From Pyronema omphalodes (Eukaryota > Ascomycota > Pezizomycetes > Pezizales > Pyronemataceae): 64,000 bases of DNA. The translations under genes were made by a program, and so were the position numbers. This document shows, piece after piece, positions 1 through 64,000 of this stretch (the first letter of the stretch is position 1; each line of letters opens with the position of its first letter). Where the stretch lies: NCBI GenBank assembly GCA_024516155.1, contig JAJJXM010000017.1, positions 806,001 to 870,000 on the forward strand. Reading direction: 5' to 3'. The notes under the pieces are model-generated. The model was not told the DNA's origin, did not search any database, and saw only the letters and a list, made by a program, of their open reading frames with translations.

Positions 1-194
1 GATGTTATGATATTCTTGTGGCATAAGCTATAGATCATATAAATACAATGAAGAAAACAATAACATATGCAAAAAAAGAAGAGAAAGGAAAGGAATACTC
101 CATTCGGAATTTCACTACTTCCTCATCTAACACAAGTGATAATCCATGACATAACATGATGATAAAAGAATGACGAACGACGGTGATTTATGGC

Positions 195-311
195 GATTGA
201 CACCCAAAGATTCCCGTCTGGTCATCCACGACAGTACTAGTCGGACGATATCATGCCTAAATAGCGCAGAGCGGACGGGATGCGTTATGTTCATGCTTCT
301 ATGACCGTAGC
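195..311 (-). pseudogene. 5S rRNA-like relic
   Basis: On the minus strand this 117-base stretch matches the second 5S-like sequence at 29467-29590 over most of its length, including the CATCCCGTCCGCTCTGCGC block and the GACCAGACGGGAAT box C region. The length is right for 5S rRNA. The 3' end does not pair with the 5' end to form helix I, and no T-run terminator follows. I therefore read it as a diverged pseudogene of a dispersed 5S gene. The rest of 1-1002 shows no other supportable feature. Confidence 0.6.
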
Positions 312-1002
312 TATTAGTTTGAACACATAACAATTATATATAATTGCAAAATATGTTACGACATTGCATATCGATGCACATCTGCCCATCTCCTCATAGA
401 CCCTGTACTCATATCTGTATGGCTTTCGGGGTGAATAGTTCTCATTATTTTCCAAAAGGTATGATAGTGCTGAGTGGGCTGGCAGAACGTCAATTCTATA
501 AACTACCCTTCCTAATGACCCACGCATGAATATTCTCAATATAACAATACAATATCCTTCATCCATGTTGCTGTACTTAACTACTACCACAATGCATCAT
601 ATAATCTTTCCATGGAACTCATTTTTCAAATCGTTATGCGTGCCTCTCAATACCACATTTCATTATGGACTGAGTATGTAAACAAAGCTTTTCCTCTGCC
701 GTTCAAGAAACATTTTTTGCCTATGAATTTATGTAGGTAATAGTCGAATATATTCTTGAACTCACAATAGCAGTTACTTCTACATATTACAAGCCGGATT
801 TTAGGATCTGAAATGAACATTATTTAGCAAGGTCATCAGGCGTCACCAACATCACGGTGCAAAACAGTTTGTCTCTACGAAGGAATTATCGTTAGGAGTG
901 GAATATTTCCTCGGTATTACTATCCAATAAAATAAAAATAGCCAGGTCTTCCGACAGCCCATTTAGTGGTCACCATCCACAGTCGCCCACTCACTCACTC
1001 CA

Positions 1003-1518
1003 TCAATTCCGCCTTACCTGATCTCTATTTAATCTCCTCCGCGCCCTTTCCTCCTTCGAAATTCTCTCCTCTCTTCTCAGTTCCTCCTGTACTCCAGCAC
1101 AATCACAACCCTTCCCCTTATTACACATTCTAATCCCCGACATCCACTGCAGTCTCAACTGCATAGCCTCATCCACCATTCTGGTATTTCCAGGCTCATA
1201 TGCTTCAGCGAACCAGTGAGCCCACTTCTTGGATACCCCTTCACATTCGGCGCTAGAAGGTGCGTGGGCAATGGTTTGCCGAGCGTTCTTCCGCATACGG
1301 TCAAGAAGGATGGCTCGTTCGAATTCTTCTTGAGTTTCGTAGTCTTCGAGGAGAAGGTTAGCTTCGCTGGATGCTGCAGGTATGGCCCAGTTCTGGGATA
1401 ATGGGTATGGTGTGTTGCTAACTGTGGGGTTGGAGGAGGCGGAGCTCGAGGTGTTTGGTGCAGACATGGGCGCATTGTTGGGGTCGTTGTTGGTGGAAGT
1501 GAGATTTTGAGTCGCCAT
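1003..1518 (-). CDS. hypothetical protein, Ser/Asn/Pro-rich N-terminus with charged C-terminus
   Basis: A 171-residue reading frame that I do not recognise. The start is placed at the ATG at 1518 (MATQNLTS). The frame stays open 58 codons further upstream, but that stretch looks like 5' UTR. Residues 1-50 are rich in Ser, Thr, Asn and Pro and are probably disordered. The middle (LLLEDYETQEEFERAILLDR) is acidic and likely helical. A small cysteine cluster (CNKGKGCDC) precedes a very basic/acidic helical tail. The last codons contain CAG followed by GTAAGG, a good splice donor, so the protein may continue into a further exon and the annotated stop may be intronic. No domain or function can be assigned. 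Confidence 0.45.
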   Translation of the reverse strand: MATQNLTSTNNDPNNAPMSAPNTSSSASSNPTVSNTPYPLSQNWAIPAASSEANLLLEDYETQEEFERAILLDRMRKNARQTIAHAPSSAECEGVSKKWAHWFAEAYEPGNTRMVDEAMQLRLQWMSGIRMCNKGKGCDCAGVQEELRREERISKEERARRRLNRDQVRRN

Positions 1519-2584
1519 TGTATGGTGTTTGAGTTGACTAATTCCGTGCCGTAAATAAGGAGGGGAGAGAAGATTGTTTGTTTTATAGAAGAGGCAAATG
1601 GATGAAGGGTTGATCAGTGAATATATGGTGGGCGGATTGGACCATTGATCTGATATTTGGTATGAGCCACGGCTCCCCATCAAAGACAGCAATTCGAAGG
1701 GTGGAAGTCAAACCTTTACAGTCAAGTCATGATACTTTCAACTAGAGCCATCAAACGGAAGGCCAATTACTGTACAAATCTCATAGTAAATGGTGGAGAC
1801 CTTCAGAGAGTTAAACTTCCGCGCTGGACTGCCGGCCGCTCTATTTTGTTGGTTTATTTTAGCCCTATTGCGGTTTTGCATTTGTGTAGGCGAGGTAAGA
1901 CTATTACCAGTCAGCTTCGCATAATTTTGAAGGATAATCAAATGTTAAATCATATAAGGGCTTACGATTGAGACGGCAGGAATGAAGTTCATGATGTTGC
2001 GTGTCCAGCCATGGTACATTCCGCGCAAACCCTTCTTCTTGAACGTACGCATAGAAACTTGCCACAGCACAATGTAAGTTCTGAGATATTGAGCGATTCC
2101 TTAATCTTAAAATCGAGTTCTAAGAAGGCTGACAAGGCATACGGCGATGGAATCGATGGATCTCGAAAGGCCGCCAATTACCACAGCTATTTGAGGCAGA
2201 CTGTTTTGCAGCCTTCGTCAGCAACGAACGCGTCGACAGTAATCATATGACGCTGGGGTATTACTTATGTACGCATTATAATTCATTTTTTAGGCAATGG
2301 ATACACTTTAAAGCATTCTTGTTCATTTCGGCGTTGTGTTGATGTGGCTGGATAATTTCTTGCATTGAGACTCAGGTGAGTTTAACAATGTCGATCAGCA
2401 CCAAGTGGTGTTTAACAATATATGTAGCTAAAAGGGGGGTTAGGAATGTAGGAAAGGTTGAAAGTCCCTGGCTCAGCCAATGAACTATCCTGAGGGATAT
2501 TCCATGAGATGAGGAGCGGATTGAATGCGGATATTCATACAAGATCGCTCGGACTCCTCATCATCACCTACTTGTTTAGATCTC
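1519..2584. other. intergenic region, no gene seen
   Basis: Short overlapping frames on both strands with no recognisable domain or codon pattern. The right edge is the LINE target-site duplication at 2585-2597. Confidence 0.4.
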
Positions 2585-2709
2585 ATAACCTATTGTCACC
2601 ACACACGCCACTCCAACGCTAATAAAACAACACGTTTTTCGCTTAATTATCCTAATCGGGAAGTCGGAGAGAACTCTCACGGCTTCACGAATTCCACCCT
2701 CCGAGGCCC

Positions 2710-4531
2710 ATGGCTCCCATGAAGCCTCCCCCCCCTCCGCGCTTCGGCCTCACCTCCGATATGCGCATGTTCGGTGGCAGCAACTCATCCCGAGTCTCCA
2801 CGCCTGCCCCCGCCGCCGAAGACGACGTGTTTGGGTCCTCCGCACCCGGCACCCCAACGCGTCCCAGTACAGACGCCCCCTCCGCAGCCCCAGGATCAGG
2901 TTGGTCCTCGGGGAGCTCCCTTTCTTCGTGCCCCAGCACCGTGAAGAAACGCGCACACGTTGCGGCCTTCGGGTCGCTCGTGCAAAGCGAACTCCGTTCC
3001 GCCCCCGCGGTAGGTTCCCAGGCCTCCCCCCAAGTCAGCGTGTCCCTTATGGACAAGTTGTCGGAGCGCCTCGCCGCTGCGGAGGAACGCTTGAAGGCTC
3101 TGGAGGAGCAAATACGTCTCCAGGAAGCCCGCCCATGCTCGTGCCCGCAGGCAAACCTCGCGACGTCGACCCAGTCTACCGCCCTTCGCCAGCCCCACCC
3201 TGTTGGCACCCAACAGTCTGCTCAGGAAGAGAAATCCAGAACTTCCTCCGTTGTCGTAGGCATGCCCAAGGCTGCCCCCATACCATCCCTCCCCGCCCTC
3301 CCGCGTGCGTCCAAACTCACCGCGGCCCAATCCTACGCCGCAAAGCTCCGCAGCAACCTCCCCGAGCTCCCCCCCCCCGCCCCCCCCTCCGGCGTGGCAG
3401 CTTGTTCCCTCACGCAAACAGCTGAAGGCCCCCCAACGCCCTCCCAACTTTTCCGTCCCCGAAAAGAACCTCGCCGCTGAAGATCGCCGCATGATTCTCG
3501 TCCGTCAGGAAGGCGCCCGCCCCTCGTCGAAACCAGACCAGGATTTCACGGCCGCCATCAACGTCTGCTTGCACCTCCGCGGTGCACCCCATTTCCACCG
3601 TGTAGCCCGAGTCTCCAGAAACTCGAAGGGAACGATCACGGCTACCACCAACCCGGGAGTGAGAGCGGACTCCCTGATATCGTGCTACCGCAACGAGATC
3701 CTCAATGCCATCCGCGAGGTTGACCGCTTTGTGGTGGACGTCCAACCCATGGACAAATGGGTCAAGTTGAAAGTCCACGCCATCCCCCTCAATCGTTTTC
3801 TGGGTAGAGGAAGGAATGGCCTGCAAAAGCTCGAGCTTGAGTTGCAAGCCAACCACGACCAGCTCGAGGTCATCCCAGGTGCTCGTTGGTTAGGCAGCAG
3901 ACGACGCATTCGCGAGCGCTTTGAACAGGGCGAGATTCAGTCGTCTTCAGCTGTCTTTTCGGTGAAGGGAACCCCCGCTGCGCAAATGCTCATCGCTCGA
4001 GGCGCCCTCCTAGGATCCTCTCGTTACCGCGTCGAGCTCTTCAACCACGACGGCCCTGACAGTCAGTGCTCGGGCTGTCTTAAGTGGGGACACATTCGGG
4101 AGAAATGTCAAACCCCCAAGCTCTTCCGATGCCGATTCTGTGGTCAGCACCACGCTTCGGAGGAACACAAGTGCAGCATGATAGGATGCTCCACCTCCAA
4201 GGGACTCCCGTGCCAGCATTCGAAGGAGTCTGCTCGCTGCGTTAATTGCAAAGGCAATCACTACGCCAATGCTCGCAACTGCCCATCCCGCCTTGAAGCC
4301 TTCGCCCTGGCCCGTCAGCGTCGCCAGATGTCTTCCTCCTCCGATCAAGCTTCCCCTGCAGCGGAAGCCTCGCAACCAGAAGCAGACCCCTCCTCTTCCG
4401 CCTCCAGCGATCCAAACGAATCCTCAACCACGGAGACCACATCAGCCCTCTCCACCCCCCGTCCTGCAGCCACGGCGTCTGACCCAGACGCTATGGTCGA
4501 TGCCGAAGTGCCGGATAACACTCAATGCTGA
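2710..4531 (+). CDS. LINE ORF1, gag-like nucleic-acid-binding protein (frameshift in a C-run)
   Basis: ORF1 starts at the ATG at 2710 (MAPMKPPPPP). The N-terminus is Pro/Ser-rich, followed by a heptad-like coiled-coil stretch (LSERLAAAEERLKALEEQ, about 3057-3113). The frame must shift at the C-rich tract 3369-3387 (10 C, one G, 8 C) to continue into the frame ending at 4531. After the shift come a basic central domain and cysteine clusters including CSGCLKWGHIREKC (C-x2-C-x4-H-x4-C), CRFCGQHH and CVNCKGNHY. The C-terminus is Ser/Pro/Thr-rich. LINE ORF1 proteins coat the element RNA and act as chaperones. The stop overlaps the ORF2 start by seven bases. The shift may be a mutation, a sequencing error, or slippage in the C-run. 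Confidence 0.85.
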
Positions 4532-7500
4532 AGTGCCTCACGGTACTTCAACTAAATTGCCGAAAGAGCGGTGAGGCTCTGACGGCGGTGATGGAGAGCG
4601 GTCTCGCTCTGGGTGCGGATGTGGTGTTGGTTCAGGAGCCCCCGACCTTCCAAGGTTGGCGCCATCCAGCCTACGAGTTCCTCTGGGGAGGAAGGGTTCT
4701 GACGGGGAGACGACGGGATTCGGCGTGGCAGCTTCGTCCACGAGAGGACTTGGCTGCGCCCGGGGAAGGTGACCTCCAGGTGCTGGATGTCACATGCAGA
4801 GGTCATAAACAAGTACGTATTGTAAATGTTTATGACGCTCCGCGAACTGATGATGGAGTACGCCCTGCACGCAATGCGGACTGGCGCAGGATTATAGGAC
4901 GGGACACTATTCTCGCTGGCGACTTCAACGCTCACAGCAGAAGGTGGAACCCCCTGTGCGAGAGGCCACTCCATCATCAGTTCTTGGAAGATCTGATGGA
5001 CTCATTCGATCTCCGCTATGTCGGTGATGGTAAGGAAACCCACACCCAAACGGGCCAGATCCGACATAGTGTCATCGATTGAGTCCTGACGACGATGGAA
5101 CTCGAAGCCCACGTGGTTGCGAAGCTCCTCGATGACCCGAATCACTCCACAACGTCCGATCATGAGGCGCTGATCTGGAAAGTGGACTCTGTGACGGTCC
5201 CAGAGGACTTCGACGCCCCAACCAGAGGATGGGCGGTTGGAGAATGGCTGGAGAGTGACGAAGGAGCGCAGAAAGCGGCGTTAGATTATCGCCATCGAAG
5301 CGAACGCAGACCGCTCCTATCCGATCACTGCTCTGAGAACGACGTTGAGGAAGAGGTGGTCTGGGTGCGTCAACAGCTGGTGGACATGCTGAACGCTCAC
5401 GCTAGGAAGATCCGAATCACCGCTCGGTCTAAGAAGTGGTGGCACCCCGATGTTAAAGCAGCACGCAGCGAGTACGGCCGGAAACGGAGGGCAGCCAAGC
5501 GCGGTCAATGTTCGATAGAGGAAGAACATCGCCTCCGCAACGCCTACCTCAGCACCCAACGTCGCCACAAACGAGAGTGTTGGGTTTCTTTCTTAGAGGG
5601 AGCCAACGGGGAGGCGGTATGGAAAGTCCTTCGCGCAACCAAACCGCGTAATGCTGCGGTGGTTGGACCTCTTGAGGATGAACACGGCAACCAGGCTGAC
5701 GAGGAGGATGCCAAACGTCGTATGCTTGCCGACGTTTCTTTCCCTCCCCCGAACCCATACCCCGGTCACAGTGGCAACGCAGGCCCCCCAGGTCGCGGAT
5801 TCCTCCGAGTGACCCAGGAACTGGTCTCCGATTCGATCCACGGTCAGAGCAACTCCAAGGCTCCGGGTGGTGACGGGTTAGGAGTACCTATTATCAAGGC
5901 GCTTATGCGATGGGACCCTGAACGGGTGACTTCCATCGTCTATCACTGCGTGCGGCTAGGATTCCACCCAACCGACTGGAAAACTGCCAAAGGAGTCTGT
6001 ATCCCCAAACCGGGGAAGACTTCCTACCGCAAAGCGAAGAGTTTCCGTATCATCTCTCTTTTAAGCTGTCTGGGAAAGTTAGTTGAAAAGGTAATCGCCA
6101 CCCTCATCGCGGAGGAGGCCGAAAGGCTACACGCTTTTCACGCTGGGCAATTTGGTGGGAGGAGAGGTCGCTCCGCCGTCGACGCCGCGGCAGTCTTGAT
6201 TGAGGCGGTAGAATTCGCTTGGGAGAAGCAGAAACTTGCGGGAGCTCTAATGATGGACGTTAAAGGGGCCTTTCCCACTGTCAACCGAGACTGCCTTATG
6301 CGGAAAATGCGGCGAGCAGGCATGGATGAATGCTATGTGCGGTGGGTGTCTTCGTTTATGAGTGGTCGAAGAGTTGAGATATCACTAGGCGGTGACTCAG
6401 GTACACCCATCGAGACGAACACCGGCCTCCCCCAAGGATCCCCCGTGTCCCCAGTCCTTTTCTTGATCTATATAGCCGATCTCGCTGATTACGTTGAATC
6501 AAGAGTCCCCGACGTGACAGGCCTGTCGTTTGTCGATGACGTGACCTGGATCGTGACCGGTGATTCTGCTCGGGAGGTCTCCGATAAGCTTGAACGGTGT
6601 GCAAACGCTTGCTCGTGGTGGGCCTCCACCAACGCGGTGGTGTTTGAAACAGACAAGACGGAAGCCATGCTTTTTTCTCGACGGAGGGGAGAGGCTAACC
6701 CTGACGAGGTCACAGTCTCGGTAGGTCCTCACCAGATCCCGTTCGCCTCGTCAGCCATCCGTTGGCTCGGCTTTTGGCTCGATCCAAAGCTCACTCTTAA
6801 CCACCATCACCAAAAGTGGTTGACCAAAGCCAGGCAACAGCATGCTCGTCTTGCGAGGCTTTGTCGTGCTCAGGGACTCCCTCCGGGGAGCACTGCTAAC
6901 CTGCAAAAGGCGGTAGTCCAGTCAGTGGCTATGTATGGTGCGGAGATTAACGCAGTCCGGCGCCTAAAAGGCAAGAGCTCGGGACGCACTGCGCGGCTGC
7001 AACTGCTCCTCAATAAGCAAGCACGAGCGGTCACGGGGTGCTTCAAAACGACCCCACTCGGCTTCTTGATGGCTGAAAGTGCCGTACGCCCAGCGGAAGC
7101 GCTCATCAAAGGCCGAGAAGCAAAATTTCGATCACGCCTTCTCACTCGCCCTCGCCCCGCCCTCCCCTCGACCGGCACTCGACCGTCCCCGACCGCTGCG
7201 GCTATCACTCGGCTGCTTAAACGCACGGAAAAAGCATGTGGATTCGAAGCAGTCGAAAATGTCACAGTCCCCGACCGCTTTCGTCGCTTCCCCGTGGTGA
7301 TCGCACCCAGGGCTGAAGCTGAAACCTTCGCCCGGAACTGGAGGAACCTCACGTCCACGACATGCATCTGGACAGATGGCTCTCGAATGGAGGGACATAC
7401 GGGAGCGGGAGTAGTCCGCTACATCAACGGAGCCTTTCGTTCTTCCCAGCACTACTTGGGTCGTCATACGGAGGTGTTTGACGCTGAGCTCTACGCCATC

Positions 7501-8301
7501 TGGCGAGGGCTCAAGGAGTTCCATTCCAATCACTTCTGGGACCCCAACTCGAATACCAAAGCGATCGTGTTTTCGGACGCCCAGGCTGCTCTCAAGCGTC
7601 TGGAGTCTGACACCCCCGGTCCCGGCCAAGAGCTCGCCAAACTTATCTCCCGCGAAGCCTACTACCTCCTCTTTGACTCCGGTATCGACGTGGAATTCCA
7701 TTGGATCCCGGGCCACAGCGATATCCCCGAAAACGAGGAAGCGGATCGAGTAGCTAAAGAAGCGTCGAAGCATCGCTGCGACTCCCGTATGCTCAAACGG
7801 TGTGACGACCCAGTATGTGCTGTTCCGGCGTGGGCTTCCCTGGCGCACCTCAACCGGATCGCAACGGAAACGACATCGACTATCACTCGTCGCTGGATTA
7901 AGCAACAAACAGCGACCAGCCGTTCCTTCCGCCCCCGCCAGAAATGGGGAATCCGCCCTGAATTGGTCTCCCTACCCAAACGCCGAGCAGCTGTGTTCCT
8001 CCAGCTTGCTTCAGGCCACGCCCTCATCGGCACCCATCTGGTGCGCGTTAAGAAAAAAGAGTCGGACCGGTGCTGGTGGTGCCAGTCAGAAAAAAGACAA
8101 ACCAGAGGCCATTTGTTTGGAGAATGCCCCCGCTGGCGAAAGGAGTTCAAGACGTTGAAAGAGGAGGTTGAGAGAATACGGGGACGGAGGGGAAGGCCGA
8201 GAGGAAGGCTTAAGGTGGTGGATTTATTTAGGGACGATCGACTCACGAAAGCGATCTTGGAATTTTTATCTGCAACGGAGATAGGCAGAAGATACGTATA
8301 G
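4525..8301 (+). CDS. LINE ORF2: APE-type endonuclease, reverse transcriptase, RNase H (one in-frame stop)
   Basis: This frame of about 1,258 codons starts at the ATG at 4525. Domains in order: an endonuclease/exonuclease/phosphatase fold (LQLNCRKSG, VQEPP, GDFNAHSRRW, SDH near 5158); reverse transcriptase with MMDVKGAFPTVN, GLPQGSPVSPVLF and the active site FVDD (near codon 669); RNase H with WTDGS, AELYAIW, FSDAQAAL and HWIPGHSDIPENEEAD; and a C-terminal CCHC-type finger (CWWCQ...HLFGEC). An in-frame TGA at 5080-5082 interrupts the endonuclease, where LINE copy 2 has Leu (VIDLV); everything downstream is open in the same frame. The RNase H after RT points to the I/Tad1 group. It would nick target DNA and copy its own RNA. 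The single stop makes it nearly intact. Confidence 0.93.
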
Positions 8302-8642
8302 GCATGGGCAGAAGGGCCAGGTGCTTGGAGGGCGAATTGTAAATTTTTTCATTACTTTTCTTTTGATTTTCACGGTTTTTTCTTTTTAGTTATAAGAGGG
8401 GAAGATGTGAGCGATACGGGGGACTGTCAGGTTTCGGCTGGGGCTTAGGATTTTTTGTTTCTTTTTGGGTGTTTCTTTATTTTACTTATCTTTTCGGGGA
8501 CGTCACGGGGAGCAGGAGATTGGGGAGCCTCTTTAGGTGGTCTCGACCACGAGGACAGGAAAAACGGATTTAGTTTCCCGCATAGGCCTTAAAGGCCTCG
8601 AACGGTGTATGATTAAAATCAAATCAAATCAAATCAAATCAA
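8302..8642 (+). other. LINE 3' UTR and pentanucleotide tail
   Basis: T-rich 3' UTR followed by a GGCCTTAAAGGCCTCGA segment and the TCAAA repeat tail. The same segment is found inverted at about 34745-34790 in copy 2 with minor substitutions, which defines the LINE 3' end independently of the ORFs. Confidence 0.85.
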
Positions 8643-8655
8643 ATAACCTATTGTC

Positions 8656-11600
8656 TTCGGCTTTTTCGGACGGAGAATATGGACATACAAGGAATTACCT
8701 ACGCTCCGAGATCTATTAACATTAACCTTCTTCCAATTAAGTGACGTATGATGACGTTGAGCGTGGTAGTAATTATGTACCTATTCAAAGCAAATTTATT
8801 CGGGAAATGTACGATAGTACCACTGTCCGATATACACCCGATACTGGAAAAACCGTAACACAAAAATCGCACGGATGAATCTACATAATATGTCATCGCC
8901 TCTGAGGCCCTCGGGGGTCTGACCAAAAACTGCCGTGATTCAGGTCACCGTAACCACGAACCGGCAAGACAGTGCATAATCTCACGATATCTTCTTTAAC
9001 CTCATAGAATTTATGCTACGATAATATTCTGAATGCTGGAATAGTTGTGTTTCAAATTATCTGGGGTTGTGGAGGATTTTCTGGGGGACTCGGCGACGGG
9101 TTATTCCGGGGTTCATTTCGGGACCTGAATTGCCGCGGTTGGCGCATTGAAATGAAATCGGGAAATAAAAGCTATTGAGTACATGTATGTATCTAATTAT
9201 CTGTATTGTCACTATAACCACTATCTCACTGCCGACTAACCGTTACTTTGAGATACGGAGTATGTGATTACTCATAATATTGAGCTTTTGGGCAAATATC
9301 GTGCGACACCTCCAGCTCGGATCAAGCCGCAAATAAACAACTCAAATATTCTCTTAAAAAGCACAACTACTTCGCCGTCTTATAATTCGCCGAGATATTG
9401 CATAAAGTACTATCGATAAAGCGAGGATATCGCCCCACAGTGAACCCACGTGTTGTGGGAACATCATGAGAATCTTCAGTTGCCGATATAAATCATTGTA
9501 TCACCGGTTGTGATAACTAATGCAATTATGAAAATACACTCATATATCAAGTATCTTTAGTTTTTTGTGCGATTGGATTTATCTCTGCTCTTCCCTGCAA
9601 GTATTATACCTGATTTAGGCTTCTTGAAACACGAAATGTCACTCACAGAAATTACTTGGAAAATCGAAGAAAACCGAGTGATGTCAGTTTCAGGGCCAAA
9701 TTATTGATAAAACCCAATGTATAGCCTCCATAGTAGTAATATCTAGCTTTCACATGTATGAAATATTTTGAAAGCTTCCGTCTGAGAGCTCTTTGGATAT
9801 CATAGCTCGTGTTCTAGTGGACCAAGATGATCCCAAATTATGTGATCACTCTAATACGAATTCCCCTGAAACTCCTAATTTTACTCTCGTCGATCAGAGA
9901 TTACAGCTTCTCTGTCATTGATGCCTCTCAAATAACATGCCTTACAGATATTCCAGTGATCTTCGTGATCAGAAGACAACATCTGCCAAGCTCACGATTA
10001 CCGTCTTCCATAAGCCCGCCTTCCTACCTCTATGCTATTCCTCTCACTGACACCTCCTCATCACAGATCTCTCGAATCTTTACAAAGCTCATGGCGGTGA
10101 AGAAACCTGGGAAAGCACGGCCTTTTATTTCTCTCCAGCGGACTTGGACTACCGGCATATCCGATCAGCTCCCCCCGTCAACGACTCTCTAACGCAAGTC
10201 CCAAAGTCCGCATCTGTCACCCGTATTTTTCCCCAGAGTGACCTGCGTCCCGAGATGAACTAGATATCCCGCTACTAAGTGATGTAGGAAAGCACTTTAT
10301 TTTCTCTAACTTCTCTGGATTCTGGCTGTGTCTAGCTCTACGAGACCTTGCCTGACTTTGCCTAGCTTTGGTCCCTATCCGCTGCAATGTGTTGTACATC
10401 ACTTGGTCGATCCTGAATTCCCCGATGTCGACATAGGTCACCCGATAAAAGCAAACGAAACCTAAGAGGAGACTTCATCAGAATCCAATTTGAAGATTAA
10501 TCCTTGGCTGTCGTAAGTAAAGTACAGATATACCTGACAGCCGTCCGGAGAACTCTGGGCGAAACTCATGAAGCCTATGAAAGTCGTGAAGCTCAAAAAT
10601 GAAGCGTGATGTTTTGCTCATTTCCAAGAAATAGAAATCTCTGAATAGCTTATACATATCTGTAATCTAGAAACAATTTCTCCATTGAAACTTGTCTTTC
10701 GGCTTCCATCAGTATTCGATCAATATTCGATAATTTCTCGAGGCTCGAATAAGCTTCCGCCAACACGGCCGGTGTTATTGGCAATCCAATATTTGAGCTG
10801 TCTATGTACAAACAAAATTGAGCCACCAGACCGCTTCTAAAAACAAATGGAGCGGATTGTTAGTCTGTTTTCCTGTTTATAATCCACGGTGTGGTTGGCA
10901 ATCGTTTGTTTTCTCCCCTTTACGGCAATGCGTAGACAAACAAGCCATTTCTAAGCTTTTTGTTTTGTTTGCAATCCGGGTTTTACATCAATTCATCACG
11001 GCGCCACGCCCGTAAATACCGAATATAGTCTATGTAGAAGCCTTATTCATATTTTTGTTTGTGTAGTTATGTGCAGTGTCGTGAGTGCCCTTGTGGTCGC
11101 TGCTTGTTTCTGTGGCGCGGTAGTTGTTCCGTAGTTTGTAATGCACGTGGGCTATCCGCGCGACGAGCGGCCAGCAAGATTCAAGATAACATCGAAAATC
11201 ATCAATTGGCGTTTCCTTTCTATGCAAATCACGGCGGTATGTCCGAGAAACTTAACACCGCCTGGGGCCGTGTGACATTGTGTAGCTTTATCAAATCGAT
11301 TCAACGGACATCATAATGCAGGAAAACCTTAATACTGAGAATTATATCCACATGTCGGGCTTCCGCGGGGAGAAGATCCTCAGGGTTTTACTTTGGGGCT
11401 TCCTAGTGGTTCCATTAAATTTCGGACTACATACTGTGATAAAAGCTGGAGACCCTGACTCTGTTGATAGATATCGAATTCGGTGACCTACTACCTGTGA
11501 GCGAAGAATACCTGCATTAGTCAGGTACTTATAACTTAATTCGACAAGTTTTGTAAAGCGTGACGGATGTTCATTCTTGGAATTAGCCATGAACCATCAC

Positions 11601-14015
11601 GAGATATCAACAATTGGACCAGGAAGAACCCGCCTGCAAAGTAGCAAAGTCACCCACCGCACGTCCGAACCTAAGTGAGTATTTGCCATAGTCAACAGCA
11701 GCAACAGCAGTAGCATTGATGATCCGAGCCGCTTCATCGAAGAATAGCAGCCGATTTAAGCCTTTAGACAAGATCTCGGCGCCCCCAGTTTTCTCGCTCG
11801 CTCGGTCGGTCTCCACACTTACCGCAAAGACCAATAAAAAACACAGAAAATTTAAAACCATCCAATGATCCACTTGACGAAGCCCCACAAAGATTCGCGA
11901 AGACCCGCGAATTCCCGTCTCTTGTAAAAAAAGAGTCTGGGCGAGAATGTCGGATCGGGTTCATAGATACCTGTGGTCGATTAAACGGACAGGGCACCAG
12001 GGCTCGAGGCAACAGACAAAGAACGAGGGTTGACCCCACGTGCCCTCACGAAACGCGCTAGCGTTGATTTGGATTGGATTTTAAGCCGCCGAACTGGCCA
12101 ATGCAAACCCCTTCTTAGGCATGTTTTTTTTTTTTTTCAATTGGCGGCGAGCTTGATTTTGGATTAAAATAAATTTTGTGAGCCATGAAAAGTGAAAAGC
12201 CTTATCGACATACGTGCGCTGTTTATGCTGTCATTGTCGCCGCTCGGAGAATTTATTGCATAGACAGTTGAGAGAGTTGATGGCAATTGAGGTACATATG
12301 AGTTGCTTATCGTGTTTATCGTTTTTATCGCTGGTATCGCTGTTACCGCGATGCATAGTAAACAGGTTCCAAGACTCAATTAAAGTCCCTTCACTGAGAC
12401 CCCTCCCTAACCCATCCCGAAAAAAGAAAAAACAGACAAAAAAGAAAAAAAAGAAGAAAAAAAGAAAACACCAATTGCAGATCAGGGCAGCTTTTACACT
12501 CATATGGCACCATAGGCACCATAGACAATTTACCCCTCGTAAGAGAAAACCCCGCAGGGCCCTCCCTACGTACAAAAACCTCTAACCCATCCCTGCACAT
12601 TGTAAATCTCTTTCTCGAACCGGCTTCTGGAAAAGTTCTAGTATCTTGGCGGAGATCATCGGTGGAAACCGTGAATTCCGTTTTACTACCTGTAAGCATA
12701 CACATATATATGTGGTTTACCGTTCTGTGCGCGGTGCCCAAACTGATCTATGGCGGCACATGTATGACTTGAATATAGTTAGTAGCCAGTTCAAATGCCT
12801 GTTTTTCTTCCCTCATAAAATTACCCGAGGAGGAAAAAGTGCCAAGGCCAACAGTACAGTAGACAAAGATGGTCCGAAATTTCGGCCGCTCAGCATCATG
12901 AATCCATATGAGCTCTACATTGGCATCATACGGGTTCACTTTCAGTCTTTCACCTTTCCTTCTCTCGCTGACTTAAGAAAGGTTAATGCAGGTTCTATGC
13001 GGGAGATACCAGAACCCCAACCTGCATAATCAATGTGTGATACCGTCGGTGTGAAATACAAGATAGATAGTTGATCAGTGATCACAACAGGTGCGTACAT
13101 AGATAGATAGATAGCTGGATAGATAGATCGATTATCGATAAACTCATATAGACGCAATTCTCTAGTCAGGAACCCAGGTATCGACGAACGCAAGTAAACT
13201 ATATATCACCATATGTACATGGAAGCACAAGAAAATTTTCTTTCAACAAAAACACACTTTACTTACATAACTTACTTACATCTACTTAGTTACAGGTACA
13301 CATAGAAGCGGTGTGCATGTTCATCCCATCTCTAGTGCTATTTCATGTCATTTTTTTTTCGGCTATCGTCGATTTACGGTATCTCCGGATCAGCATGAAC
13401 CGATGAACTGCGTTCTCGAAGATTTTTTTTTTTTTTTTCACTTTTCCGCGGTGACAGCCTTCGGCAAGTTATCGCTAGAACAAGGGAAGATACAGATAGA
13501 AGTTACTTTGTTAAAAAGTATTTGTTAAATTTTTAAGTAGAGGGTGTTGTTTATAAACAAAAGAAAAAATGCATCTGTGTGCGTAGTGCGTTTAACTATC
13601 CTCCTCTATCAGGAGTTTCTGTACATGACCTAGAATAAGTATCGATATCTGATAAAAAAAAAAGAAAACGTTTTGAGTCCCTGCCGTAAAAAAAAAACAA
13701 AACAAAACAAAAAAGAATAAATGATTACTCCCAAACACCAAGTTCCTTAGTTTCGATAAACCCATATCCTTTGATCCCAGAAAAAAAATCCCACAACCGA
13801 AAAAAGAAAAACTCCATAACCCCTGGCATATACCATAGAAACGCATAATCCTAACCAATCTAACCCCGACTCCCGACTCCACGGGTATCCTGCCTGGCTC
13901 TTATTGGCTATGAGACACCTGGTAACGACCGACTTCCCCGGCTTCGCGAAGCCCGCGGAATTTGCAAGATCGTCCAATCATCGTTAACCGATGACACTTC
14001 TCTAAACGCCGCCCT
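8656..14015. other. gene-poor region, no supportable gene
   Basis: AT-rich sequence with many short overlapping frames and no recognised domain. It contains homopolymer tracts (12124-12138 T; 12420-12470 A/AAG-rich; 13424-13438 T) and a GATA microsatellite at about 13100-13130. A CT-rich frame at 9827-10192 was examined and not accepted as a gene. Confidence 0.4.
13100..13130. repeat. GATA microsatellite
   Basis: ATAGATAGATAGATAG followed by an imperfect continuation with CTG and CG interruptions. Confidence 0.8.
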
Positions 14016-15797
14016 CTACGCCCACTGATTCGCAAAAAATCCTCCACCCGTAATTATGGACGGATTTACTCCATCATATTTCTTAGTTTTCTTCTTCTCC
14101 TCAGCAATACTAAGTCTTTGTAATCTTTCCTCAACTCTCTGTTCAGAAAGCTCGCTTTCATCTGTCGTAATTGATCCACTTCTTGCGCTCCTTGCCCAGT
14201 AACCACTGCGGGTACCTCGTCGTGACTTATCTTCCGCATGCTCTCCGCAATGAGGAAGCTGGTAATTGGATTGCTCTAAAGTAATGCGGTAAAAACACTG
14301 TTCTGATGCCCTGGCATCTGGTCGCATCGCTGAATCCCGGTGAAGCATCTCCCGTGTGATTGAAGCTGCAAGAACAAATGTTTCATCATGCTTTCCGCGA
14401 CCGTATTTTTCAAGCTCGTCCATCCAGCTTTCAACTTGAGGAAGATTGGCATGGAAAGAAGTATCGGGAGCAGCGCCATCTCGGGAACCTTTGCGCTTGC
14501 TAATACGGTGTTGATAAAAGGCGGAGGGCTTACGTTTGGCGTAGAACGATAGAATATCGGCGAAACAAGCACCGAGAGAGAAGACATCAGAGTTCCAGTA
14601 GGTGTTGGAATTATTGCGCCATGTGTCTCGTGGGGATGGCTTTTCGAAGTGGAAGCTGGAGGAGGTGGGCGAGAGGGAATCTGGAGAGCTGTAGCCGGAG
14701 GGCACGCGGCGGATTCGCAGACGTGAGGTGATGGAAGTGGTCACAGGAGTTGTAGCGGGGGAAATTTCTTGAGTGCTGCTAAGCTTGCGAGACCAAAGTT
14801 CGGGAGCTCCATATTCGTAGCGTTCCATATCGAGGATTTGGCGAGGGTCTAGGACTCGGCTGTTACCAATGTCGGCGAGATAGATTTTGTGGGAGGAGTC
14901 GATTATGATCGAGGTGGGTTTGAGGTCACCGTGGACTATACCCTCTTCATGGAGGAATGCAAGGGCATCTGTCAAGCAGTGCATCCAATCGAGGAGTAAT
15001 GACTTTTTGGCGACCTTTTCGAGAGCCTTGAATGTCTGGGGAGGGTTGCTGAGGAAGGATTTCAGGTTTTGCTCAATGAGGGGTGTAAGAATGATATAAC
15101 CGAATTCGCCCTGAGTGTAGGATGCGTGAACGTTTACAATGTGGTCATGAGATATTGATCTCATGGCATTGACCTCTCCGAGAAACATCTCCGTCGACAT
15201 TGCATCCGGAGACAATGCGTCTCCGAGTTGTACGCGTCTTCGTGAATAGTAGACATCGGCTTGTCTGGGAAGGTAAACTTTGTCAATAACACAGTTTGCT
15301 CGACTTGCGGCAAGGCGGCTGCTGATAATTTCAATGGGTACAATCTCGTCGTCCGCGTAATCGATATGGCTACCGGGCTCAATGGCACGAACCATTACTG
15401 TTCTCTGCTTCTTGAAGAAGATCTTTTCCGCTTTCGCTCCAAGTCCGAGGGTTTCGATGTTGGCCTGGGGAAGCGGAAGATCATCGTCGTCCCAAGATCC
15501 ATCAATAACGTCAAAAATCTTCTCAGGAACTCCAATCTCAACAAGGATTACGAAGAATTTGCGGACTTTCTCCAAGATCCATTCCTCGTAGGTGCATTCT
15601 GTAAGGCCCTCCGCGTACTTTAACTGCTCATTCAATTGCGCCTGTGCTGACTGAGGTAGGTTTTTCCGAATCCAAGCAGGTGTAACAGTCTCCTCGATCA
15701 ATCTGTCATCCCAAAAGGTGTTTATCGCAGGGGGGATGACGGCCAATTCTGCGTATCCTCCATAGCCTCCATACATGGTGGAGTACATGTCAGCCAT
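14016..15797 (-). CDS. divergent serine/threonine protein kinase-like protein
   Basis: A single uninterrupted 593-residue frame with ATG at 15797. Residues 1-150 carry no recognised domain. The kinase core spans about 150-500: a candidate ATP-anchoring Lys at 173 (VIDKVYLP), an alpha-C Glu near 208 (FLGEVNAM), a catalytic loop HGDLKPTSIIID at 289-300, ADIG at 308-311 in place of DFG, and APEL at 331-334. Two classical positions differ: HRD is HGD (a non-RD loop), and the metal-binding Asn of the loop is Ser296. A Ser/Pro-rich insert follows the APE motif, before the C-lobe. The catalytic Asp and APE are present, but the Ser296 change leaves open weak activity or a pseudokinase. No signal peptide or membrane segment is visible, so it is probably cytosolic or nuclear. 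Substrate unknown. Confidence 0.85.
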   Translation of the reverse strand: MADMYSTMYGGYGGYAELAVIPPAINTFWDDRLIEETVTPAWIRKNLPQSAQAQLNEQLKYAEGLTECTYEEWILEKVRKFFVILVEIGVPEKIFDVIDGSWDDDDLPLPQANIETLGLGAKAEKIFFKKQRTVMVRAIEPGSHIDYADDEIVPIEIISSRLAASRANCVIDKVYLPRQADVYYSRRRVQLGDALSPDAMSTEMFLGEVNAMRSISHDHIVNVHASYTQGEFGYIILTPLIEQNLKSFLSNPPQTFKALEKVAKKSLLLDWMHCLTDALAFLHEEGIVHGDLKPTSIIIDSSHKIYLADIGNSRVLDPRQILDMERYEYGAPELWSRKLSSTQEISPATTPVTTSITSRLRIRRVPSGYSSPDSLSPTSSSFHFEKPSPRDTWRNNSNTYWNSDVFSLGACFADILSFYAKRKPSAFYQHRISKRKGSRDGAAPDTSFHANLPQVESWMDELEKYGRGKHDETFVLAASITREMLHRDSAMRPDARASEQCFYRITLEQSNYQLPHCGEHAEDKSRRGTRSGYWARSARSGSITTDESELSEQRVEERLQRLSIAEEKKKTKKYDGVNPSIITGGGFFANQWA

Positions 15798-18700
15798 TGT
15801 GTCGGTGATATGTGTTGTGTCTGGTATGTGTTGTGATTGTTGGACAGTATGTTGATCCGTTTATATCCCTCCGTTTTAAGTTGTTGGTATCTTCGTAGTA
15901 GTTCGTATTTTCAAAAATCCTTTGAACCTGGATGTGGGGCAGGCTCGGTTTAAGATATACCTGCTTGCTCACACTTCACACAGTCCGGGTCGGGGTATAT
16001 ATCGCTCAGATGGCCGACGCCGTGCTCTTTTACCTCCAGTAAGGCTTAGCATGGGACTGTCCGTCGCCGTCATACCAGATGCCCGTCATATCCCAGCCAT
16101 GTCAGATCCTTCGGATACCAGCATGGTACTGCTTGCTAGCTGCTTGGAACTTCAGCTGTGTCCATACATACCATAGCCAGAGCGGAGAGCGTCCGTCGTG
16201 CGAGTCTGGCTACGGTAGCGGTCTGGCGTCCGCATTATTGGTTAGTGTAGAGTACCTTGTGGAATTTCTGTCGTGACCGCCGATGGGACAGTAACGTTTC
16301 CCGTACAAGAGCAACCGTTTAACGTGACCTCACTCCTTCTTGAGTAACCGTTCCTCGGGAAGTCCGTGACCTGCCTGAGGTGCGACTGACAAAACGCAAT
16401 GATACAGCGGAGACGGTGTGAGATGTGCGGCAGGGGATGAGTGATCCGTAGCAGCGGGCGACGATGTGTATGGACAGGATCTACACGTGCGCCAGGCTAA
16501 TTCCCCAGGCGGACCAGAGAGGGGAGTAGGATCTTGTCGAGGAAGTTGCAGAGTACGAAGGACTTCGCCTGTCACTGCAGCGAGTTGTTTAAAGGCTTCA
16601 CCGAAGCATAAGCAGTTCACCGAATAAAGCGAAATGCAGGTTAAAGCCGGATATACAGCCTGAGTAATTGTTGAGCTCACTTGACGTTTCTTCTTCTGCC
16701 TCCGTGGCCTTCCGGCACAGACGCGGTGTATCGGCTATTCCGTGAAGTGAGGGGGTAGGTTAATGGCCAAGAGTCATTTCTTTGCATTAGAGATCTTTAT
16801 TTTACAAGAAAGTGATTATTACCGGAGTATGGACCAAATATCGTTTTCTCCGCACCAAATAATCGTCGGTGCTGACCTCTGTCTGGCTGTTGCTCTGAAC
16901 TTCTTGAGATGATAGCGTTATGCTAGATAGATGAAGCTGGTTAATCCGGCAAAACTCCTCACGCGTGTAACCGGGATGATGTCAGGGTAGTTCCTTGCCC
17001 CCGAGAGAAGACCCACTGCAGGCACCAGGAACAGCAGCATTTCCACTCTGTCGCCCATGATAGCCAGCTGGGAAATTGGAATGGAAGGCGGAAAGCTGAT
17101 GGAATGGGTGATTATGCCATGAAGAGATGATGACCCGTTGATGATCTGTTGATGACGATAAGTATGGAGGGATGAAGGATTTTCAAATCCCCAGGGAGGA
17201 GAGCATGCACGGCTGGAACGCCAGCAACCAACGCAGGAACCGCAAGGAAGATGATGGTTGTTTTCTCTGCAGCATGCAAAGTGTACCTGCACCTATATCC
17301 GATACCAGGGAGCCAGTAAAGTGCAATATATTCGGATGAATAACGCAGGTACCATACACAATTTTCACCTTTTTCTTCCCAAGTTACTTTCTCCTGAAGA
17401 TATCACTGTCGCGTGCTGCTTCATACGAAATCCGGCCCCCATTCAACTAAGCTCCGTGCATGATTCATCTCGCTTGAACTGCGTGGTGGGCCCGATGACC
17501 GATGACCGATGTTGAGGAGAACGAGCGAAGAGCGAAGGTTGAATTGATGATCGCTGCCAATTCCAAAACCGTAACATCTCCGGTCTGTGCTAAACTCATT
17601 CATACGGGGACTCCGTTTTCCGCAATGCAATCCAACAAGGGACATCCAAATTAATCGTATTCCAGTGCAGATATCTATTTCTGAACACAACATGGTTAAT
17701 TCCACGTGTTTCTCACAGAAGGTCTATAAGGTTAAAGAAAGATCGTGAACGGGGCGGCGGGCCTATCACTCCGTTACCGTCATTTTTGCGGGGATATCCC
17801 AATTGCTGTGGAGATGATAAATTTTCCGTTCTTCGGACCTTCGGCCATTCGGGATGAGATCAGCGGGCTTACGGTGAAATGGGCCGAACGGTAGGAACGG
17901 CAGAGCGGTGGAGCGGTGAAAAGTAATAACTTTACTCCGCTCCGCCCTGTCGAAGTCCCGCAACTCGTAGCAAAGCCCACAGAAAAGCCAGCCTCAAAGT
18001 CCCAAAGTCTGTCATGTCCGGCAAAGGCTGGCAACTTGGTCATTATGCCACCATATTCTGTGGCTCGGCATGTACACTATGATAAGTGGCTGAGAATTTA
18101 CTCACCGCAAATGAACTACAGTCGCTAAGTAGCAAGATCGAAGTCTCCCCGCCTCTCCGCCTAGACAACGAGGCGAGCGAGGCAGTTACAGCCGTGCCGC
18201 CAACGGCGTCAAGATTTTTTTTTCTCCAAGCCAGCCTTCCCGCAGCTAATTTTTCGTCCTCGATCCGAAGCGATGGAAATGGATGTTCAACCCGAGAAAG
18301 CTTTTTTTACAAAGCTTGTTGAAGCCCGACAAAGTCTACGAAGGCCATAGAATCTGATGGTGACTCCCAACGAAGCTTGAAAAAATCAGACGGGGTTGGC
18401 AACAAATTTGATACATATGTAGAGTTTCTGAGGCCAACCTGGACTCGGCGCATTAGCAATTCTACGCCTCAAATGACCACGTAAACCGGTTGGGAACCAA
18501 GTCTATTCGGAATGATTGAATTTCCACATCGTTTAGATCATGTCGGAAAAATCCCACAGCCTTTGACATCACTTCGACAGATGGCTTTTGTCAATCATTT
18601 TAATCCGGGCTGTGTCAACGGATGAACCTCCGCGTTTCCAGCGCCAGTGAAACTCTCATCAACGGCGTCAAAGCCTGTCAGTTGTTTCTTGTAGGCACGT

Positions 18701-20430
18701 GCTCAGCCCTACCGGAATCACTAACGAGGGACTCACCATCTCTCACTCCTATCTTTTGCTTGCTAGACATCTTTGCCACCCAGTTTTGTAGACTTGATAA
18801 GACAAGGAAACCTTGTCATCTAAGGGTTTCTACCAAATCTTTAGTGTTGACCATTCCATTGTGACCTAGAGTTTATGCAGGTTAACGGAAACCAACCGAG
18901 CCCAAGATGCTTTTTAAACCGAGTTTCACAGCGGTTAGGTAGGGTATCGAGTGTGACATTGAGGCACTGAGGTATTGAGGTATCCACATCCCTTTTCTCG
19001 GCCGTTTCGAATAGCGAGTTTTCGACAATCGGGAGAGCAATGGGCAAGGTGAATGGTTTAGTTTGTGACTCTGGCATATCGATACAGCCATATAGCATCT
19101 ACCGGGAGTAGAGTATTCCGCGGCGGCAAACAGCAGAGATATTGTTCCAAGGAATGTGGAGGAGACTGTGCCATGATGTTACTAGCCTGGTATTTCCTAG
19201 TTGATATCAGCAAGAATAGACGAGCCAGGAGAACAAGAAGCTTACCGTGATTATAATGATATGACCAAATAGAGTTAAGGAATATAGAGCATGGAACATG
19301 CTTGCAGGCACGGGATATTTCGTTGTGGGAGATTATCTGGATATGTGAAGTCTCTCGTTCGCCTGTCGCGGGCTACCTTAAAGCCATTTACGTACCGCAT
19401 AAATATAATATGGTAGGGAGGTGTTTGTGGTGGAGGAACATGGAGTATGCCTGGAAATGTCGGTGTCACGGCTGAGCTACGATGAACACTGGATTTGATA
19501 TGTGCCAAGACCTGTGTTTTGCCGCCCATTTTGACTGCAGATAGTGTGAGATCCTACGTGAGGTCCCGGGTACCATCTACGATTCAGCAGAAATATGGTG
19601 AGCATTTTTCTTGCTTCTAAAAAACTAGATTCAATCAGCAATCAGGCTACATATCGTTGGGTACTCTACCAGGGCTTGACTTCGGATTCCGGAAGGGTAG
19701 GACAAGTTTGAAGTGAAATCCCGGAACCCCGGATACGTTGACTTCCGGAATCTCTTGGAATGTCAATTGAGTTTCGAGTTTCACAGTACCTACAGGCTGC
19801 AGTTTTGTCCCCCACCTTGTGCTGGGATCAAAACTTTAAATGAAAGGTTGTGAATCGGCGGGTATAAACAGGTTTATGAAAGCTCTTACTCATTGCTCAT
19901 TCTGCATAGAGCACATCTTGCATTGATTTTCATATGGAGAATCTCGGGACGAAGTTTATTTTACCCGGTGATTGAATGACAGGAATACTCCAATGAAATG
20001 TGAGGGATTACGAAATGAAGTGGTTATATGTAGCAATTTTATTGAAATTTGATGTTTTAAAGCATCCGCAGCCGCCACTGGGACAAATTGTATGTCGTGT
20101 ACAGTTACATAGACGCTGTCTGTTTTTTAGGCGGTAAAAAAGCGGTTCTTCATGAAGTATAATATCAAGTATCAGCAGTGGATCACGGGTGGATCACGGA
20201 GAATAGATTAAGGTTCGTCGGTGGTATATGCAGGGCAACCGTTTGGTCCGTTTCATGATTTTCAATTAGTATGCTGCGGATAATATGTGATAACCGGAAG
20301 ATTGGATTCTTCAAACACATTATCTAGGATCCACCCGTCAAATCAAGGTTCGACCGGATGAATTGGTGTCTAGACTTTGGCATGTGGGATCTGCTGATTT
20401 TCAGGGTCCGAGTTTGGGGTTGAGATTAAG
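15798..20430. other. intergenic region, no supportable gene
   Basis: Short frames only. A 46-codon frame on the minus strand ending at 16918 (MGDRVEMLLFLVPAVGLLSG, then polar) has a hydrophobic start resembling a signal or anchor sequence, but nothing else supports it. Frames at 16330-16680 and 17780-18043 lack domains. No tRNA was recognised. Confidence 0.35.
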
Positions 20431-20436
20431 CTTGAA

Positions 20437-20820
20437 CATCCCAGCACACAGTTTAGATGAAACAAAAACCCGATCTACCTTTTCAAACGTCGTATAACAG
20501 GTATGAAATCCGAGGCACATACTCTATGTACTTCAGAGCACATATCACTTCTCTAATTCCTCCTATCTACCAGTGAGTCGGTATCCACTGTCGACAGGGT
20601 TTGAGCTTCCGCTTGAGATCAAACCTATCTTAATCATCCCAGCACACAGTTTAGATGAAACAAAAAAAAAAACGTCTGATGTTTTTAAACGTCGTATAAC
20701 AGGTATTTGATTTAAGTTACACACTCCAGCTACTCAAGAGTTACTGGCTTGAGTATCCCAGCACACAGTGTACATGAACCAAAAATCTGTTACAATTTCC
20801 CAAACATCATAAAACATATA
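20437..20820 (+). repeat. three spaced copies of a roughly 70-base unit
   Basis: The words ATCCCAGCACACAG, then T(T/G)TA(G/C)ATGAA(A/C)C, an A-run, and AAACGTCGTATAACAGGTAT occur in order at 20437-20505, 20635-20706 and, more diverged, at 20753-20820. Spacing is about 200 and then 120 bases. No ORF or terminal inverted repeat accompanies them. They could be fragments of an unrecognised repeat family. Confidence 0.7.
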
Positions 20821-21363
20821 TTCAGTATAATTGAAATTTTCTACACCCCCCGACATCCTCTATTCTCAAAAGCACATATTACTCCTCACATTCCACCCTA
20901 TTGGCCAATGATTCATGACCCGCCTACAATCTAGTCTAGACAATACAAATTTACATGCGCATTCCTTGTATTAAAAACCAAAACCAGTTTACTTTATCTC
21001 GTTTCATAATGTCCTATCTAATCCATAATAACCAACTATTAAATAGTATTACCAACAACCAACATTTCACCTAGCCGAAGAATCAGCGCTTCAAAGCTAT
21101 ATATTATGATAAAATCCCCGCTACCAATCAAAAATTTCCACGGAACCTGTGAATAGTAATAGCAGTACTAAGCCATTGCACTATACCAGTAATCCCATTA
21201 ATCTATACTAGGTATATTCCCTCTCCCTCTCCCTCTTCCATATTCCAGCCTCTCATCAAAATCCTCACAGCCTCACAGCCACACAGAGCACTGAAAATTT
21301 TGAAATCCAATTCTTCATCCCTATTTCAACTTCCACTAGTCTATGGAATCTCCAAGGGGGGAA

Positions 21364-21380
21364 GGGGGGGGGGGGGGGGG
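21364..21380. repeat. poly(G) tract
   Basis: Seventeen consecutive G, preceded by a GGGGGGAA-type run. Such tracts are prone to length error. Confidence 0.85.
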
Positions 21381-21588
21381 TTGAATGATATTAGATGACA
21401 TTAGAAGATTTTAGATGATTCCCCATGATTCCCCATGGCTGCAGGAACTTCACGTATTACACACATCACAGCTGGGGCTCAGTTTTATAAGAAACTTACA
21501 ACTTATTAACAGGTATCAGGTGGTATCCATGGTAATTGTTGGTAATTGTCAGTAATTGTTAGTGATTGTTAGTGATTCTATTAATGGA

Positions 21589-21786
21589 TTACTTTACTGA
21601 CTTTACTGACTTTACTGACTTTACTGACTTAGATGACGATATAATCCAGAATCCAGAATCCAGAATCCAGATAATCCACATTATCAACCTAATCAACCTA
21701 ATCAACCTAATCAACCTAATCAACCTAATCAACCTAATCAACCTAATCAACCTAATCAACCTAATCAACCTAATCAACCTAACCAA
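21589..21786. repeat. two adjacent 9-bp minisatellites
   Basis: A TTTACTGAC array (about four to five units, 21589-21630) and, after a short AATCCAG run, an AATCAACCT array (about eleven units, 21685-21786). Because the period is a multiple of three, both strands stay open and encode repetitive Asn-Leu-Ile or Arg-Leu-Ile peptides. I do not regard these as genes. Confidence 0.9.
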
Positions 21787-22012
21787 CCATACACGCAAGA
21801 ATACATCATAATAGTAATAGTGATAGTGATAGTTAAAATATTTTCATCTATAGAATAGGTATAAAAAAGAGATATGAAACACCAAGAAGACTGGAAATAT
21901 CTGGTATGACTCTATATGCATAATCCTTCACTTTCATTGATGCCTCAATATTTGATCATTTTTATTCATTTTTATTCCTTTTTATTCCTTTTTTTATTCC
22001 TTTTTATTCCCT

Positions 22013-22030
22013 CCCCCCCCCCCCCCCCCC

Positions 22031-22061
<31 letters not shown>
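22013..22061. repeat. poly(C)-poly(A) tract
   Basis: Nineteen C followed directly by about thirty A. Confidence 0.9.
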
Positions 22062-22063
<2 letters not shown>

Positions 22064-22191
22064 ACATATATATCCCTATGCGTAAAATCCAACGATAAGA
22101 CAATACAATACCGTAAGTCAACGAATAATAACCAAGGTATCCCTGTGGTACAAAAAAAAGGTGTTTAATCAAACCACACTTTAAACCACAA

Positions 22192-22505
22192 AAGGTGTTT
22201 AATTCAAACACCCACAAATTTCATTTACTAAACACCTCTTTAAACACCTACTAAACACCTTTAAACACCTACTAAACACCTCTTTAAACACCTACTAAAC
22301 ACCTCTTTAAATACCTACTAAACACCTTTAAACACCTCTTTAAACACCTACTAAACACCTTTAAACACCTCTTTAAACACCTACTAAACACCTTTAAACA
22401 CCTCTTTAAACACCTACTAAACACCTTTAAACACCTTTAAACACCGATTTAAACACCGATTTAAACACCTACTAAACACCTTTAAACACCGATTTAAACA
22501 CCTTG
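22192..22505. repeat. AAACACC minisatellite
   Basis: Irregular tandem array of the phrases CTTTAAACACCT and ACTAAACACCT, with GATTTAAACACC variants at the right end. Confidence 0.9.
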
Positions 22506-23265
22506 CACAATAGTGGTTTGATCAAGCACCTCAGATATTTTTTAAATGTTTTAAATTAATTACTAAACCACTCGCTCATTATATAACATGTCTCTAGCTA
22601 TTGCCAGGTCCTCTATCTATACATACAGGAACCTCCCACCTCCCTCCTCACCCCTCTTACTCCTGCTCCTGCTCTCTGTATAGTACCATTCGCTTTGTGC
22701 CTTTTTTAATTGACCCTTACATATGCTGGAATCATGGATCGCTTTAATAAATAGACTTAGGTTTTCTGAGCATCCTGTTTGTCTGGTTAGCATTGTAGAT
22801 ATTTGTGGGGTTGGTTTGCAGTACTTAACTCAGCGAGTATCTAGAAGTTCATATCCCCCCCCCCCCCCCACCCCTCTCTCCCTTTTGTCCCTCCGGTGGC
22901 GTATGGTGTATGAACTAGCAAATTCTGTAGAGGGACAAACATTTGACATGAGGAAAAACTTACAGTCAAACAAGACGGAAAGATGGAGGTGGAAAAACAA
23001 GTGAATGAAATGGATGAAGAACGAGGAACAACAACGGCAGAACGAACAGAACATAAGGAAGGGATGCGCACTAAGGCAATATCCACTTCCATCAACAAAC
23101 ATAAGCAGAACACAGCTCTACAGTTTAAAACTGAATGTTCAGTAGAACACTGCAGGGTGATTTATATGAACCATGGAAAAGCCATCCCTAGGAAGTGGAC
23201 TGTAGATGTTTATTTGAACATCAGAGGACAGTTCAAATAAACCCCGAAGAATAAGCGAAGAAGAA

Positions 23266-23506
23266 GGTGTTTATTTAAACACCCCTAGGGTGTTTAAATA
23301 AACACCAAAGAATAAGCGAAAAAGAATGTGTTTATTTAAACATCCTTAAACACCCCTAGGGTGTTTATCTAAACACCGAAGAATAAGCAAAAAAGAAGGT
23401 GTTTATTTAAACATCCTTAAACACCCCTAGGATGTTTAAATAAACACCGAAGAATAAGCGAAAAAGAAGGTGTTTATTTAAACACCCCTAGGGTGTTTAA
23501 ATAAAC
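23266..23506. repeat. array of perfect palindromes separated by a 20-base linker
   Basis: The unit is an 18-base arm GGTGTTTATTTAAACACC, a 5-base centre, and the inverted arm. It first appears at 23266-23306 and recurs about every 60-70 bases, with linker GAAGAATAAGCGAAAAAGAA. Some units contain an extra TCCTTAAACACC. Each unit could extrude as a cruciform or fold as an RNA hairpin. Confidence 0.9.
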
Positions 23507-24087
23507 CCCTCAAAAAAAAAAAATCAAGGTAGTTGTTTAACTAAACAACGCTGGGCGGTTTAGCTAAACATCGTAAATCACACTAAACAACTTCGGTGTT
23601 TAGGGGTGTTTAACTAAACACCTTTAAACAACGATGGGTGGTTTAGCTAAACACCTTAAATCAGACTAAACAACTTTGGTGTTTAGGGTGTTTAACTAAA
23701 CACTTTCGGTGTTTAGCTAAACCACGAAGGTGTTTGAACTAAACCACTCTCACTCGTTTTCTTGTACCATAGGGGTATAAGGAAGTAAGATATAGATGAA
23801 TATAAGATTCCGATACGATACAGTGGATGGAGTTCAGAATACAGGATACAGGGGTTTATGTATGAGATATTATATATCAAACTCAAGTTTCAACCAACAA
23901 CAACAGCATTCGACTTTTAACTTTCGGCTTTCGGCTTTCGACCTTTCAACTTTCAACTTTCAAGTTTACACTGGATAGAAAAAGGTTAAAAACTTCAACA
24001 TGTAACTGTCATGGCCAACCAATCAATCATCAATCCACAAACATCAGACATCAACCAACACCAATCATAATTCAACCCATCATAGAA

Positions 24088-24222
24088 TTAATCCTATCCC
24101 TAATCCCTAGTCCCTAATCCCTAATCCCTAATCACCAATCCCTAATCACCAATCCCTAATCACCAATCCCTAATCACCAATCCCTAATCCCTAATCCCTA
24201 ATCACCAATCCCTAATCACCAA
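24088..24222. repeat. CCCTAAT / CACCAAT minisatellite (telomere-like words)
   Basis: Alternating ATCCCTA and ATCACCA heptamers. CCCTAA resembles the reverse complement of the TTAGGG telomere repeat, but the 7-base period and the CACCA variants argue against a true telomere tract. Confidence 0.85.
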
Positions 24223-24629
24223 TCCTTCAAAAACAACAATGAAAAAAAAAAAAAAAAAAAACCATGATTCATGGATAACTTAAAACGACATCTACATAAC
24301 GTTACGATCATACTGTGTTGGGGATACATACTTCTTCAAAGATGCAGATGAAAGAAAAACACAACAAAACGAAAAACAAAAAGCGGAAGATAACCACCGA
24401 ATCCCCAAGCCAACATAAAAAAAAGAGGAGCAGCGAAAAAAAAAAAAAAGAAAAAGAAATGGAAAAAGAAAAGAAGAAAAAAAGAATCCCAAATCTGAAA
24501 CTAAACTAACAAGCATCTACTTCCAGAGCTTTTGATGCTCCGTGATTGATATCACTACCATATCACACCGTCCACCAAGCCTTCACTCGACGAAGCTCAC
24601 TCTCCTTACTGAAAGACCACTTTCACTCG

Positions 24630-26000
24630 CTACGCCGGATGTACGTTGATACCCACTGTACTCTCATTAACAATGGATTGTTTCTTCAAGTTCTCCATAG
24701 TATCAGCAGCACTAAATCCACCGCCATCCTCTTTGGCAGCCTTTACACCACCCGGTCCAGCGACATCAAGATCCTCCTCATCAGTTGTGGATCCATCCGT
24801 GCTAGGAGCTCTACTCGCCGCTCCGGATCTAGAACCACCAAAGTCTCTTCCTTGTGCCATGACTTCCAGTCTCCTACCGAACCCTTCATAGCCATGGTTG
24901 CAACCATTTACACAACCTCCATACTTCCTCTCACTCCAATGGGGAGCTCCTGGTGTTGGAGCTGGTTGCACTTCTGTTCTCGACAATCTCGCCGGATCCA
25001 CACGTGCAGGATCAACTCTATCCTCACTTCCAGGTTCCGGAGGAGCTATCAAAACCGGAGGACATTTATACCGTAATTCCTCCATCTCTCTCTTATATCC
25101 AGACCAGGTTCTTAACTCCGTCTTCAGATCATATTTCCCAGTTTCCTCACTCTTCTCCATAATAATAAACTCACAATGGTCCACATTCCGAAGATCCTCA
25201 AAGTATTCAACTGAATAATGATACCACTTCATCAAAAAGATTCTCGTCATTAGACCATGCGTTACCAAGACTAAAACCGAAGGAAAGTCTTCCTCGGCAA
25301 ATTGTCTCCATAATGATTCATTGAACCCGGAAACACGGTCATATGCATCTGCGGCCGATTCTCCATTCGGAATACGGTAAAAGAAATGTCCATATGCAGC
25401 TCGCTCATGCCACATTCGTGTCATTTCAGCTTGGCATGGTTGGAAGTTTCCAAAATCTTGTTCACGTATCCTAGGTTCTTCATAGACGCGGATAGAGGGA
25501 GCAGCAGGGTGGTGTTGGAGTGAGCTGCTTAGGATTCCTTGGGTGGTTTCTCGCGTGCGGGTGTAAGGGGAGGTAATGATCTGTAGGGTATCGGTTGGGA
25601 GCAGGAGAGAGGCAAGTTTGTCTCCGGCGGCTAAGGCTTGTGAATGTCCATGGGCGGTCAAGGGAACTCGGTGGTCCGGAACGGTTTGGTGGATGTTGCG
25701 GTTGGCATTGCCGACGGACTGTGCGTGGCGGATCAGGATTATTAACTGTGGATAAGGTTGTCATGTTAGCTGGGAAGACATTCTTGTAGGCTTTGTGGGA
25801 ATTGCGAGCTCTGTGCCGCGGGGATGCGCAGGATTGAGGTGTGACATCCCGGGATTGAGGTCCGGTATGGTGGGCTACGCGGGCTTCCCGAACATTGAGG
25901 TGGCAGACCGGGAAAGCAATTGGGATTCAGAAGCTGCGGGGAAATGCAGGGTGAGATGACGTTAGGTAAGGGGATAGATACGCACTCTGGGTTTCCCCAT
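24630..26000 (-). CDS. histidine phosphatase superfamily (phosphoglycerate mutase-like) protein, DET1-like; two exons
   Basis: Spliced gene: exon 1 at 26000-25986 (ATG, residues MGKPR), a 240-base intron 25985-25746 (donor GTGCGT, branch point GCTAAC, acceptor CCACAG), and exon 2 at 25745-24630, giving about 376 residues. Without the small first exon the catalytic N-terminus is lost. The join gives MGKPRLIILIRHAQSVGNAN, with the phospho-acceptor RH motif (Arg11, His12). The second catalytic elements follow: an Arg in SPYTRTRET near 68, Glu in NGES near 134, and His in VTHGLMTR near 168. The start resembles fungal DET1-type phosphatases. The C-terminal part beyond about 230 is Pro/Gly/Ser-rich and not conserved in an obvious way. 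The gene lies head to head with the tRNA pseudouridine synthase gene. The exact substrate cannot be told from sequence. Confidence 0.88.
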
Positions 26001-27285
26001 GGTGGTTGACTATGGGCTGGATCTTTCGTTAGGTTGCTTAAGCTTGCGTTGTAGATGACGTTCGACTACTTTCTCTTTTGGTGGCGAGGAAGATGATTCA
26101 AAGAGAAGATGAGTTGTGATTCTGAGAAGTTTCGGTTCTTTTCGAAAGATTTTGCTGATTCTTCGAGCTGGTCGGATATCGTACCGATTATAATTCCGTG
26201 GAGGTTTTTTTAGTGGAGATGGATTATTGGGGCGGTGAAGGTCCGGTGGGGAACAAGTTGCGTCGGATATAGTCAGATCAGGTCAGGTTTCTTTCAAACG
26301 AAACGGCGGTGTCTCGCAGGATGAATGGCGAATCTGCTGTGAAAAGTCCTCTTTGAAACAAAAAAGCTCTTTGATTCTATTTCTTCTGCAGTGAAACTAT
26401 TAAACTGTGACAGAGAATGAGGAGGTTGTATCGTCTCGTCGTCTTGTAATCGTTTGTCTGCTCGATCGATCTGCCTTGCTTGCTGCTGTCTGAGCAACTT
26501 GCGCCGCTTTGAAACAAATAATGGGTAGCGGAGGCGACGTGGACCAGTGGCGACGCGGGGTATCTTCAGATTTATACGATATTTGACAGCAGCATGTGCT
26601 TCTTCGTTAGCTGATGCGGTTTTAGGGAAATGATACGCCGCTGATCTGTTTCCCGGGATGTTTAGACACGATGATGGTTAGTAGACTGTAGGATTTTGAG
26701 CTGTCCGCGTGCTGTTGTTGGCTGTGTGATGCTGAGGTCTTTTGAAAGTCGACAAGTCCAACAACAACAACAACAACAGCGGTGATCTCCTTTGTCTGTC
26801 TTTTTTCTTTCTGTTTCCCTGCCATCCTCTCTCCTCCCTCCCTCCCGCTGCCATTGTGTTCCCAGTCTCTCATTGTGATCTCATTTGGGATGAGCTGTGG
26901 CGGGGGGCTGAAGAGGGAAGCTGTTGGGGGGGGCAGCGTGGGGAGCATGAGGGGAATCAGGCACAGGGTTTTTGGTTGGAGCGAGCGAGACACCACCGGC
27001 GCGTAAAAATTTGGACATCTACAATTTTCGGCAGTGCAGTGGGCTTATTCTACTTTTTTCCACTTCGGAGTGTGAAAAAGGATTACGAACGCGGATCCGA
27101 GATACGGGAGCACCAAATACAGGAACACGGAGGAGGAATCATAATCAGCAAAATACTACAAGAACATGCTCAGCTGAATGTCGCTGTCCCGTCTCGCAGC
27201 TCGGTGGTTTCCCAGACTCTCACAAAAGATCTCCCCACCAACAACCCCACCAACACCAACATCGCGCATACAACCACGACCAGTC
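26001..27285. other. divergent intergenic region between two genes
   Basis: About 1.3 kb separates the two start codons and must hold both promoters and 5' UTRs. It contains a CAA/ACA run (26758-26778), CT-rich stretches near 26800-26870, and G-runs near 26925. A long frame at 26742-27512 begins with an Asn run and crosses the next gene in the wrong frame; it is not accepted. Confidence 0.5.
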
Positions 27286-28877
27286 ATGGCCACCACCCCA
27301 CAGCCAGTGGGCCAGCCAGTCCCGATGGAAACTGGAATGTTACCTACAACTGCATCAACCGCTACAAACACCACCGAGAACTACACCACCTGGGACACCG
27401 CCTCCCTCATCTCACGTATCCAAACCCTCGAATCCTCTCTCGCCGAAGCCCGCAGCCTGTACGTCAACATTCCCCTCAGCCCTACGACAATGCCCCGCTC
27501 CACTCTATCTGAAGCCCCACTCTGACCCCCCGCGCCCGCTGACCTCCCCGTCATAGCATCCCCGTCCCGAAAACCAGTCAACCCGGTCTCCCCCGTCGCC
27601 CGCTCCGCCCAATCGACCCCTCCAAGCACACAACCCGTTTGATCGCCATTAAATTCGCCTACCTTGGTCAACATTACGGCGGCTATGAATTCCACGGCAA
27701 CGACACCTCCCTTCCCACCGTCGAAGAGACCCTATTTCTCGCTCTTCTAAAGTCACGTCTAGTGACCGCCCTTCCCGGTGCTGATCCCGAATCAATCGAC
27801 GCCTGGCCCGGTGACGTTGCCGCAAGCTACAGTAAATGTGGTCGTACGGACAAAGGAGTATCAGCATTTGGACAGGTCGTAGGAGTCCGTGTACGATCCA
27901 CCCGACCCTCGGATCCCGAGAAGCTCAAGGAATGGGACGAGGTTAGAGACGAGATGCCATATACACAAATCCTGAACCGGTTGTTACCTCACAGTATCAG
28001 GGTTTTAAGCTGGGCACCTAATCCACCGGCTGATTTCTCGGCTCGTTTCAACTGTCGGGCTCGTCATTACAGATATTTTTTTACCAACCCGATGTTATCA
28101 CCGCAATCACCAAATGGAAAGCTGGATATCGAAGCTATGAAACTAGCTGCAAGCTACTTTGTTGGTGATCATGATTTCAGGAATTTCTGTAAACTGGATG
28201 CTAGTAAACAGATTGAGAACTTCAACAGGGTTATCTTACATGCCAGTATTGAAAAGGTTGAAGATGGGGGGGTTGCGGATTCCTATTACTTTGATCTTCG
28301 AGGAAGCGCTTTCCTTTGGCATCAAGTTAGACATATGATGGCAGTTTTGTTTTTAGTAGGACAAGGACACGAAGCTCCCGAGGTGGTTAAGGAAATGCTA
28401 GACCTCAACATCTACCCAACTAAACCGGCTTACGAGATGGCTGATGATCGTCCATTGGTTCTTTGGGATTGTATCTTCCCGGAGGAAGAACTGAAGTGGA
28501 TTGCGGCGGATGAAGAGGGGGTTAGAGGCGCGCTTGCCGATACGACTTGGATGGGATGGCATCAGAAAAAGATTGATCTTATCCTTGCCGAGGGTCTTGT
28601 TGGACTGGTCGAGGATGTCTTGAATAAAAAGGATGCACAGCAACAAGCGGATTTTAGGACCCAGAAGAAGAGAGTTAGACAGAAGGAGGGACATGTGTTG
28701 ATTTTGGGCTCGGGAGAACCGGTGCAGAGGGGAAAGTACGTCAAGATGGTGGAGAGGAAACGCATGAGACCTGTCGGAGAGATAAATAAGGCATATCTCG
28801 AGAGAAAGGGAGATTGGAGAGAAAAGAGGGAGAAAAAGAGGAAAGCTCAGGAGGAGGCGGAGAGAATGGAGGAATAG
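27286..28877 (+). CDS. DEG1: tRNA pseudouridine(38/39) synthase, DEG1/PUS3 type; two exons
   Basis: Spliced gene: exon 1 at 27286-27458 (MATTPQPV), intron 27459-27556 (donor GTACGT, branch point GCTGAC, acceptor CATAG), exon 2 at 27557-28877; 497 residues. The join keeps frame (exon 1 ends after two codon bases) and removes an in-frame stop in the intron. Exon 1 encodes a leader with a helical segment (ISRIQTLESSLAEARS) typical of fungal Deg1. The TruA-fold core begins at IAIKFAYLGQHYGGYEFHGN; the catalytic Asp is in CGRTDKGVSAF (near residue 156), followed by FSARFNCRARHYRYFF and LRGSAFLWHQVRHMM. The C-terminus is very basic (KKRVRQKEG, KREKKRKAQEE). Enzymes of this family isomerise uridine 38/39 in tRNA anticodon stems in the nucleus and cytoplasm. 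Confidence 0.93.
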
Positions 28878-29466
28878 AGCAAGGAGACTTGAAAATCGAC
28901 AATTTTGGGATTTAGATAAAAGTGCTTTTTAGCTGGCCAGCTGGCGTTTTTGGTTAGGGAGAAGGAGATGATGGGTTGGGGTGAAAGGTCCACAGTATAG
29001 TAGTCTAGGTTTCAATTAAAGTCCAAAATTCAAGATTCAGTGGAGTACTTCCCGTAGAGTTTGGAGAGGCTGTTGCCATCCCAATCCCACAAAGGTTGAT
29101 CACGAAAGCTGTTGCGAGACTTGTGGATGTATCATACATCACGAGAGGTACACTTGGCACTTTTTTATCGCTGAATTTCTGGGTAGACCTAGAAATTTCG
29201 GCGTTACAGAAGAGAACAGAAGATCGTGTGCAACTGCCCAACTGTAATAATGTAACTACATATGTAATAGAGAAACTAAGTATGCAATTCCTTTACCAAC
29301 AGCAGCCAGTAAACTCCTAGAATACCACGAAATAAAAAGTCTAACTGTAAGCTTGCCAAGGATATGATATCCTAAGAAAAAAATAACCAATGTCATTTGA
29401 CGAAATATGGTCTGCGATGATTGTTTTTTTTTAATACTTGTAAATGTTATTAAAACTCCACATCCA
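28878..29466. other. intergenic region
   Basis: 3' flank of the pseudouridine synthase gene up to the 5S-like gene; only short frames without domains. Confidence 0.4.
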
Positions 29467-29590
29467 GCTACGGTCATAGAATCATGAACCCAACGCATCC
29501 CGTCCGCTCTGCGCTATTTAAGCATGATATCGTCCGCCGTCCGGCCAGTACTGTCGTGGGTGACCAGACGGGAATCCCGGATACTGTAGT
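29467..29590 (+). rRNA. 5S rRNA-like gene with a 7-base insertion
   Basis: The sequence has the fungal 5S layout: GCTACGGTCATAG at the 5' end, CATCCCGTCCGCTCTGCGC, the internal TTTAAGCATG box A region, and GTGGGTGACCAGACGGGAAT (box C region). The 5' CTACGG pairs with 3' CTGTAG to form helix I. A run of fourteen T follows immediately, a standard RNA polymerase III terminator. Against the relic at 195-311 it has about seven extra bases (a near-duplication of CGTCCGC), giving 124 rather than about 117 bases. It may therefore be a variant or a pseudogene despite good ends. Confidence 0.75.
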
Positions 29591-29603
29591 TTTTTTTTTT
29601 TTT
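29590..29603 (+). terminator. RNA polymerase III T-run terminator
   Basis: Fourteen consecutive T directly after the 3' strand of helix I of the 5S-like gene. Confidence 0.75.
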
Positions 29604-29914
29604 CAATCCTACACATCTCGGCTACCTTCTTGATTTATTTTTTTTCTTTATTTTGGAATATCTGCTGTAAATTGTAATTATAATCTCTCGGGATTAGTTT
29701 CTCCCTAACCACACCCCTTTTAAATCACCGCTTGATGCATTGATGGTTTTATCCTGACCGTATGTACCTACTGCATACTTACGAATATTATCAAAAAATC
29801 CTACCACTATTAATTAACCGATGATACTATCCACCAGTAAATTCTTCTATCCATGAGAAAAAGATATCGAAAAGTGTTGCGGCAGGGGATAGGAGGTCTG
29901 TAGCAGCAGGCTTG

Positions 29915-31032
29915 GGTTGGGACAGACCTCCCAGTCGTACAAACCAGTTTAAAATGACGACCAAAACGGACTGTACGGACTGTTGGAATATGAGAACTGT
30001 ACGGCGACCCAGTTCAGTTTACTGTCAGTATTATAAACTGGTTAAACTGCGAAAACCAGTTAACTGAATCCAAGGCTTGGCAAACCAGTTGAACTGTGTA
30101 AAACTGCAAAAACTGGTTTGTCCAGAGGAACTGGTTTATGAAGGGGCGATAAATATTATTCAGTGCATACAATGATACATAACAAAATTCTATCCTGATT
30201 GGGCCGCCAGAAATCACAAGTGACGCCTACGGTTTAAGCTCTTGAGCCCCTCAATGGCTTCCACTAGAGTATCTGCCTGCATTGAATGGCAGCCCGATAT
30301 AATGATTTTCTTGCATTCGAAAAACAGCCGCTCGGGCTCGGCGCTCATTGAGGGAATAGATAGCAGTACTTCAACAGCCGTTTTGCAAAGTTTGGGGAAC
30401 CTGGCCCGCTGCCGGGGCTCACACCACCACTCAATGGCAGAAGGACCATCCCCAAGTGCTGCCCCCAGTCTCAGCGCACAGTAATCAACATACTCGTCCG
30501 GCTGCGTGAGGCTACCTGTGGCCGTATCTTCAGAGACTTGTTGGGGTTCTAGCGGGGTATTGAAGCCAGGTGGTATAGATGAGAGGCCGCTGGTAACGGA
30601 ATTCATCGTGGGTGGTTGGAGAGAAATGGCAGTGAAAGGTATGGTTGAGCTCGAAAGTAGTCTAGGCGAGATATATAGGAGGATCCAGGCCAGCAGAGGT
30701 GCGTTCAAATGAGGTTTAGGTACAATATTTGCACTGGTTTGGTTGTATGATCCTCCATGCATGGGTTTGGCTGTTTATTCTTCTGCGCAGTAGTCAACGA
30801 GGTGGTTAAACTGGTTTGCATTTTCCAACCAGTAAACTGCTTACCGAGTCAGTTCAATCAGTTCAATCAGTGCACTGCAGTTACCTGGTTCTATGGAACC
30901 CTCAAAACTGAACCAACTGCGTATCCGGGACACCAAAACTGCACCAACTAACTGTGAATTGTCAGTTCAGTTTACCTGGTTTACAATTTTACCCGGTAAA
31001 CTGGCTATACGGTTGGGAGGTCTGGGTTGGGA
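29915..31032 (-). mobile_element. short hAT-family DNA transposon with 8-bp TSD
   Basis: The element at 29923-31024 (1,102 bp) is bounded by the perfect 8-bp direct repeat GGTTGGGA (29915-29922 and 31025-31032). Its ends are inverted: left CAGACCTCCCAGTCGTA, right (complement) CAGACCTCCCAACCGTA. An 8-bp TSD and CAG-type ends are hallmarks of the hAT superfamily. Both subterminal regions are packed with AACCAGTT/AACTGGTT words in both orientations, as expected of transposase-binding sites. The only substantial ORF is the hAT dimerisation-domain protein at 30214-30762, so the element lacks a full transposase and would depend on another copy. Confidence 0.92.
30214..30762 (-). CDS. truncated hAT transposase: C-terminal dimerisation domain only
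   Basis: 182 residues from the ATG at 30762; a more conservative start is the ATG at 30606 (MNSVTSGLSS), giving 130 residues. The C-terminal 75 residues match the hAT C-terminal dimerisation region: EWWCEPRQRARFPKL, then LLSIPSMSAEPERLFFECKK and TLVEAIEGLKSLN. The N-terminal part is Ser/Pro-rich. The zinc-binding BED domain and the RNase H-like catalytic domain of a full hAT transposase (usually 600 or more residues) are absent. The frame is intact and ends properly. It could be a decaying remnant, or a small protein able to dimerise with full-length transposase. Which is not decided by sequence alone. Confidence 0.8.
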   Translation of the reverse strand: MHGGSYNQTSANIVPKPHLNAPLLAWILLYISPRLLSSSTIPFTAISLQPPTMNSVTSGLSSIPPGFNTPLEPQQVSEDTATGSLTQPDEYVDYCALRLGAALGDGPSAIEWWCEPRQRARFPKLCKTAVEVLLSIPSMSAEPERLFFECKKIIISGCHSMQADTLVEAIEGLKSLNRRRHL

Positions 31033-31380
31033 GCTATGAGGATATAGGATAGGGATAACAGGCTGGGTACATTTTGCTTCATTGAAAGTATGTGGTTAAT
31101 AGTTCTGGTGAAGACAGAAGATATGACTTCTACATGGACTATATAATGGATTATCATATGGATAAAAGGTGCACCGTATCACCGAGTCACTACCGTCATG
31201 CTTCATGGTTGAGGTTTTATTTTTTTGGTACAGGACAGGTAAAAGTTTACCTTACTATGGACTTGAAATAAAGGGTGGGTGAGTATGGTTGTGTTTATAG
31301 ATAATAATCGGATAGGGATGATGTAAGAAAGTGGCTGGGGGAAGCTTGGAATTTGTGTCTGTTTGGGGTTGGGAATTGTT
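31033..31380. other. intergenic region
   Basis: Flank of the hAT element, no gene seen. Confidence 0.4.
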
Positions 31381-31384
31381 TGAT

Positions 31385-31561
31385 GGATTGTGGTGGATTG
31401 TGGTGGATTGTGGTGGATTGTGGTGGATTGTGGTGGATTGTGGTGGATTGTGGTGGATTGTGGTGGATTGTGGTGGATTGTGGTGGATTGTGGTGGATTG
31501 TGGTGGATTGTGGTGGATTGTGGTGGATTGTGGTGGATTGTGGTGGATTGTGGTGGATTGC
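31385..31561. repeat. 10-bp minisatellite, unit GATTGTGGTG
   Basis: About 17 nearly perfect head-to-tail units. All frames on both strands remain open through it, producing repetitive 10-residue peptides; not a gene. Confidence 0.95.
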
Positions 31562-31856
31562 CATGTATATGGTAACTACATAAGGAACTTGGGAATCTTG
31601 GGATCATCGAAAGTATATTCCTAAGATAGGCCTATGTATCAATAGAAGAAATCTCTAGATATATAGGCCAATTAATCCGTTTTAGGCACGCTGGAAAAAT
31701 GTCTTGATACGGTTGAAAAGAATGATTTTTTTTGCGAATTCCAAATCCTCGATACAGAATCTGAAAATGTGGGATATGCATTAAGCTTCTCTTCTATCCC
31801 ATTCACCGAACCTGGGAACTCGGGGATATTTACCAAACCAACCCGGGGAATGTTCC

Positions 31857-32271
31857 TCAACCAGGTCCATCTGAATCCTGATTAATAATTGACGGAGCCT
31901 TTGGTTGGTCTTCGTCAGGGTCGGGGCTGTTATTCATATCTCCTCCGGGAGGTTCCAATGGGGGTTGATTAGAGTTTGTCCGATGCCTTTTTTTTTTTTT
32001 TTTCGGTATAAAAACACGGTGGAGCAACGGGACCATAGTAGGTCTGTAGATGAGGTTGAGAATTGAGGAAGGGATTCCGAACATCTTCGATTTCCAGGTT
32101 CCGGCGGAAAGATACACCCGAATAGGGCTCTAGATCAGGAATGGGATCGTTGTACCAGTCGTGCGTAACAGGCGGCTGTCCGTTGACTAACCCCGTATGG
32201 TGCTTGTCTAAGGTATGGTTTACTGCCGCGATATCGGTCTCGTGGCGAGTCTGGCGACGAGGAATGGGCAT
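31857..32271 (-). pseudogene. possible small hypothetical gene broken at a T/A run
   Basis: On the minus strand a frame starts at 32271 (MPIPRRQTRHETD) and stays open to a run of about 17 A (plus-strand T at 31988-32003). After the run an overlapping frame continues to 31857 with a Pro/Asp-rich end (LEPPGGDMNNSPDPDEDQPK). The two parts together look more protein-like than random frames nearby. I recognise no domain. A homopolymer miscount, a pseudogene, or chance are all possible. Confidence 0.3.
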
Positions 32272-32279
32272 GTTTGTTT

Positions 32280-34717
32280 ACAGTGATTGCTAAAATATTC
32301 TGGGATGATGGTCGATATAATTAATGCCCATCGTGCCTGAGAATGCTGGCCTTTAAGCTAAATTAAGTGTAGTGTGGAAGAGTGACGGAGGCAGCGGTGG
32401 CTGCGGCTTTTCGGGTATATCACTCAAGTTGCTCGCTCTTGCACGTAGCCGGTACCTAGAATCATTTGTGGTGTAAATTCGCAATATGGGTAATCTACAT
32501 ATATTTTAGCAATCTCTGAAAAAAAGGCTTTTACGAGTGAGATCGAATGTATGAACGCCTGAGATTGCACTTTCTTCGCGGGTTCTGGAGATTTAGAGGA
32601 AGCCCGAGTTTTCAGTTGTCACTGTAGAAGCATATAAATGGAGGAGAGTGGATGACATCAATCTTTCAAAGTGAGGAGGATTGATGCAGGTCACTGGAGC
32701 TGTTACCTAGGTACAGACTATATACAGCGCGACCACCAACAAAGCCACCTATCGCCCCATAATCTTAAGGTAACAATACGCTTCCACGATGTATTATTCA
32801 AGACTCCAAGCAGAAATATAATATATGTTCAATCATGTAGAAGATACTCCACTAGAAGTAGCCGACAAACGAAGCTACCTCTTTCGTGTTTACATCTTCC
32901 TTCAATGGTGATACCGCAAAGCGGCCGAGAATAAGCTTCCTGTCCCACAGGCCAAGTCCCTTATTTCGGGCAAACCTCTTCCACTTCTCTGCCTCTACCT
33001 CCAGCTATTTAATCCCCCATCGACTCCATTTCCCTTTTCTTCTTCATACTACACGTTCCTCACGCCCACAATCAACGTTCAAGTTCCAGATTGCCTTTTC
33101 AATGGCTACGCTGGCTTTTATTGATTCGCTGGGCGGCAAAACACATTAACGAGAATTCCATTTCTCGGGTAGCCCGCTGCATCAAATTACCAGAGTAATG
33201 GTTTTCTGACGCACCAAGGCTTCTATATTTTGTCCCTCTGTCCCACTGTTCCTCTGTCCCCCTGTGATGAGCCCCCAGTACCCTCTATTAGACTTTTATT
33301 ATTGAGTCTTCAGTATCTTATTCAGACTGCCCTCTAATTGTAATTTTAGCATAATAAGCCCCCAGTACCCTCTGTAGTTATGTGTGGAGGAGAGGAAAGT
33401 GGAGCTTGGGGTGGGGGGACGCGACGGGCTTTATATAGAGTACTCCAGAGCCAACGTGACCGGTTAATTCACGTATGTGGCTGCAGGAGTTAGGCACCGG
33501 CTGTTCTCAAAAATATAAAGGTATGTCATACGGAATGGCAAAGAATAACGCCGAGTGGATGTCGCGCCGCGGAACGGGTGGCGGAGTACTGTCTCATATC
33601 ATATGTTTCATGTCAAGACTCGTTCCTTCTGAGACATTTCCTCTAGCTTTTACGACTGGAACTACTGCTAAAGTATCTAAGCGACGCTGTCTAATTCTTT
33701 TTCCACCATATGTAGCCTCCTTTGCGCGCTTCTCTGTCCTTTGTTTCTAACTAGCAATAGCATTGAAGCTTGCTCTTTCCATAACGTCTTCGCGTGTGTT
33801 ACCGTATTTTCCAAGTTTTTAATAGGGTTACATTATTCATCATGAAGTTCTGCATACCGGCATCCTATCTACTCATCTATTGCGTGATGTGGCTTTGCCG
33901 GTCACCGGGCCGTGCATGCTATACATACCAATTAAAGTGATGTCACCCGTATATTTTTTCCCCGTTTATCGAGGCTGCCGTTTTCTACTTATTCCGTCAA
34001 GACGTTGAGCCTTAAAATACCGCCACAACCCGAGGCATATACGGGCGAGACTTCGACTGGAGGGACTAGATATACACAGCGAAAACATTGAAGACACTGT
34101 ACCTAAAAATGAAAAAATAACACTAAAAAACAAACAAGATACCGAATTAAAAAAGCCAAAAAGCCACAGCTACACCAAAACCGACTCTATCGCAAGATCT
34201 TCTAGATCCTGACAATGTCACAATCGCCGCGTCATTTGAAATTACTCGAATCAATTGTAGCGTGCAAAGTTAAAACCGTCCACCTACCGACGAACGGTGT
34301 CACAATTGAAAATGTCTAGCTACTGCTACATACTTGGTTAGCTTGATAAATTCAAGCGAGTATAGCCCCCAATAATCAACGCTTGCTGCTCGCTTACCGC
34401 TTGGTAATTTACTAATGACTATCCAAGCTTCCGGTTACGCTTCTGTGGACATTTGCTTGTCTACATACATAGTTGTACTAGGCATAATTTTGTAAAATGA
34501 GTTGGCGGAGGAGTCAGTATTGAAGGATTCAATATTGAGGCAATCAGTGTTGAAGGGAACTGGAAACTCGTCTAGGATTCTGTGGGTTCTGTGTGATATC
34601 GTATGGTGGACTATCAAATGTATCCTCAACAGATTCAAGTGTCTAAAATCCCAGAGACTAAAGGTTAAAGGTTAAAGGTTTCAAGGGGTACATGGATAAA
34701 TAGTGAAATGCTTTATA
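32280..34717. other. unassigned region, no supportable gene
   Basis: Includes two direct copies of AGCCCCCAGTACCCTCT (about 33269 and 33357), possibly part of an old LTR, and a 91-codon frame at 33475-33750 without known domain. Confidence 0.35.
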
Positions 34718-37615
34718 TTTTGATTTGATTTGATTTGATTTTAATCATACACCGATCGAGGCCTCTAAGGCCTATGCGGGAGCTAAGTATCCGTTTTTCC
34801 TGTCCTCGCGGTTTAAACCGCCTAACGAGGCAACCCAATCTCCTTGTCCCCAAACTCCCCAGTTAGAAAAAATAGATATACGCAAAAGGCAAACCACCGC
34901 AAAAACACAAATAAACAAAACACTCTCGTACACAGTCTAGACAAACCCCGTACAGAAACTCATGCGTGACACCAAACTTGAGCCCAGCAATAACCGCCTT
35001 GCCGCACAACCACTAAAAGAATTCAAAGAAAAGAAAAAACAACCCCGCAATCCCGTGAATCCCCATCTCCAGGCCCACCAACCCCAGCCTATTCGTAGCG
35101 CCTGCCAATCTCCGTGGCTGCTAAATACTCCAACAACACCTTCGTACAGCCATCGTCGCTAAACAGATCCACCGCTTTGAGCCTTGCTCGTGGTCTCCAG
35201 CTCCGGCCCTTAATGGCATCCACCTCTTTCTTTAGTACCGCGTACTCACGCCTCCAGCGGTGACACTCTCCGAACAGGTGTCCCCGGGTTTGTCGGACAT
35301 TAGACGTGCACCACCAGCAGACGTCGGACTCTTGCTTTTTCACTCGAACGAGGTGGGTGCCGATAAGGGCATGTCCGGACGCAAGTTGAAGGAATACTGC
35401 GGAGCGGCGTTTAGGGAGAGAGCGGAGGGAGTCGCGCAAGCCCCATGTTTTGCGGGGACGGAAAGAACGGCTGTCTTTGGCTCGTTGTGATATCCATCGC
35501 TTGGTAATGTCGCGGCGGGTTTCAGTGGCTATGCGGTTGAGGTGGGCGAGTGACACCTCATGGGGGACCAAGCACTCGGGGGCGTCGCACCTCATCAGGG
35601 GCAGGGCAGTACATTGATGGTGGGTACCCAATTTTGCTGCGGCGTCAGCTGCTTCGTTTTCTGTGATCCCGCAGTGGCCTGGGACCCAGTGGAACTCGAC
35701 GGAGATGTCGTTGTTCCGGCGCAGCCAGCGGACTTCGTCGGCGATCAGCCGAGTGACGGATTGTCCTGGGCCTGGTTCGTCGGACTCCAGACGTCGGAGG
35801 GCTGCTTGGGCATCCGAAAAGATGGTGACGAGCGGGGGGGGGTTTAAGGATGACCCTGTCCAGGAAGCCATTGTCCCAGAGCTCTTTGAGGGCACGGTAC
35901 ATTGCGAACAGCTCGGCGTCGAACACCTCGGTGTGACGGCCTAGGTAGTGGTGAGAGCTGGTCAGAACACCGTCGACGTATCTCACGAGGCCCGATCCGG
36001 TGCGGTCTTCCATGCGGGACCCATCTGTCCAAATGCATATGGAGTCGAGGGTCCTCCAGGTTTTGGCGTAGGCTTCCGCTTCCGCTCGGGGGGCGATTGT
36101 GACGTTGCACCACTGACGATGGGGGTCGACGTGGTGGACAGGCTCAGCGGACGCAAAACCAGAAGAGGTCACTGCGCGCTGGGTGAGGTTGCGGATGACT
36201 ATGGCTGTCGGTGTGGGGCGATTGGGATCGGTGCTGACTGGCGGGAGCGGTCGAGTGATAAGCCGTGATCGGAATCGTGCTTCCCGACCTCGAACAATGG
36301 CTTCTGCTGGGCGAGTAGCTCCTTCAGCGAGTAGGAAGGCCAGAGGAGTCGTGCGCAGGCACCCCGTAACGGCGCGGGCCTGTTTGTTGAGCAGGAGCTG
36401 GAGACGAGAGAACCTACCGGCGTCTCGGGTGGGAAGGCGACGAGCAGCGTGGATTTCCGCGCCGTAAGTGGCCACGGATTGAACGACTGCTTGTTGGATG
36501 TTTGCAGTGCTGCCCGGGGGTAGACCCTGGGAGCGGCAGAGGCGAGCGAGGCGGGCATGTTGCTGACGGGCCTGGGTGAGCCACTTCTGGTGGTGGTGGT
36601 TCAGGGTGAGCTTGGGATCCAGCCAGAACCCTAGCCAGCGGACAGCGGAGTCGTTGAACGGCACATTGTGGATGACGCCGTCGTAGTGGATATCGACGGT
36701 CAGCGAGTCGGGGTTTGGGTTACCGCGTCGGCGGGAGAATAAGATGGCCTCTGTTTTGTCGGTCTCGAATCGGACGGCGTTGCGACGGGCCCACAGCAGG
36801 CTTAACTGGGCACACCGGGCGAGAGTGGAGGGGATTTCTGCTGCGTCGTTGCCCTCTGCAATCCATGTGACGTCGTCCACGAAGGACAGTCCCACCGTGC
36901 GTGGTAGCTCTGACTCGATCTTATTAGCAAGATCGGCGATATATATCAGGAAAAGGACGGGAGAAACAGGGGAGCCTTGTGGAAGCCCCGTGTTTGTGTC
37001 CATTGCCGGCCCAGAGTCTCCCCCAATCGAGATTTCCACTTTGCGGTCCTCCAAGAAGCTCGCAACCCACCGGACGAGATCTCCGTCTATGTGATATCAT
37101 CTCATCTTCTCAACCAAGCAGTAAGGATTAACCGTTGGGAAGGCACCTTTGATGTCCATCATCAGGGCTCCTGCGATTTTTCTCCTTTCCCATGCTCCCT
37201 CCACCGCTTCTATCAGCACCGCCGCCGCGTCTACTGCTGACCTTCCTCTTCTGCCTCCAAACTGTCCTACATGAAAAGCCCCCTTTTTCTCCGCTTGCTC
37301 TGCGATCATCATCGCCGCTACCTTTTCAACCAGAGTCCCCATGCGGCTCAAAAGGGAGATCACCTGGAAGCTTTTGGCTTTTGAGTAAGACGTCTTCCCA
37401 GGCTTGGGAATGCATACCCCTTTCGCTACCTTCCAGTCGTGAGGATGATAACCTAAACGCAGGCACTGGGTGACGACAGCGGTCACTCTATCAGGGTCCC
37501 ACTGCATGAGAGCCTTTATGATTGGCACTCCCAGGCTATCACCTCCCGGGGCCTTCGAATTGCTCTGCTGGTTAATTGCAGCAGCGACAACTTCCTGCGT
37601 GACCCACGAGTGAGC
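34718..37615 (-). mobile_element. LINE copy 2, segment 1 (3' part: RT, RNase H, 3' UTR)
   Basis: Minus-strand counterpart of LINE copy 1. The 3' end is at about 34718 with four to five GATTT units (complement of the tail). Coding content: RT from SNSKAPGGDSLG through DIKGAFPTVN, GLPQGSPVSPVLF and SFVDDVTW, RNase H (WTDGS, FSDAQAAL, HWVPGHCGITENEAAD), and the CCHC end CWWCTSNVRQTRGHLFGEC. Defects are an in-frame TGA at 37099-37097 and a frameshift at the nine-base G/C run 35834-35842 within RNase H. It is cut at 37615 by a solo LTR; the 5-bp TSD TGAGC (37611-37615) reappears at 38754-38758 and the protein continues across the gap. Confidence 0.93.
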
Positions 37616-38753
37616 TGTCACGGCTCGAGAATTATTACCTTCCCCCTCCTCGTCATTCATTCACCTATTGTCATTCGCTTCATTATCCAGCACTCCTTTG
37701 TTTATTTATTTCTATTATCCTTCGGTCTTCGATCATCACTCGTCACTCGCCTGGGTTAGGGTTACGCTCAATTCCCAAATTGTCAAAAAGGTCACGTGAC
37801 TTACCCCCAGGGTTAGGGGTCAGCTCGGATCCCTTTTCGGAAATTCCATACCTACGGTCTACCGATCATCTTATCCGATTAGATAAGATCGGTCACGTGT
37901 TCTAATCAATAGTAGATCAGTATGCACGCGCACTGGTCTACTAATGTGCGCACACGTGACTAGGACTAGGGCACTATCATCTTATCGATAAGATAAGATC
38001 TGGTCATGTGACCTTATCAGTATTGCACCATCTTTCCAATCGCAGCTGATCTGGATTCACGTGACTAGGGTTAGGGTTGCACCCGCACGCACACAAACTA
38101 GGGTTAGGTTTGTGACCGTACGCGCACAGCTAGGGTTAGGGTTACGGACGCTCGCGCACGATTAGGGTTACAGAAGCGCGCGCGTGACTACGCTTAGGGT
38201 TACGCTAGCGCGCACGCGAACTACGCTACCGCGCACGCCAGTTACGCTATCGCGCACGCGAGAAAGCTAACGAGCGCGCGACGAGGCTGTGCATGCAAAC
38301 ACGCTAATTTGGTACGAACCGGTTAGCGCGTCTAGAACGCGCAACCGCGACCGCGTTGTTTACTTAGTTATTTTTCGGGAAAATTCTGCAAGTAGTGGCT
38401 CGGCGTGTAAGGAGGAAAAATTGTATATAAGAGGATTGTTTCTTTGTTTGTTTATTTTGTTTTTCTTTTCTCCTTACACAGTTATTTGTTTATTTACAAA
38501 TTCAAATACTTTGTCGAAATCTTTGTTTACGTCCTCGTTCTCGTCCCCGTCTTTGGATCTCTTTGTCCCTTGAAATCTTTGTTTATTTCCTTAACTTCTA
38601 AACACAGAAAGTCTTTAAGTTGATGCTAGACACAGCTTAAGAGTTTCTAACGTTGAAGTTATTATAAGGTTATATCCATTGAACTCAAGAGTGAATGATT
38701 GAGAAGAGCCCTCAGGTTCTCCGTCAGCTATCTCTCCCTTGTTCGCCGTTACA
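37616..38753 (+). mobile_element. solo LTR of family C, inserted in the LINE
   Basis: 1,138 bp, starting TGTCACGGCTCGAG and ending CGCCGTTACA, flanked by TSD TGAGC. It is a close copy of the 5' LTR of element C at 56965-58079. TATATAA lies at 38424-38430 and the presumed RNA start ACACAGTTAT at 38476-38485. Internal sequence is absent, so it arose by LTR-LTR recombination. It contains several TTAGGGTT words and CpG-rich near-palindromic stretches (GCGCGC, GCGCACGCG). Confidence 0.95.
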
Positions 38754-39361
38754 TGAGCCTCCCCAGCAGGGCCTCTCGAGTGCCAACCTCCCTCATACTC
38801 GTTGGGCGGTGGGAATGAGACATCGGCAAGCATGCGTCTCTTGTCCTCCTCCGTTTCCGCACGATTTCCCCGTTCGTCCTCAATGGTCCCCACCATCACA
38901 GACGCCCGCGGTTGGGTCGTACGGAGCACCGTCCAGACTGCATTGCCATCCGCAGATTCGAGAAAAGAGCCCCAACAGCTTCTCTTTTCTTTCCTCTGGA
39001 GACGAAGATATGCATTCCGGCGTTCCTTCTCTTCCTCCGGAGCTGCACGGCCCGCCTTCACTGCTCGTCGAGTGCGACCATATGATCGGCGCGCTGACTT
39101 GATTTCGGTGCCCCACCACCGTTTCGAGCGAGCAGTGATGCGGATCTTGCGCGCATGTGCGTCCCAGAGTGCCGTCAAAGTCTCCCGTATCCAAACCACC
39201 TCTGTCCCCACCTCTTCCTCCGAGCAACGACTGGAGAGTAGCGGTCTGCGTTCACTTTGATGGCGATAATCTAACGCCGCTTTCTTCGCTCTCTCCTCGT
39301 CCTCAAGCCATTCCTTCACCGCCCACCCTCTCGTGGGTGAGTCATAGTCTTCCGGCACCGT
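38754..39361 (-). mobile_element. LINE copy 2, segment 2 (end of endonuclease to RT)
   Basis: Encodes on the minus strand the region between endonuclease and RT (PEDYDSPTRGWAVKEWL, ARKIRITARSKRWW, RRMLADVSFPPPN), collinear with LINE copy 1 and without a stop. It is bounded by the TSD TGAGC on the left and by ACCGT (39357-39361), the TSD of element A, on the right. Confidence 0.93.
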
Positions 39362-40120
39362 TGTCACGAACCGCTAGGGATATGCTTCTGGGAGGGATTG
39401 TAACCACAGCTGGGCTGTGGTTCGTGGGTGTGACGCTGGGGATGGCGTACGTCACGGTTAGGGTTTAAGCGAAGAGGTGGAGCTAGGGCTAGGCGAGAGG
39501 AGTTAGGGTTAAGCGAGGGACAAGGGGGTAAGTGCGGGGTGGAACGAGGAGGGTTTCCTCGAGGTTTGGATTATGTTTTGCTTATGTTTTGTATTGTGTT
39601 ATGCTTATGTTTTGTATTGTGTTTTGCTTATGTTTTGTATTTGTTTTGTATTATGTTTTGGTTTATGTTTGTATTGTGTTTTAGTTAGGTTTTGGGAGTC
39701 ACGGTGGAGCGAGGGGTGTCTCATGATGGATGGAATATCTGCGGGTCAGATGAAGTTGGGAAATCACATGAGCACAGGGACAAAGGTATATAAGGGGACA
39801 TTTGTATTTCATTAGTCTAGTACGCAATCAATTATCTATTTACACAAATCCTATCTACACACTGCAGTTCTATCATCTAAACCGTGACCACAAACCCAGC
39901 CCATCCCAACATACTTACCCATCCCGAATACCTACCTATCCCCCACCCAGATCCCCATCCGACGATCCTATCAGAGGCAACGCTGCAGGGACATCCTGTG
40001 TACAAGGTAAGTACTGCCTGAGCCCGTGACTAACTCACCTAGAAGTCCAGAGCCGAACCCGATTGCATAGCAATCCGACGGTTGTATCGCCTGTCGGCCG
40101 TGTGTAGCCGGATTTTGACA
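39362..40120 (+). repeat. 5' LTR of element A
   Basis: Begins TGTCACGAACCGC and ends GGATTTTGACA. It contains TTAGGGTT words (about 39459 and 39503), a run of TATGTTTTG-type repeats (39570-39690), TATATAA at 39787-39793, and the presumed RNA start at 39822. Confidence 0.96.
39787..39831 (+). promoter_or_regulatory. LTR A TATA box and presumed transcript start
   Basis: TATATAA at 39787-39793 lies 35 bases before ACGCAATCAA (39822-39831). That decamer is the exact complement of the primer-binding site at 40122-40131, so the transcript most likely begins there. Confidence 0.7.
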
Positions 40121-40131
40121 TTTGATTGCGT
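40121..40131 (+). promoter_or_regulatory. self-primer binding site of element A
   Basis: TTTGATTGCGT directly follows the 5' LTR. It does not begin with TGG as tRNA-primed sites do. Ten bases pair with the presumed 5' end of the element's mRNA, as in Tf1-type self-priming. Confidence 0.75.
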
Positions 40132-40213
40132 CCTCCGAACGACACCCGATACAACTAAGGAAGCACGAAGGGCTTCAACCACAACTAAGAAAAAATAAGA
40201 AACAACCAATACC

Positions 40214-41295
40214 GTGGATCCGTTCCGATTGCAGGAGCTGAGCGAGGTTATCGAAAGGGAAGCCACCGGTCCAGCGAGCCCAGTAACCCCCGAACACCGA
40301 TCCCGCCCACAGACTCCGGATTCACCGGGACCAGCACAGATTCCCGAGGACATAGCCTCCATAATGGCCTCTCAACAGGGAACGAGCGGTATGACGCCAC
40401 CCTCGGTCGTGATGACCCAGGAGCAGCTTCAACAACTGTTCCAACAACTCACCTATCGAACCTCTCCGACCAGTAATCCCAAGGTCGAGGATCCCGAACT
40501 CTATCACGGCGAGAGGACGAATTCGGGCTTTCCTAACTCAGTGCGAGCTGAAGTTCAACTGTGAACCGAACAGGTTCGACAGTGATATTAAAAAGGTTAA
40601 TTACGCCAGTTCGCGGTGCCGGGGAAATGCGTGGTCATGGATTGAACCCTCCATCGAGAGGGGGAGGAGCACGTACACCACCTGGGAGGCATTCAAGACT
40701 GCCGTCTCGAGAGCATTTGGAGAGGCGGATTCAAGGGAAGTAGCGAGGAGGAAATTCAAAAATGTCCGTCAGGGAAATCGGTCCGCCGCAGCGTATTGGG
40801 CCGAGTTCCAGAGAATCATCGCGGACCTGCGTTACAACGACGAAATCTACATTGATCAGTTCAGCGATGGACTTCATGTGGACGTACAAAGGCAACTCGC
40901 CATCCTCGAGACCCGTCCGACGAAGATAATCGATTTCGCAAACAAAGCAATTGCATTGGACAACCGGCTGTTCAATTTCCGGACCCTGCGAAACCGATTC
41001 GAACCTCAGTACCAGAATTTCCATCCGAGGAACGGCCACCAGGGATCGACCTTCTCGGAACCCGAGCCGATGGAACTGGATGCCACTCGGAGGGGCAGGC
41101 CTAGGGATAGGACCGAGGAAGAGAAACGACGGAAAAAACAACGAGTGTTTCAACTGCGGGAAGACGGGCCACTATGCCGCCAAATGCCCCCACAAGAAAC
41201 CAATGGGGGAACGACGAACGTACCGGGCGGCAGAAGCCAACATCGACGAGGAACAAGTCGAAGAAAGAGCGGGAAAAGAGGATCCCCAGGAGTAA
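40214..41295 (+). pseudogene. gag of element A (frameshifted; no AUG start)
   Basis: The N-terminal frame matches Gag B from DPFRLQELSE onward, but the codon before Asp is GTG (40214) in the context ACC GTG GA. An in-frame TAA lies six codons upstream and no ATG precedes the conserved part. Frameshifts occur near 40528 and in an A-run near 41132. The capsid-like region continues (ASSRCRGNAWSW, FKNVRQGNRSAAAYWAEF, DGLHVDVQRQLAIL), and the end carries the zinc knuckle CFNCGKTGHYAAKC. The frame closes with GKEDPQE and TAA at 41293-41295. The slippery heptamer GGGAAAA is at 41271-41277. Gag proteins form the particle and bind the element RNA. Confidence 0.88.
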
Positions 41296-44200
41296 AAAAA
41301 CAAGGTGGACTTCTGGGGACGAAGAGTTCCGCCGAACCAGACAATCCGGAACCAGCCTACATGATATCGAGCGTAGGGCCATACCGGCGAGATGAAAAGA
41401 TCATATTGAAAGTAGTAATAAAAGGAAAAGATAATCGAGAACACACCACGACGGCCATGGTGGACTGTGGAGCGATGGAGAACTTCATCGATAAGGAATA
41501 TGTGGAAAAGGTGGGGATTCCGTTGAAAAAGAAGGACGTCCCACGAAGGGTGTTGGCAGTGGACGGACGAGAGATAGCTAGTGGACCAGTCACCCACGAA
41601 GCTATGGTAAGATTACAGATCAACAACCATCAGGAGGATATTCGGGTGCATTGTATCACGATTGGAAACTCACCTATCATTGTGGGACTTCCATGGCTCC
41701 GAACGCACAACCCCAGTATCGACTGGAACGAGGGAAGAGTTACGTTCGACTCGGCGCGTTGCGCTAAGAGGTGCCTAGGGACCTCGACCTCACCTCACGC
41801 GACCACGGTAACGGAAAACGACGCTATTCAGCAATGTCGACTGGACACTGCGCAGGCCGCAGCCAGGGAAGAAAGAATATGCGAAGCAAGTTGGGAAGAA
41901 AGGAAGGGAAACCTGGGGAAGTAGAACGAAGGAAAAAGGAACAAGAAGCGGCGCCGTGGCGAAGAAGGATCGGAAAGGACCAGGAAAGAGAGGGGGAAGA
42001 GGAGCAACAAGGAAGGGTCCAAGTCGGGGCACAAGATGATCTCCTTCGAAGGGAGTTCGAGGAGGACATGGGAAAGGACGAAGAAGAAGAGGAGCTACAA
42101 GGAACCTGGGAAGACGGACAAGGTGATCCTCTTCAAATAAGGGTCGAGAAGGACCAGGAGGAGGAGGAACGAAAAGAGATCGAAGGTAGCGAACAAAACG
42201 ATCCTTTTCGAATGCAGACTGAGGAAAAGGACGGGAAAGAGGAGGAATGGAAAGAGTCCCGGGATGCTGCACAAAACGATCCTTTTCGAATGCAGCCCGA
42301 AGGGAAAGAAGAAAAGGAGGAACGGAAACGGACCCGGGGAACTGCACAGAACGACCCTTTTCGAATGCAGCCCGAGGAAGGGGAAGAAATAAAAGAGGAA
42401 CGGAAACGGATCCGGGATGATGCAGAAAGGGATCCTTTTCGAATGCAGGCCGATGGAAACGAGGGAGATGGGGAGGATGAGGAGGAATCGGAAGGAAACT
42501 TTGACTGGATCGCTTACGCCGCCATGGGATCGCTACAGGATGAGCGGTATGGCTCCGTTCGGGAACCCGTATCCCAGGGTTCAGCCAAACAGCAGGAACC
42601 GACCCCGCGTTCGGCTGGTGACATTGTTCCGGTCGAATATCACGACTTCCTTGCATGTATTCGATAAGGAAGAAGTGTCGGGACGACCCCCACACCGCCA
42701 TCACGACCATCGGATTCCGTTGGTGAAGGGAGGGGTTCCACCATTCGAACCCCTTCGAGCATTGGACGAGGGAAGGTTGAAAACGTTAAGAGAATACTTG
42801 GACACGAGCCTGGAGAAGGGATGGATACGCCGCTCGACATCACCGGCGGGGGCCCCGATTCATTTTGTGAAAAAGAAGGATGGCACACTAAGACTCTGTG
42901 TCGATTATCGGGGGCTTAACGAGATCACATGTGAAAGATAGAACACCTCTCCCGTTGATAGGGGAAGCGTTGGATCGACTATCCAACGCAAAGATATACA
43001 CGAAACTCGACGTACGGGACGCCTATCATAACCTGCGAATCGCAAAGGGAGACGAATGGAAGACCGCTTTTCGGACGAAATACGGTCTTTTTGAATATTT
43101 GGTCATGCCATTCGGTCTTACCAACGCTCCAGCATCCTTTCAGAGGTGGATGAACGAGGTCCTCAGCGACTATCTAGACATCTTCTGTCTGGCATACCTC
43201 GACGACATCCTCATCTACTCGGATGATCTGCAGCAACACCAACAGCATGTGAGAAAGGTTTTGGAACGGGTGGATAAGGTAAAGTTGAGGCTCAAGGCCT
43301 CAAAATGCGAGTTTCACACCACGGAGACGGAGTACTTGGGATATATCATCTCACCAACGGGGATAAGGATGGATCCTGAGAAGGTAAGAGCAGTGGCAGA
43401 ATGGAGGGAACCGACAAACGTAAAGGGAATCCAGAGTTTCATAGGGATTCGCCAACTTCTATAGGAGGTTTATCCGGGATTTTAGCAAGATTACGGCGCC
43501 TCTTACAAAACTGACGAGGAAGGATGTAACATGGAAATGGGACGACGCGGCTAAATCAGCATTCGAACAGCTGAAACGGGCAATGATTTCTGAACCTATC
43601 CTACGACATTTTGACCCCACAAAACCCTTAACCCTGGAGACAGATGCGTCGGATTACGCCATCGGAGCAGTCTGCTCGCAGCCGGACGACCAAGGCATCC
43701 TACATCCCTTGGGATATTTCTCGCGCAAACTGAAGGACCCGGAATTAAATTACGATATACACGATAAAGAACTCCTCGCCATAGTTGAAGGCCTAAATAA
43801 ATGGGGTACCTACTGCAAGAATACTCGACACAAGATTACTATACTGACGGACCATAAAAATTTGGAATATTGGACTACAAAAAAAGACCTAAACCTACGG
43901 CAAGCAAGGTGGGCGGAAATGTGGGCGAATTACGACTTCGCAATAACGTATCGACCCGGCAAACTGGCGGGAAAGCCCGACATCCTATCCAGAGAATCAG
44001 GAGATTCTCCTTGGGAAGGGGAGCTGAAACACAGGCAGAACAGGGAACGAGTTCTTTTGCCGCCGCAGACCTTCTGGATCAACTCCTGCCGAGGTCATGG
44101 AGATACAGGTCGACGAGGAATTGTTAAAAGAAATCCAACAGAAAACAAGGGAGGATCAGGAGATACAGGAGATATTAAGGAAATTACGAACTGCGGAGAA

Positions 44201-45592
44201 GATAGACCGGGAAGGTGGCATTGGGACTTTGCGAAGAACGAGAGGGGCTGTTGCTGTATGAGGGGTTAATATGGGTACCAGACGACCACGAGTTGCGGCT
44301 ACGGCTCCTACATGACCACCATGATGCACTCGTTGCGGGACACCCAGGGACGGGCGAGGACCTTGGAGCTAATCAGTAGGAATTATTATTGGCCTCAGCA
44401 ACGCCAATATGTCAACCGATACGTAGACCACTGCGATACCTGCAAGAGGATTAAGCCAGTTAGGCACGCTCCTTTCGGGCTCCTGAAGCCCTTACAGCCA
44501 CCATCGAGGCCGTGGGATTCGGTGTCCATGGATTTTATCACTGGACTGCCGTCAAGAGGAGGAAACAACGCCCTATGGGTAATTGTGGATCGGTTCACGA
44601 AGATGGCTCACTTCGTGGCCTGTGCGGATACGATGGGGCCGAAGGAACTGGCGGATGGATTCCTGAGGCATGTGGTCAGGGCCCACGGACTTCCTAACGA
44701 TATCGTCTCCGACCGCGGGTCTCTATTCACCTCGACGTTTTGGAAGCGAGTGATGGGGGCAATGGGGACGTCAAGGAAGCTCAGCACCGCATTCCACCCC
44801 GAGACCGACGGACAGACCGAACGCACGAACGCCACCCTCGAACAGTACCTGCGGGCGTACTGCAATTACCAGCAGGACGACTGGGAAAAGCTACTCCCAA
44901 TGGCGGAGTTTTGCTATAACAACACTCAATCCGAGACAACAAAGGTAACCCCCTTTTTCGCGAATTATGGGTATCATCCGCGGTTCGCACCCAGCCTAGG
45001 AAAAATAGAAGGAGGATTCCCGGAGGTGGCGGAATACGTCTCAGCCCTCACCAACCTCCACCGGGAACTACAGGCAGAAATCGGATATGCACAGGCTGCC
45101 CAGGCAGAACAGGCAAATCGGAAGAGACACCCGGATCCCGTACTGAGGGAGGGGGATAGGGTGTGGTTGCGGAGGAAAAACGTGAAGACAACTCGCCCAT
45201 CCAGCAAGTTGGATTACAAGCTGATGGGACCATACACCATCCTCGAGCGAGTGGGGACAAGAGCGTATAAATTGGATCTCCCCGCCAGTGTGAAAATACA
45301 CCCCGTATTCCACATCTCATTGCTCGAGCTGGCTCAACCCACCCTTACACCGATCCCCGGGCACGTCCAACCTCCTCCCCCACCGATTGTTATTGAGGAC
45401 GAAGAGGAATGGGAAGTGGAGGAGATAGTTGATTCCCGCTATCATCGAAACCGACTCCAGTATCGTGTACGTTGGACGGGATTCCCTGACCCCGACCGAA
45501 CCTGGTACCCATCGGAGAACTTCACGAATTCCCCCGACGCTATTCGACGATTCCACACAACCTACCCAAGAAAACCGGCCCCAAGGTTGTAA
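41271..45592 (+). pseudogene. pol of element A: protease, RT, RNase H, integrase, chromodomain (several frameshifts)
   Basis: Entered in the -1 frame at GGGAAAA. Protease: MVDCGAMENFIDKEY and IVGLPWLRTHNP. An acidic tandem-repeat linker follows (42125-42500). [40 protein letters not shown]. RNase H: LETDASDYAIGAVC. Integrase: CDTCKRIKP of the HHCC finger and the DDE residues in MDFITGLP, VSDRGSLF and HPETDGQTERTN. Chromodomain at the end: EWEVEEIVDSRY and VRWTGFPDPDRTWYP. Single-base frameshifts lie near 41800-41900, 42648, 42922, 43447, about 44090, about 44225 and about 44320. The last frame (44312-45592) is intact for integrase and chromodomain. Chromodomains steer integration to histone-marked chromatin in related elements. 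Confidence 0.93.
42125..42453 (+). repeat. acidic tandem repeat inside pol of A (DPFRMQ units)
   Basis: GATCCTTTTCGAATGCAG and close variants start at 42200, 42278, 42353 and 42431, with a weaker copy at 42125; the period is 75-78 bases. Each unit encodes about 25 residues, beginning DPFRMQ and continuing with Glu/Lys/Arg-rich sequence. Periods are multiples of three, so the frame is kept. Element B has no such array between protease and RT. Confidence 0.9.
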
Positions 45593-45597
45593 GAACC

Positions 45598-46536
45598 ATG
45601 GCTAGCCCCATAAACCCCGAGAACCACCAACAATCCGGCGGCTGGTACCGCCAGGATGCCCCATCACCGACAACCACGTATCCCCCACACGATGCCCAAC
45701 ACTGGACCTTTTGTTACGACGACTACTGCGCCACACATCGACAATCGAAAGAAAACTACAACTATTTTCCAACCGCTGGGCGGAAAGGAACCAACGAATG
45801 CAACTGCGGACGGACGCAGGATCCCGAGTTAGAGGCTGTGATCAGGAAGAAACATCTGGACGTTCGGAAGGCCTGTCGGGCCTGGCAACGAGGGAAGAGG
45901 GTCTGCTACGACTGTGGGTTTCTGGTTAACATGGATGGCCATGAAGCTAGATGCGGCGCCACAGGGCCTGCCCGCTCCACGACAACTCCCGCTCCGACAC
46001 CGGATGGACCGACCCCCGTCCCGGAGAAAGACCAGCAGCACCCCAACGGGGAACAGCCACCAACAGCACCCGAGCTGGCCTCGGAAACCTCGAGCGAGAC
46101 TTTGATGGAGAAGAGGTACGTCCCTGTCTACCTCATGTCTCCGAACAGGGACCCCGAACGACTCGCAATAAACCTCTCTTTCTACGGACCACCCACTGGA
46201 AAGGAAGAGGTGCCACCGCCGACCCACACCCCACCGCCATTCGAGGGGTCCTCGTTGCCGGAGCACTCCAGCACTGGTTTCGGAGGGGACCCTTCCTGCC
46301 GCCAACGACTATCCGGCAGATGCCGCCGAAAGAATCGCAATCACCGTCGGCAACGACAACCCCGACCTCGTCCCCATGGGGAACATCAGACAAGCCTCGT
46401 CGGAGTCTCGGCCTGGAGGGGGGAGCTACTGTCACGAACCGCTAGGGATATGCTTCTGGGAGGGATTGTAACCACAGCTGGGCTGTGGTTCGTGGGTGTG
46501 ACGCTGGGGATGGCGTACGTCACGGTTAGGGTTTAA
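45598..46536 (+). CDS. third ORF of element A: Cys/His-rich domain plus C-terminal transmembrane tail encoded by the LTR
   Basis: 312 residues, starting five bases after the pol stop in the -1 frame relative to pol. The N-terminal domain (about 35-120) has C-x4-C-x2-H (HWTFCYDDYCATH), CNCGRTQDPELE, RKACRAWQRGKR, CYDCGFLVN and H-x3-C. A Pro-rich linker follows. The C-terminus reads through the polypurine tract (SAWRGELLSR) and the LTR boundary at residue 278, ending in a hydrophobic helix (MLLGGIVTTAGLWFVGVTLG). No signal peptide is seen, so a tail-anchored topology with the N-terminus in the cytosol is inferred. The ORF in element B is homologous and collinear. The function is unknown to me; it does not look like an envelope glycoprotein. 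Confidence 0.8.
   Translation: MASPINPENHQQSGGWYRQDAPSPTTTYPPHDAQHWTFCYDDYCATHRQSKENYNYFPTAGRKGTNECNCGRTQDPELEAVIRKKHLDVRKACRAWQRGKRVCYDCGFLVNMDGHEARCGATGPARSTTTPAPTPDGPTPVPEKDQQHPNGEQPPTAPELASETSSETLMEKRYVPVYLMSPNRDPERLAINLSFYGPPTGKEEVPPPTHTPPPFEGSSLPEHSSTGFGGDPSCRQRLSGRCRRKNRNHRRQRQPRPRPHGEHQTSLVGVSAWRGELLSRTARDMLLGGIVTTAGLWFVGVTLGMAYVTVRV
46415..46429 (+). promoter_or_regulatory. polypurine tract of element A
   Basis: GGAGGGGGGAGCTAC lies immediately before the 3' LTR; the usual plus-strand primer position. It is also coding sequence of the third ORF. Confidence 0.8.
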
Positions 46537-47188
46537 GCGAAGAGGTGGAGCTAGGGCTAGGCGAGAGGAGTTAGGGTTCAGCGAGGGACAAGGGGGTAAG
46601 TGCGGGGTGGAACGAGGAGGGTTTCCTCGAGGTTTGGATTATGTTTTGCTTATGTTTTGTATTGTGTTATGCTTATGTTTTGTATTGTGTTTTGCTTATG
46701 TTTTGTATTTGTTTTGTATGATGTTTTGGTTTATGTTTGTATTGTGTTTTAGTTAGGTTTTGGGAGTCACGGTGGAGCGAGGGGTGTCTCATGATGGATG
46801 GAATATCTGCGGGTCAGATGAAGTTGGGAAATCACATGAGCACAGGGACAAAGGTATATAAGGGGACATTTGTATTTCATTAGTCTAGTACGCAATCAAT
46901 TATCTATTTACACAAATCCTATCTACACACTGCAGTTCTATCATCTAAACCGTGACCACAAACCCAGCCCATCCCAACATACTTACCCATCCCGAATACC
47001 TACCTATCCCCCACCCAGATCCCCATCCGACGATCCTATCAGAGGCAACGCTGCAGGGACATCCTGTGTACAAGGTAAGTACTGCCTGAGCCCGTGACTA
47101 ACTCACCTAGAAGTCCAGAGCCGAACCCGATTGCATAGCAATCCGACGGTTGTATCGCCTGTCGGCCGTGTGTAGCCGGATTTTGACA
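46430..47188 (+). repeat. 3' LTR of element A
   Basis: 759 bp, same length as the 5' LTR. Differences seen: TTAGGGTTC versus TTAGGGTTA near 46577, and TATGATG versus TATTATG near 46718. It carries the last 35 codons and stop of the third ORF. Confidence 0.96.
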
Positions 47189-49164
47189 ACCGTTACCGAT
47201 GTAACTTCCCAGACCAGGGCTTCGTGGTCGGAAGTGGTTGCGTGTTCCGGGTCCAGGAGGGTGCGGGCACTCACGTACGGAGAGAGTTCCATTGTGGCGA
47301 ACACCAAGTCGATTACGCTATGGCGTTGTTGTCCCGTTTGTGAGTGAGTTTCCTCTCCATCTCCGACGTAGCGGAGGTCATGCGCGTCCATCAGGTCTTC
47401 GAGGAAGAGGTGGTGGATGGGTTGTGTGCAGCGGGGGTTCCACCTCGCGCTGTGCGCATTAAAATCTCCGGCGATGACGGTGACACGAGTGATTATTCGT
47501 GACCATGCTATGTTCCGGGCTGGTCTGACGCCGTCGGATGCTCTAGGAGCGTTGTAGACGTCAACCACCCTCAGTTTTCGAAGTCCCCGACAAAGAATGT
47601 CCAGGACTTGAACGTCTCCTTCCCCTTCCGCTGCTAGTTCCTCCCGGGGGCGGACGGTCCAGACAGAGTCCTTGCGAACCCCAACCAACACCCTCCTTCC
47701 CCAGACGAAGTTGAACGCTGGGTGGCGCCACCCTTGGAAGATCGGGGGTTCCTGGATTAGGACCACGTCGCTCCCCAGCGTCACTCCGCTCTCCATTATG
47801 GCAGTTAGAGCCTCACCGCTCTTTCTGCAATTGTGCTGTAGAACCTGAATTGGTTTCATAATTCAGGTTCTGGGGGCACAACGGCATCTGTCACCGTCTC
47901 GGAAGAGGAGGCAAGAACGGTGTCTTGCGTTGGAGCAAGGGTGGAGGAGGATTCGGGGACCCCATCGGATAGGTCCATGGCTGAGGCGTCGCCGGTATCG
48001 GAGGCTTGTTGTGAAGTATCGGGGGCGTTGACGGAGGGGGCTGGCTCCTCGAGGGCTGGGCGGGTCACGATTGCGGTGGGTTTAACCGTGCGCGGCATCC
48101 TGGCGAGGCGGGCAGCTGCCACCGCGGCCATACGGTCAGGGCACGAATGATCGTTTGCGTAGTGGTTGCCACCGCAGTTGGCACACTTCGGGGTAGCAGG
48201 GTGTGTTTACACGCTGTGCCTCGGGGTCTGGAGCAATCGGAGAGGTCGCATGCGGGGTGGTTAGAGGTTGCATGGTGCTCTGCGCAAAAGACGCAGCGGA
48301 AGATTGTTGGTGTTGAGCAGCGTTCGCGGATGTGGCCCCATTTGAGGCATCCAGAACACTGGCTGTCAGGCCCTTCGAAGACGTACATCTCCGCGCGGTG
48401 ACGTCTGCTGCCCAGCAATACTCCTTTCGAGATTAGCATTTTCGCGGCGGCGGAGCTGCGTACGAAGAAGACGGCGGAGGAGCTCTGGATTTCGCCATTG
48501 GCATAGCGGGTTCGGACTGTCTCCGTTTTGCCTAACCACCTGATGTTGGGCAACACTTCCACACCAGCGTGGTTTGCTTGTACCTCGATTTAGAGGCGTT
48601 GGACGCCTTGAGAGCCCTCACCCATGAAACGATCCAGCGGGACGCCGTGGACTTTCAGACAAACCCAACGGTCGAGTTCCTCAACTCCCGTAACCTCACT
48701 ATCGACCTCACGCACGGCGTTGAGGATGTCCCCACGGTACAGTCCTAAGAGGGTTGCGGCAGCCACACCGGGGACCGTTGTGGCGGTGATGGTGCCTTTG
48801 GCATTGCGGGCGACTTTTAGGATGCGGTGGAATTGGGGAGCGTTCTTGAACCACAAGCAGTTGTTGATGGCTGCGGTGAACGCTTCATCCACTTGTTTTG
48901 ATGCTGGTGCGGCTTCGCGACGGGTGAATACAATGCGGCGTACCTCAGTTGGGAGATTCTGGGCGGGAGCGTATGGATTTGCGGCTTTTTGTTGGAGTTT
49001 TTTGGAGTGACGGGACTGGTGGGCGGTCCATTCCTGTGGGGGAGGCTGGGGGGGGAGGTGTACACTGGATGCTGCTGCATATGTTTGCGCAGCAGTGGGT
49101 TGGACGGCCACTGGTGGGGGTTTGCGGGGGGCCGGGGCGGCGATGGGCGGCGCTCGGGGGACAG
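47189..49164 (-). mobile_element. LINE copy 2, segment 3 (ORF1 C-terminal part and endonuclease)
   Basis: Minus strand. The endonuclease frame starts at the ATG at 47859 (MKPIQVLQHNCRKSG) and is intact to the element A junction, with VLIQEPP, AGDFNAHSARW, VIDLVFATMEL and TSDHEALVWE. The ORF1 stop overlaps this start as ATGA (47859-47856). ORF1 upstream carries zinc knuckles (CSGCLKWGHIRERC, CVFCAEHHA), a frameshift near 48190 and an in-frame TAA at about 48592. Ends are the element A TSD (47189-47193) and the element B TSD GACAG (49160-49164). Confidence 0.93.
47856..49159 (-). pseudogene. LINE copy 2 ORF1, C-terminal two thirds
   Basis: Collinear with ORF1 of LINE copy 1. Conserved stretches are AFTAAINNCLWFKNAPQFHR, ARNAKGTITATTVPGV and NGEIQSSSAVFFV, with CCHC knuckles near 48170-48400. 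One in-frame stop (about 48592) and one frameshift (about 48190) break it. The N-terminal coiled-coil part is at 56669-56948, beyond element B. Confidence 0.9.
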
Positions 49165-50168
49165 TGTTAAGGGCGCCACGCAGATATCGATATCTGAGGT
49201 AGGCGACACACAAAGGTACGTCTATTCTTTCGTTGGTACCTATCGAGGTAGGCTGGCTGTTTTCTTGGTAGCGTGGCCGGTTGGGAGGGGGAAGTGATAG
49301 GTGGTGATGGAAGGGGTTAGGGTTGGGTGCTCTGGGGTTTTGCGTGATCTCGTTCAGCACACGGACAGACAATCTTGGAGTGGTCAAAGTAAGTTGGGGT
49401 GAAAGGTGATTGATTGCGTGAAGACTAACTACAGCGTTCCTCCCTTCTCCTTATATACATTAATCTCCTCCTTTTCCTCGTAACCCGAGGGGCTCATGCC
49501 CAGCAGTCCGACCCCCGGAGCTTCCCATAATTCCCGTAAGTCTTCACGCCCCTTTGTTTCCCATACTAACTAACTAACTAATAATAATAATTACAAACAT
49601 ATACCTGCTAAATAATCGCGTATCCTTTTTCTGGCTTCTTCCTATTTCTCCTCGCCTTCCGAAACGCGCGCCTCGCTTTCCTAATCCTACGCGAGCTCTC
49701 GCGCAGCTCCGTATTCGATCCACCTTCGCGCGTCACCTTCCCGTCGCTCCCTCCTCCGCTCCTTGCCGAAACTTCTTCCGTCTCTTTTCCCCAGCTCGGC
49801 CGAGCTCCACCGAGCTCCACCGAGCTCCACCGAGCTGTGTTACCTTCCTCGCCGTATCCTCCGGAGCTCTCCATAGCTCACCGAAGCTGTACCGAAGCTT
49901 CGCCGAGCTCCGTCCTGCTTCATCTCGCTTTCCTTCGTCCCACCTCGTTCCACCTCTTCCCCGACGACCTTCTTGTTCCTTTTTCCTCCTTGACCCCGCG
50001 ACCTTCTTGTTCCTTTTTCCTCCTTGTCCCCCGTGGTCTTCTTGTTCCTTTGTTATTCTCGTCGTCCCGTGGTAGCCAAGTACCACACCGTTACCGTAAT
50101 TCCCAACGCCCATGTGATTGCTGACGCAACCATAGCTCCTATCAACATGTCATTGTTGATTCTTGACA
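49165..50168 (-). repeat. 3' LTR of element B
   Basis: In element orientation it begins TGTCAAGAATC and ends CCTTAACA. It carries the last 38 codons of the third ORF, GAGCTCCACC direct repeats (about 49796-49834), repeats of CTTCTTGTTCC (49965-50050), and TATATAA in the complement near 49465. Confidence 0.96.
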
Positions 50169-50829
50169 TTAGCCCCCTTTCCAGGGCCGAGGCTCCGACG
50201 AGGCTTCTTGGGTCTGATAGGTGAGTGGGTTCCTGAATTCGTCGGTGGTTGGGAATGGGTTGGGGACCCGGGGTTAGAGGATAGTAGGGTGACCGGGGCT
50301 CTGGTTCGGGAGGTCGTTCCGTATCGAGGGCCTGCGTTGGTTGAAGTTCCCTCTGAGAAGAGGATGCAGGGAGGTTGGGTTTTCTGGGTTCTTCTGGGTT
50401 GGGTAGCGTCGTGTGGGTTTCGTCGTAATTGGTGAGTTCGGGGATTCTCGTGGGGATTCGGCATCGTGAGGAGTGTTGGGTTAGGTTGACGAGGAATCCG
50501 CATTGATGGCAGATGCGTCTTCCTTGTTGCCATCGTCGGCAGGCTTTTCGGGGGTTAAGTCGTTGGGTTCGGATGACTTCGTCGAGTTCGGGGGAATGCG
50601 TTTCACCACAGTAGCAGTGGTCCATCGGGTATCCGTTTTCTCCGGGAGGATTATAGGGGTTTTTCTGATTTTTTTGTTCTTGGTGAGTAGTACACTGGTC
50701 TTCGCGACAGAAGGTCCAGTGCAGGTTTTCGTGGGGTATATCGAAGAAAGGTAGGGGAAAGGTCAGATCGTGGTTCCGGACCATCGTCTCTTCCGAGGAG
50801 GTGTACTCCTGCGGGGAATCGTTTCTCAT
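50053..50829 (-). CDS. third ORF of element B: Cys/His-rich domain plus LTR-encoded transmembrane tail
   Basis: 258 residues, start ATG at 50829, two bases after the pol stop (TAG 50834-50832) and in the -1 frame relative to pol, the same relation as in element A. Residues 37-115 carry HWTFCREDQCTTH, CYCGETHSPELDEVIR, RKACRRWQQGRR, CHQCGFLVN and H-x3-C, aligning with A throughout. A Pro-rich linker leads to SLVGASALERGLMSR, which spans the polypurine tract and LTR edge (residue 221). The end is a hydrophobic segment (MLIGAMVASAITWALGITV) and a short basic tail. Cysteine spacing and tail are kept while the linker has diverged, which suggests a functional protein. Role unknown. Confidence 0.82.
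   Translation of the reverse strand: MRNDSPQEYTSSEETMVRNHDLTFPLPFFDIPHENLHWTFCREDQCTTHQEQKNQKNPYNPPGENGYPMDHCYCGETHSPELDEVIRTQRLNPRKACRRWQQGRRICHQCGFLVNLTQHSSRCRIPTRIPELTNYDETHTTLPNPEEPRKPNLPASSSQRELQPTQALDTERPPEPEPRSPYYPLTPGPQPIPNHRRIQEPTHLSDPRSLVGASALERGLMSRINNDMLIGAMVASAITWALGITVTVWYLATTGRRE
50169..50185 (-). promoter_or_regulatory. polypurine tract of element B
   Basis: On the minus strand CCTGGAAAGGGGGCTAA directly precedes the 3' LTR; it is coding sequence of the third ORF. Confidence 0.75.
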
Positions 50830-50831
50830 TG

Positions 50832-53800
50832 CTAATTTTTTGGTGCTGGTTTTCGGGGGTATTTCCGGTGGAAGTCCTGGATGGCTTCTGGGGAGTTGTC
50901 GAAGTTGCCGGAGTGATACCAGGTCTTATCCTCGTCGTGGAATCCCTTCCACTTGACCTTATACTGTAGTTGTTTTCGGTAGTAACGGGAGTCAATTATT
51001 TCTTCGACTTCCCACTCTTGTTGTCCATCCACGATGATCGCCGGAGGAGGAGGTTTGGTGTGTCCGGGGATGGGGGAATACTTTGTTGTGGTGGGTTCTA
51101 AGAGGGAGAGGTGAAAGACGGGGTGGATTTTTACGCTGGGGGGAAGTTCGAGTTTATATGCTTTTGTTCCTATTTTTTCAAGGATGGTGTAGGGCCCTAA
51201 AAGTTTGTAGTCCAATTTATTCGAAGGGCGGGTTGTTTTTATGAACTTCCTTTTTAGCCATACCTTATCTCCTTTTCTCAAAATGGGGTCGGGTTTCCTT
51301 TTCCTATTTGCCTGTTCCGCTTGTTCTGCCTGTGCCCATTGTATTTCTGTACGTAGTTGATTTTGTAGATTATTTAAGGAGGTAACATAATCTGATACAT
51401 CGGGGGTGGGGGTTTTTTCTGTACTAAGGTCCGGTTGAAATCTCGGGTGATATCCATAGTTTGCGTAGAACGGAGTAATTCCTAAGGTTTCGGATTTGGT
51501 ATTGTTGTAACAAAACTCGGCGATAGGCAATAGTGTTTTCCAGTTATCTTGCTGGTAATTACAATATGCTCGTAAATATTGTTCCAGCGTAGCATTTGTT
51601 CTTTCTGTCTGCCCATCCGTTTCGGGATGAAATGCTGTACTGAGGTTCCGAGTTGTTCCCATGGCTTCCATTATTTGTTTCCAAAATTTCGAGGTAAACA
51701 ACGACCCTCGGTCGGATACGATACTGTTGGGGAGGCCATGGGCTCGTACTATGTGGGTGATAAATCCTTCGGCTAAGTCTTTCGGACCCATCGTGTCGTT
51801 GCATGCAACAAAGTGGGCCATCTTGGTGAGTCGATCCACTATGACCCACAACGAATTACTTCCTTCCGTTTCAGGTAATCCGGTGATAAAGTCCATGGAT
51901 ATGGAGTCCCATGGTCTCGTTGGTAGTTGCAATGGTTTGAGGAGTCCGAAGGGGGCATGGCGGATTGGTTTTATTCGTTTGCACGTATCACAGTTGTCTA
52001 CGTACCTCTGTACGTATTGACGCTGTTGTGGCCAGTAGTATTTTCTGGAGAGGAGCTCAAGTGTTCGAGCTCGCCCTGGATGACCCGCGACGAGTGCGTC
52101 GTGGTGATCGTGGAGGATCTGCAGACGGAGTTCGTCATCTTGAGGTATCCAGATGCGTCCCTCGTATGTTAATAACCCGTTCCGTTCCTCGCACAGTCCT
52201 AGTGCTACCTTGTTATCTTGTCGTTCGCCGCTTCGTAATTTCTTCAGGACGTCTCTTATTTCTGGATCGGTCGTCATTTTTGTTTTTATTAGTTTTATTA
52301 TATCCCCATCTGTTTTAATGTTTACTACCTCGGTGGTATTGACAACGAAAGTTTGTTCCGGGAGTAAAATGCGGTCCTTGTTTTGTCGATGTTTCGCCTC
52401 CCCTTCCCAGGGCGAGTCTCCTGACTCGCGGGAAAGGATGTCCGGTTTTCCAGCCAATTTGCCCGGTCTATACACGATGCGGAAGTCATAATTGGCAAGT
52501 ACTTCTCCCCACCGTGCCTGGCGTAAATTGAGATCTTTTTTTGTTTGCCAATACTCTAGGTTTTTGTGGTCCGTCAGTATTTTGATTTGTTGTTGGGTAC
52601 TTTTGCAGTAAGTTGCCCATTTTTGTAGACTTTCCACAATTGCGAGCAATTCTTTATCATGTATGTCATAATTTCGTTCGGCATCTTTTAACTTTCGGGA
52701 GAAGTATCCAAGTGGATGTAGCACACCGTCCGAGTCTGGTTGGGAGCAGACCGCACCGATAGCGTAATCGGATGCGTCTGTTTCTAGGGTAATGGGTTGG
52801 CTGGGTTCGAAATGGCGTAAGATGGGTTGGGTTATCATGGCGAGTTTAATGTTGTCGAACGCTTGTTGTGCCGCATCGTCCCAGACAAAAGGTGTATCTT
52901 TTCGGATAAGTTTCGTGAGCGGTGTGGTAATTTTGCTGAAATCTCGTATGAACCTTCTATAGAAATTCGCAAAGCCAAGGAAGCTTTGGATTCCTTTTAC
53001 GTTCGTTGGCTCTTTCCATTCTTTTACCGCTCTGACTTTTTCCGGGTCCATCGAGATTCCTTCTGGGGCGATGATGTATCCGAGGTATTCCGTTTTGTGT
53101 GTGTGAAATTCACACTTTGTTGCTTTTAGTTTGAGGCCTACGTCTTGGATTCGTGTTAGGATTAATCGTACATGGTCACGATGTTGTTGCAGATTGTCGG
53201 AGTAAATTAAAATATCATCTAGGTATGCGATACAAAATATGTCGAGATAGTCGCTGAGTACTTCATTCATCCAACGCTGGAATGATGCCGGTGCATTGGT
53301 CAATCCGAAAGGCATTACTAGATATTCATAGAGACCGTATTTCGTCCGAAAAGCGGTTTTCCATTCATCCCCCTTGGCTATCCGCAAGTTGTGATAGGCG
53401 TCTCTTACATCTAACTTGGTGTAAATCTTTGCTTTTGATAGTCGATCCAAGGCTTCTCCAATCAATGGGAGCGGAGTCCGGTCTTTGATGGTTATGGCAT
53501 TAAGCCCCCGGTAGTCCACGCATAAGCGGAGCCCCCCGTCTTTCTTTTTTACAAAATGGATTGGGGCCCCCGCCGGGGAGGTTGAGCTTCTGATCCAACC
53601 CTTTTCCAAGCTACTATCGATATATTCTTTTAATGCTTGAAGTCGGTTTTCGTCAAGGGCTCGCAATGGTTCGAACGGCGGTGATTTATTTTCAAGTAAG
53701 GGGATTTGGTGGTCTTGGCGTCGATGTGGCGGTAGGACGGTTTTGTTGTTGTCTCTGAACACTGCTAGATGGTCGTGATATTCCCGCGGTACGATTTTTT

Positions 53801-54539
53801 CTGGAGTTTGTTGTGCCGGGGAGGTGGCTTTCTCGGCGTCTTCCTTGTCCTCTGGTACGTTATTATAACGTTCGTTTGACTCATTTGTGAAGAATATCTC
53901 CTCGTACGCGGAAGAAAGTTCGCTCAGCGAGTCTTCCTGGTCCTCGTGGCTTTTGTTTCCTTTGCCTTGTGTTGTTTGTTGGTATTGTCGTATTGCTGCT
54001 TCTTCGGGAATAGTTCTGGCGTGTGGGGATTGTTCCAAGCAGTATTTTGCACATTTCTCGGAATCGAACGTTACTCTTCCTTCCTTCCAATCAATGTTTG
54101 GATTGTGCTTTTTTAACCATGGTAATCCCATTATTATCGGTGAGTTTCCAATAGTGATGCAGTGGAGTTTTATGTCTTCGTGATGATTGTTGATGGTTAA
54201 CTTAACGGTGGTGTCGTGGGTCACTGGCCCACTTGCAATTTCTCTTCCGTCAACTGCGAGGACTCTTCTTGGGATTATTTTTTTATTTAGGGGCAGTTGG
54301 ATTTGGTACGCGTAATCTTGGTCAATGAAATTTTCTGTAGCCCCGCAGTCGACCATGGCGGTGGTATGATGTGTTTTGTTATTTTTTCCTTGAATAGTGA
54401 CCTTCAAGATAATGTTTTCGTCACGTTGGTATCGTCCTATGCTTGATATTATGAGGGGGCGATCGGGGGGTTTTGGTTCGATGTTCTTTTTCCCCAGGAG
54501 CGGCGTCGGACTTCTTACTCCTGGGGATCCTCTTTTCCC
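50832..54539 (-). CDS. pol of element B: protease, RT, RNase H, integrase, chromodomain
   Basis: The frame is open from the slippery heptamer (54539) to TAG at 50834-50832, 1,235 codons, in the -1 frame relative to gag; there is no ATG at its beginning. Protease: [70 protein letters not shown]. RNase H: LETDASDYAIGAVCSQP. Integrase: zinc finger (HHDALVAGHPG...CDTCKRIKP), MDFITGLP, VSDRGSLFTS, HPETDGQTERTNATLEQ, then the GPY region (YKLLGPYTILEKIG). Chromodomain: EWEVEEIIDSRYY, VKWKGFHDEDKTWYH, with aromatic residues at the positions expected for a methyl-lysine cage. It is made as Gag-Pol by -1 frameshifting, then processed by its own protease. Intact. Confidence 0.96.
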   Translation of the reverse strand, partial: GKRGSPGVRSPTPLLGKKNIEPKPPDRPLIISSIGRYQRDENIILKVTIQGKNNKTHHTTAMVDCGATENFIDQDYAYQIQLPLNKKIIPRRVLAVDGREIASGPVTHDTTVKLTINNHHEDIKLHCITIGNSPIIMGLPWLKKHNPNIDWKEGRVTFDSEKCAKYCLEQSPHARTIPEEAAIRQYQQTTQGKGNKSHEDQEDSLSELSSAYEEIFFTNESNERYNNVPEDKEDAEKATSPAQQTPEKIVPREYHDHLAVFRDNNKTVLPPHRRQDHQIPLLENKSPPFEPLRALDENRLQALKEYIDSSLEKGWIRSSTSPAGAPIHFVKKKDGGLRLCVDYRGLNAITIKDRTPLPLIGEALDRLSKAKIYTKLDVRDAYHNLRIAKGDEWKTAFRTKYGLYEYLVMPFGLTNAPASFQRWMNEVLSDYLDIFCIAYLDDILIYSDNLQQHRDHVRLILTRIQDVGLKLKATKCEFHTHKTEYLGYIIAPEGISMDPEKVRAVKEWKEPTNVKGIQSFLGFANFYRRFIRDFSKITTPLTKLIRKDTPFVWDDAAQQAFDNIKLAMITQPILRHFEPSQPITLETDASDYAIGAVCSQPDSDGVLHPLGYFSRKLKDAERNYDIHDKELLAIVESLQKWATYCKSTQQQIKILTDHKNLEYWQTKKDLNLRQARWGEVLANYDFRIVYRPGKLAGKPDILSRESGDSPWEGEAKHRQNKDRILLPEQTFVVNTTEVVNIKTDGDIIKLIKTKMTTDPEIRDVLKKLRSGERQDNKVALGLCEERNGLLTYEGRIWIPQDDELRLQILHDHHDALVAGHPGRARTLELLSRKYYWPQQRQYVQRYVDNCDTCKRIKPIRHAPFGLLKPLQLPTRPWDSISMDFITGLPETEGSNSLWVIVDRLTKMAHFVACNDTMGPKDLAEGFITHIVRAHGLPNSIVSDRGSLFTSKFWKQIMEAMGTTRNLSTAFHPETDGQTERTNATLEQYLRAYCNYQQDNWKTLLPIAEFCYNNTKSETLGITPFYANYGYHPRFQPDLSTEKTPTPDVSDYVTSLNNLQNQLRTEIQWAQAEQAEQANRKRKPDPILRKGDKVWLKRKFIKTTRPSNKLDYKLLGPYTILEKIGTKAYKLELPPSVKIHPVFHLSLLEPTTTKYSPIPGHTKPPPPAIIVDGQQEWEVEEIIDSRYYRKQLQYKVKWKGFHDEDKTWYHSGNFDNSPEAIQDFHRKYPRKPAPKN

Positions 54540-55591
54540 GACTCGTCTTCTTGTGTCTCTTCGCTCAGCATTGCTTCAGCTGCACGGTAGGTTCTTCTCG
54601 GAGGATAAGGTTTTTTGTTAGGGCAGCGAGCGGAAAAATGTCCTGTCTTTCCGCAGTTGAAACACTCATTGTTTCGTCTTCTCTTTTCTTCTTCCATTCG
54701 GTCTTTTCCTCTTGTTCTTCGGGTTGCATCTAATTCCATCGGTGTAGGGTCGGACATGTGGTTTTCATACGTGCGGGGGTGGCTGACATGGGTATCACGG
54801 AATTCCCGGTAGTATTGGTTGTCGTTTCGAGTTCGAAGGGTTCGGAAATTGAACAATCTATTGTCGAGGGCAATAGATTTGTTTACGTAGTCCGTGATAT
54901 TGCGTGGTCTGTCATCTAACAGGGCGAGTTGTCGTTGTACTTCCATGTTCAACCCGTCATGGAACTGATCAATATACATTGAGTCGTTATAATCCAAATC
55001 CGCCATTAGTCTTTGGAAATCGGCCCAATAGGCAGCAGCAGAGCGGTTTCCTTGCTTAATGTTTTTGAATTTTCGTCGTGCTACTTCCTTGCTATCGGCT
55101 TCTCCGAAGGCTCTACCAATAGCTGTCTTGAAATCTTTCCAGGTTTCATACTTACTTACGCCCTCCTCTTTCATTGATGGTTCGATCCATGCCCAGGCGT
55201 TTCCCCTACACCTGGCACTGGCATAATTGACTTTTTTCGCATCCCTATCGAATTTGCTCGGTTCACAGTTGAACTTGAGCTCACATTGGATAAGGAACGC
55301 TCTTAACTTGGCTCTTTCGCCGTAATAGAGCTCGGGGTCTTCGATCTTAGGTTGACAAGACGGGGGAGGTTGATACAACTGTTGCAAAAGGGTTTGCAGT
55401 TGATCGGTCGTCATCTGGACGGGGGGAAGGGAGGCTCCCGAAGTTCCGTGAGGGGTCGTCATTCCGGAGTTATCTTCTTCGTTCGTTGTTGGGGACTGGG
55501 GTCTCGAAGGTTGTTCTGGCGTCACTGGGCTGGCTGGTCTGGCGTACTCGCTGATAGCTTCGCCGAGATCTTGTAACTGGAAGGGATCCAG
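54515..55591 (-). CDS. gag of element B (probable CUG start)
   Basis: 358 residues if started at the CTG at 55591 (context ACC CTG GAT). The frame is open only 21 codons further up, to TTG at 55654 next to an in-frame TGA in the primer-binding site, and no ATG occurs before the conserved DPFQLQDL start that matches element A. The first in-frame ATG lies after conserved sequence (RPASPVTPEQPSRPQSPT). Capsid-like region: YGERAKLRAFLIQCELKFNC, GNAWAWIEPSM, QGNRSAAAYWADFQRLM. Zinc knuckle: CFNCGKTGHFSARC. GGGAAAA at 54539-54533 precedes the stop TAA (54517-54515) by five codons. It forms the particle. Confidence 0.88.
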   Translation of the reverse strand: MDPFQLQDLGEAISEYARPASPVTPEQPSRPQSPTTNEEDNSGMTTPHGTSGASLPPVQMTTDQLQTLLQQLYQPPPSCQPKIEDPELYYGERAKLRAFLIQCELKFNCEPSKFDRDAKKVNYASARCRGNAWAWIEPSMKEEGVSKYETWKDFKTAIGRAFGEADSKEVARRKFKNIKQGNRSAAAYWADFQRLMADLDYNDSMYIDQFHDGLNMEVQRQLALLDDRPRNITDYVNKSIALDNRLFNFRTLRTRNDNQYYREFRDTHVSHPRTYENHMSDPTPMELDATRRTRGKDRMEEEKRRRNNECFNCGKTGHFSARCPNKKPYPPRRTYRAAEAMLSEETQEDESGKEDPQE

Positions 55592-55648
55592 GGTTTTTTT
55601 TTTGTTTGGACGGTCGTTCGTTGGGTGTGTCGGGTACCTCGGGGGGAG

Positions 55649-55659
55649 ACGCAATCAAA
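55649..55659 (-). promoter_or_regulatory. self-primer binding site of element B
   Basis: On the minus strand TTTGATTGCGT directly follows the 5' LTR. Ten bases are complementary to ACGCAATCAA at 55914-55905 within the LTR, 39 bases downstream of TACATAA (55953-55947), the likely TATA element. Confidence 0.75.
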
Positions 55660-56663
55660 TGTTAAGGGCGCCACGCAGATATCGATATCTGAGGTAGGCG
55701 ACACACAAAGGTACGTCTATTCTTTCGTTGGTACCTATCGAGGTAGGCTGGCTGTTTTCTTGGTAGCGTGGCCGGTTGGGAGGGGGAAGTGATAGGTGGT
55801 GATGGAAGGGGTTAGGGTTGGGGGCTCTGGGGTTTTGCGTGATCTCGTTCAGCACACGGACAGACAATCTTGGAGTGGTCAAAGTAAGTTGGGGTGAAAG
55901 GTAATTGATTGCGTGAAGACTAACTACAGCGTTCCTCCCTTCTCCTTATGTACATTAATCTCCTCCTTTTCCTCGTAACCCGAGGGGCTCATGCCCAGCA
56001 GTCCGACCCCCGGAGCTTCCCATAATTCCCGTAAGTCTTCACGCCCCTTTGTTTCCCATACTAACTAACTAACTAATAATAATAATTACAAACATATACC
56101 TGCTAAATAATCGCGTATCCTTTTTCTGGCTTCTTCCTATTTCTCCTCGCCTTCCGAAACGCGCGCCTCGCTTTCCTAATCCTACGCGAGCTCTCGCGCA
56201 GCTCCGTATTCGATCCACCTTCGCGCGTCACCTTCCCGTCGCTCCCTCCTCCGCTCCTTGCCGAAACTTCTTCCGTCTCTTTTCCCCAGCTCGGCCGAGC
56301 TCCACCGAGCTCCACCGAGCTCCACCGAGCTGTGTTACCTTCCTCGCCGTATCCTCCGGAGCTCTCCATAGCTCACCGAAGCTGTACCGAAGCTTCGCCG
56401 AGCTCCGTCCTGCTTCATCTCGCTTTCCTTCGTCCCACCTCGTTCCACCTCTTCCCCGACGACCTTCTTGTTCCTTTTTCCTCCTTGACCCCGCGACCTT
56501 CTTGTTCCTTTTTCCTCCTTGTCCCCCGTGGTCTTCTTGTTCCTTTGTTATTCTCGTCGTCCCGTGGTAGCCAAGTACCACACCGTTACCGTAATTCCCA
56601 ACGCCCATGTGATTGCTGACGCAACCATAGCTCCTATCAACATGTCATTGTTGATTCTTGACA
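55660..56663 (-). repeat. 5' LTR of element B
   Basis: 1,004 bp. Differs from the 3' LTR at TACATAA versus TATATAA, at GTAATTGATT versus GTGATTGATT, and at GGGGGCT versus GGGTGCT. Confidence 0.96.
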
Positions 56664-56964
56664 GACAGCGGGGGTCTTGAGGGCCCGCACCGCTTGGAGT
56701 TGGGCCTGGAGTTCACGATTTACGCTGCGGAGGTGGCGCACCTTGGATTCCAGCGCGGGGATACGATCTTCCAGCTCCTCGAGGCGTAGTCCAAGGTTGC
56801 TGATGTAGTCAACATTTAGGATCGACGATATGCGGGCTACATCATCAGAACAGCGTTCGCGGTGAGCATGCGACGCGGTGTCTTCCTGGGTTCCTCCAGC
56901 GTTTGGTCTCTTGCGTGCTCCTTCTTGAGGAGGGGCAATGATGCGCATGGGGGTTGGGGACTGC
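56664..56964 (-). mobile_element. LINE copy 2, segment 4 (ORF1 N-terminal coiled coil)
   Basis: Minus-strand frame from 56948 (MRIIAPPQEGARKRPN) through a coiled coil (LGLRLEELEDRIPALESKVR, LRSVNRELQAQLQAVRAL) to the element B TSD. It rejoins the ORF1 part at 49159. The piece ends at the start of element C (56965), so the LINE 5' end should lie beyond the right edge of the window. Confidence 0.9.
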
Positions 56965-58079
56965 TGTCACGGCTCGAGAATTATTACCTTCCCTCTCCTC
57001 GTCATTCATTCACCTATTATCATTCGCTTCATTATCCAGCACTCGTTTGTTTATTTATTTCTATTATCCTTCGGTCTTCGATCATCACTCGTCACTCGCC
57101 TGGGTTGGGTTACGCTCAATTCCCAAATTGTCAAAAAGGTCACGTGACTTACCCCCAGGATTAGGGGTCAGCTCGGATCCCTTTTCGGAAATTCCATACC
57201 TACGGTCTACCGATCATCTTATCCGATTAGATAAGATCGGTCACGTGTTCTAATCAATAGTAGATCAGTATGCACGCGCACTGGTCTACTAATGTGCGCA
57301 CACGTGACTAGGACTAGGGCACGATCATCTTATCGATAAGATAAGATCTAGTCATGTGACCTTATCAGTATTGCACCATCTTTCCAATCGCAGCTGATCT
57401 GGATTCACGTGACTAGGGTTAGGGTGGCACCCGCACGCACACAAACTAGGGTTAGGTTTGTGACCGTACGCGCACAGCTAGGGTTAGGGTTACGGACGCA
57501 CGCGCAGGATTAGGGTTACAAAAGCGCGCGTGACTACGCTTAGGGTTACGCTAGCGCGCACGCGAGTTACGCTATCGCGCACGCGAGATACGCTAACGAG
57601 CGCGCGACGAGGCTGTGCACGCAAACACGCTAATTTGGTACGAACGCGTTAGCGCGTCTAGAACGCGCAACCGCGACCGCGTTGTTTACTGAGTTATTTT
57701 TCGGGAAAATTCTGCAAGTAGTGGCTCGGCGTGTAAGGAGGAAAAATTGTATATAAGAGGATTGTTTCTTTGTTTGTTTATTTTGTTTTTCTTTTCTCCT
57801 TACACAGTTATTTGTTTATTTACAAATTCAAATACTTTGTCGAAATCTTTGTTTACGTCCTCGTTCTCGTCCCCGTCTTTGGATCTCTTTGTCCCTTGAA
57901 ATCTTTGTTTATTTCCTTAACTTCTAAACACAGAAAGTCTTTAAGTTGATGCTAGACACAGCTTAAGAGTTTCTAACATTGAAGTTATTATAAGGTTATA
58001 TCCATTGAACTCAAGAGTGAATAATTGAGAAGAGCCCTCAGGTTCTCCGTCAGCTATCTCTCCCTTGTTCGCCGTTACA
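56965..58079 (+). repeat. 5' LTR of element C
   Basis: 1,115 bp, TGTCACGGCTCGAG to CGCCGTTACA, near-identical to the solo LTR at 37616-38753. TATATAA at 57750-57756; presumed RNA start ACACAGTTAT at 57802-57811; repeated TTAGGGTT words at about 57415-57550. Confidence 0.95.
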
Positions 58080-58081
58080 AC

Positions 58082-58091
58082 ATAACTGTGT
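58082..58091 (+). promoter_or_regulatory. self-primer binding site of element C
   Basis: ATAACTGTGT, two bases after the LTR, is the exact complement of ACACAGTTAT at 57802-57811, downstream of the LTR TATA box. Confidence 0.75.
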
Positions 58092-58142
58092 AATCAAGAC
58101 CTGCCGGCTCTACCGTCAACCCTCGATTACAACAAGCTTTAC

Positions 58143-58313
58143 ATGCTTCACAACCTCTGGTTCTACGAATTCATCAATCTATTACCGATCTTCCGTTCCC
58201 TCGAAAACCCCGTTGTCCTTGACGAAATCGAAATTGCTCGACAACTCGGAAACGAATACGCAGCAACTCGAATTCAATATAACGACGAAACCAACATCTG
58301 GCATTTCCGTTAA
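58143..58313 (+). CDS. small upstream ORF (56 codons) before gag of element C
   Basis: ATG at 58143 (MLHNLWFYEFINLLPIF) to TAA at 58311-58313, nine bases before the gag ATG. It has a hydrophobic start and an acidic/polar second half (DEIEIARQLGNEYAATRIQY). Element D has an ORF at the same place. It could be a regulatory upstream ORF or a small protein; no domain recognised. Confidence 0.45.
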   Translation: MLHNLWFYEFINLLPIFRSLENPVVLDEIEIARQLGNEYAATRIQYNDETNIWHFR

Positions 58314-58322
58314 TCCCTCGAA

Positions 58323-59441
58323 ATGGACCAAAACAACAAGGTCGTCGTGGCCCTGTACCTCAACGAAGCCGAAAGGTTGGAGGTCGAACAGGACCCCACG
58401 AAGATCAAATTGGTCCGCAACGCCGTAAAAGAATACGAACGAGACTGTCAACTTAGGGACGACCTCCGAGCCGAACTCACAGAAGCTCGAAAGGACAACT
58501 CCCTCTACGCTCAACGAATTACCGATTTGGAAAGGGATCTCGAAAGCGCCAACGCCTCCGTTCGACTCCTACAAGCCCTTACGAAGAACGGTCCCCTTCC
58601 GAATACCCGTCCCATCGAATTACCTCACCCACCTGAGTTCTCTGGTGAACGCAAGGAACTCTTGAACTTCATCTCGAAGGTCAGATCCAAGCTCGCCGGA
58701 GACTCCTCCCGTTTTACCGATGATCAACATAAGCTACGTTATACTTATGGATATCTCAAAGGCAACGCTCAGAATCAAATTCAACCCTACGTCCTTACAG
58801 ATAAGATTAAGCTTAAGGACGTTGAGGCTCTCATTACAATTCTGGAAGCTGCCTTCGGAGATCCTGATCAAGTTGGTACTGCATCTGCGGAATTGGATAA
58901 ACTTCAACAGGGCAACCATAAGTTTAGCCAATACTACGCAGAGTTCCAACGATTAATGGCTATCTTGAACTACGACGAAAACGCAAAGAAGGCTGCTCTG
59001 AAGCGTGGACTCTCTCGAGACCTTCAGACCAGTCTTGTTTACCAAGCCGAAGAACCTCAGAACTTCACCAAATTTGTGGATCTTTGTATGAAGCTAGATT
59101 ATAGAATTCGAGCTCATTCAAACACCACAAAGCGGCACGTTTCTTCGGTCCCCAGTCGTTCCAGCTCCACGCCGTCTCGCCCGGCGTCCCACCCAACGAA
59201 TACCAATAGTGGTAATTACGGATCGGCCCCCATGGACCTATCAGCTTCCCAAAAGCCTCAGAACCAACGCCGACGTGATGAACGAATGGCTAAGGGACTC
59301 TGTCTTTATTGTGGATCAGCCGATCACTTCAAGAACGAATGTTCTACATTGGCAGCAAACAACTCCCGCAAGATTCGCCTAGCCGCCGCTGAGGTTTTGG
59401 ATATCCCAACAAACCCCGACGTCGACCAGGGAAAAGAGTAG
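58323..59441 (+). CDS. gag of element C
   Basis: 372 residues, ATG at 58323 (MDQNNKVVVALYLNEAERLE). A coiled-coil segment (about 45-85: DDLRAELTEARKDNSLYAQR) is followed by a retrotransposon Gag capsid-like region (PEFSGERKELLNFISKVRSK, YGYLKGNAQNQIQPYV, FSQYYAEFQRLMAILNYDE). A Ser/Pro/Thr-rich stretch precedes a CCHC knuckle, CLYCGSADHFKNEC. The gag frame ends GKE and TAG at 59439-59441; GGGAAAA at 59429-59435 allows -1 entry into pol. Frame intact. Confidence 0.92.
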   Translation: MDQNNKVVVALYLNEAERLEVEQDPTKIKLVRNAVKEYERDCQLRDDLRAELTEARKDNSLYAQRITDLERDLESANASVRLLQALTKNGPLPNTRPIELPHPPEFSGERKELLNFISKVRSKLAGDSSRFTDDQHKLRYTYGYLKGNAQNQIQPYVLTDKIKLKDVEALITILEAAFGDPDQVGTASAELDKLQQGNHKFSQYYAEFQRLMAILNYDENAKKAALKRGLSRDLQTSLVYQAEEPQNFTKFVDLCMKLDYRIRAHSNTTKRHVSSVPSRSSSTPSRPASHPTNTNSGNYGSAPMDLSASQKPQNQRRRDERMAKGLCLYCGSADHFKNECSTLAANNSRKIRLAAAEVLDIPTNPDVDQGKE

Positions 59442-59734
59442 TCCATCAACAGCCTGTTGGCTCTGTTGTTGGACCAGCCCCTGCCTCGTCTTTCGTTTCA
59501 TCTCAGGAAATCGTTTATGTATCCGCTAGTTCTTTGTCAAGTAAACAAGAAAACAAATTGGATGGGAATCATTTGGTCGTGCCATGTACACTAACTGAAC
59601 ACAATACCAAAATCGATACTCATGCTCTCGTAGACTGCGGATGCACAGGAATTTCCTTCATGAACGAAGACTTCGCACGCCAACACAACTTCCCCCGTTA
59701 TCAATTAAAAAACCCCAAAATGGTCGAAGTAATT
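59429..59734 (+). CDS. pol of element C, protease N-terminal part (interrupted by element D)
   Basis: Read in the -1 frame from GGGAAAA: GKRVVHQQPVGSVVG..., then the aspartic protease motif HALVDCGCTGISFMNEDFAR, up to NPKMVEVI. Element D is inserted after GTCGAAGTAATT. The interrupted protease makes this C copy defective even though its gag is intact. Confidence 0.85.
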
Positions 59735-60387
59735 TGTCACGGCACACGGCTGACGAGCCGTTGTGTTGCGTCATCATGTTGTCGTGGTTGTTGATTGACA
59801 TCGTGCCGTTGTCTTGCCGTGTTGTGTTGTGTTGCCGTTGTGTTGTTGTTGTCACGGCACACGGCTGACGAGCGGTTGTGTTGCATCATCATTGTGTTGT
59901 CGTGGTTGTTGATTGACATCGTGCCGTTGTCTTGCCGTGTTGTGTTGTGTTACCGTTGTGTTGTTGTAGTGTTGTGGTGTGCCGTGCCATTGTGACTGAG
60001 AGACTGATTGATGATGGATAACGTACCACGAGCTGGAGAGCTGTGGCGTCGCAGTTGAATTGATGGAGAACCGAAGCTCATGTGGCGATGATTGTATGAC
60101 GGCCCAGCAAGAGTGCTGGCCGCCCCTTTGTACATAAGGAGGCTTGCCTCCCCGTTGTCGAGATTCTCCATCGAACGTCTTGTGTCTTCTCCTTGCTCCT
60201 AATATAAGGTCTCTTCTCCTAAGTCCTACGTCACTCTTGTCCTTGTCCCTGTCCCTGTTTAGTGTGCCGTCCGTCTGACGAGCACTTCGGTCCTTGTCCT
60301 GCCGTTCCCCGTCCCGGAACCTGCCTAGTCCCTCTTGCCGGTAGTGTTCAGTGTGTCCCTTGAACGTCCGTTCACTGGTTCCTGACA
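59735..60387 (+). repeat. 5' LTR of element D
   Basis: 653 bp. The first 230 bases are a tandem duplication with a period of about 115 bases (59735-59849 and 59850-about 59967), both copies starting TGTCACGGCACACGG, so the true LTR edge could be either one. TACATAA at 60131-60137 precedes the presumed RNA start ATCGAACGT at 60170-60178 by 39 bases. It ends CCTGACA. Confidence 0.8.
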
Positions 60388-60389
60388 TT

Positions 60390-60398
60390 ACGTTCGAT
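60390..60398 (+). promoter_or_regulatory. self-primer binding site of element D
   Basis: ACGTTCGAT, two bases after the LTR, is complementary to ATCGAACGT at 60170-60178 in the LTR. Confidence 0.65.
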
Positions 60399-60422
60399 CG
60401 ATTAATTATTCAACCGACACGC

Positions 60423-60665
60423 ATGAACCGCACCGGTTCTGCCTGCACCTACGCACTAAAACAAGCTCTTGAAACGCACACCTTACACGAAACCTTTGGG
60501 ATCCCCGACAGATTCGCTGGCGCAGTGCGAAGAACCATCCGACGAGCAGAAAATAACTGCTACCTTGTGGTCCGCTGGCAACTCCAGGACTACACTTATC
60601 AGGAGCACATCCGCCGCACCATCAGACTCAAGCCAATCCTCAGAGCCCGCCAGAATGCATATTAA
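60423..60665 (+). CDS. small upstream ORF (80 codons) before gag of element D
   Basis: ATG at 60423 (MNRTGSACTYALKQALE) to TAA at 60663-60665. It overlaps the gag ATG (60655) by eleven bases in a different frame. It is Arg-rich (VRRTIRRAENNCYLVVRW). Its position matches the small ORF of element C. Function unknown. Confidence 0.5.
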   Translation: MNRTGSACTYALKQALETHTLHETFGIPDRFAGAVRRTIRRAENNCYLVVRWQLQDYTYQEHIRRTIRLKPILRARQNAY

Positions 60666-62002
60666 ACTTATTGACGAAGGACACTGGCAGCAAATTGTGA
60701 ACGCCGCCGCCATGACCCAGTTCCCTGACGGCCATGAACCGCTCACCTTTACCAAACAACTCGCACAATCCATCTTAGACGCTCAGGACCACCCCACGGG
60801 TTATCTCTTAAACGACCTCGCGGAAACCCCCGGCTCCCGTAACAGCACTCGGGTATCCAGCCCTGTCGCCTCCCGCGCTCCGGAAGCTCCCACCCCTGCC
60901 CCCATTCCCCCTGTCGTGATCCAGACTGGCTCCGTCCAGGTCTACCCGAACGGCCCAGAACCAGCACCGCGAGCCGCCGCACCCCCTACCACAGCCGCAG
61001 CCGCAGCCCCCGCCCCCGCGATAATTGCACCAATCCCAAGGCCCCCCCCCCCGAGACCCCGAGATCCTCCTAACCCCGGAGGAACAAGCCGATACAAATG
61101 AAATCCACTACTACGAGAAAGAGCTCACCCGCCAGCGTGAACTCATCAACGCGCTACTCGCCTCCCCCGGCATCCGCGTGACCGGAGACAAAATCTCGGA
61201 TACGCCAACCTTCGACGGGTCCAACAGGGAGGACCTCCGCCGCTTTGTCTCCTTGCTCCGCATCAAGTTAGCGAGCGACGAACTACGTTTCCCGACCCCC
61301 CATAAACGGATTTCTTACGCCATGGGCCGCCTCCGCGGACGCGCCCTGGATCAGATTCTTCCTTATATCAAGGAAAATGGCAACCGCTGGGCTCTCAACG
61401 ACGTCGAGGACGTCATTAAAATTTTACAGCGTACCTTTGGAGACCCGGACGAGCGCGCAACGGCTCGTTTCAAACTACAAAATCTCCGACAAAACAACCG
61501 CGAATTTTCGGACTACTATGCAGAGTTCTCCCGCCTAGTCGCAGAGTTAGGCTGGGACGAAGCCGCCACCATGGATGCCCTGCGTAACGGCCTGTCCCTC
61601 GAGCTGCACGAGAAGTTGGTTGGTGCCCCGCCCACCACCACGATGCACGAATTCGTCGAACAGTGCCAAAAATTGGACTCCCAATTAAGAGCACTTGAAA
61701 ACCTCCGCAAGCTGCGTACCAACCGCGGCCAAGTTAAACCCACTACCACCGCCACCCCCGCCACCAGTCGCCCCACCCCCGCTACCCAAACCACCACCGC
61801 CTCCTCCAGCAAGCAAACCCCGGCCCAGGGACCCCTTCAGAAACTGTCGGCACAGGAGCGCGCGACCCGCCTATCAGAAGGACGTTGCCTCTACTGCGGT
61901 GGCCTCGGCCACATGGCTGCGTCGTGCCCCGCCAAGACGAATGTTAAAGTGGCGAGCGTGGAATTAGTGGATGCTGAAGAAGAGGTGTCGGGAAAAGAAT
62001 AA
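60655..62002 (+). CDS. gag of element D (frameshift in a C-run)
   Basis: Starts at the ATG at 60655 (MHIKLIDEGHWQQIVN). A Pro/Ala-rich stretch ends in a run of eleven C (61042-61052) where the frame must shift to reach the capsid-like part: PTFDGSNREDLRRFVSLLRI, RLRGRALDQILPYI, FSDYYAEFSRLVAELGWDE. CCHC knuckle: CLYCGGLGHMAASC. The frame ends SGKE and TAA at 62000-62002, with GGGAAAA at 61990-61996. The shift could be a real mutation, an assembly error in the C-run, or slippage. Confidence 0.85.
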
Positions 62003-64000
62003 ACCAGCTGCAAGAAGATGGCTCTGCCGCTGGTGGGAATATTATTGCTGATACATTGCTATTATCGGGCGCAAGTTTTACTGGAAAGTTAGAATGCAAA
62101 CACCTTGTCCTCTCCTGTTCCTTGTTTTCCAATAACCGCTCCGTGAAAACAGTAGCGCTCGTTGACTGCGGCGCCACTGGTATCGCCTTTGTTGACCGCA
62201 ATTTCGCCCGCCATCACAAACTCCCCCTAACCCCCCTATCCACCGCCCGAATGGTCGAAGTTATCGACGGCCGCCCCATATCCTCAGGAAAAATAACACA
62301 CCTCGCCCAAGTAGAGTGTACCATCAACGGTCACTCGGAAACCCTTCCCATGTTTGTCACCAAGCTGGGTCACTACCCGGTGGTGTTGGGTATCCCTTGG
62401 TTGAAGAAACACGATGTAACAATAAGCTTCAGTTCCAACACTGTAAGCTTCGACTCCCAATACTGTCTAAGGAACTGCACCCCGTTGCCTGTGAGCACAA
62501 CCGGTGTCGAGGTCCTGGACTCGAGGCCCCCTCCCGCTGTCCACGAGCCCGACACAAACCCCTTGCCGGAGTTGGAAGACTCGGTCCCCGACCCCCCGGA
62601 CGAAACCCCAATAGAGATCTCAAGTCTAACCATCTCCGACTTCAAGGAAATGGTAGAAGACGAAAGCCTGACAGTGTTCTCGCTATCGTTGGACGAGATC
62701 ACCGTCGCCCTACAAGACAAGCCCCCCCTTACGGACGACGAACTGAAAGACATGATCCCCGAGGAGTATCATGACTACCTCGATTTATTCAAGGAGGTCA
62801 ACGCGAAGGAACTTCCCCCGCACCGACCCTACGACCACAAGATCCCACTGAAAGAGGGATTCGTTCCCCCCTTTGGCCCGCTATACTCGCTGTCACGCAA
62901 CGAGTTGCAGACGCTGAAAACATGGCTCGATGAGAATTTGGAGAAAGGATTTATACAACGCTCCCAATCACCAGCCGCCTCGCCGATATTATTCGTGAAA
63001 AAATCAGACGGATCCCTACGCCTGTGTGTCGACTACCGAAGACTGAATGAAGGTACCGAGAAGAACCGGTACCCGCTGCCATTGATACAGGAAACGATGA
63101 TGAATCTTTCCAAAGCTCAATACTTTACGACCCTTGATGTCCGCAGCGCGTATAACCTTATCAGAATGGCAGAGGGCGAAGAATGGAAGACGGCCTTCCG
63201 CACACGGTACGGCCTGTTTGAATCGAAAGTGATGCCCTTTGGTCTCACCAACGCGCCTGCCGATTTCCAGGCATTCATAAATGATGTTCTGAGACCATAC
63301 CTAGACCAGTTTTGTATGGCATACTTGGACGATATCCTCGTATTCTCCGAAACAAAGCCCGATCACACCGCACACGTCCGAAAGATCTTGGAACGACTCA
63401 AAGAAGAAAAACTGCACTTGAAGCCAGAGAAGTGTAAGTTTGCTAAGGCAGAAGTACAGTACCTGGGCTACAACATCGGCCGCGACGGCGCGCGCATGAT
63501 GGATTCCGAAGTAGCCACAGTGAGAGATTGGAAGAAACCAACCACTTTGAAACAGGTCCAAGAGTTCCTGGGCTTCGCGAATTTCTATCGAAGATTTATC
63601 AAAGACTACTCGAAAGTGGTCTCCCCCCTGACGGCCCTGACCAAAAAGAAAGATGGTAAAGCAATCCCCTTTACCTGGGGTAACGATCAGCAAAGCGCCT
63701 TCGACCGACTGAAGGATGCATTTACATCAGCACCGATTCTCAAGCATTTCGACTACGAGAAACCGATTGTAGTAGAAACAGACGCATCTGACTATGTGTC
63801 CGCTGGAGTTTTATCACAATACGACGACGATAACGTGTTACACCCCTTCGCATTTTATTCCAAGAAGCATTCCCCGGCAGAATGCAACTACGAAATCTAC
63901 GACAAAGAACTACTGGCAATAGTTCGTTGTTTTGAGGAATGGCGTCCCCACTTAGAGGGCTCCGCCTTCCCTATAAAAGTATTGACGGATCACAAGAATC
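61990..64000 (+). CDS. pol of element D: protease, RT, RNase H (continues past the window)
   Basis: Open in the -1 frame from the slippery heptamer to the window end (670 codons). Protease: VALVDCGATGIAFVDRNFAR and VVLGIPWLKKHDV. An acidic linker is followed by [62 protein letters not shown]. RNase H begins VVETDASDYVSAGVLSQ and continues through YEIYDKELLAIVRCFEEW to LTDHKN at the end. Integrase and any downstream ORF are outside. No stop was found along the stretch, so this is a potentially functional polymerase. Confidence 0.93.

Follow-up and report, generated by a model that had tools for sequence, protein, structure and literature searches.

A candidate third gene of fungal chromoviruses with a likely membrane anchor encoded in the long terminal repeat

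A third open reading frame, ORF3, lies downstream of pol in two Ty3/gypsy-type elements of the ascomycete Pyronema omphalodes. Judged by sequence comparison, it appears to be a genuine, conserved third gene of a putatively self-priming lineage of fungal chromoviruses. The end of the gene is situated in U3 of the 3' LTR, and it is likely, and well supported, that this part of U3 encodes a membrane anchor. When families A, B and C are taken together, the U3-encoded tail varies as protein-coding DNA, and it does so in the frame of ORF3 only. The two elements, A and B, were studied in a window of 64,000 nucleotides (the whole stretch analysed: contig JAJJXM010000017.1 of assembly GCA_024516155.1, forward-strand positions 806,001 to 870,000), and their features are collected in Table 1.

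LTR retrotransposons are usually held to need gag and pol only, and the routes by which capsids reach assembly sites or the nucleus in fungal cells are poorly known. A conserved membrane protein of the element's own, if true, would make capsid targeting in fungal cells testable, and the LTR is here both coding and regulatory. The proposal as a whole combines a conserved ORF3, an anchor coded by U3, translation by reinitiation, and a tail-anchored adaptor that faces the cytosol and serves Gag, the capsid or the RNA; in this complete form it is given slightly less than an even chance.

Elements A and B

Element A is flanked on both sides by the target duplication ACCGT, and its LTRs measure 759 bp each. 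The LTRs of element B are 1004 bp long, and CTGTC occurs on both flanks of that element. The pol of element B contains the domains RVT_1, RT_RNaseH, H2C2, rve, SH3_Tf2-1 and Chromo (1.3e-11), and the chromodomain in pol of element A is matched at 1.2e-11. With reverse transcriptase, RNase H and integrase in gypsy order and a C-terminal chromodomain, both elements can be classified from their sequences as chromoviruses. A self-priming layout, in which the primer site is complementary to the 5' end of the RNA, belongs to Tf1-type elements. Elements A and B share with Tf1-type chromoviruses the SH3_Tf2-1 domain and chromodomain in pol, and their primer site would pair with the start of the RNA as it is predicted; Tf1 is not known to have a third gene. 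The 10-nt match ACGCAATCAA is present in A and B, 35-38 nt 3' of a TATA-like box, at the predicted RNA start, and R of element A is predicted to begin near LTR position 461, which is that predicted 5' end.

Gag and early pol of element A lie in several frames, which indicates that this copy is broken there. Its LTRs nevertheless differ at 2 of 759 sites, and the element may have been copied in trans. The last 430 codons of pol are free of stops in 12 of the 15 A loci, out of 30, in which a script located the start. Among B loci the start was located in 3 of 13, and the shortfall in both families probably reflects opposite-strand loci that were left unturned. In element B, gag and pol occupy different frames with a short overlap (54400-54620, minus strand), as in a gag-pol frameshift. 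Element A also contains four imperfect 77-nt tandem units (42146-42453, spacing 75-78) between the protease and reverse transcriptase parts. In U5 of this element, at 40007-40042 and again at the matching site of the 3' LTR, a 36-nt stretch resembles an intron of very small size (GTAAGT...CTAAC...TAG); it is present in 12 of 30 A loci as stored, on one strand only.

Table 1. Features of elements A and B in the 64,000-nucleotide window
Feature	Position	Strand	Basis or remark
Element A, Ty3/gypsy chromodomain element	39362-47188	+	Tf1-like, predicted self-priming
5' LTR of element A	39362..40120	+	2 differences from 3' LTR
Primer-binding site of element A, TTTGATTGCGT..	40121..40134	+	complementary to ACGCAATCAA, LTR position 461
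gag and first part of pol, element A	40214..44311	+	several frames
End of pol, element A: integrase, SH3_Tf2-1, chromodomain	44312..45592	+	stop codon 5 nt before ORF3
ORF3, candidate third gene of element A, 312 aa	45598..46536	+	ATG at 45598, TAA at 46534-46536
Cys/His (zinc-type) domain, residues 31-119	45688..45954	+	conservation, pLDDT, dN/dS
Pro-rich, fast-evolving linker of element A ORF3	45955..46413	+	dN/dS, low pLDDT
Polypurine tract GGAGGGGGGAG	46415..46425	+	read within codons for W-R-G-E of ORF3
U3-encoded tail of element A ORF3, 35 codons and stop	46430..46536	+	LTR start, frame-specific variation
Predicted transmembrane helix, residues 285-308	46450..46521	+	AlphaFold, hydrophobicity
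3' LTR of element A	46430..47188	+	LTR-LTR comparison
3' LTR of element B	49165..50168	-	LTR-LTR comparison
U3-encoded tail of element B ORF3	50053..50168	-	first 116 bases of U3
ORF3 of element B, 258 aa	50053..50829	-	same architecture as A; starts 2 nt after pol stop
pol of element B, open, with chromodomain	50832..54407	-	
gag of element B	54515..55654	-	
5' LTR of element B	55660-56663	-	3 differences from 3' LTR

The Cys/His domain of ORF3

The first-pass annotation, made from the sequence alone, had described an ORF after pol with a Cys/His-rich domain, a Pro-rich linker and a C-terminal hydrophobic helix, and this architecture was found again in full. ORF3 of element A is intact. Its N-terminal domain comprises the motifs W36-x2-C39-x4-C44-x2-H47, C68-x-C70-G71 and C103-x2-C106-x8-H115-x3-C119. 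In an alignment of 69 proteins, H31, H35, W36, C39, C44, H47, C68, C70, H74, C93, C103, C106, H115 and C119 are either invariant or conserved to 90% or more, a set that includes eight Cys and five His; at position 74 the copy of A in the window has Gln, and nearly all relatives have His. W-x2-C-x4-C-x2-H is found in 77 of 83 ORF3 homologues and C-x2-C-x8-H-x3-C in 75 of them.

The AlphaFold model of element A ORF3 reaches pLDDT values of 87-92 for residues 71-120; the values for the whole protein are low (mean pLDDT 62, pTM 0.30), and the linker is of low confidence. A fold search against solved and viral structures gave no match, so the label "zinc-type" rests on the Cys/His pattern. Sequence searches for relatives of solved structure likewise gave none, either for ORF3 of element B or for a profile of 33 sequences. 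In Pfam, only a short motif named WCCH was recovered, together with weak or scattered matches. Repeat annotation would split ORF3 at the LTR boundary, which may partly explain the lack of a Pfam family for the whole protein. Some source records label ORF3 relatives "ribosomal protein L32". Homology to L32 was considered (10 of 33 members at E<=1, best 0.0038) and rejected, the match being taken as a zinc-ribbon likeness.

The tail encoded by U3

The crossing of the polypurine tract by the ORF, with its last 35 codons in U3, had also been proposed from the first reading and is borne out by the LTR comparison. The 3' LTR starts inside codon 278, the first base of which precedes it, so that codons 278-312 and the stop are the first 107 bp of U3. 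A W-x-G motif ahead of the tail also occurs in ORF3 relatives. The conservation of residues 273-279 may be imposed by the purine tract and the end of the LTR and is therefore not counted as evidence for a function of the protein; from residue 284 onward this constraint should no longer apply.

The hydrophobic peak of element A ORF3 falls within the tail (KD19 1.80 at residues 285-303), and the best KD19 window outside the last 45 residues reaches 0.11. Read in either of the other two frames, this part of U3 is interrupted by stops, and KD19 rises no higher than 0.79 and 0.02; when its single bases were shuffled 20,000 times, 0.6% of the shuffles were open with KD19 >=1.6. AlphaFold predicts a helix at residues 281-311, with pLDDT 75 for 281-290 and 92-96 for 291-310, in line with the tail-anchored layout suggested earlier. 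Within the helix, W297 is kept in 33, L286 in 32, T/S302 in 32, D284 in 29 and R/K311 in 29 of 34 representatives, which share less than 80% identity and were drawn from those aligned proteins whose C-terminus is complete (65 of 69).

Fifty-seven of the 83 homologues end in a hydrophobic helix (KD19 1.5-2.6), with the hydrophobic window ending 1-12 residues from the C-terminus, and a general absence of the segment from relatives, which would have spoken against an anchor, was thus not seen. Most of the other 26 stop before the helix, as gene fragments do. Two of these 26 stop inside it (P0084, P0099), three end in other sequence (P0085, P0100, P0139), and P0105, P0107, P0110 and P0133 (4 of 83) end exactly at the first tail codons, a loss of the helix that CGA-to-TGA decay could explain. 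A hydrophobic stretch in the first 40 residues, as in a signal-like N-terminus, occurs in none of the 83 homologues, and the lack of a signal peptide noted at first sight thus extends to the relatives. By prediction, ORF3 would therefore have the layout of a tail-anchored protein, with a single helix near the C-terminus and no signal peptide.

Selection on domain, linker and tail

Within families, dN/dS of the Cys/His domain is 0.17 in A, 0.15 in B and 0.13 in C, that of the linker 0.41, 1.21 and 0.69, and that of the U3 tail 0.11, 0.09 and 0.53, respectively (27 A, 10 B and 6 C sequences, one C sequence being frame-shifted in the tail). Values near 1, named beforehand together with random stops as evidence against the gene, are seen neither for the domain nor for the tail, although the linker of family B does exceed this level.

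Pooled over families A, B and C, changes in the tail number 24 synonymous and 15 non-synonymous, where 11.7 synonymous ones are expected (p=4.5e-5; 26 A, 10 B and 24 C sequences, the frame-shifted C copy dropped, transition weight 4); the test treats changes as independent, and the copies are related. The other two frames gave 3 synonymous to 35 non-synonymous and 6 to 32. Family C by itself shows a trend only (7 synonymous, 6 non-synonymous, p 0.057). Variants present in two or more copies mostly predate insertion. In A and B, such variants number 7 synonymous and 0 non-synonymous in the tail versus 14 and 24 in the linker (Fisher p 0.0026); shared tail variants of family C are 2 synonymous and 5 non-synonymous, which limits this result to A and B. 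Between families, pN/pS is 0.40-0.75 for the tail and 0.70-1.02 for the linker, values that are near saturation and are given no weight. Before counting, L042, L046, L054 and L060 of family A, L004, L012 and L013 of family B and L065 and L091 of family C were dropped owing to stops, a frame shift, or a motif missed by the script (L046 is still included in dN/dS), so that the selection test leans to intact copies.

Distribution

A search of the host genome (60.8 Mb) with ORF3 of element A gave 38 full-length rows (residues 1-312), of which 32 are free of stops. ORF3 of element B is represented by 13 rows, 10 without a stop. The search with ORF3 of A also matched 54 rows of family C, assigned by score and frame length, of which 51 have no stop in the matched part; six C genes and 20 further C-terminal stretches (1 of the 20 unparsed) were read. 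All counts from genome searches are lower bounds.

The position of the tail in the LTR was determined for A and B by full LTR comparison and is indicated for C and E by the spacing of U3 copies. A search with the U3 start of family C, beginning at TGTCA, revealed at least eight copy pairs 6.8-7.4 kb apart in 40 rows scored of 252 candidates; the equivalent search for family E, begun one base inside TGTCA, revealed at least three pairs about 6.3 kb apart among 15 rows. Such copies lie one element length apart, as LTR pairs do, and with A and B this brings to at least four the number of families (A, B, C and E) whose tail is part of the LTR. The arrangement had been regarded as an unusual one of element A; the U3-encoded anchor stands, and its singularity does not, since the four families have it in common.

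Outside the host genome, protein searches gave overlapping sets of 13, 45 and at least 113 relatives, together at least 154 identifiers. The 83 homologues mentioned above are those of the 154 with an HW[ST] motif and more than 230 residues. One relative is named Pyronema domesticum; the remainder come for the most part from jgi and ena and probably represent metagenomes. In a second clade (P0031, P0046 and others), the linker looks like a coiled coil by eye, with weak matches to coiled-coil models. Among the matches listed for P0055, a member of this clade, identity with the host genome is at most 37% over most of the length, to A-family copies, and no second-clade element was seen among them. 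No ORF3 relatives were found in the viral contigs scanned.

The junction of pol and ORF3

The distance from the pol stop to the ATG of ORF3 is 5 nt in A (25 of 28 parsed), 2 nt in B (9 of 12 parsed) and -1 in C, as TAATG (6 of 6); it is 3, 3 and 5 nt in D (3 of 5 parsed) and 11, 11 and 13 nt in E (3 of 4 parsed). Stop and ATG are always within -1 to 13 nt of each other, which suggests reinitiation after pol. Families A, B and C agree in how the ORF3 frame is set relative to that of pol, as do one D copy and two E copies; the exceptions are two D copies (3 nt) and a single decayed E copy (13 nt), so that a shared frame-dependent mechanism is conceivable. Upstream of its ATG, however, the ORF3 frame stays open for no more than 6 codons in C and for 3 in five copies of B (L005-L009), leaving little room for a frameshift from pol, and such expression is not favoured by these sequences. 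No stop separates pol from ORF3 in one D copy (L020) and in the relatives P0127, P0146, P0152 and P0153, which are taken as probably altered copies. In three junctions folded, no stable or conserved RNA structure was found (z -0.35, 0.73, -1.40). By eye, a slippery heptamer, A AAA AAT, lies just before the pol stop of B and is absent in A and C.

Proposed role and alternative explanations

Lack of a signal peptide, a Cys-rich N-terminal domain and a terminal helix are most simply read as a tail-anchored protein that faces the cytosol. The protein would be made by stop-start reinitiation after pol and inserted post-translationally into a membrane, with its zinc-type domain in the cytosol. More tentatively, this domain could bind Gag, capsid or element RNA, and the anchor could hold assembly or pre-integration particles at the membrane of the ER or nuclear envelope. 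The adaptor role is a guess with at best an even chance of being right, and the ER or nuclear envelope is one choice of membrane, the mitochondrial outer membrane fitting the short basic tail about as well. In Ty1, co-translational targeting of Gag to the ER gathers its RNA into assembly sites (PMC3945221); where Ty1 uses SRP-directed targeting of Gag, ORF3 would be an element-encoded route to a membrane site. As the anchor is the start of U3, each retrotransposition copies it into both LTRs, and only the 3' copy is joined to the gene. It is rather doubtful that ORF3 represents, in the widest sense, a third gene class of fungal chromoviruses, neither env nor sORF2, in which a tail-anchored zinc-domain protein docks capsids or pre-integration complexes at the nuclear envelope or ER, anchor and LTR terminus or promoter edge being the same DNA, and selection acting on U3 for protein and regulation alike throughout an old and large family of elements.

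Antagonism of silencing and passage between cells are the main rivals to the adaptor. Repeats are silenced in many fungi, and ORF3 might be a membrane-based antagonist of host silencing (RNAi, methylation), akin to retroviral accessory proteins. This is unlikely, and its appeal comes from the W-x2-C-x4-C-x2-H stretch of the N-terminal domain, which resembles the motif of Pfam family PF03716 (WCCH); the family matches 26 of 69 members at E<=0.1 (best 2.3e-5) and is recorded as a precomputed domain of P0096. PF03716 covers 25 positions only, however, and the match in element A spans 17 residues and scores 13.2 bits, below the curated cut-off of 22.4. The Pfam family already takes in retrotransposon sequences, so that the match may be circular, and the motif leaves the anchor and the C2HC finger unexplained. 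The geminivirus protein V2/AV2 is also described as carrying a WCCH domain, at residues 79-94 (PMC8532979). An envelope-like or FAST-like protein mediating passage of particles between cells or hyphae is very unlikely; fungal cell walls make it improbable that particles pass freely, although exchange by hyphal fusion would not require this. Such a function would suit a third gene after pol with one predicted transmembrane helix, and env-less MDG1 elements, whose sORF2 is likewise a transmembrane protein of an LTR retrotransposon without env, can use this short protein for cell-to-cell passage (PMC11952523). The homologues show no signal peptide of the kind an envelope protein has, and the long N-terminal Cys/His domain and few residues past the helix of ORF3 are the reverse of FAST and sORF2 proteins, with an N-terminal ectodomain of about 30 residues, a helix and a C-terminal endodomain (PMC11952523). 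The MDG1 sORFs also differ in genome position, upstream of gag, and in size (63-107 aa), and a Cys/His domain is not mentioned in the sections of that paper dealing with them.

Two further explanations concern the helix itself. The Cys/His domain might be functional and the helix might only set abundance or location, e.g., by degradation or by targeting to the mitochondrial outer membrane. The small number of residues past the helix, a basic residue (R/K) close to the C-terminus in 29 of the 34 representatives and the moderate hydrophobicity of the homologues fit outer-membrane tail anchors as well as those of the ER; the conserved Trp and the Asp/Thr pattern, on the other hand, suggest specific helix contacts rather than a bare anchor, and this explanation is considered quite unlikely. 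That the hydrophobic tail is an accident of the U3 reading frame is hardly credible. The purine tract and TGTCA terminus alone would favour W-x-G-x-[LV]-[LM]-S just before the helix, and family C taken alone yields a trend only, but the constraint does not stop at the LTR terminus, and in A, B and C combined it is confined to the reading frame of ORF3; the helix, moreover, persists across ORF3 proteins sharing 30-46% identity.

Relation to known elements

Novikova et al. (2010, PMC2864245) depict fungal chromoviruses that carry an "additional ORF with unknown function". Those elements are also chromodomain Ty3/gypsy elements of fungi, and their extra ORF may be a counterpart of ORF3; the passages concerned do not describe an anchor, a U3 overlap or selection. 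A paper reporting Ty1 and Ty3 types in fungi does not describe an ORF3-like gene in its corresponding part (PMC3248453). The literature searched, mostly outside subscription journals, yielded no account of a fungal element with an anchor encoded by U3. Coding sequence in U3 of the 3' LTR is familiar from lentiviral nef. It is also known from MMTV sag (PMC9412291). Both are unrelated retrovirus genes, and in ORF3 only the tail is in U3, the gene starting at the pol stop. The env of errantiviruses is a third ORF of a Ty3/gypsy-type element and encodes a membrane protein (PMC12992720); it is an F-type envelope glycoprotein, whereas ORF3 has no signal-like N-terminus.

Other features of the window

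By eye, pieces of LINE-like ORFs flank A and B on the minus strand (35089-39367 and 47107-49387), so that both elements apparently sit within antisense LINE sequence. At 3305-8301 there is a LINE-like series of ORFs that is open, on the plus strand, where two more gag-like ORFs with a zinc knuckle were also recognized by eye, at 58323-59441 and 61025-62002.
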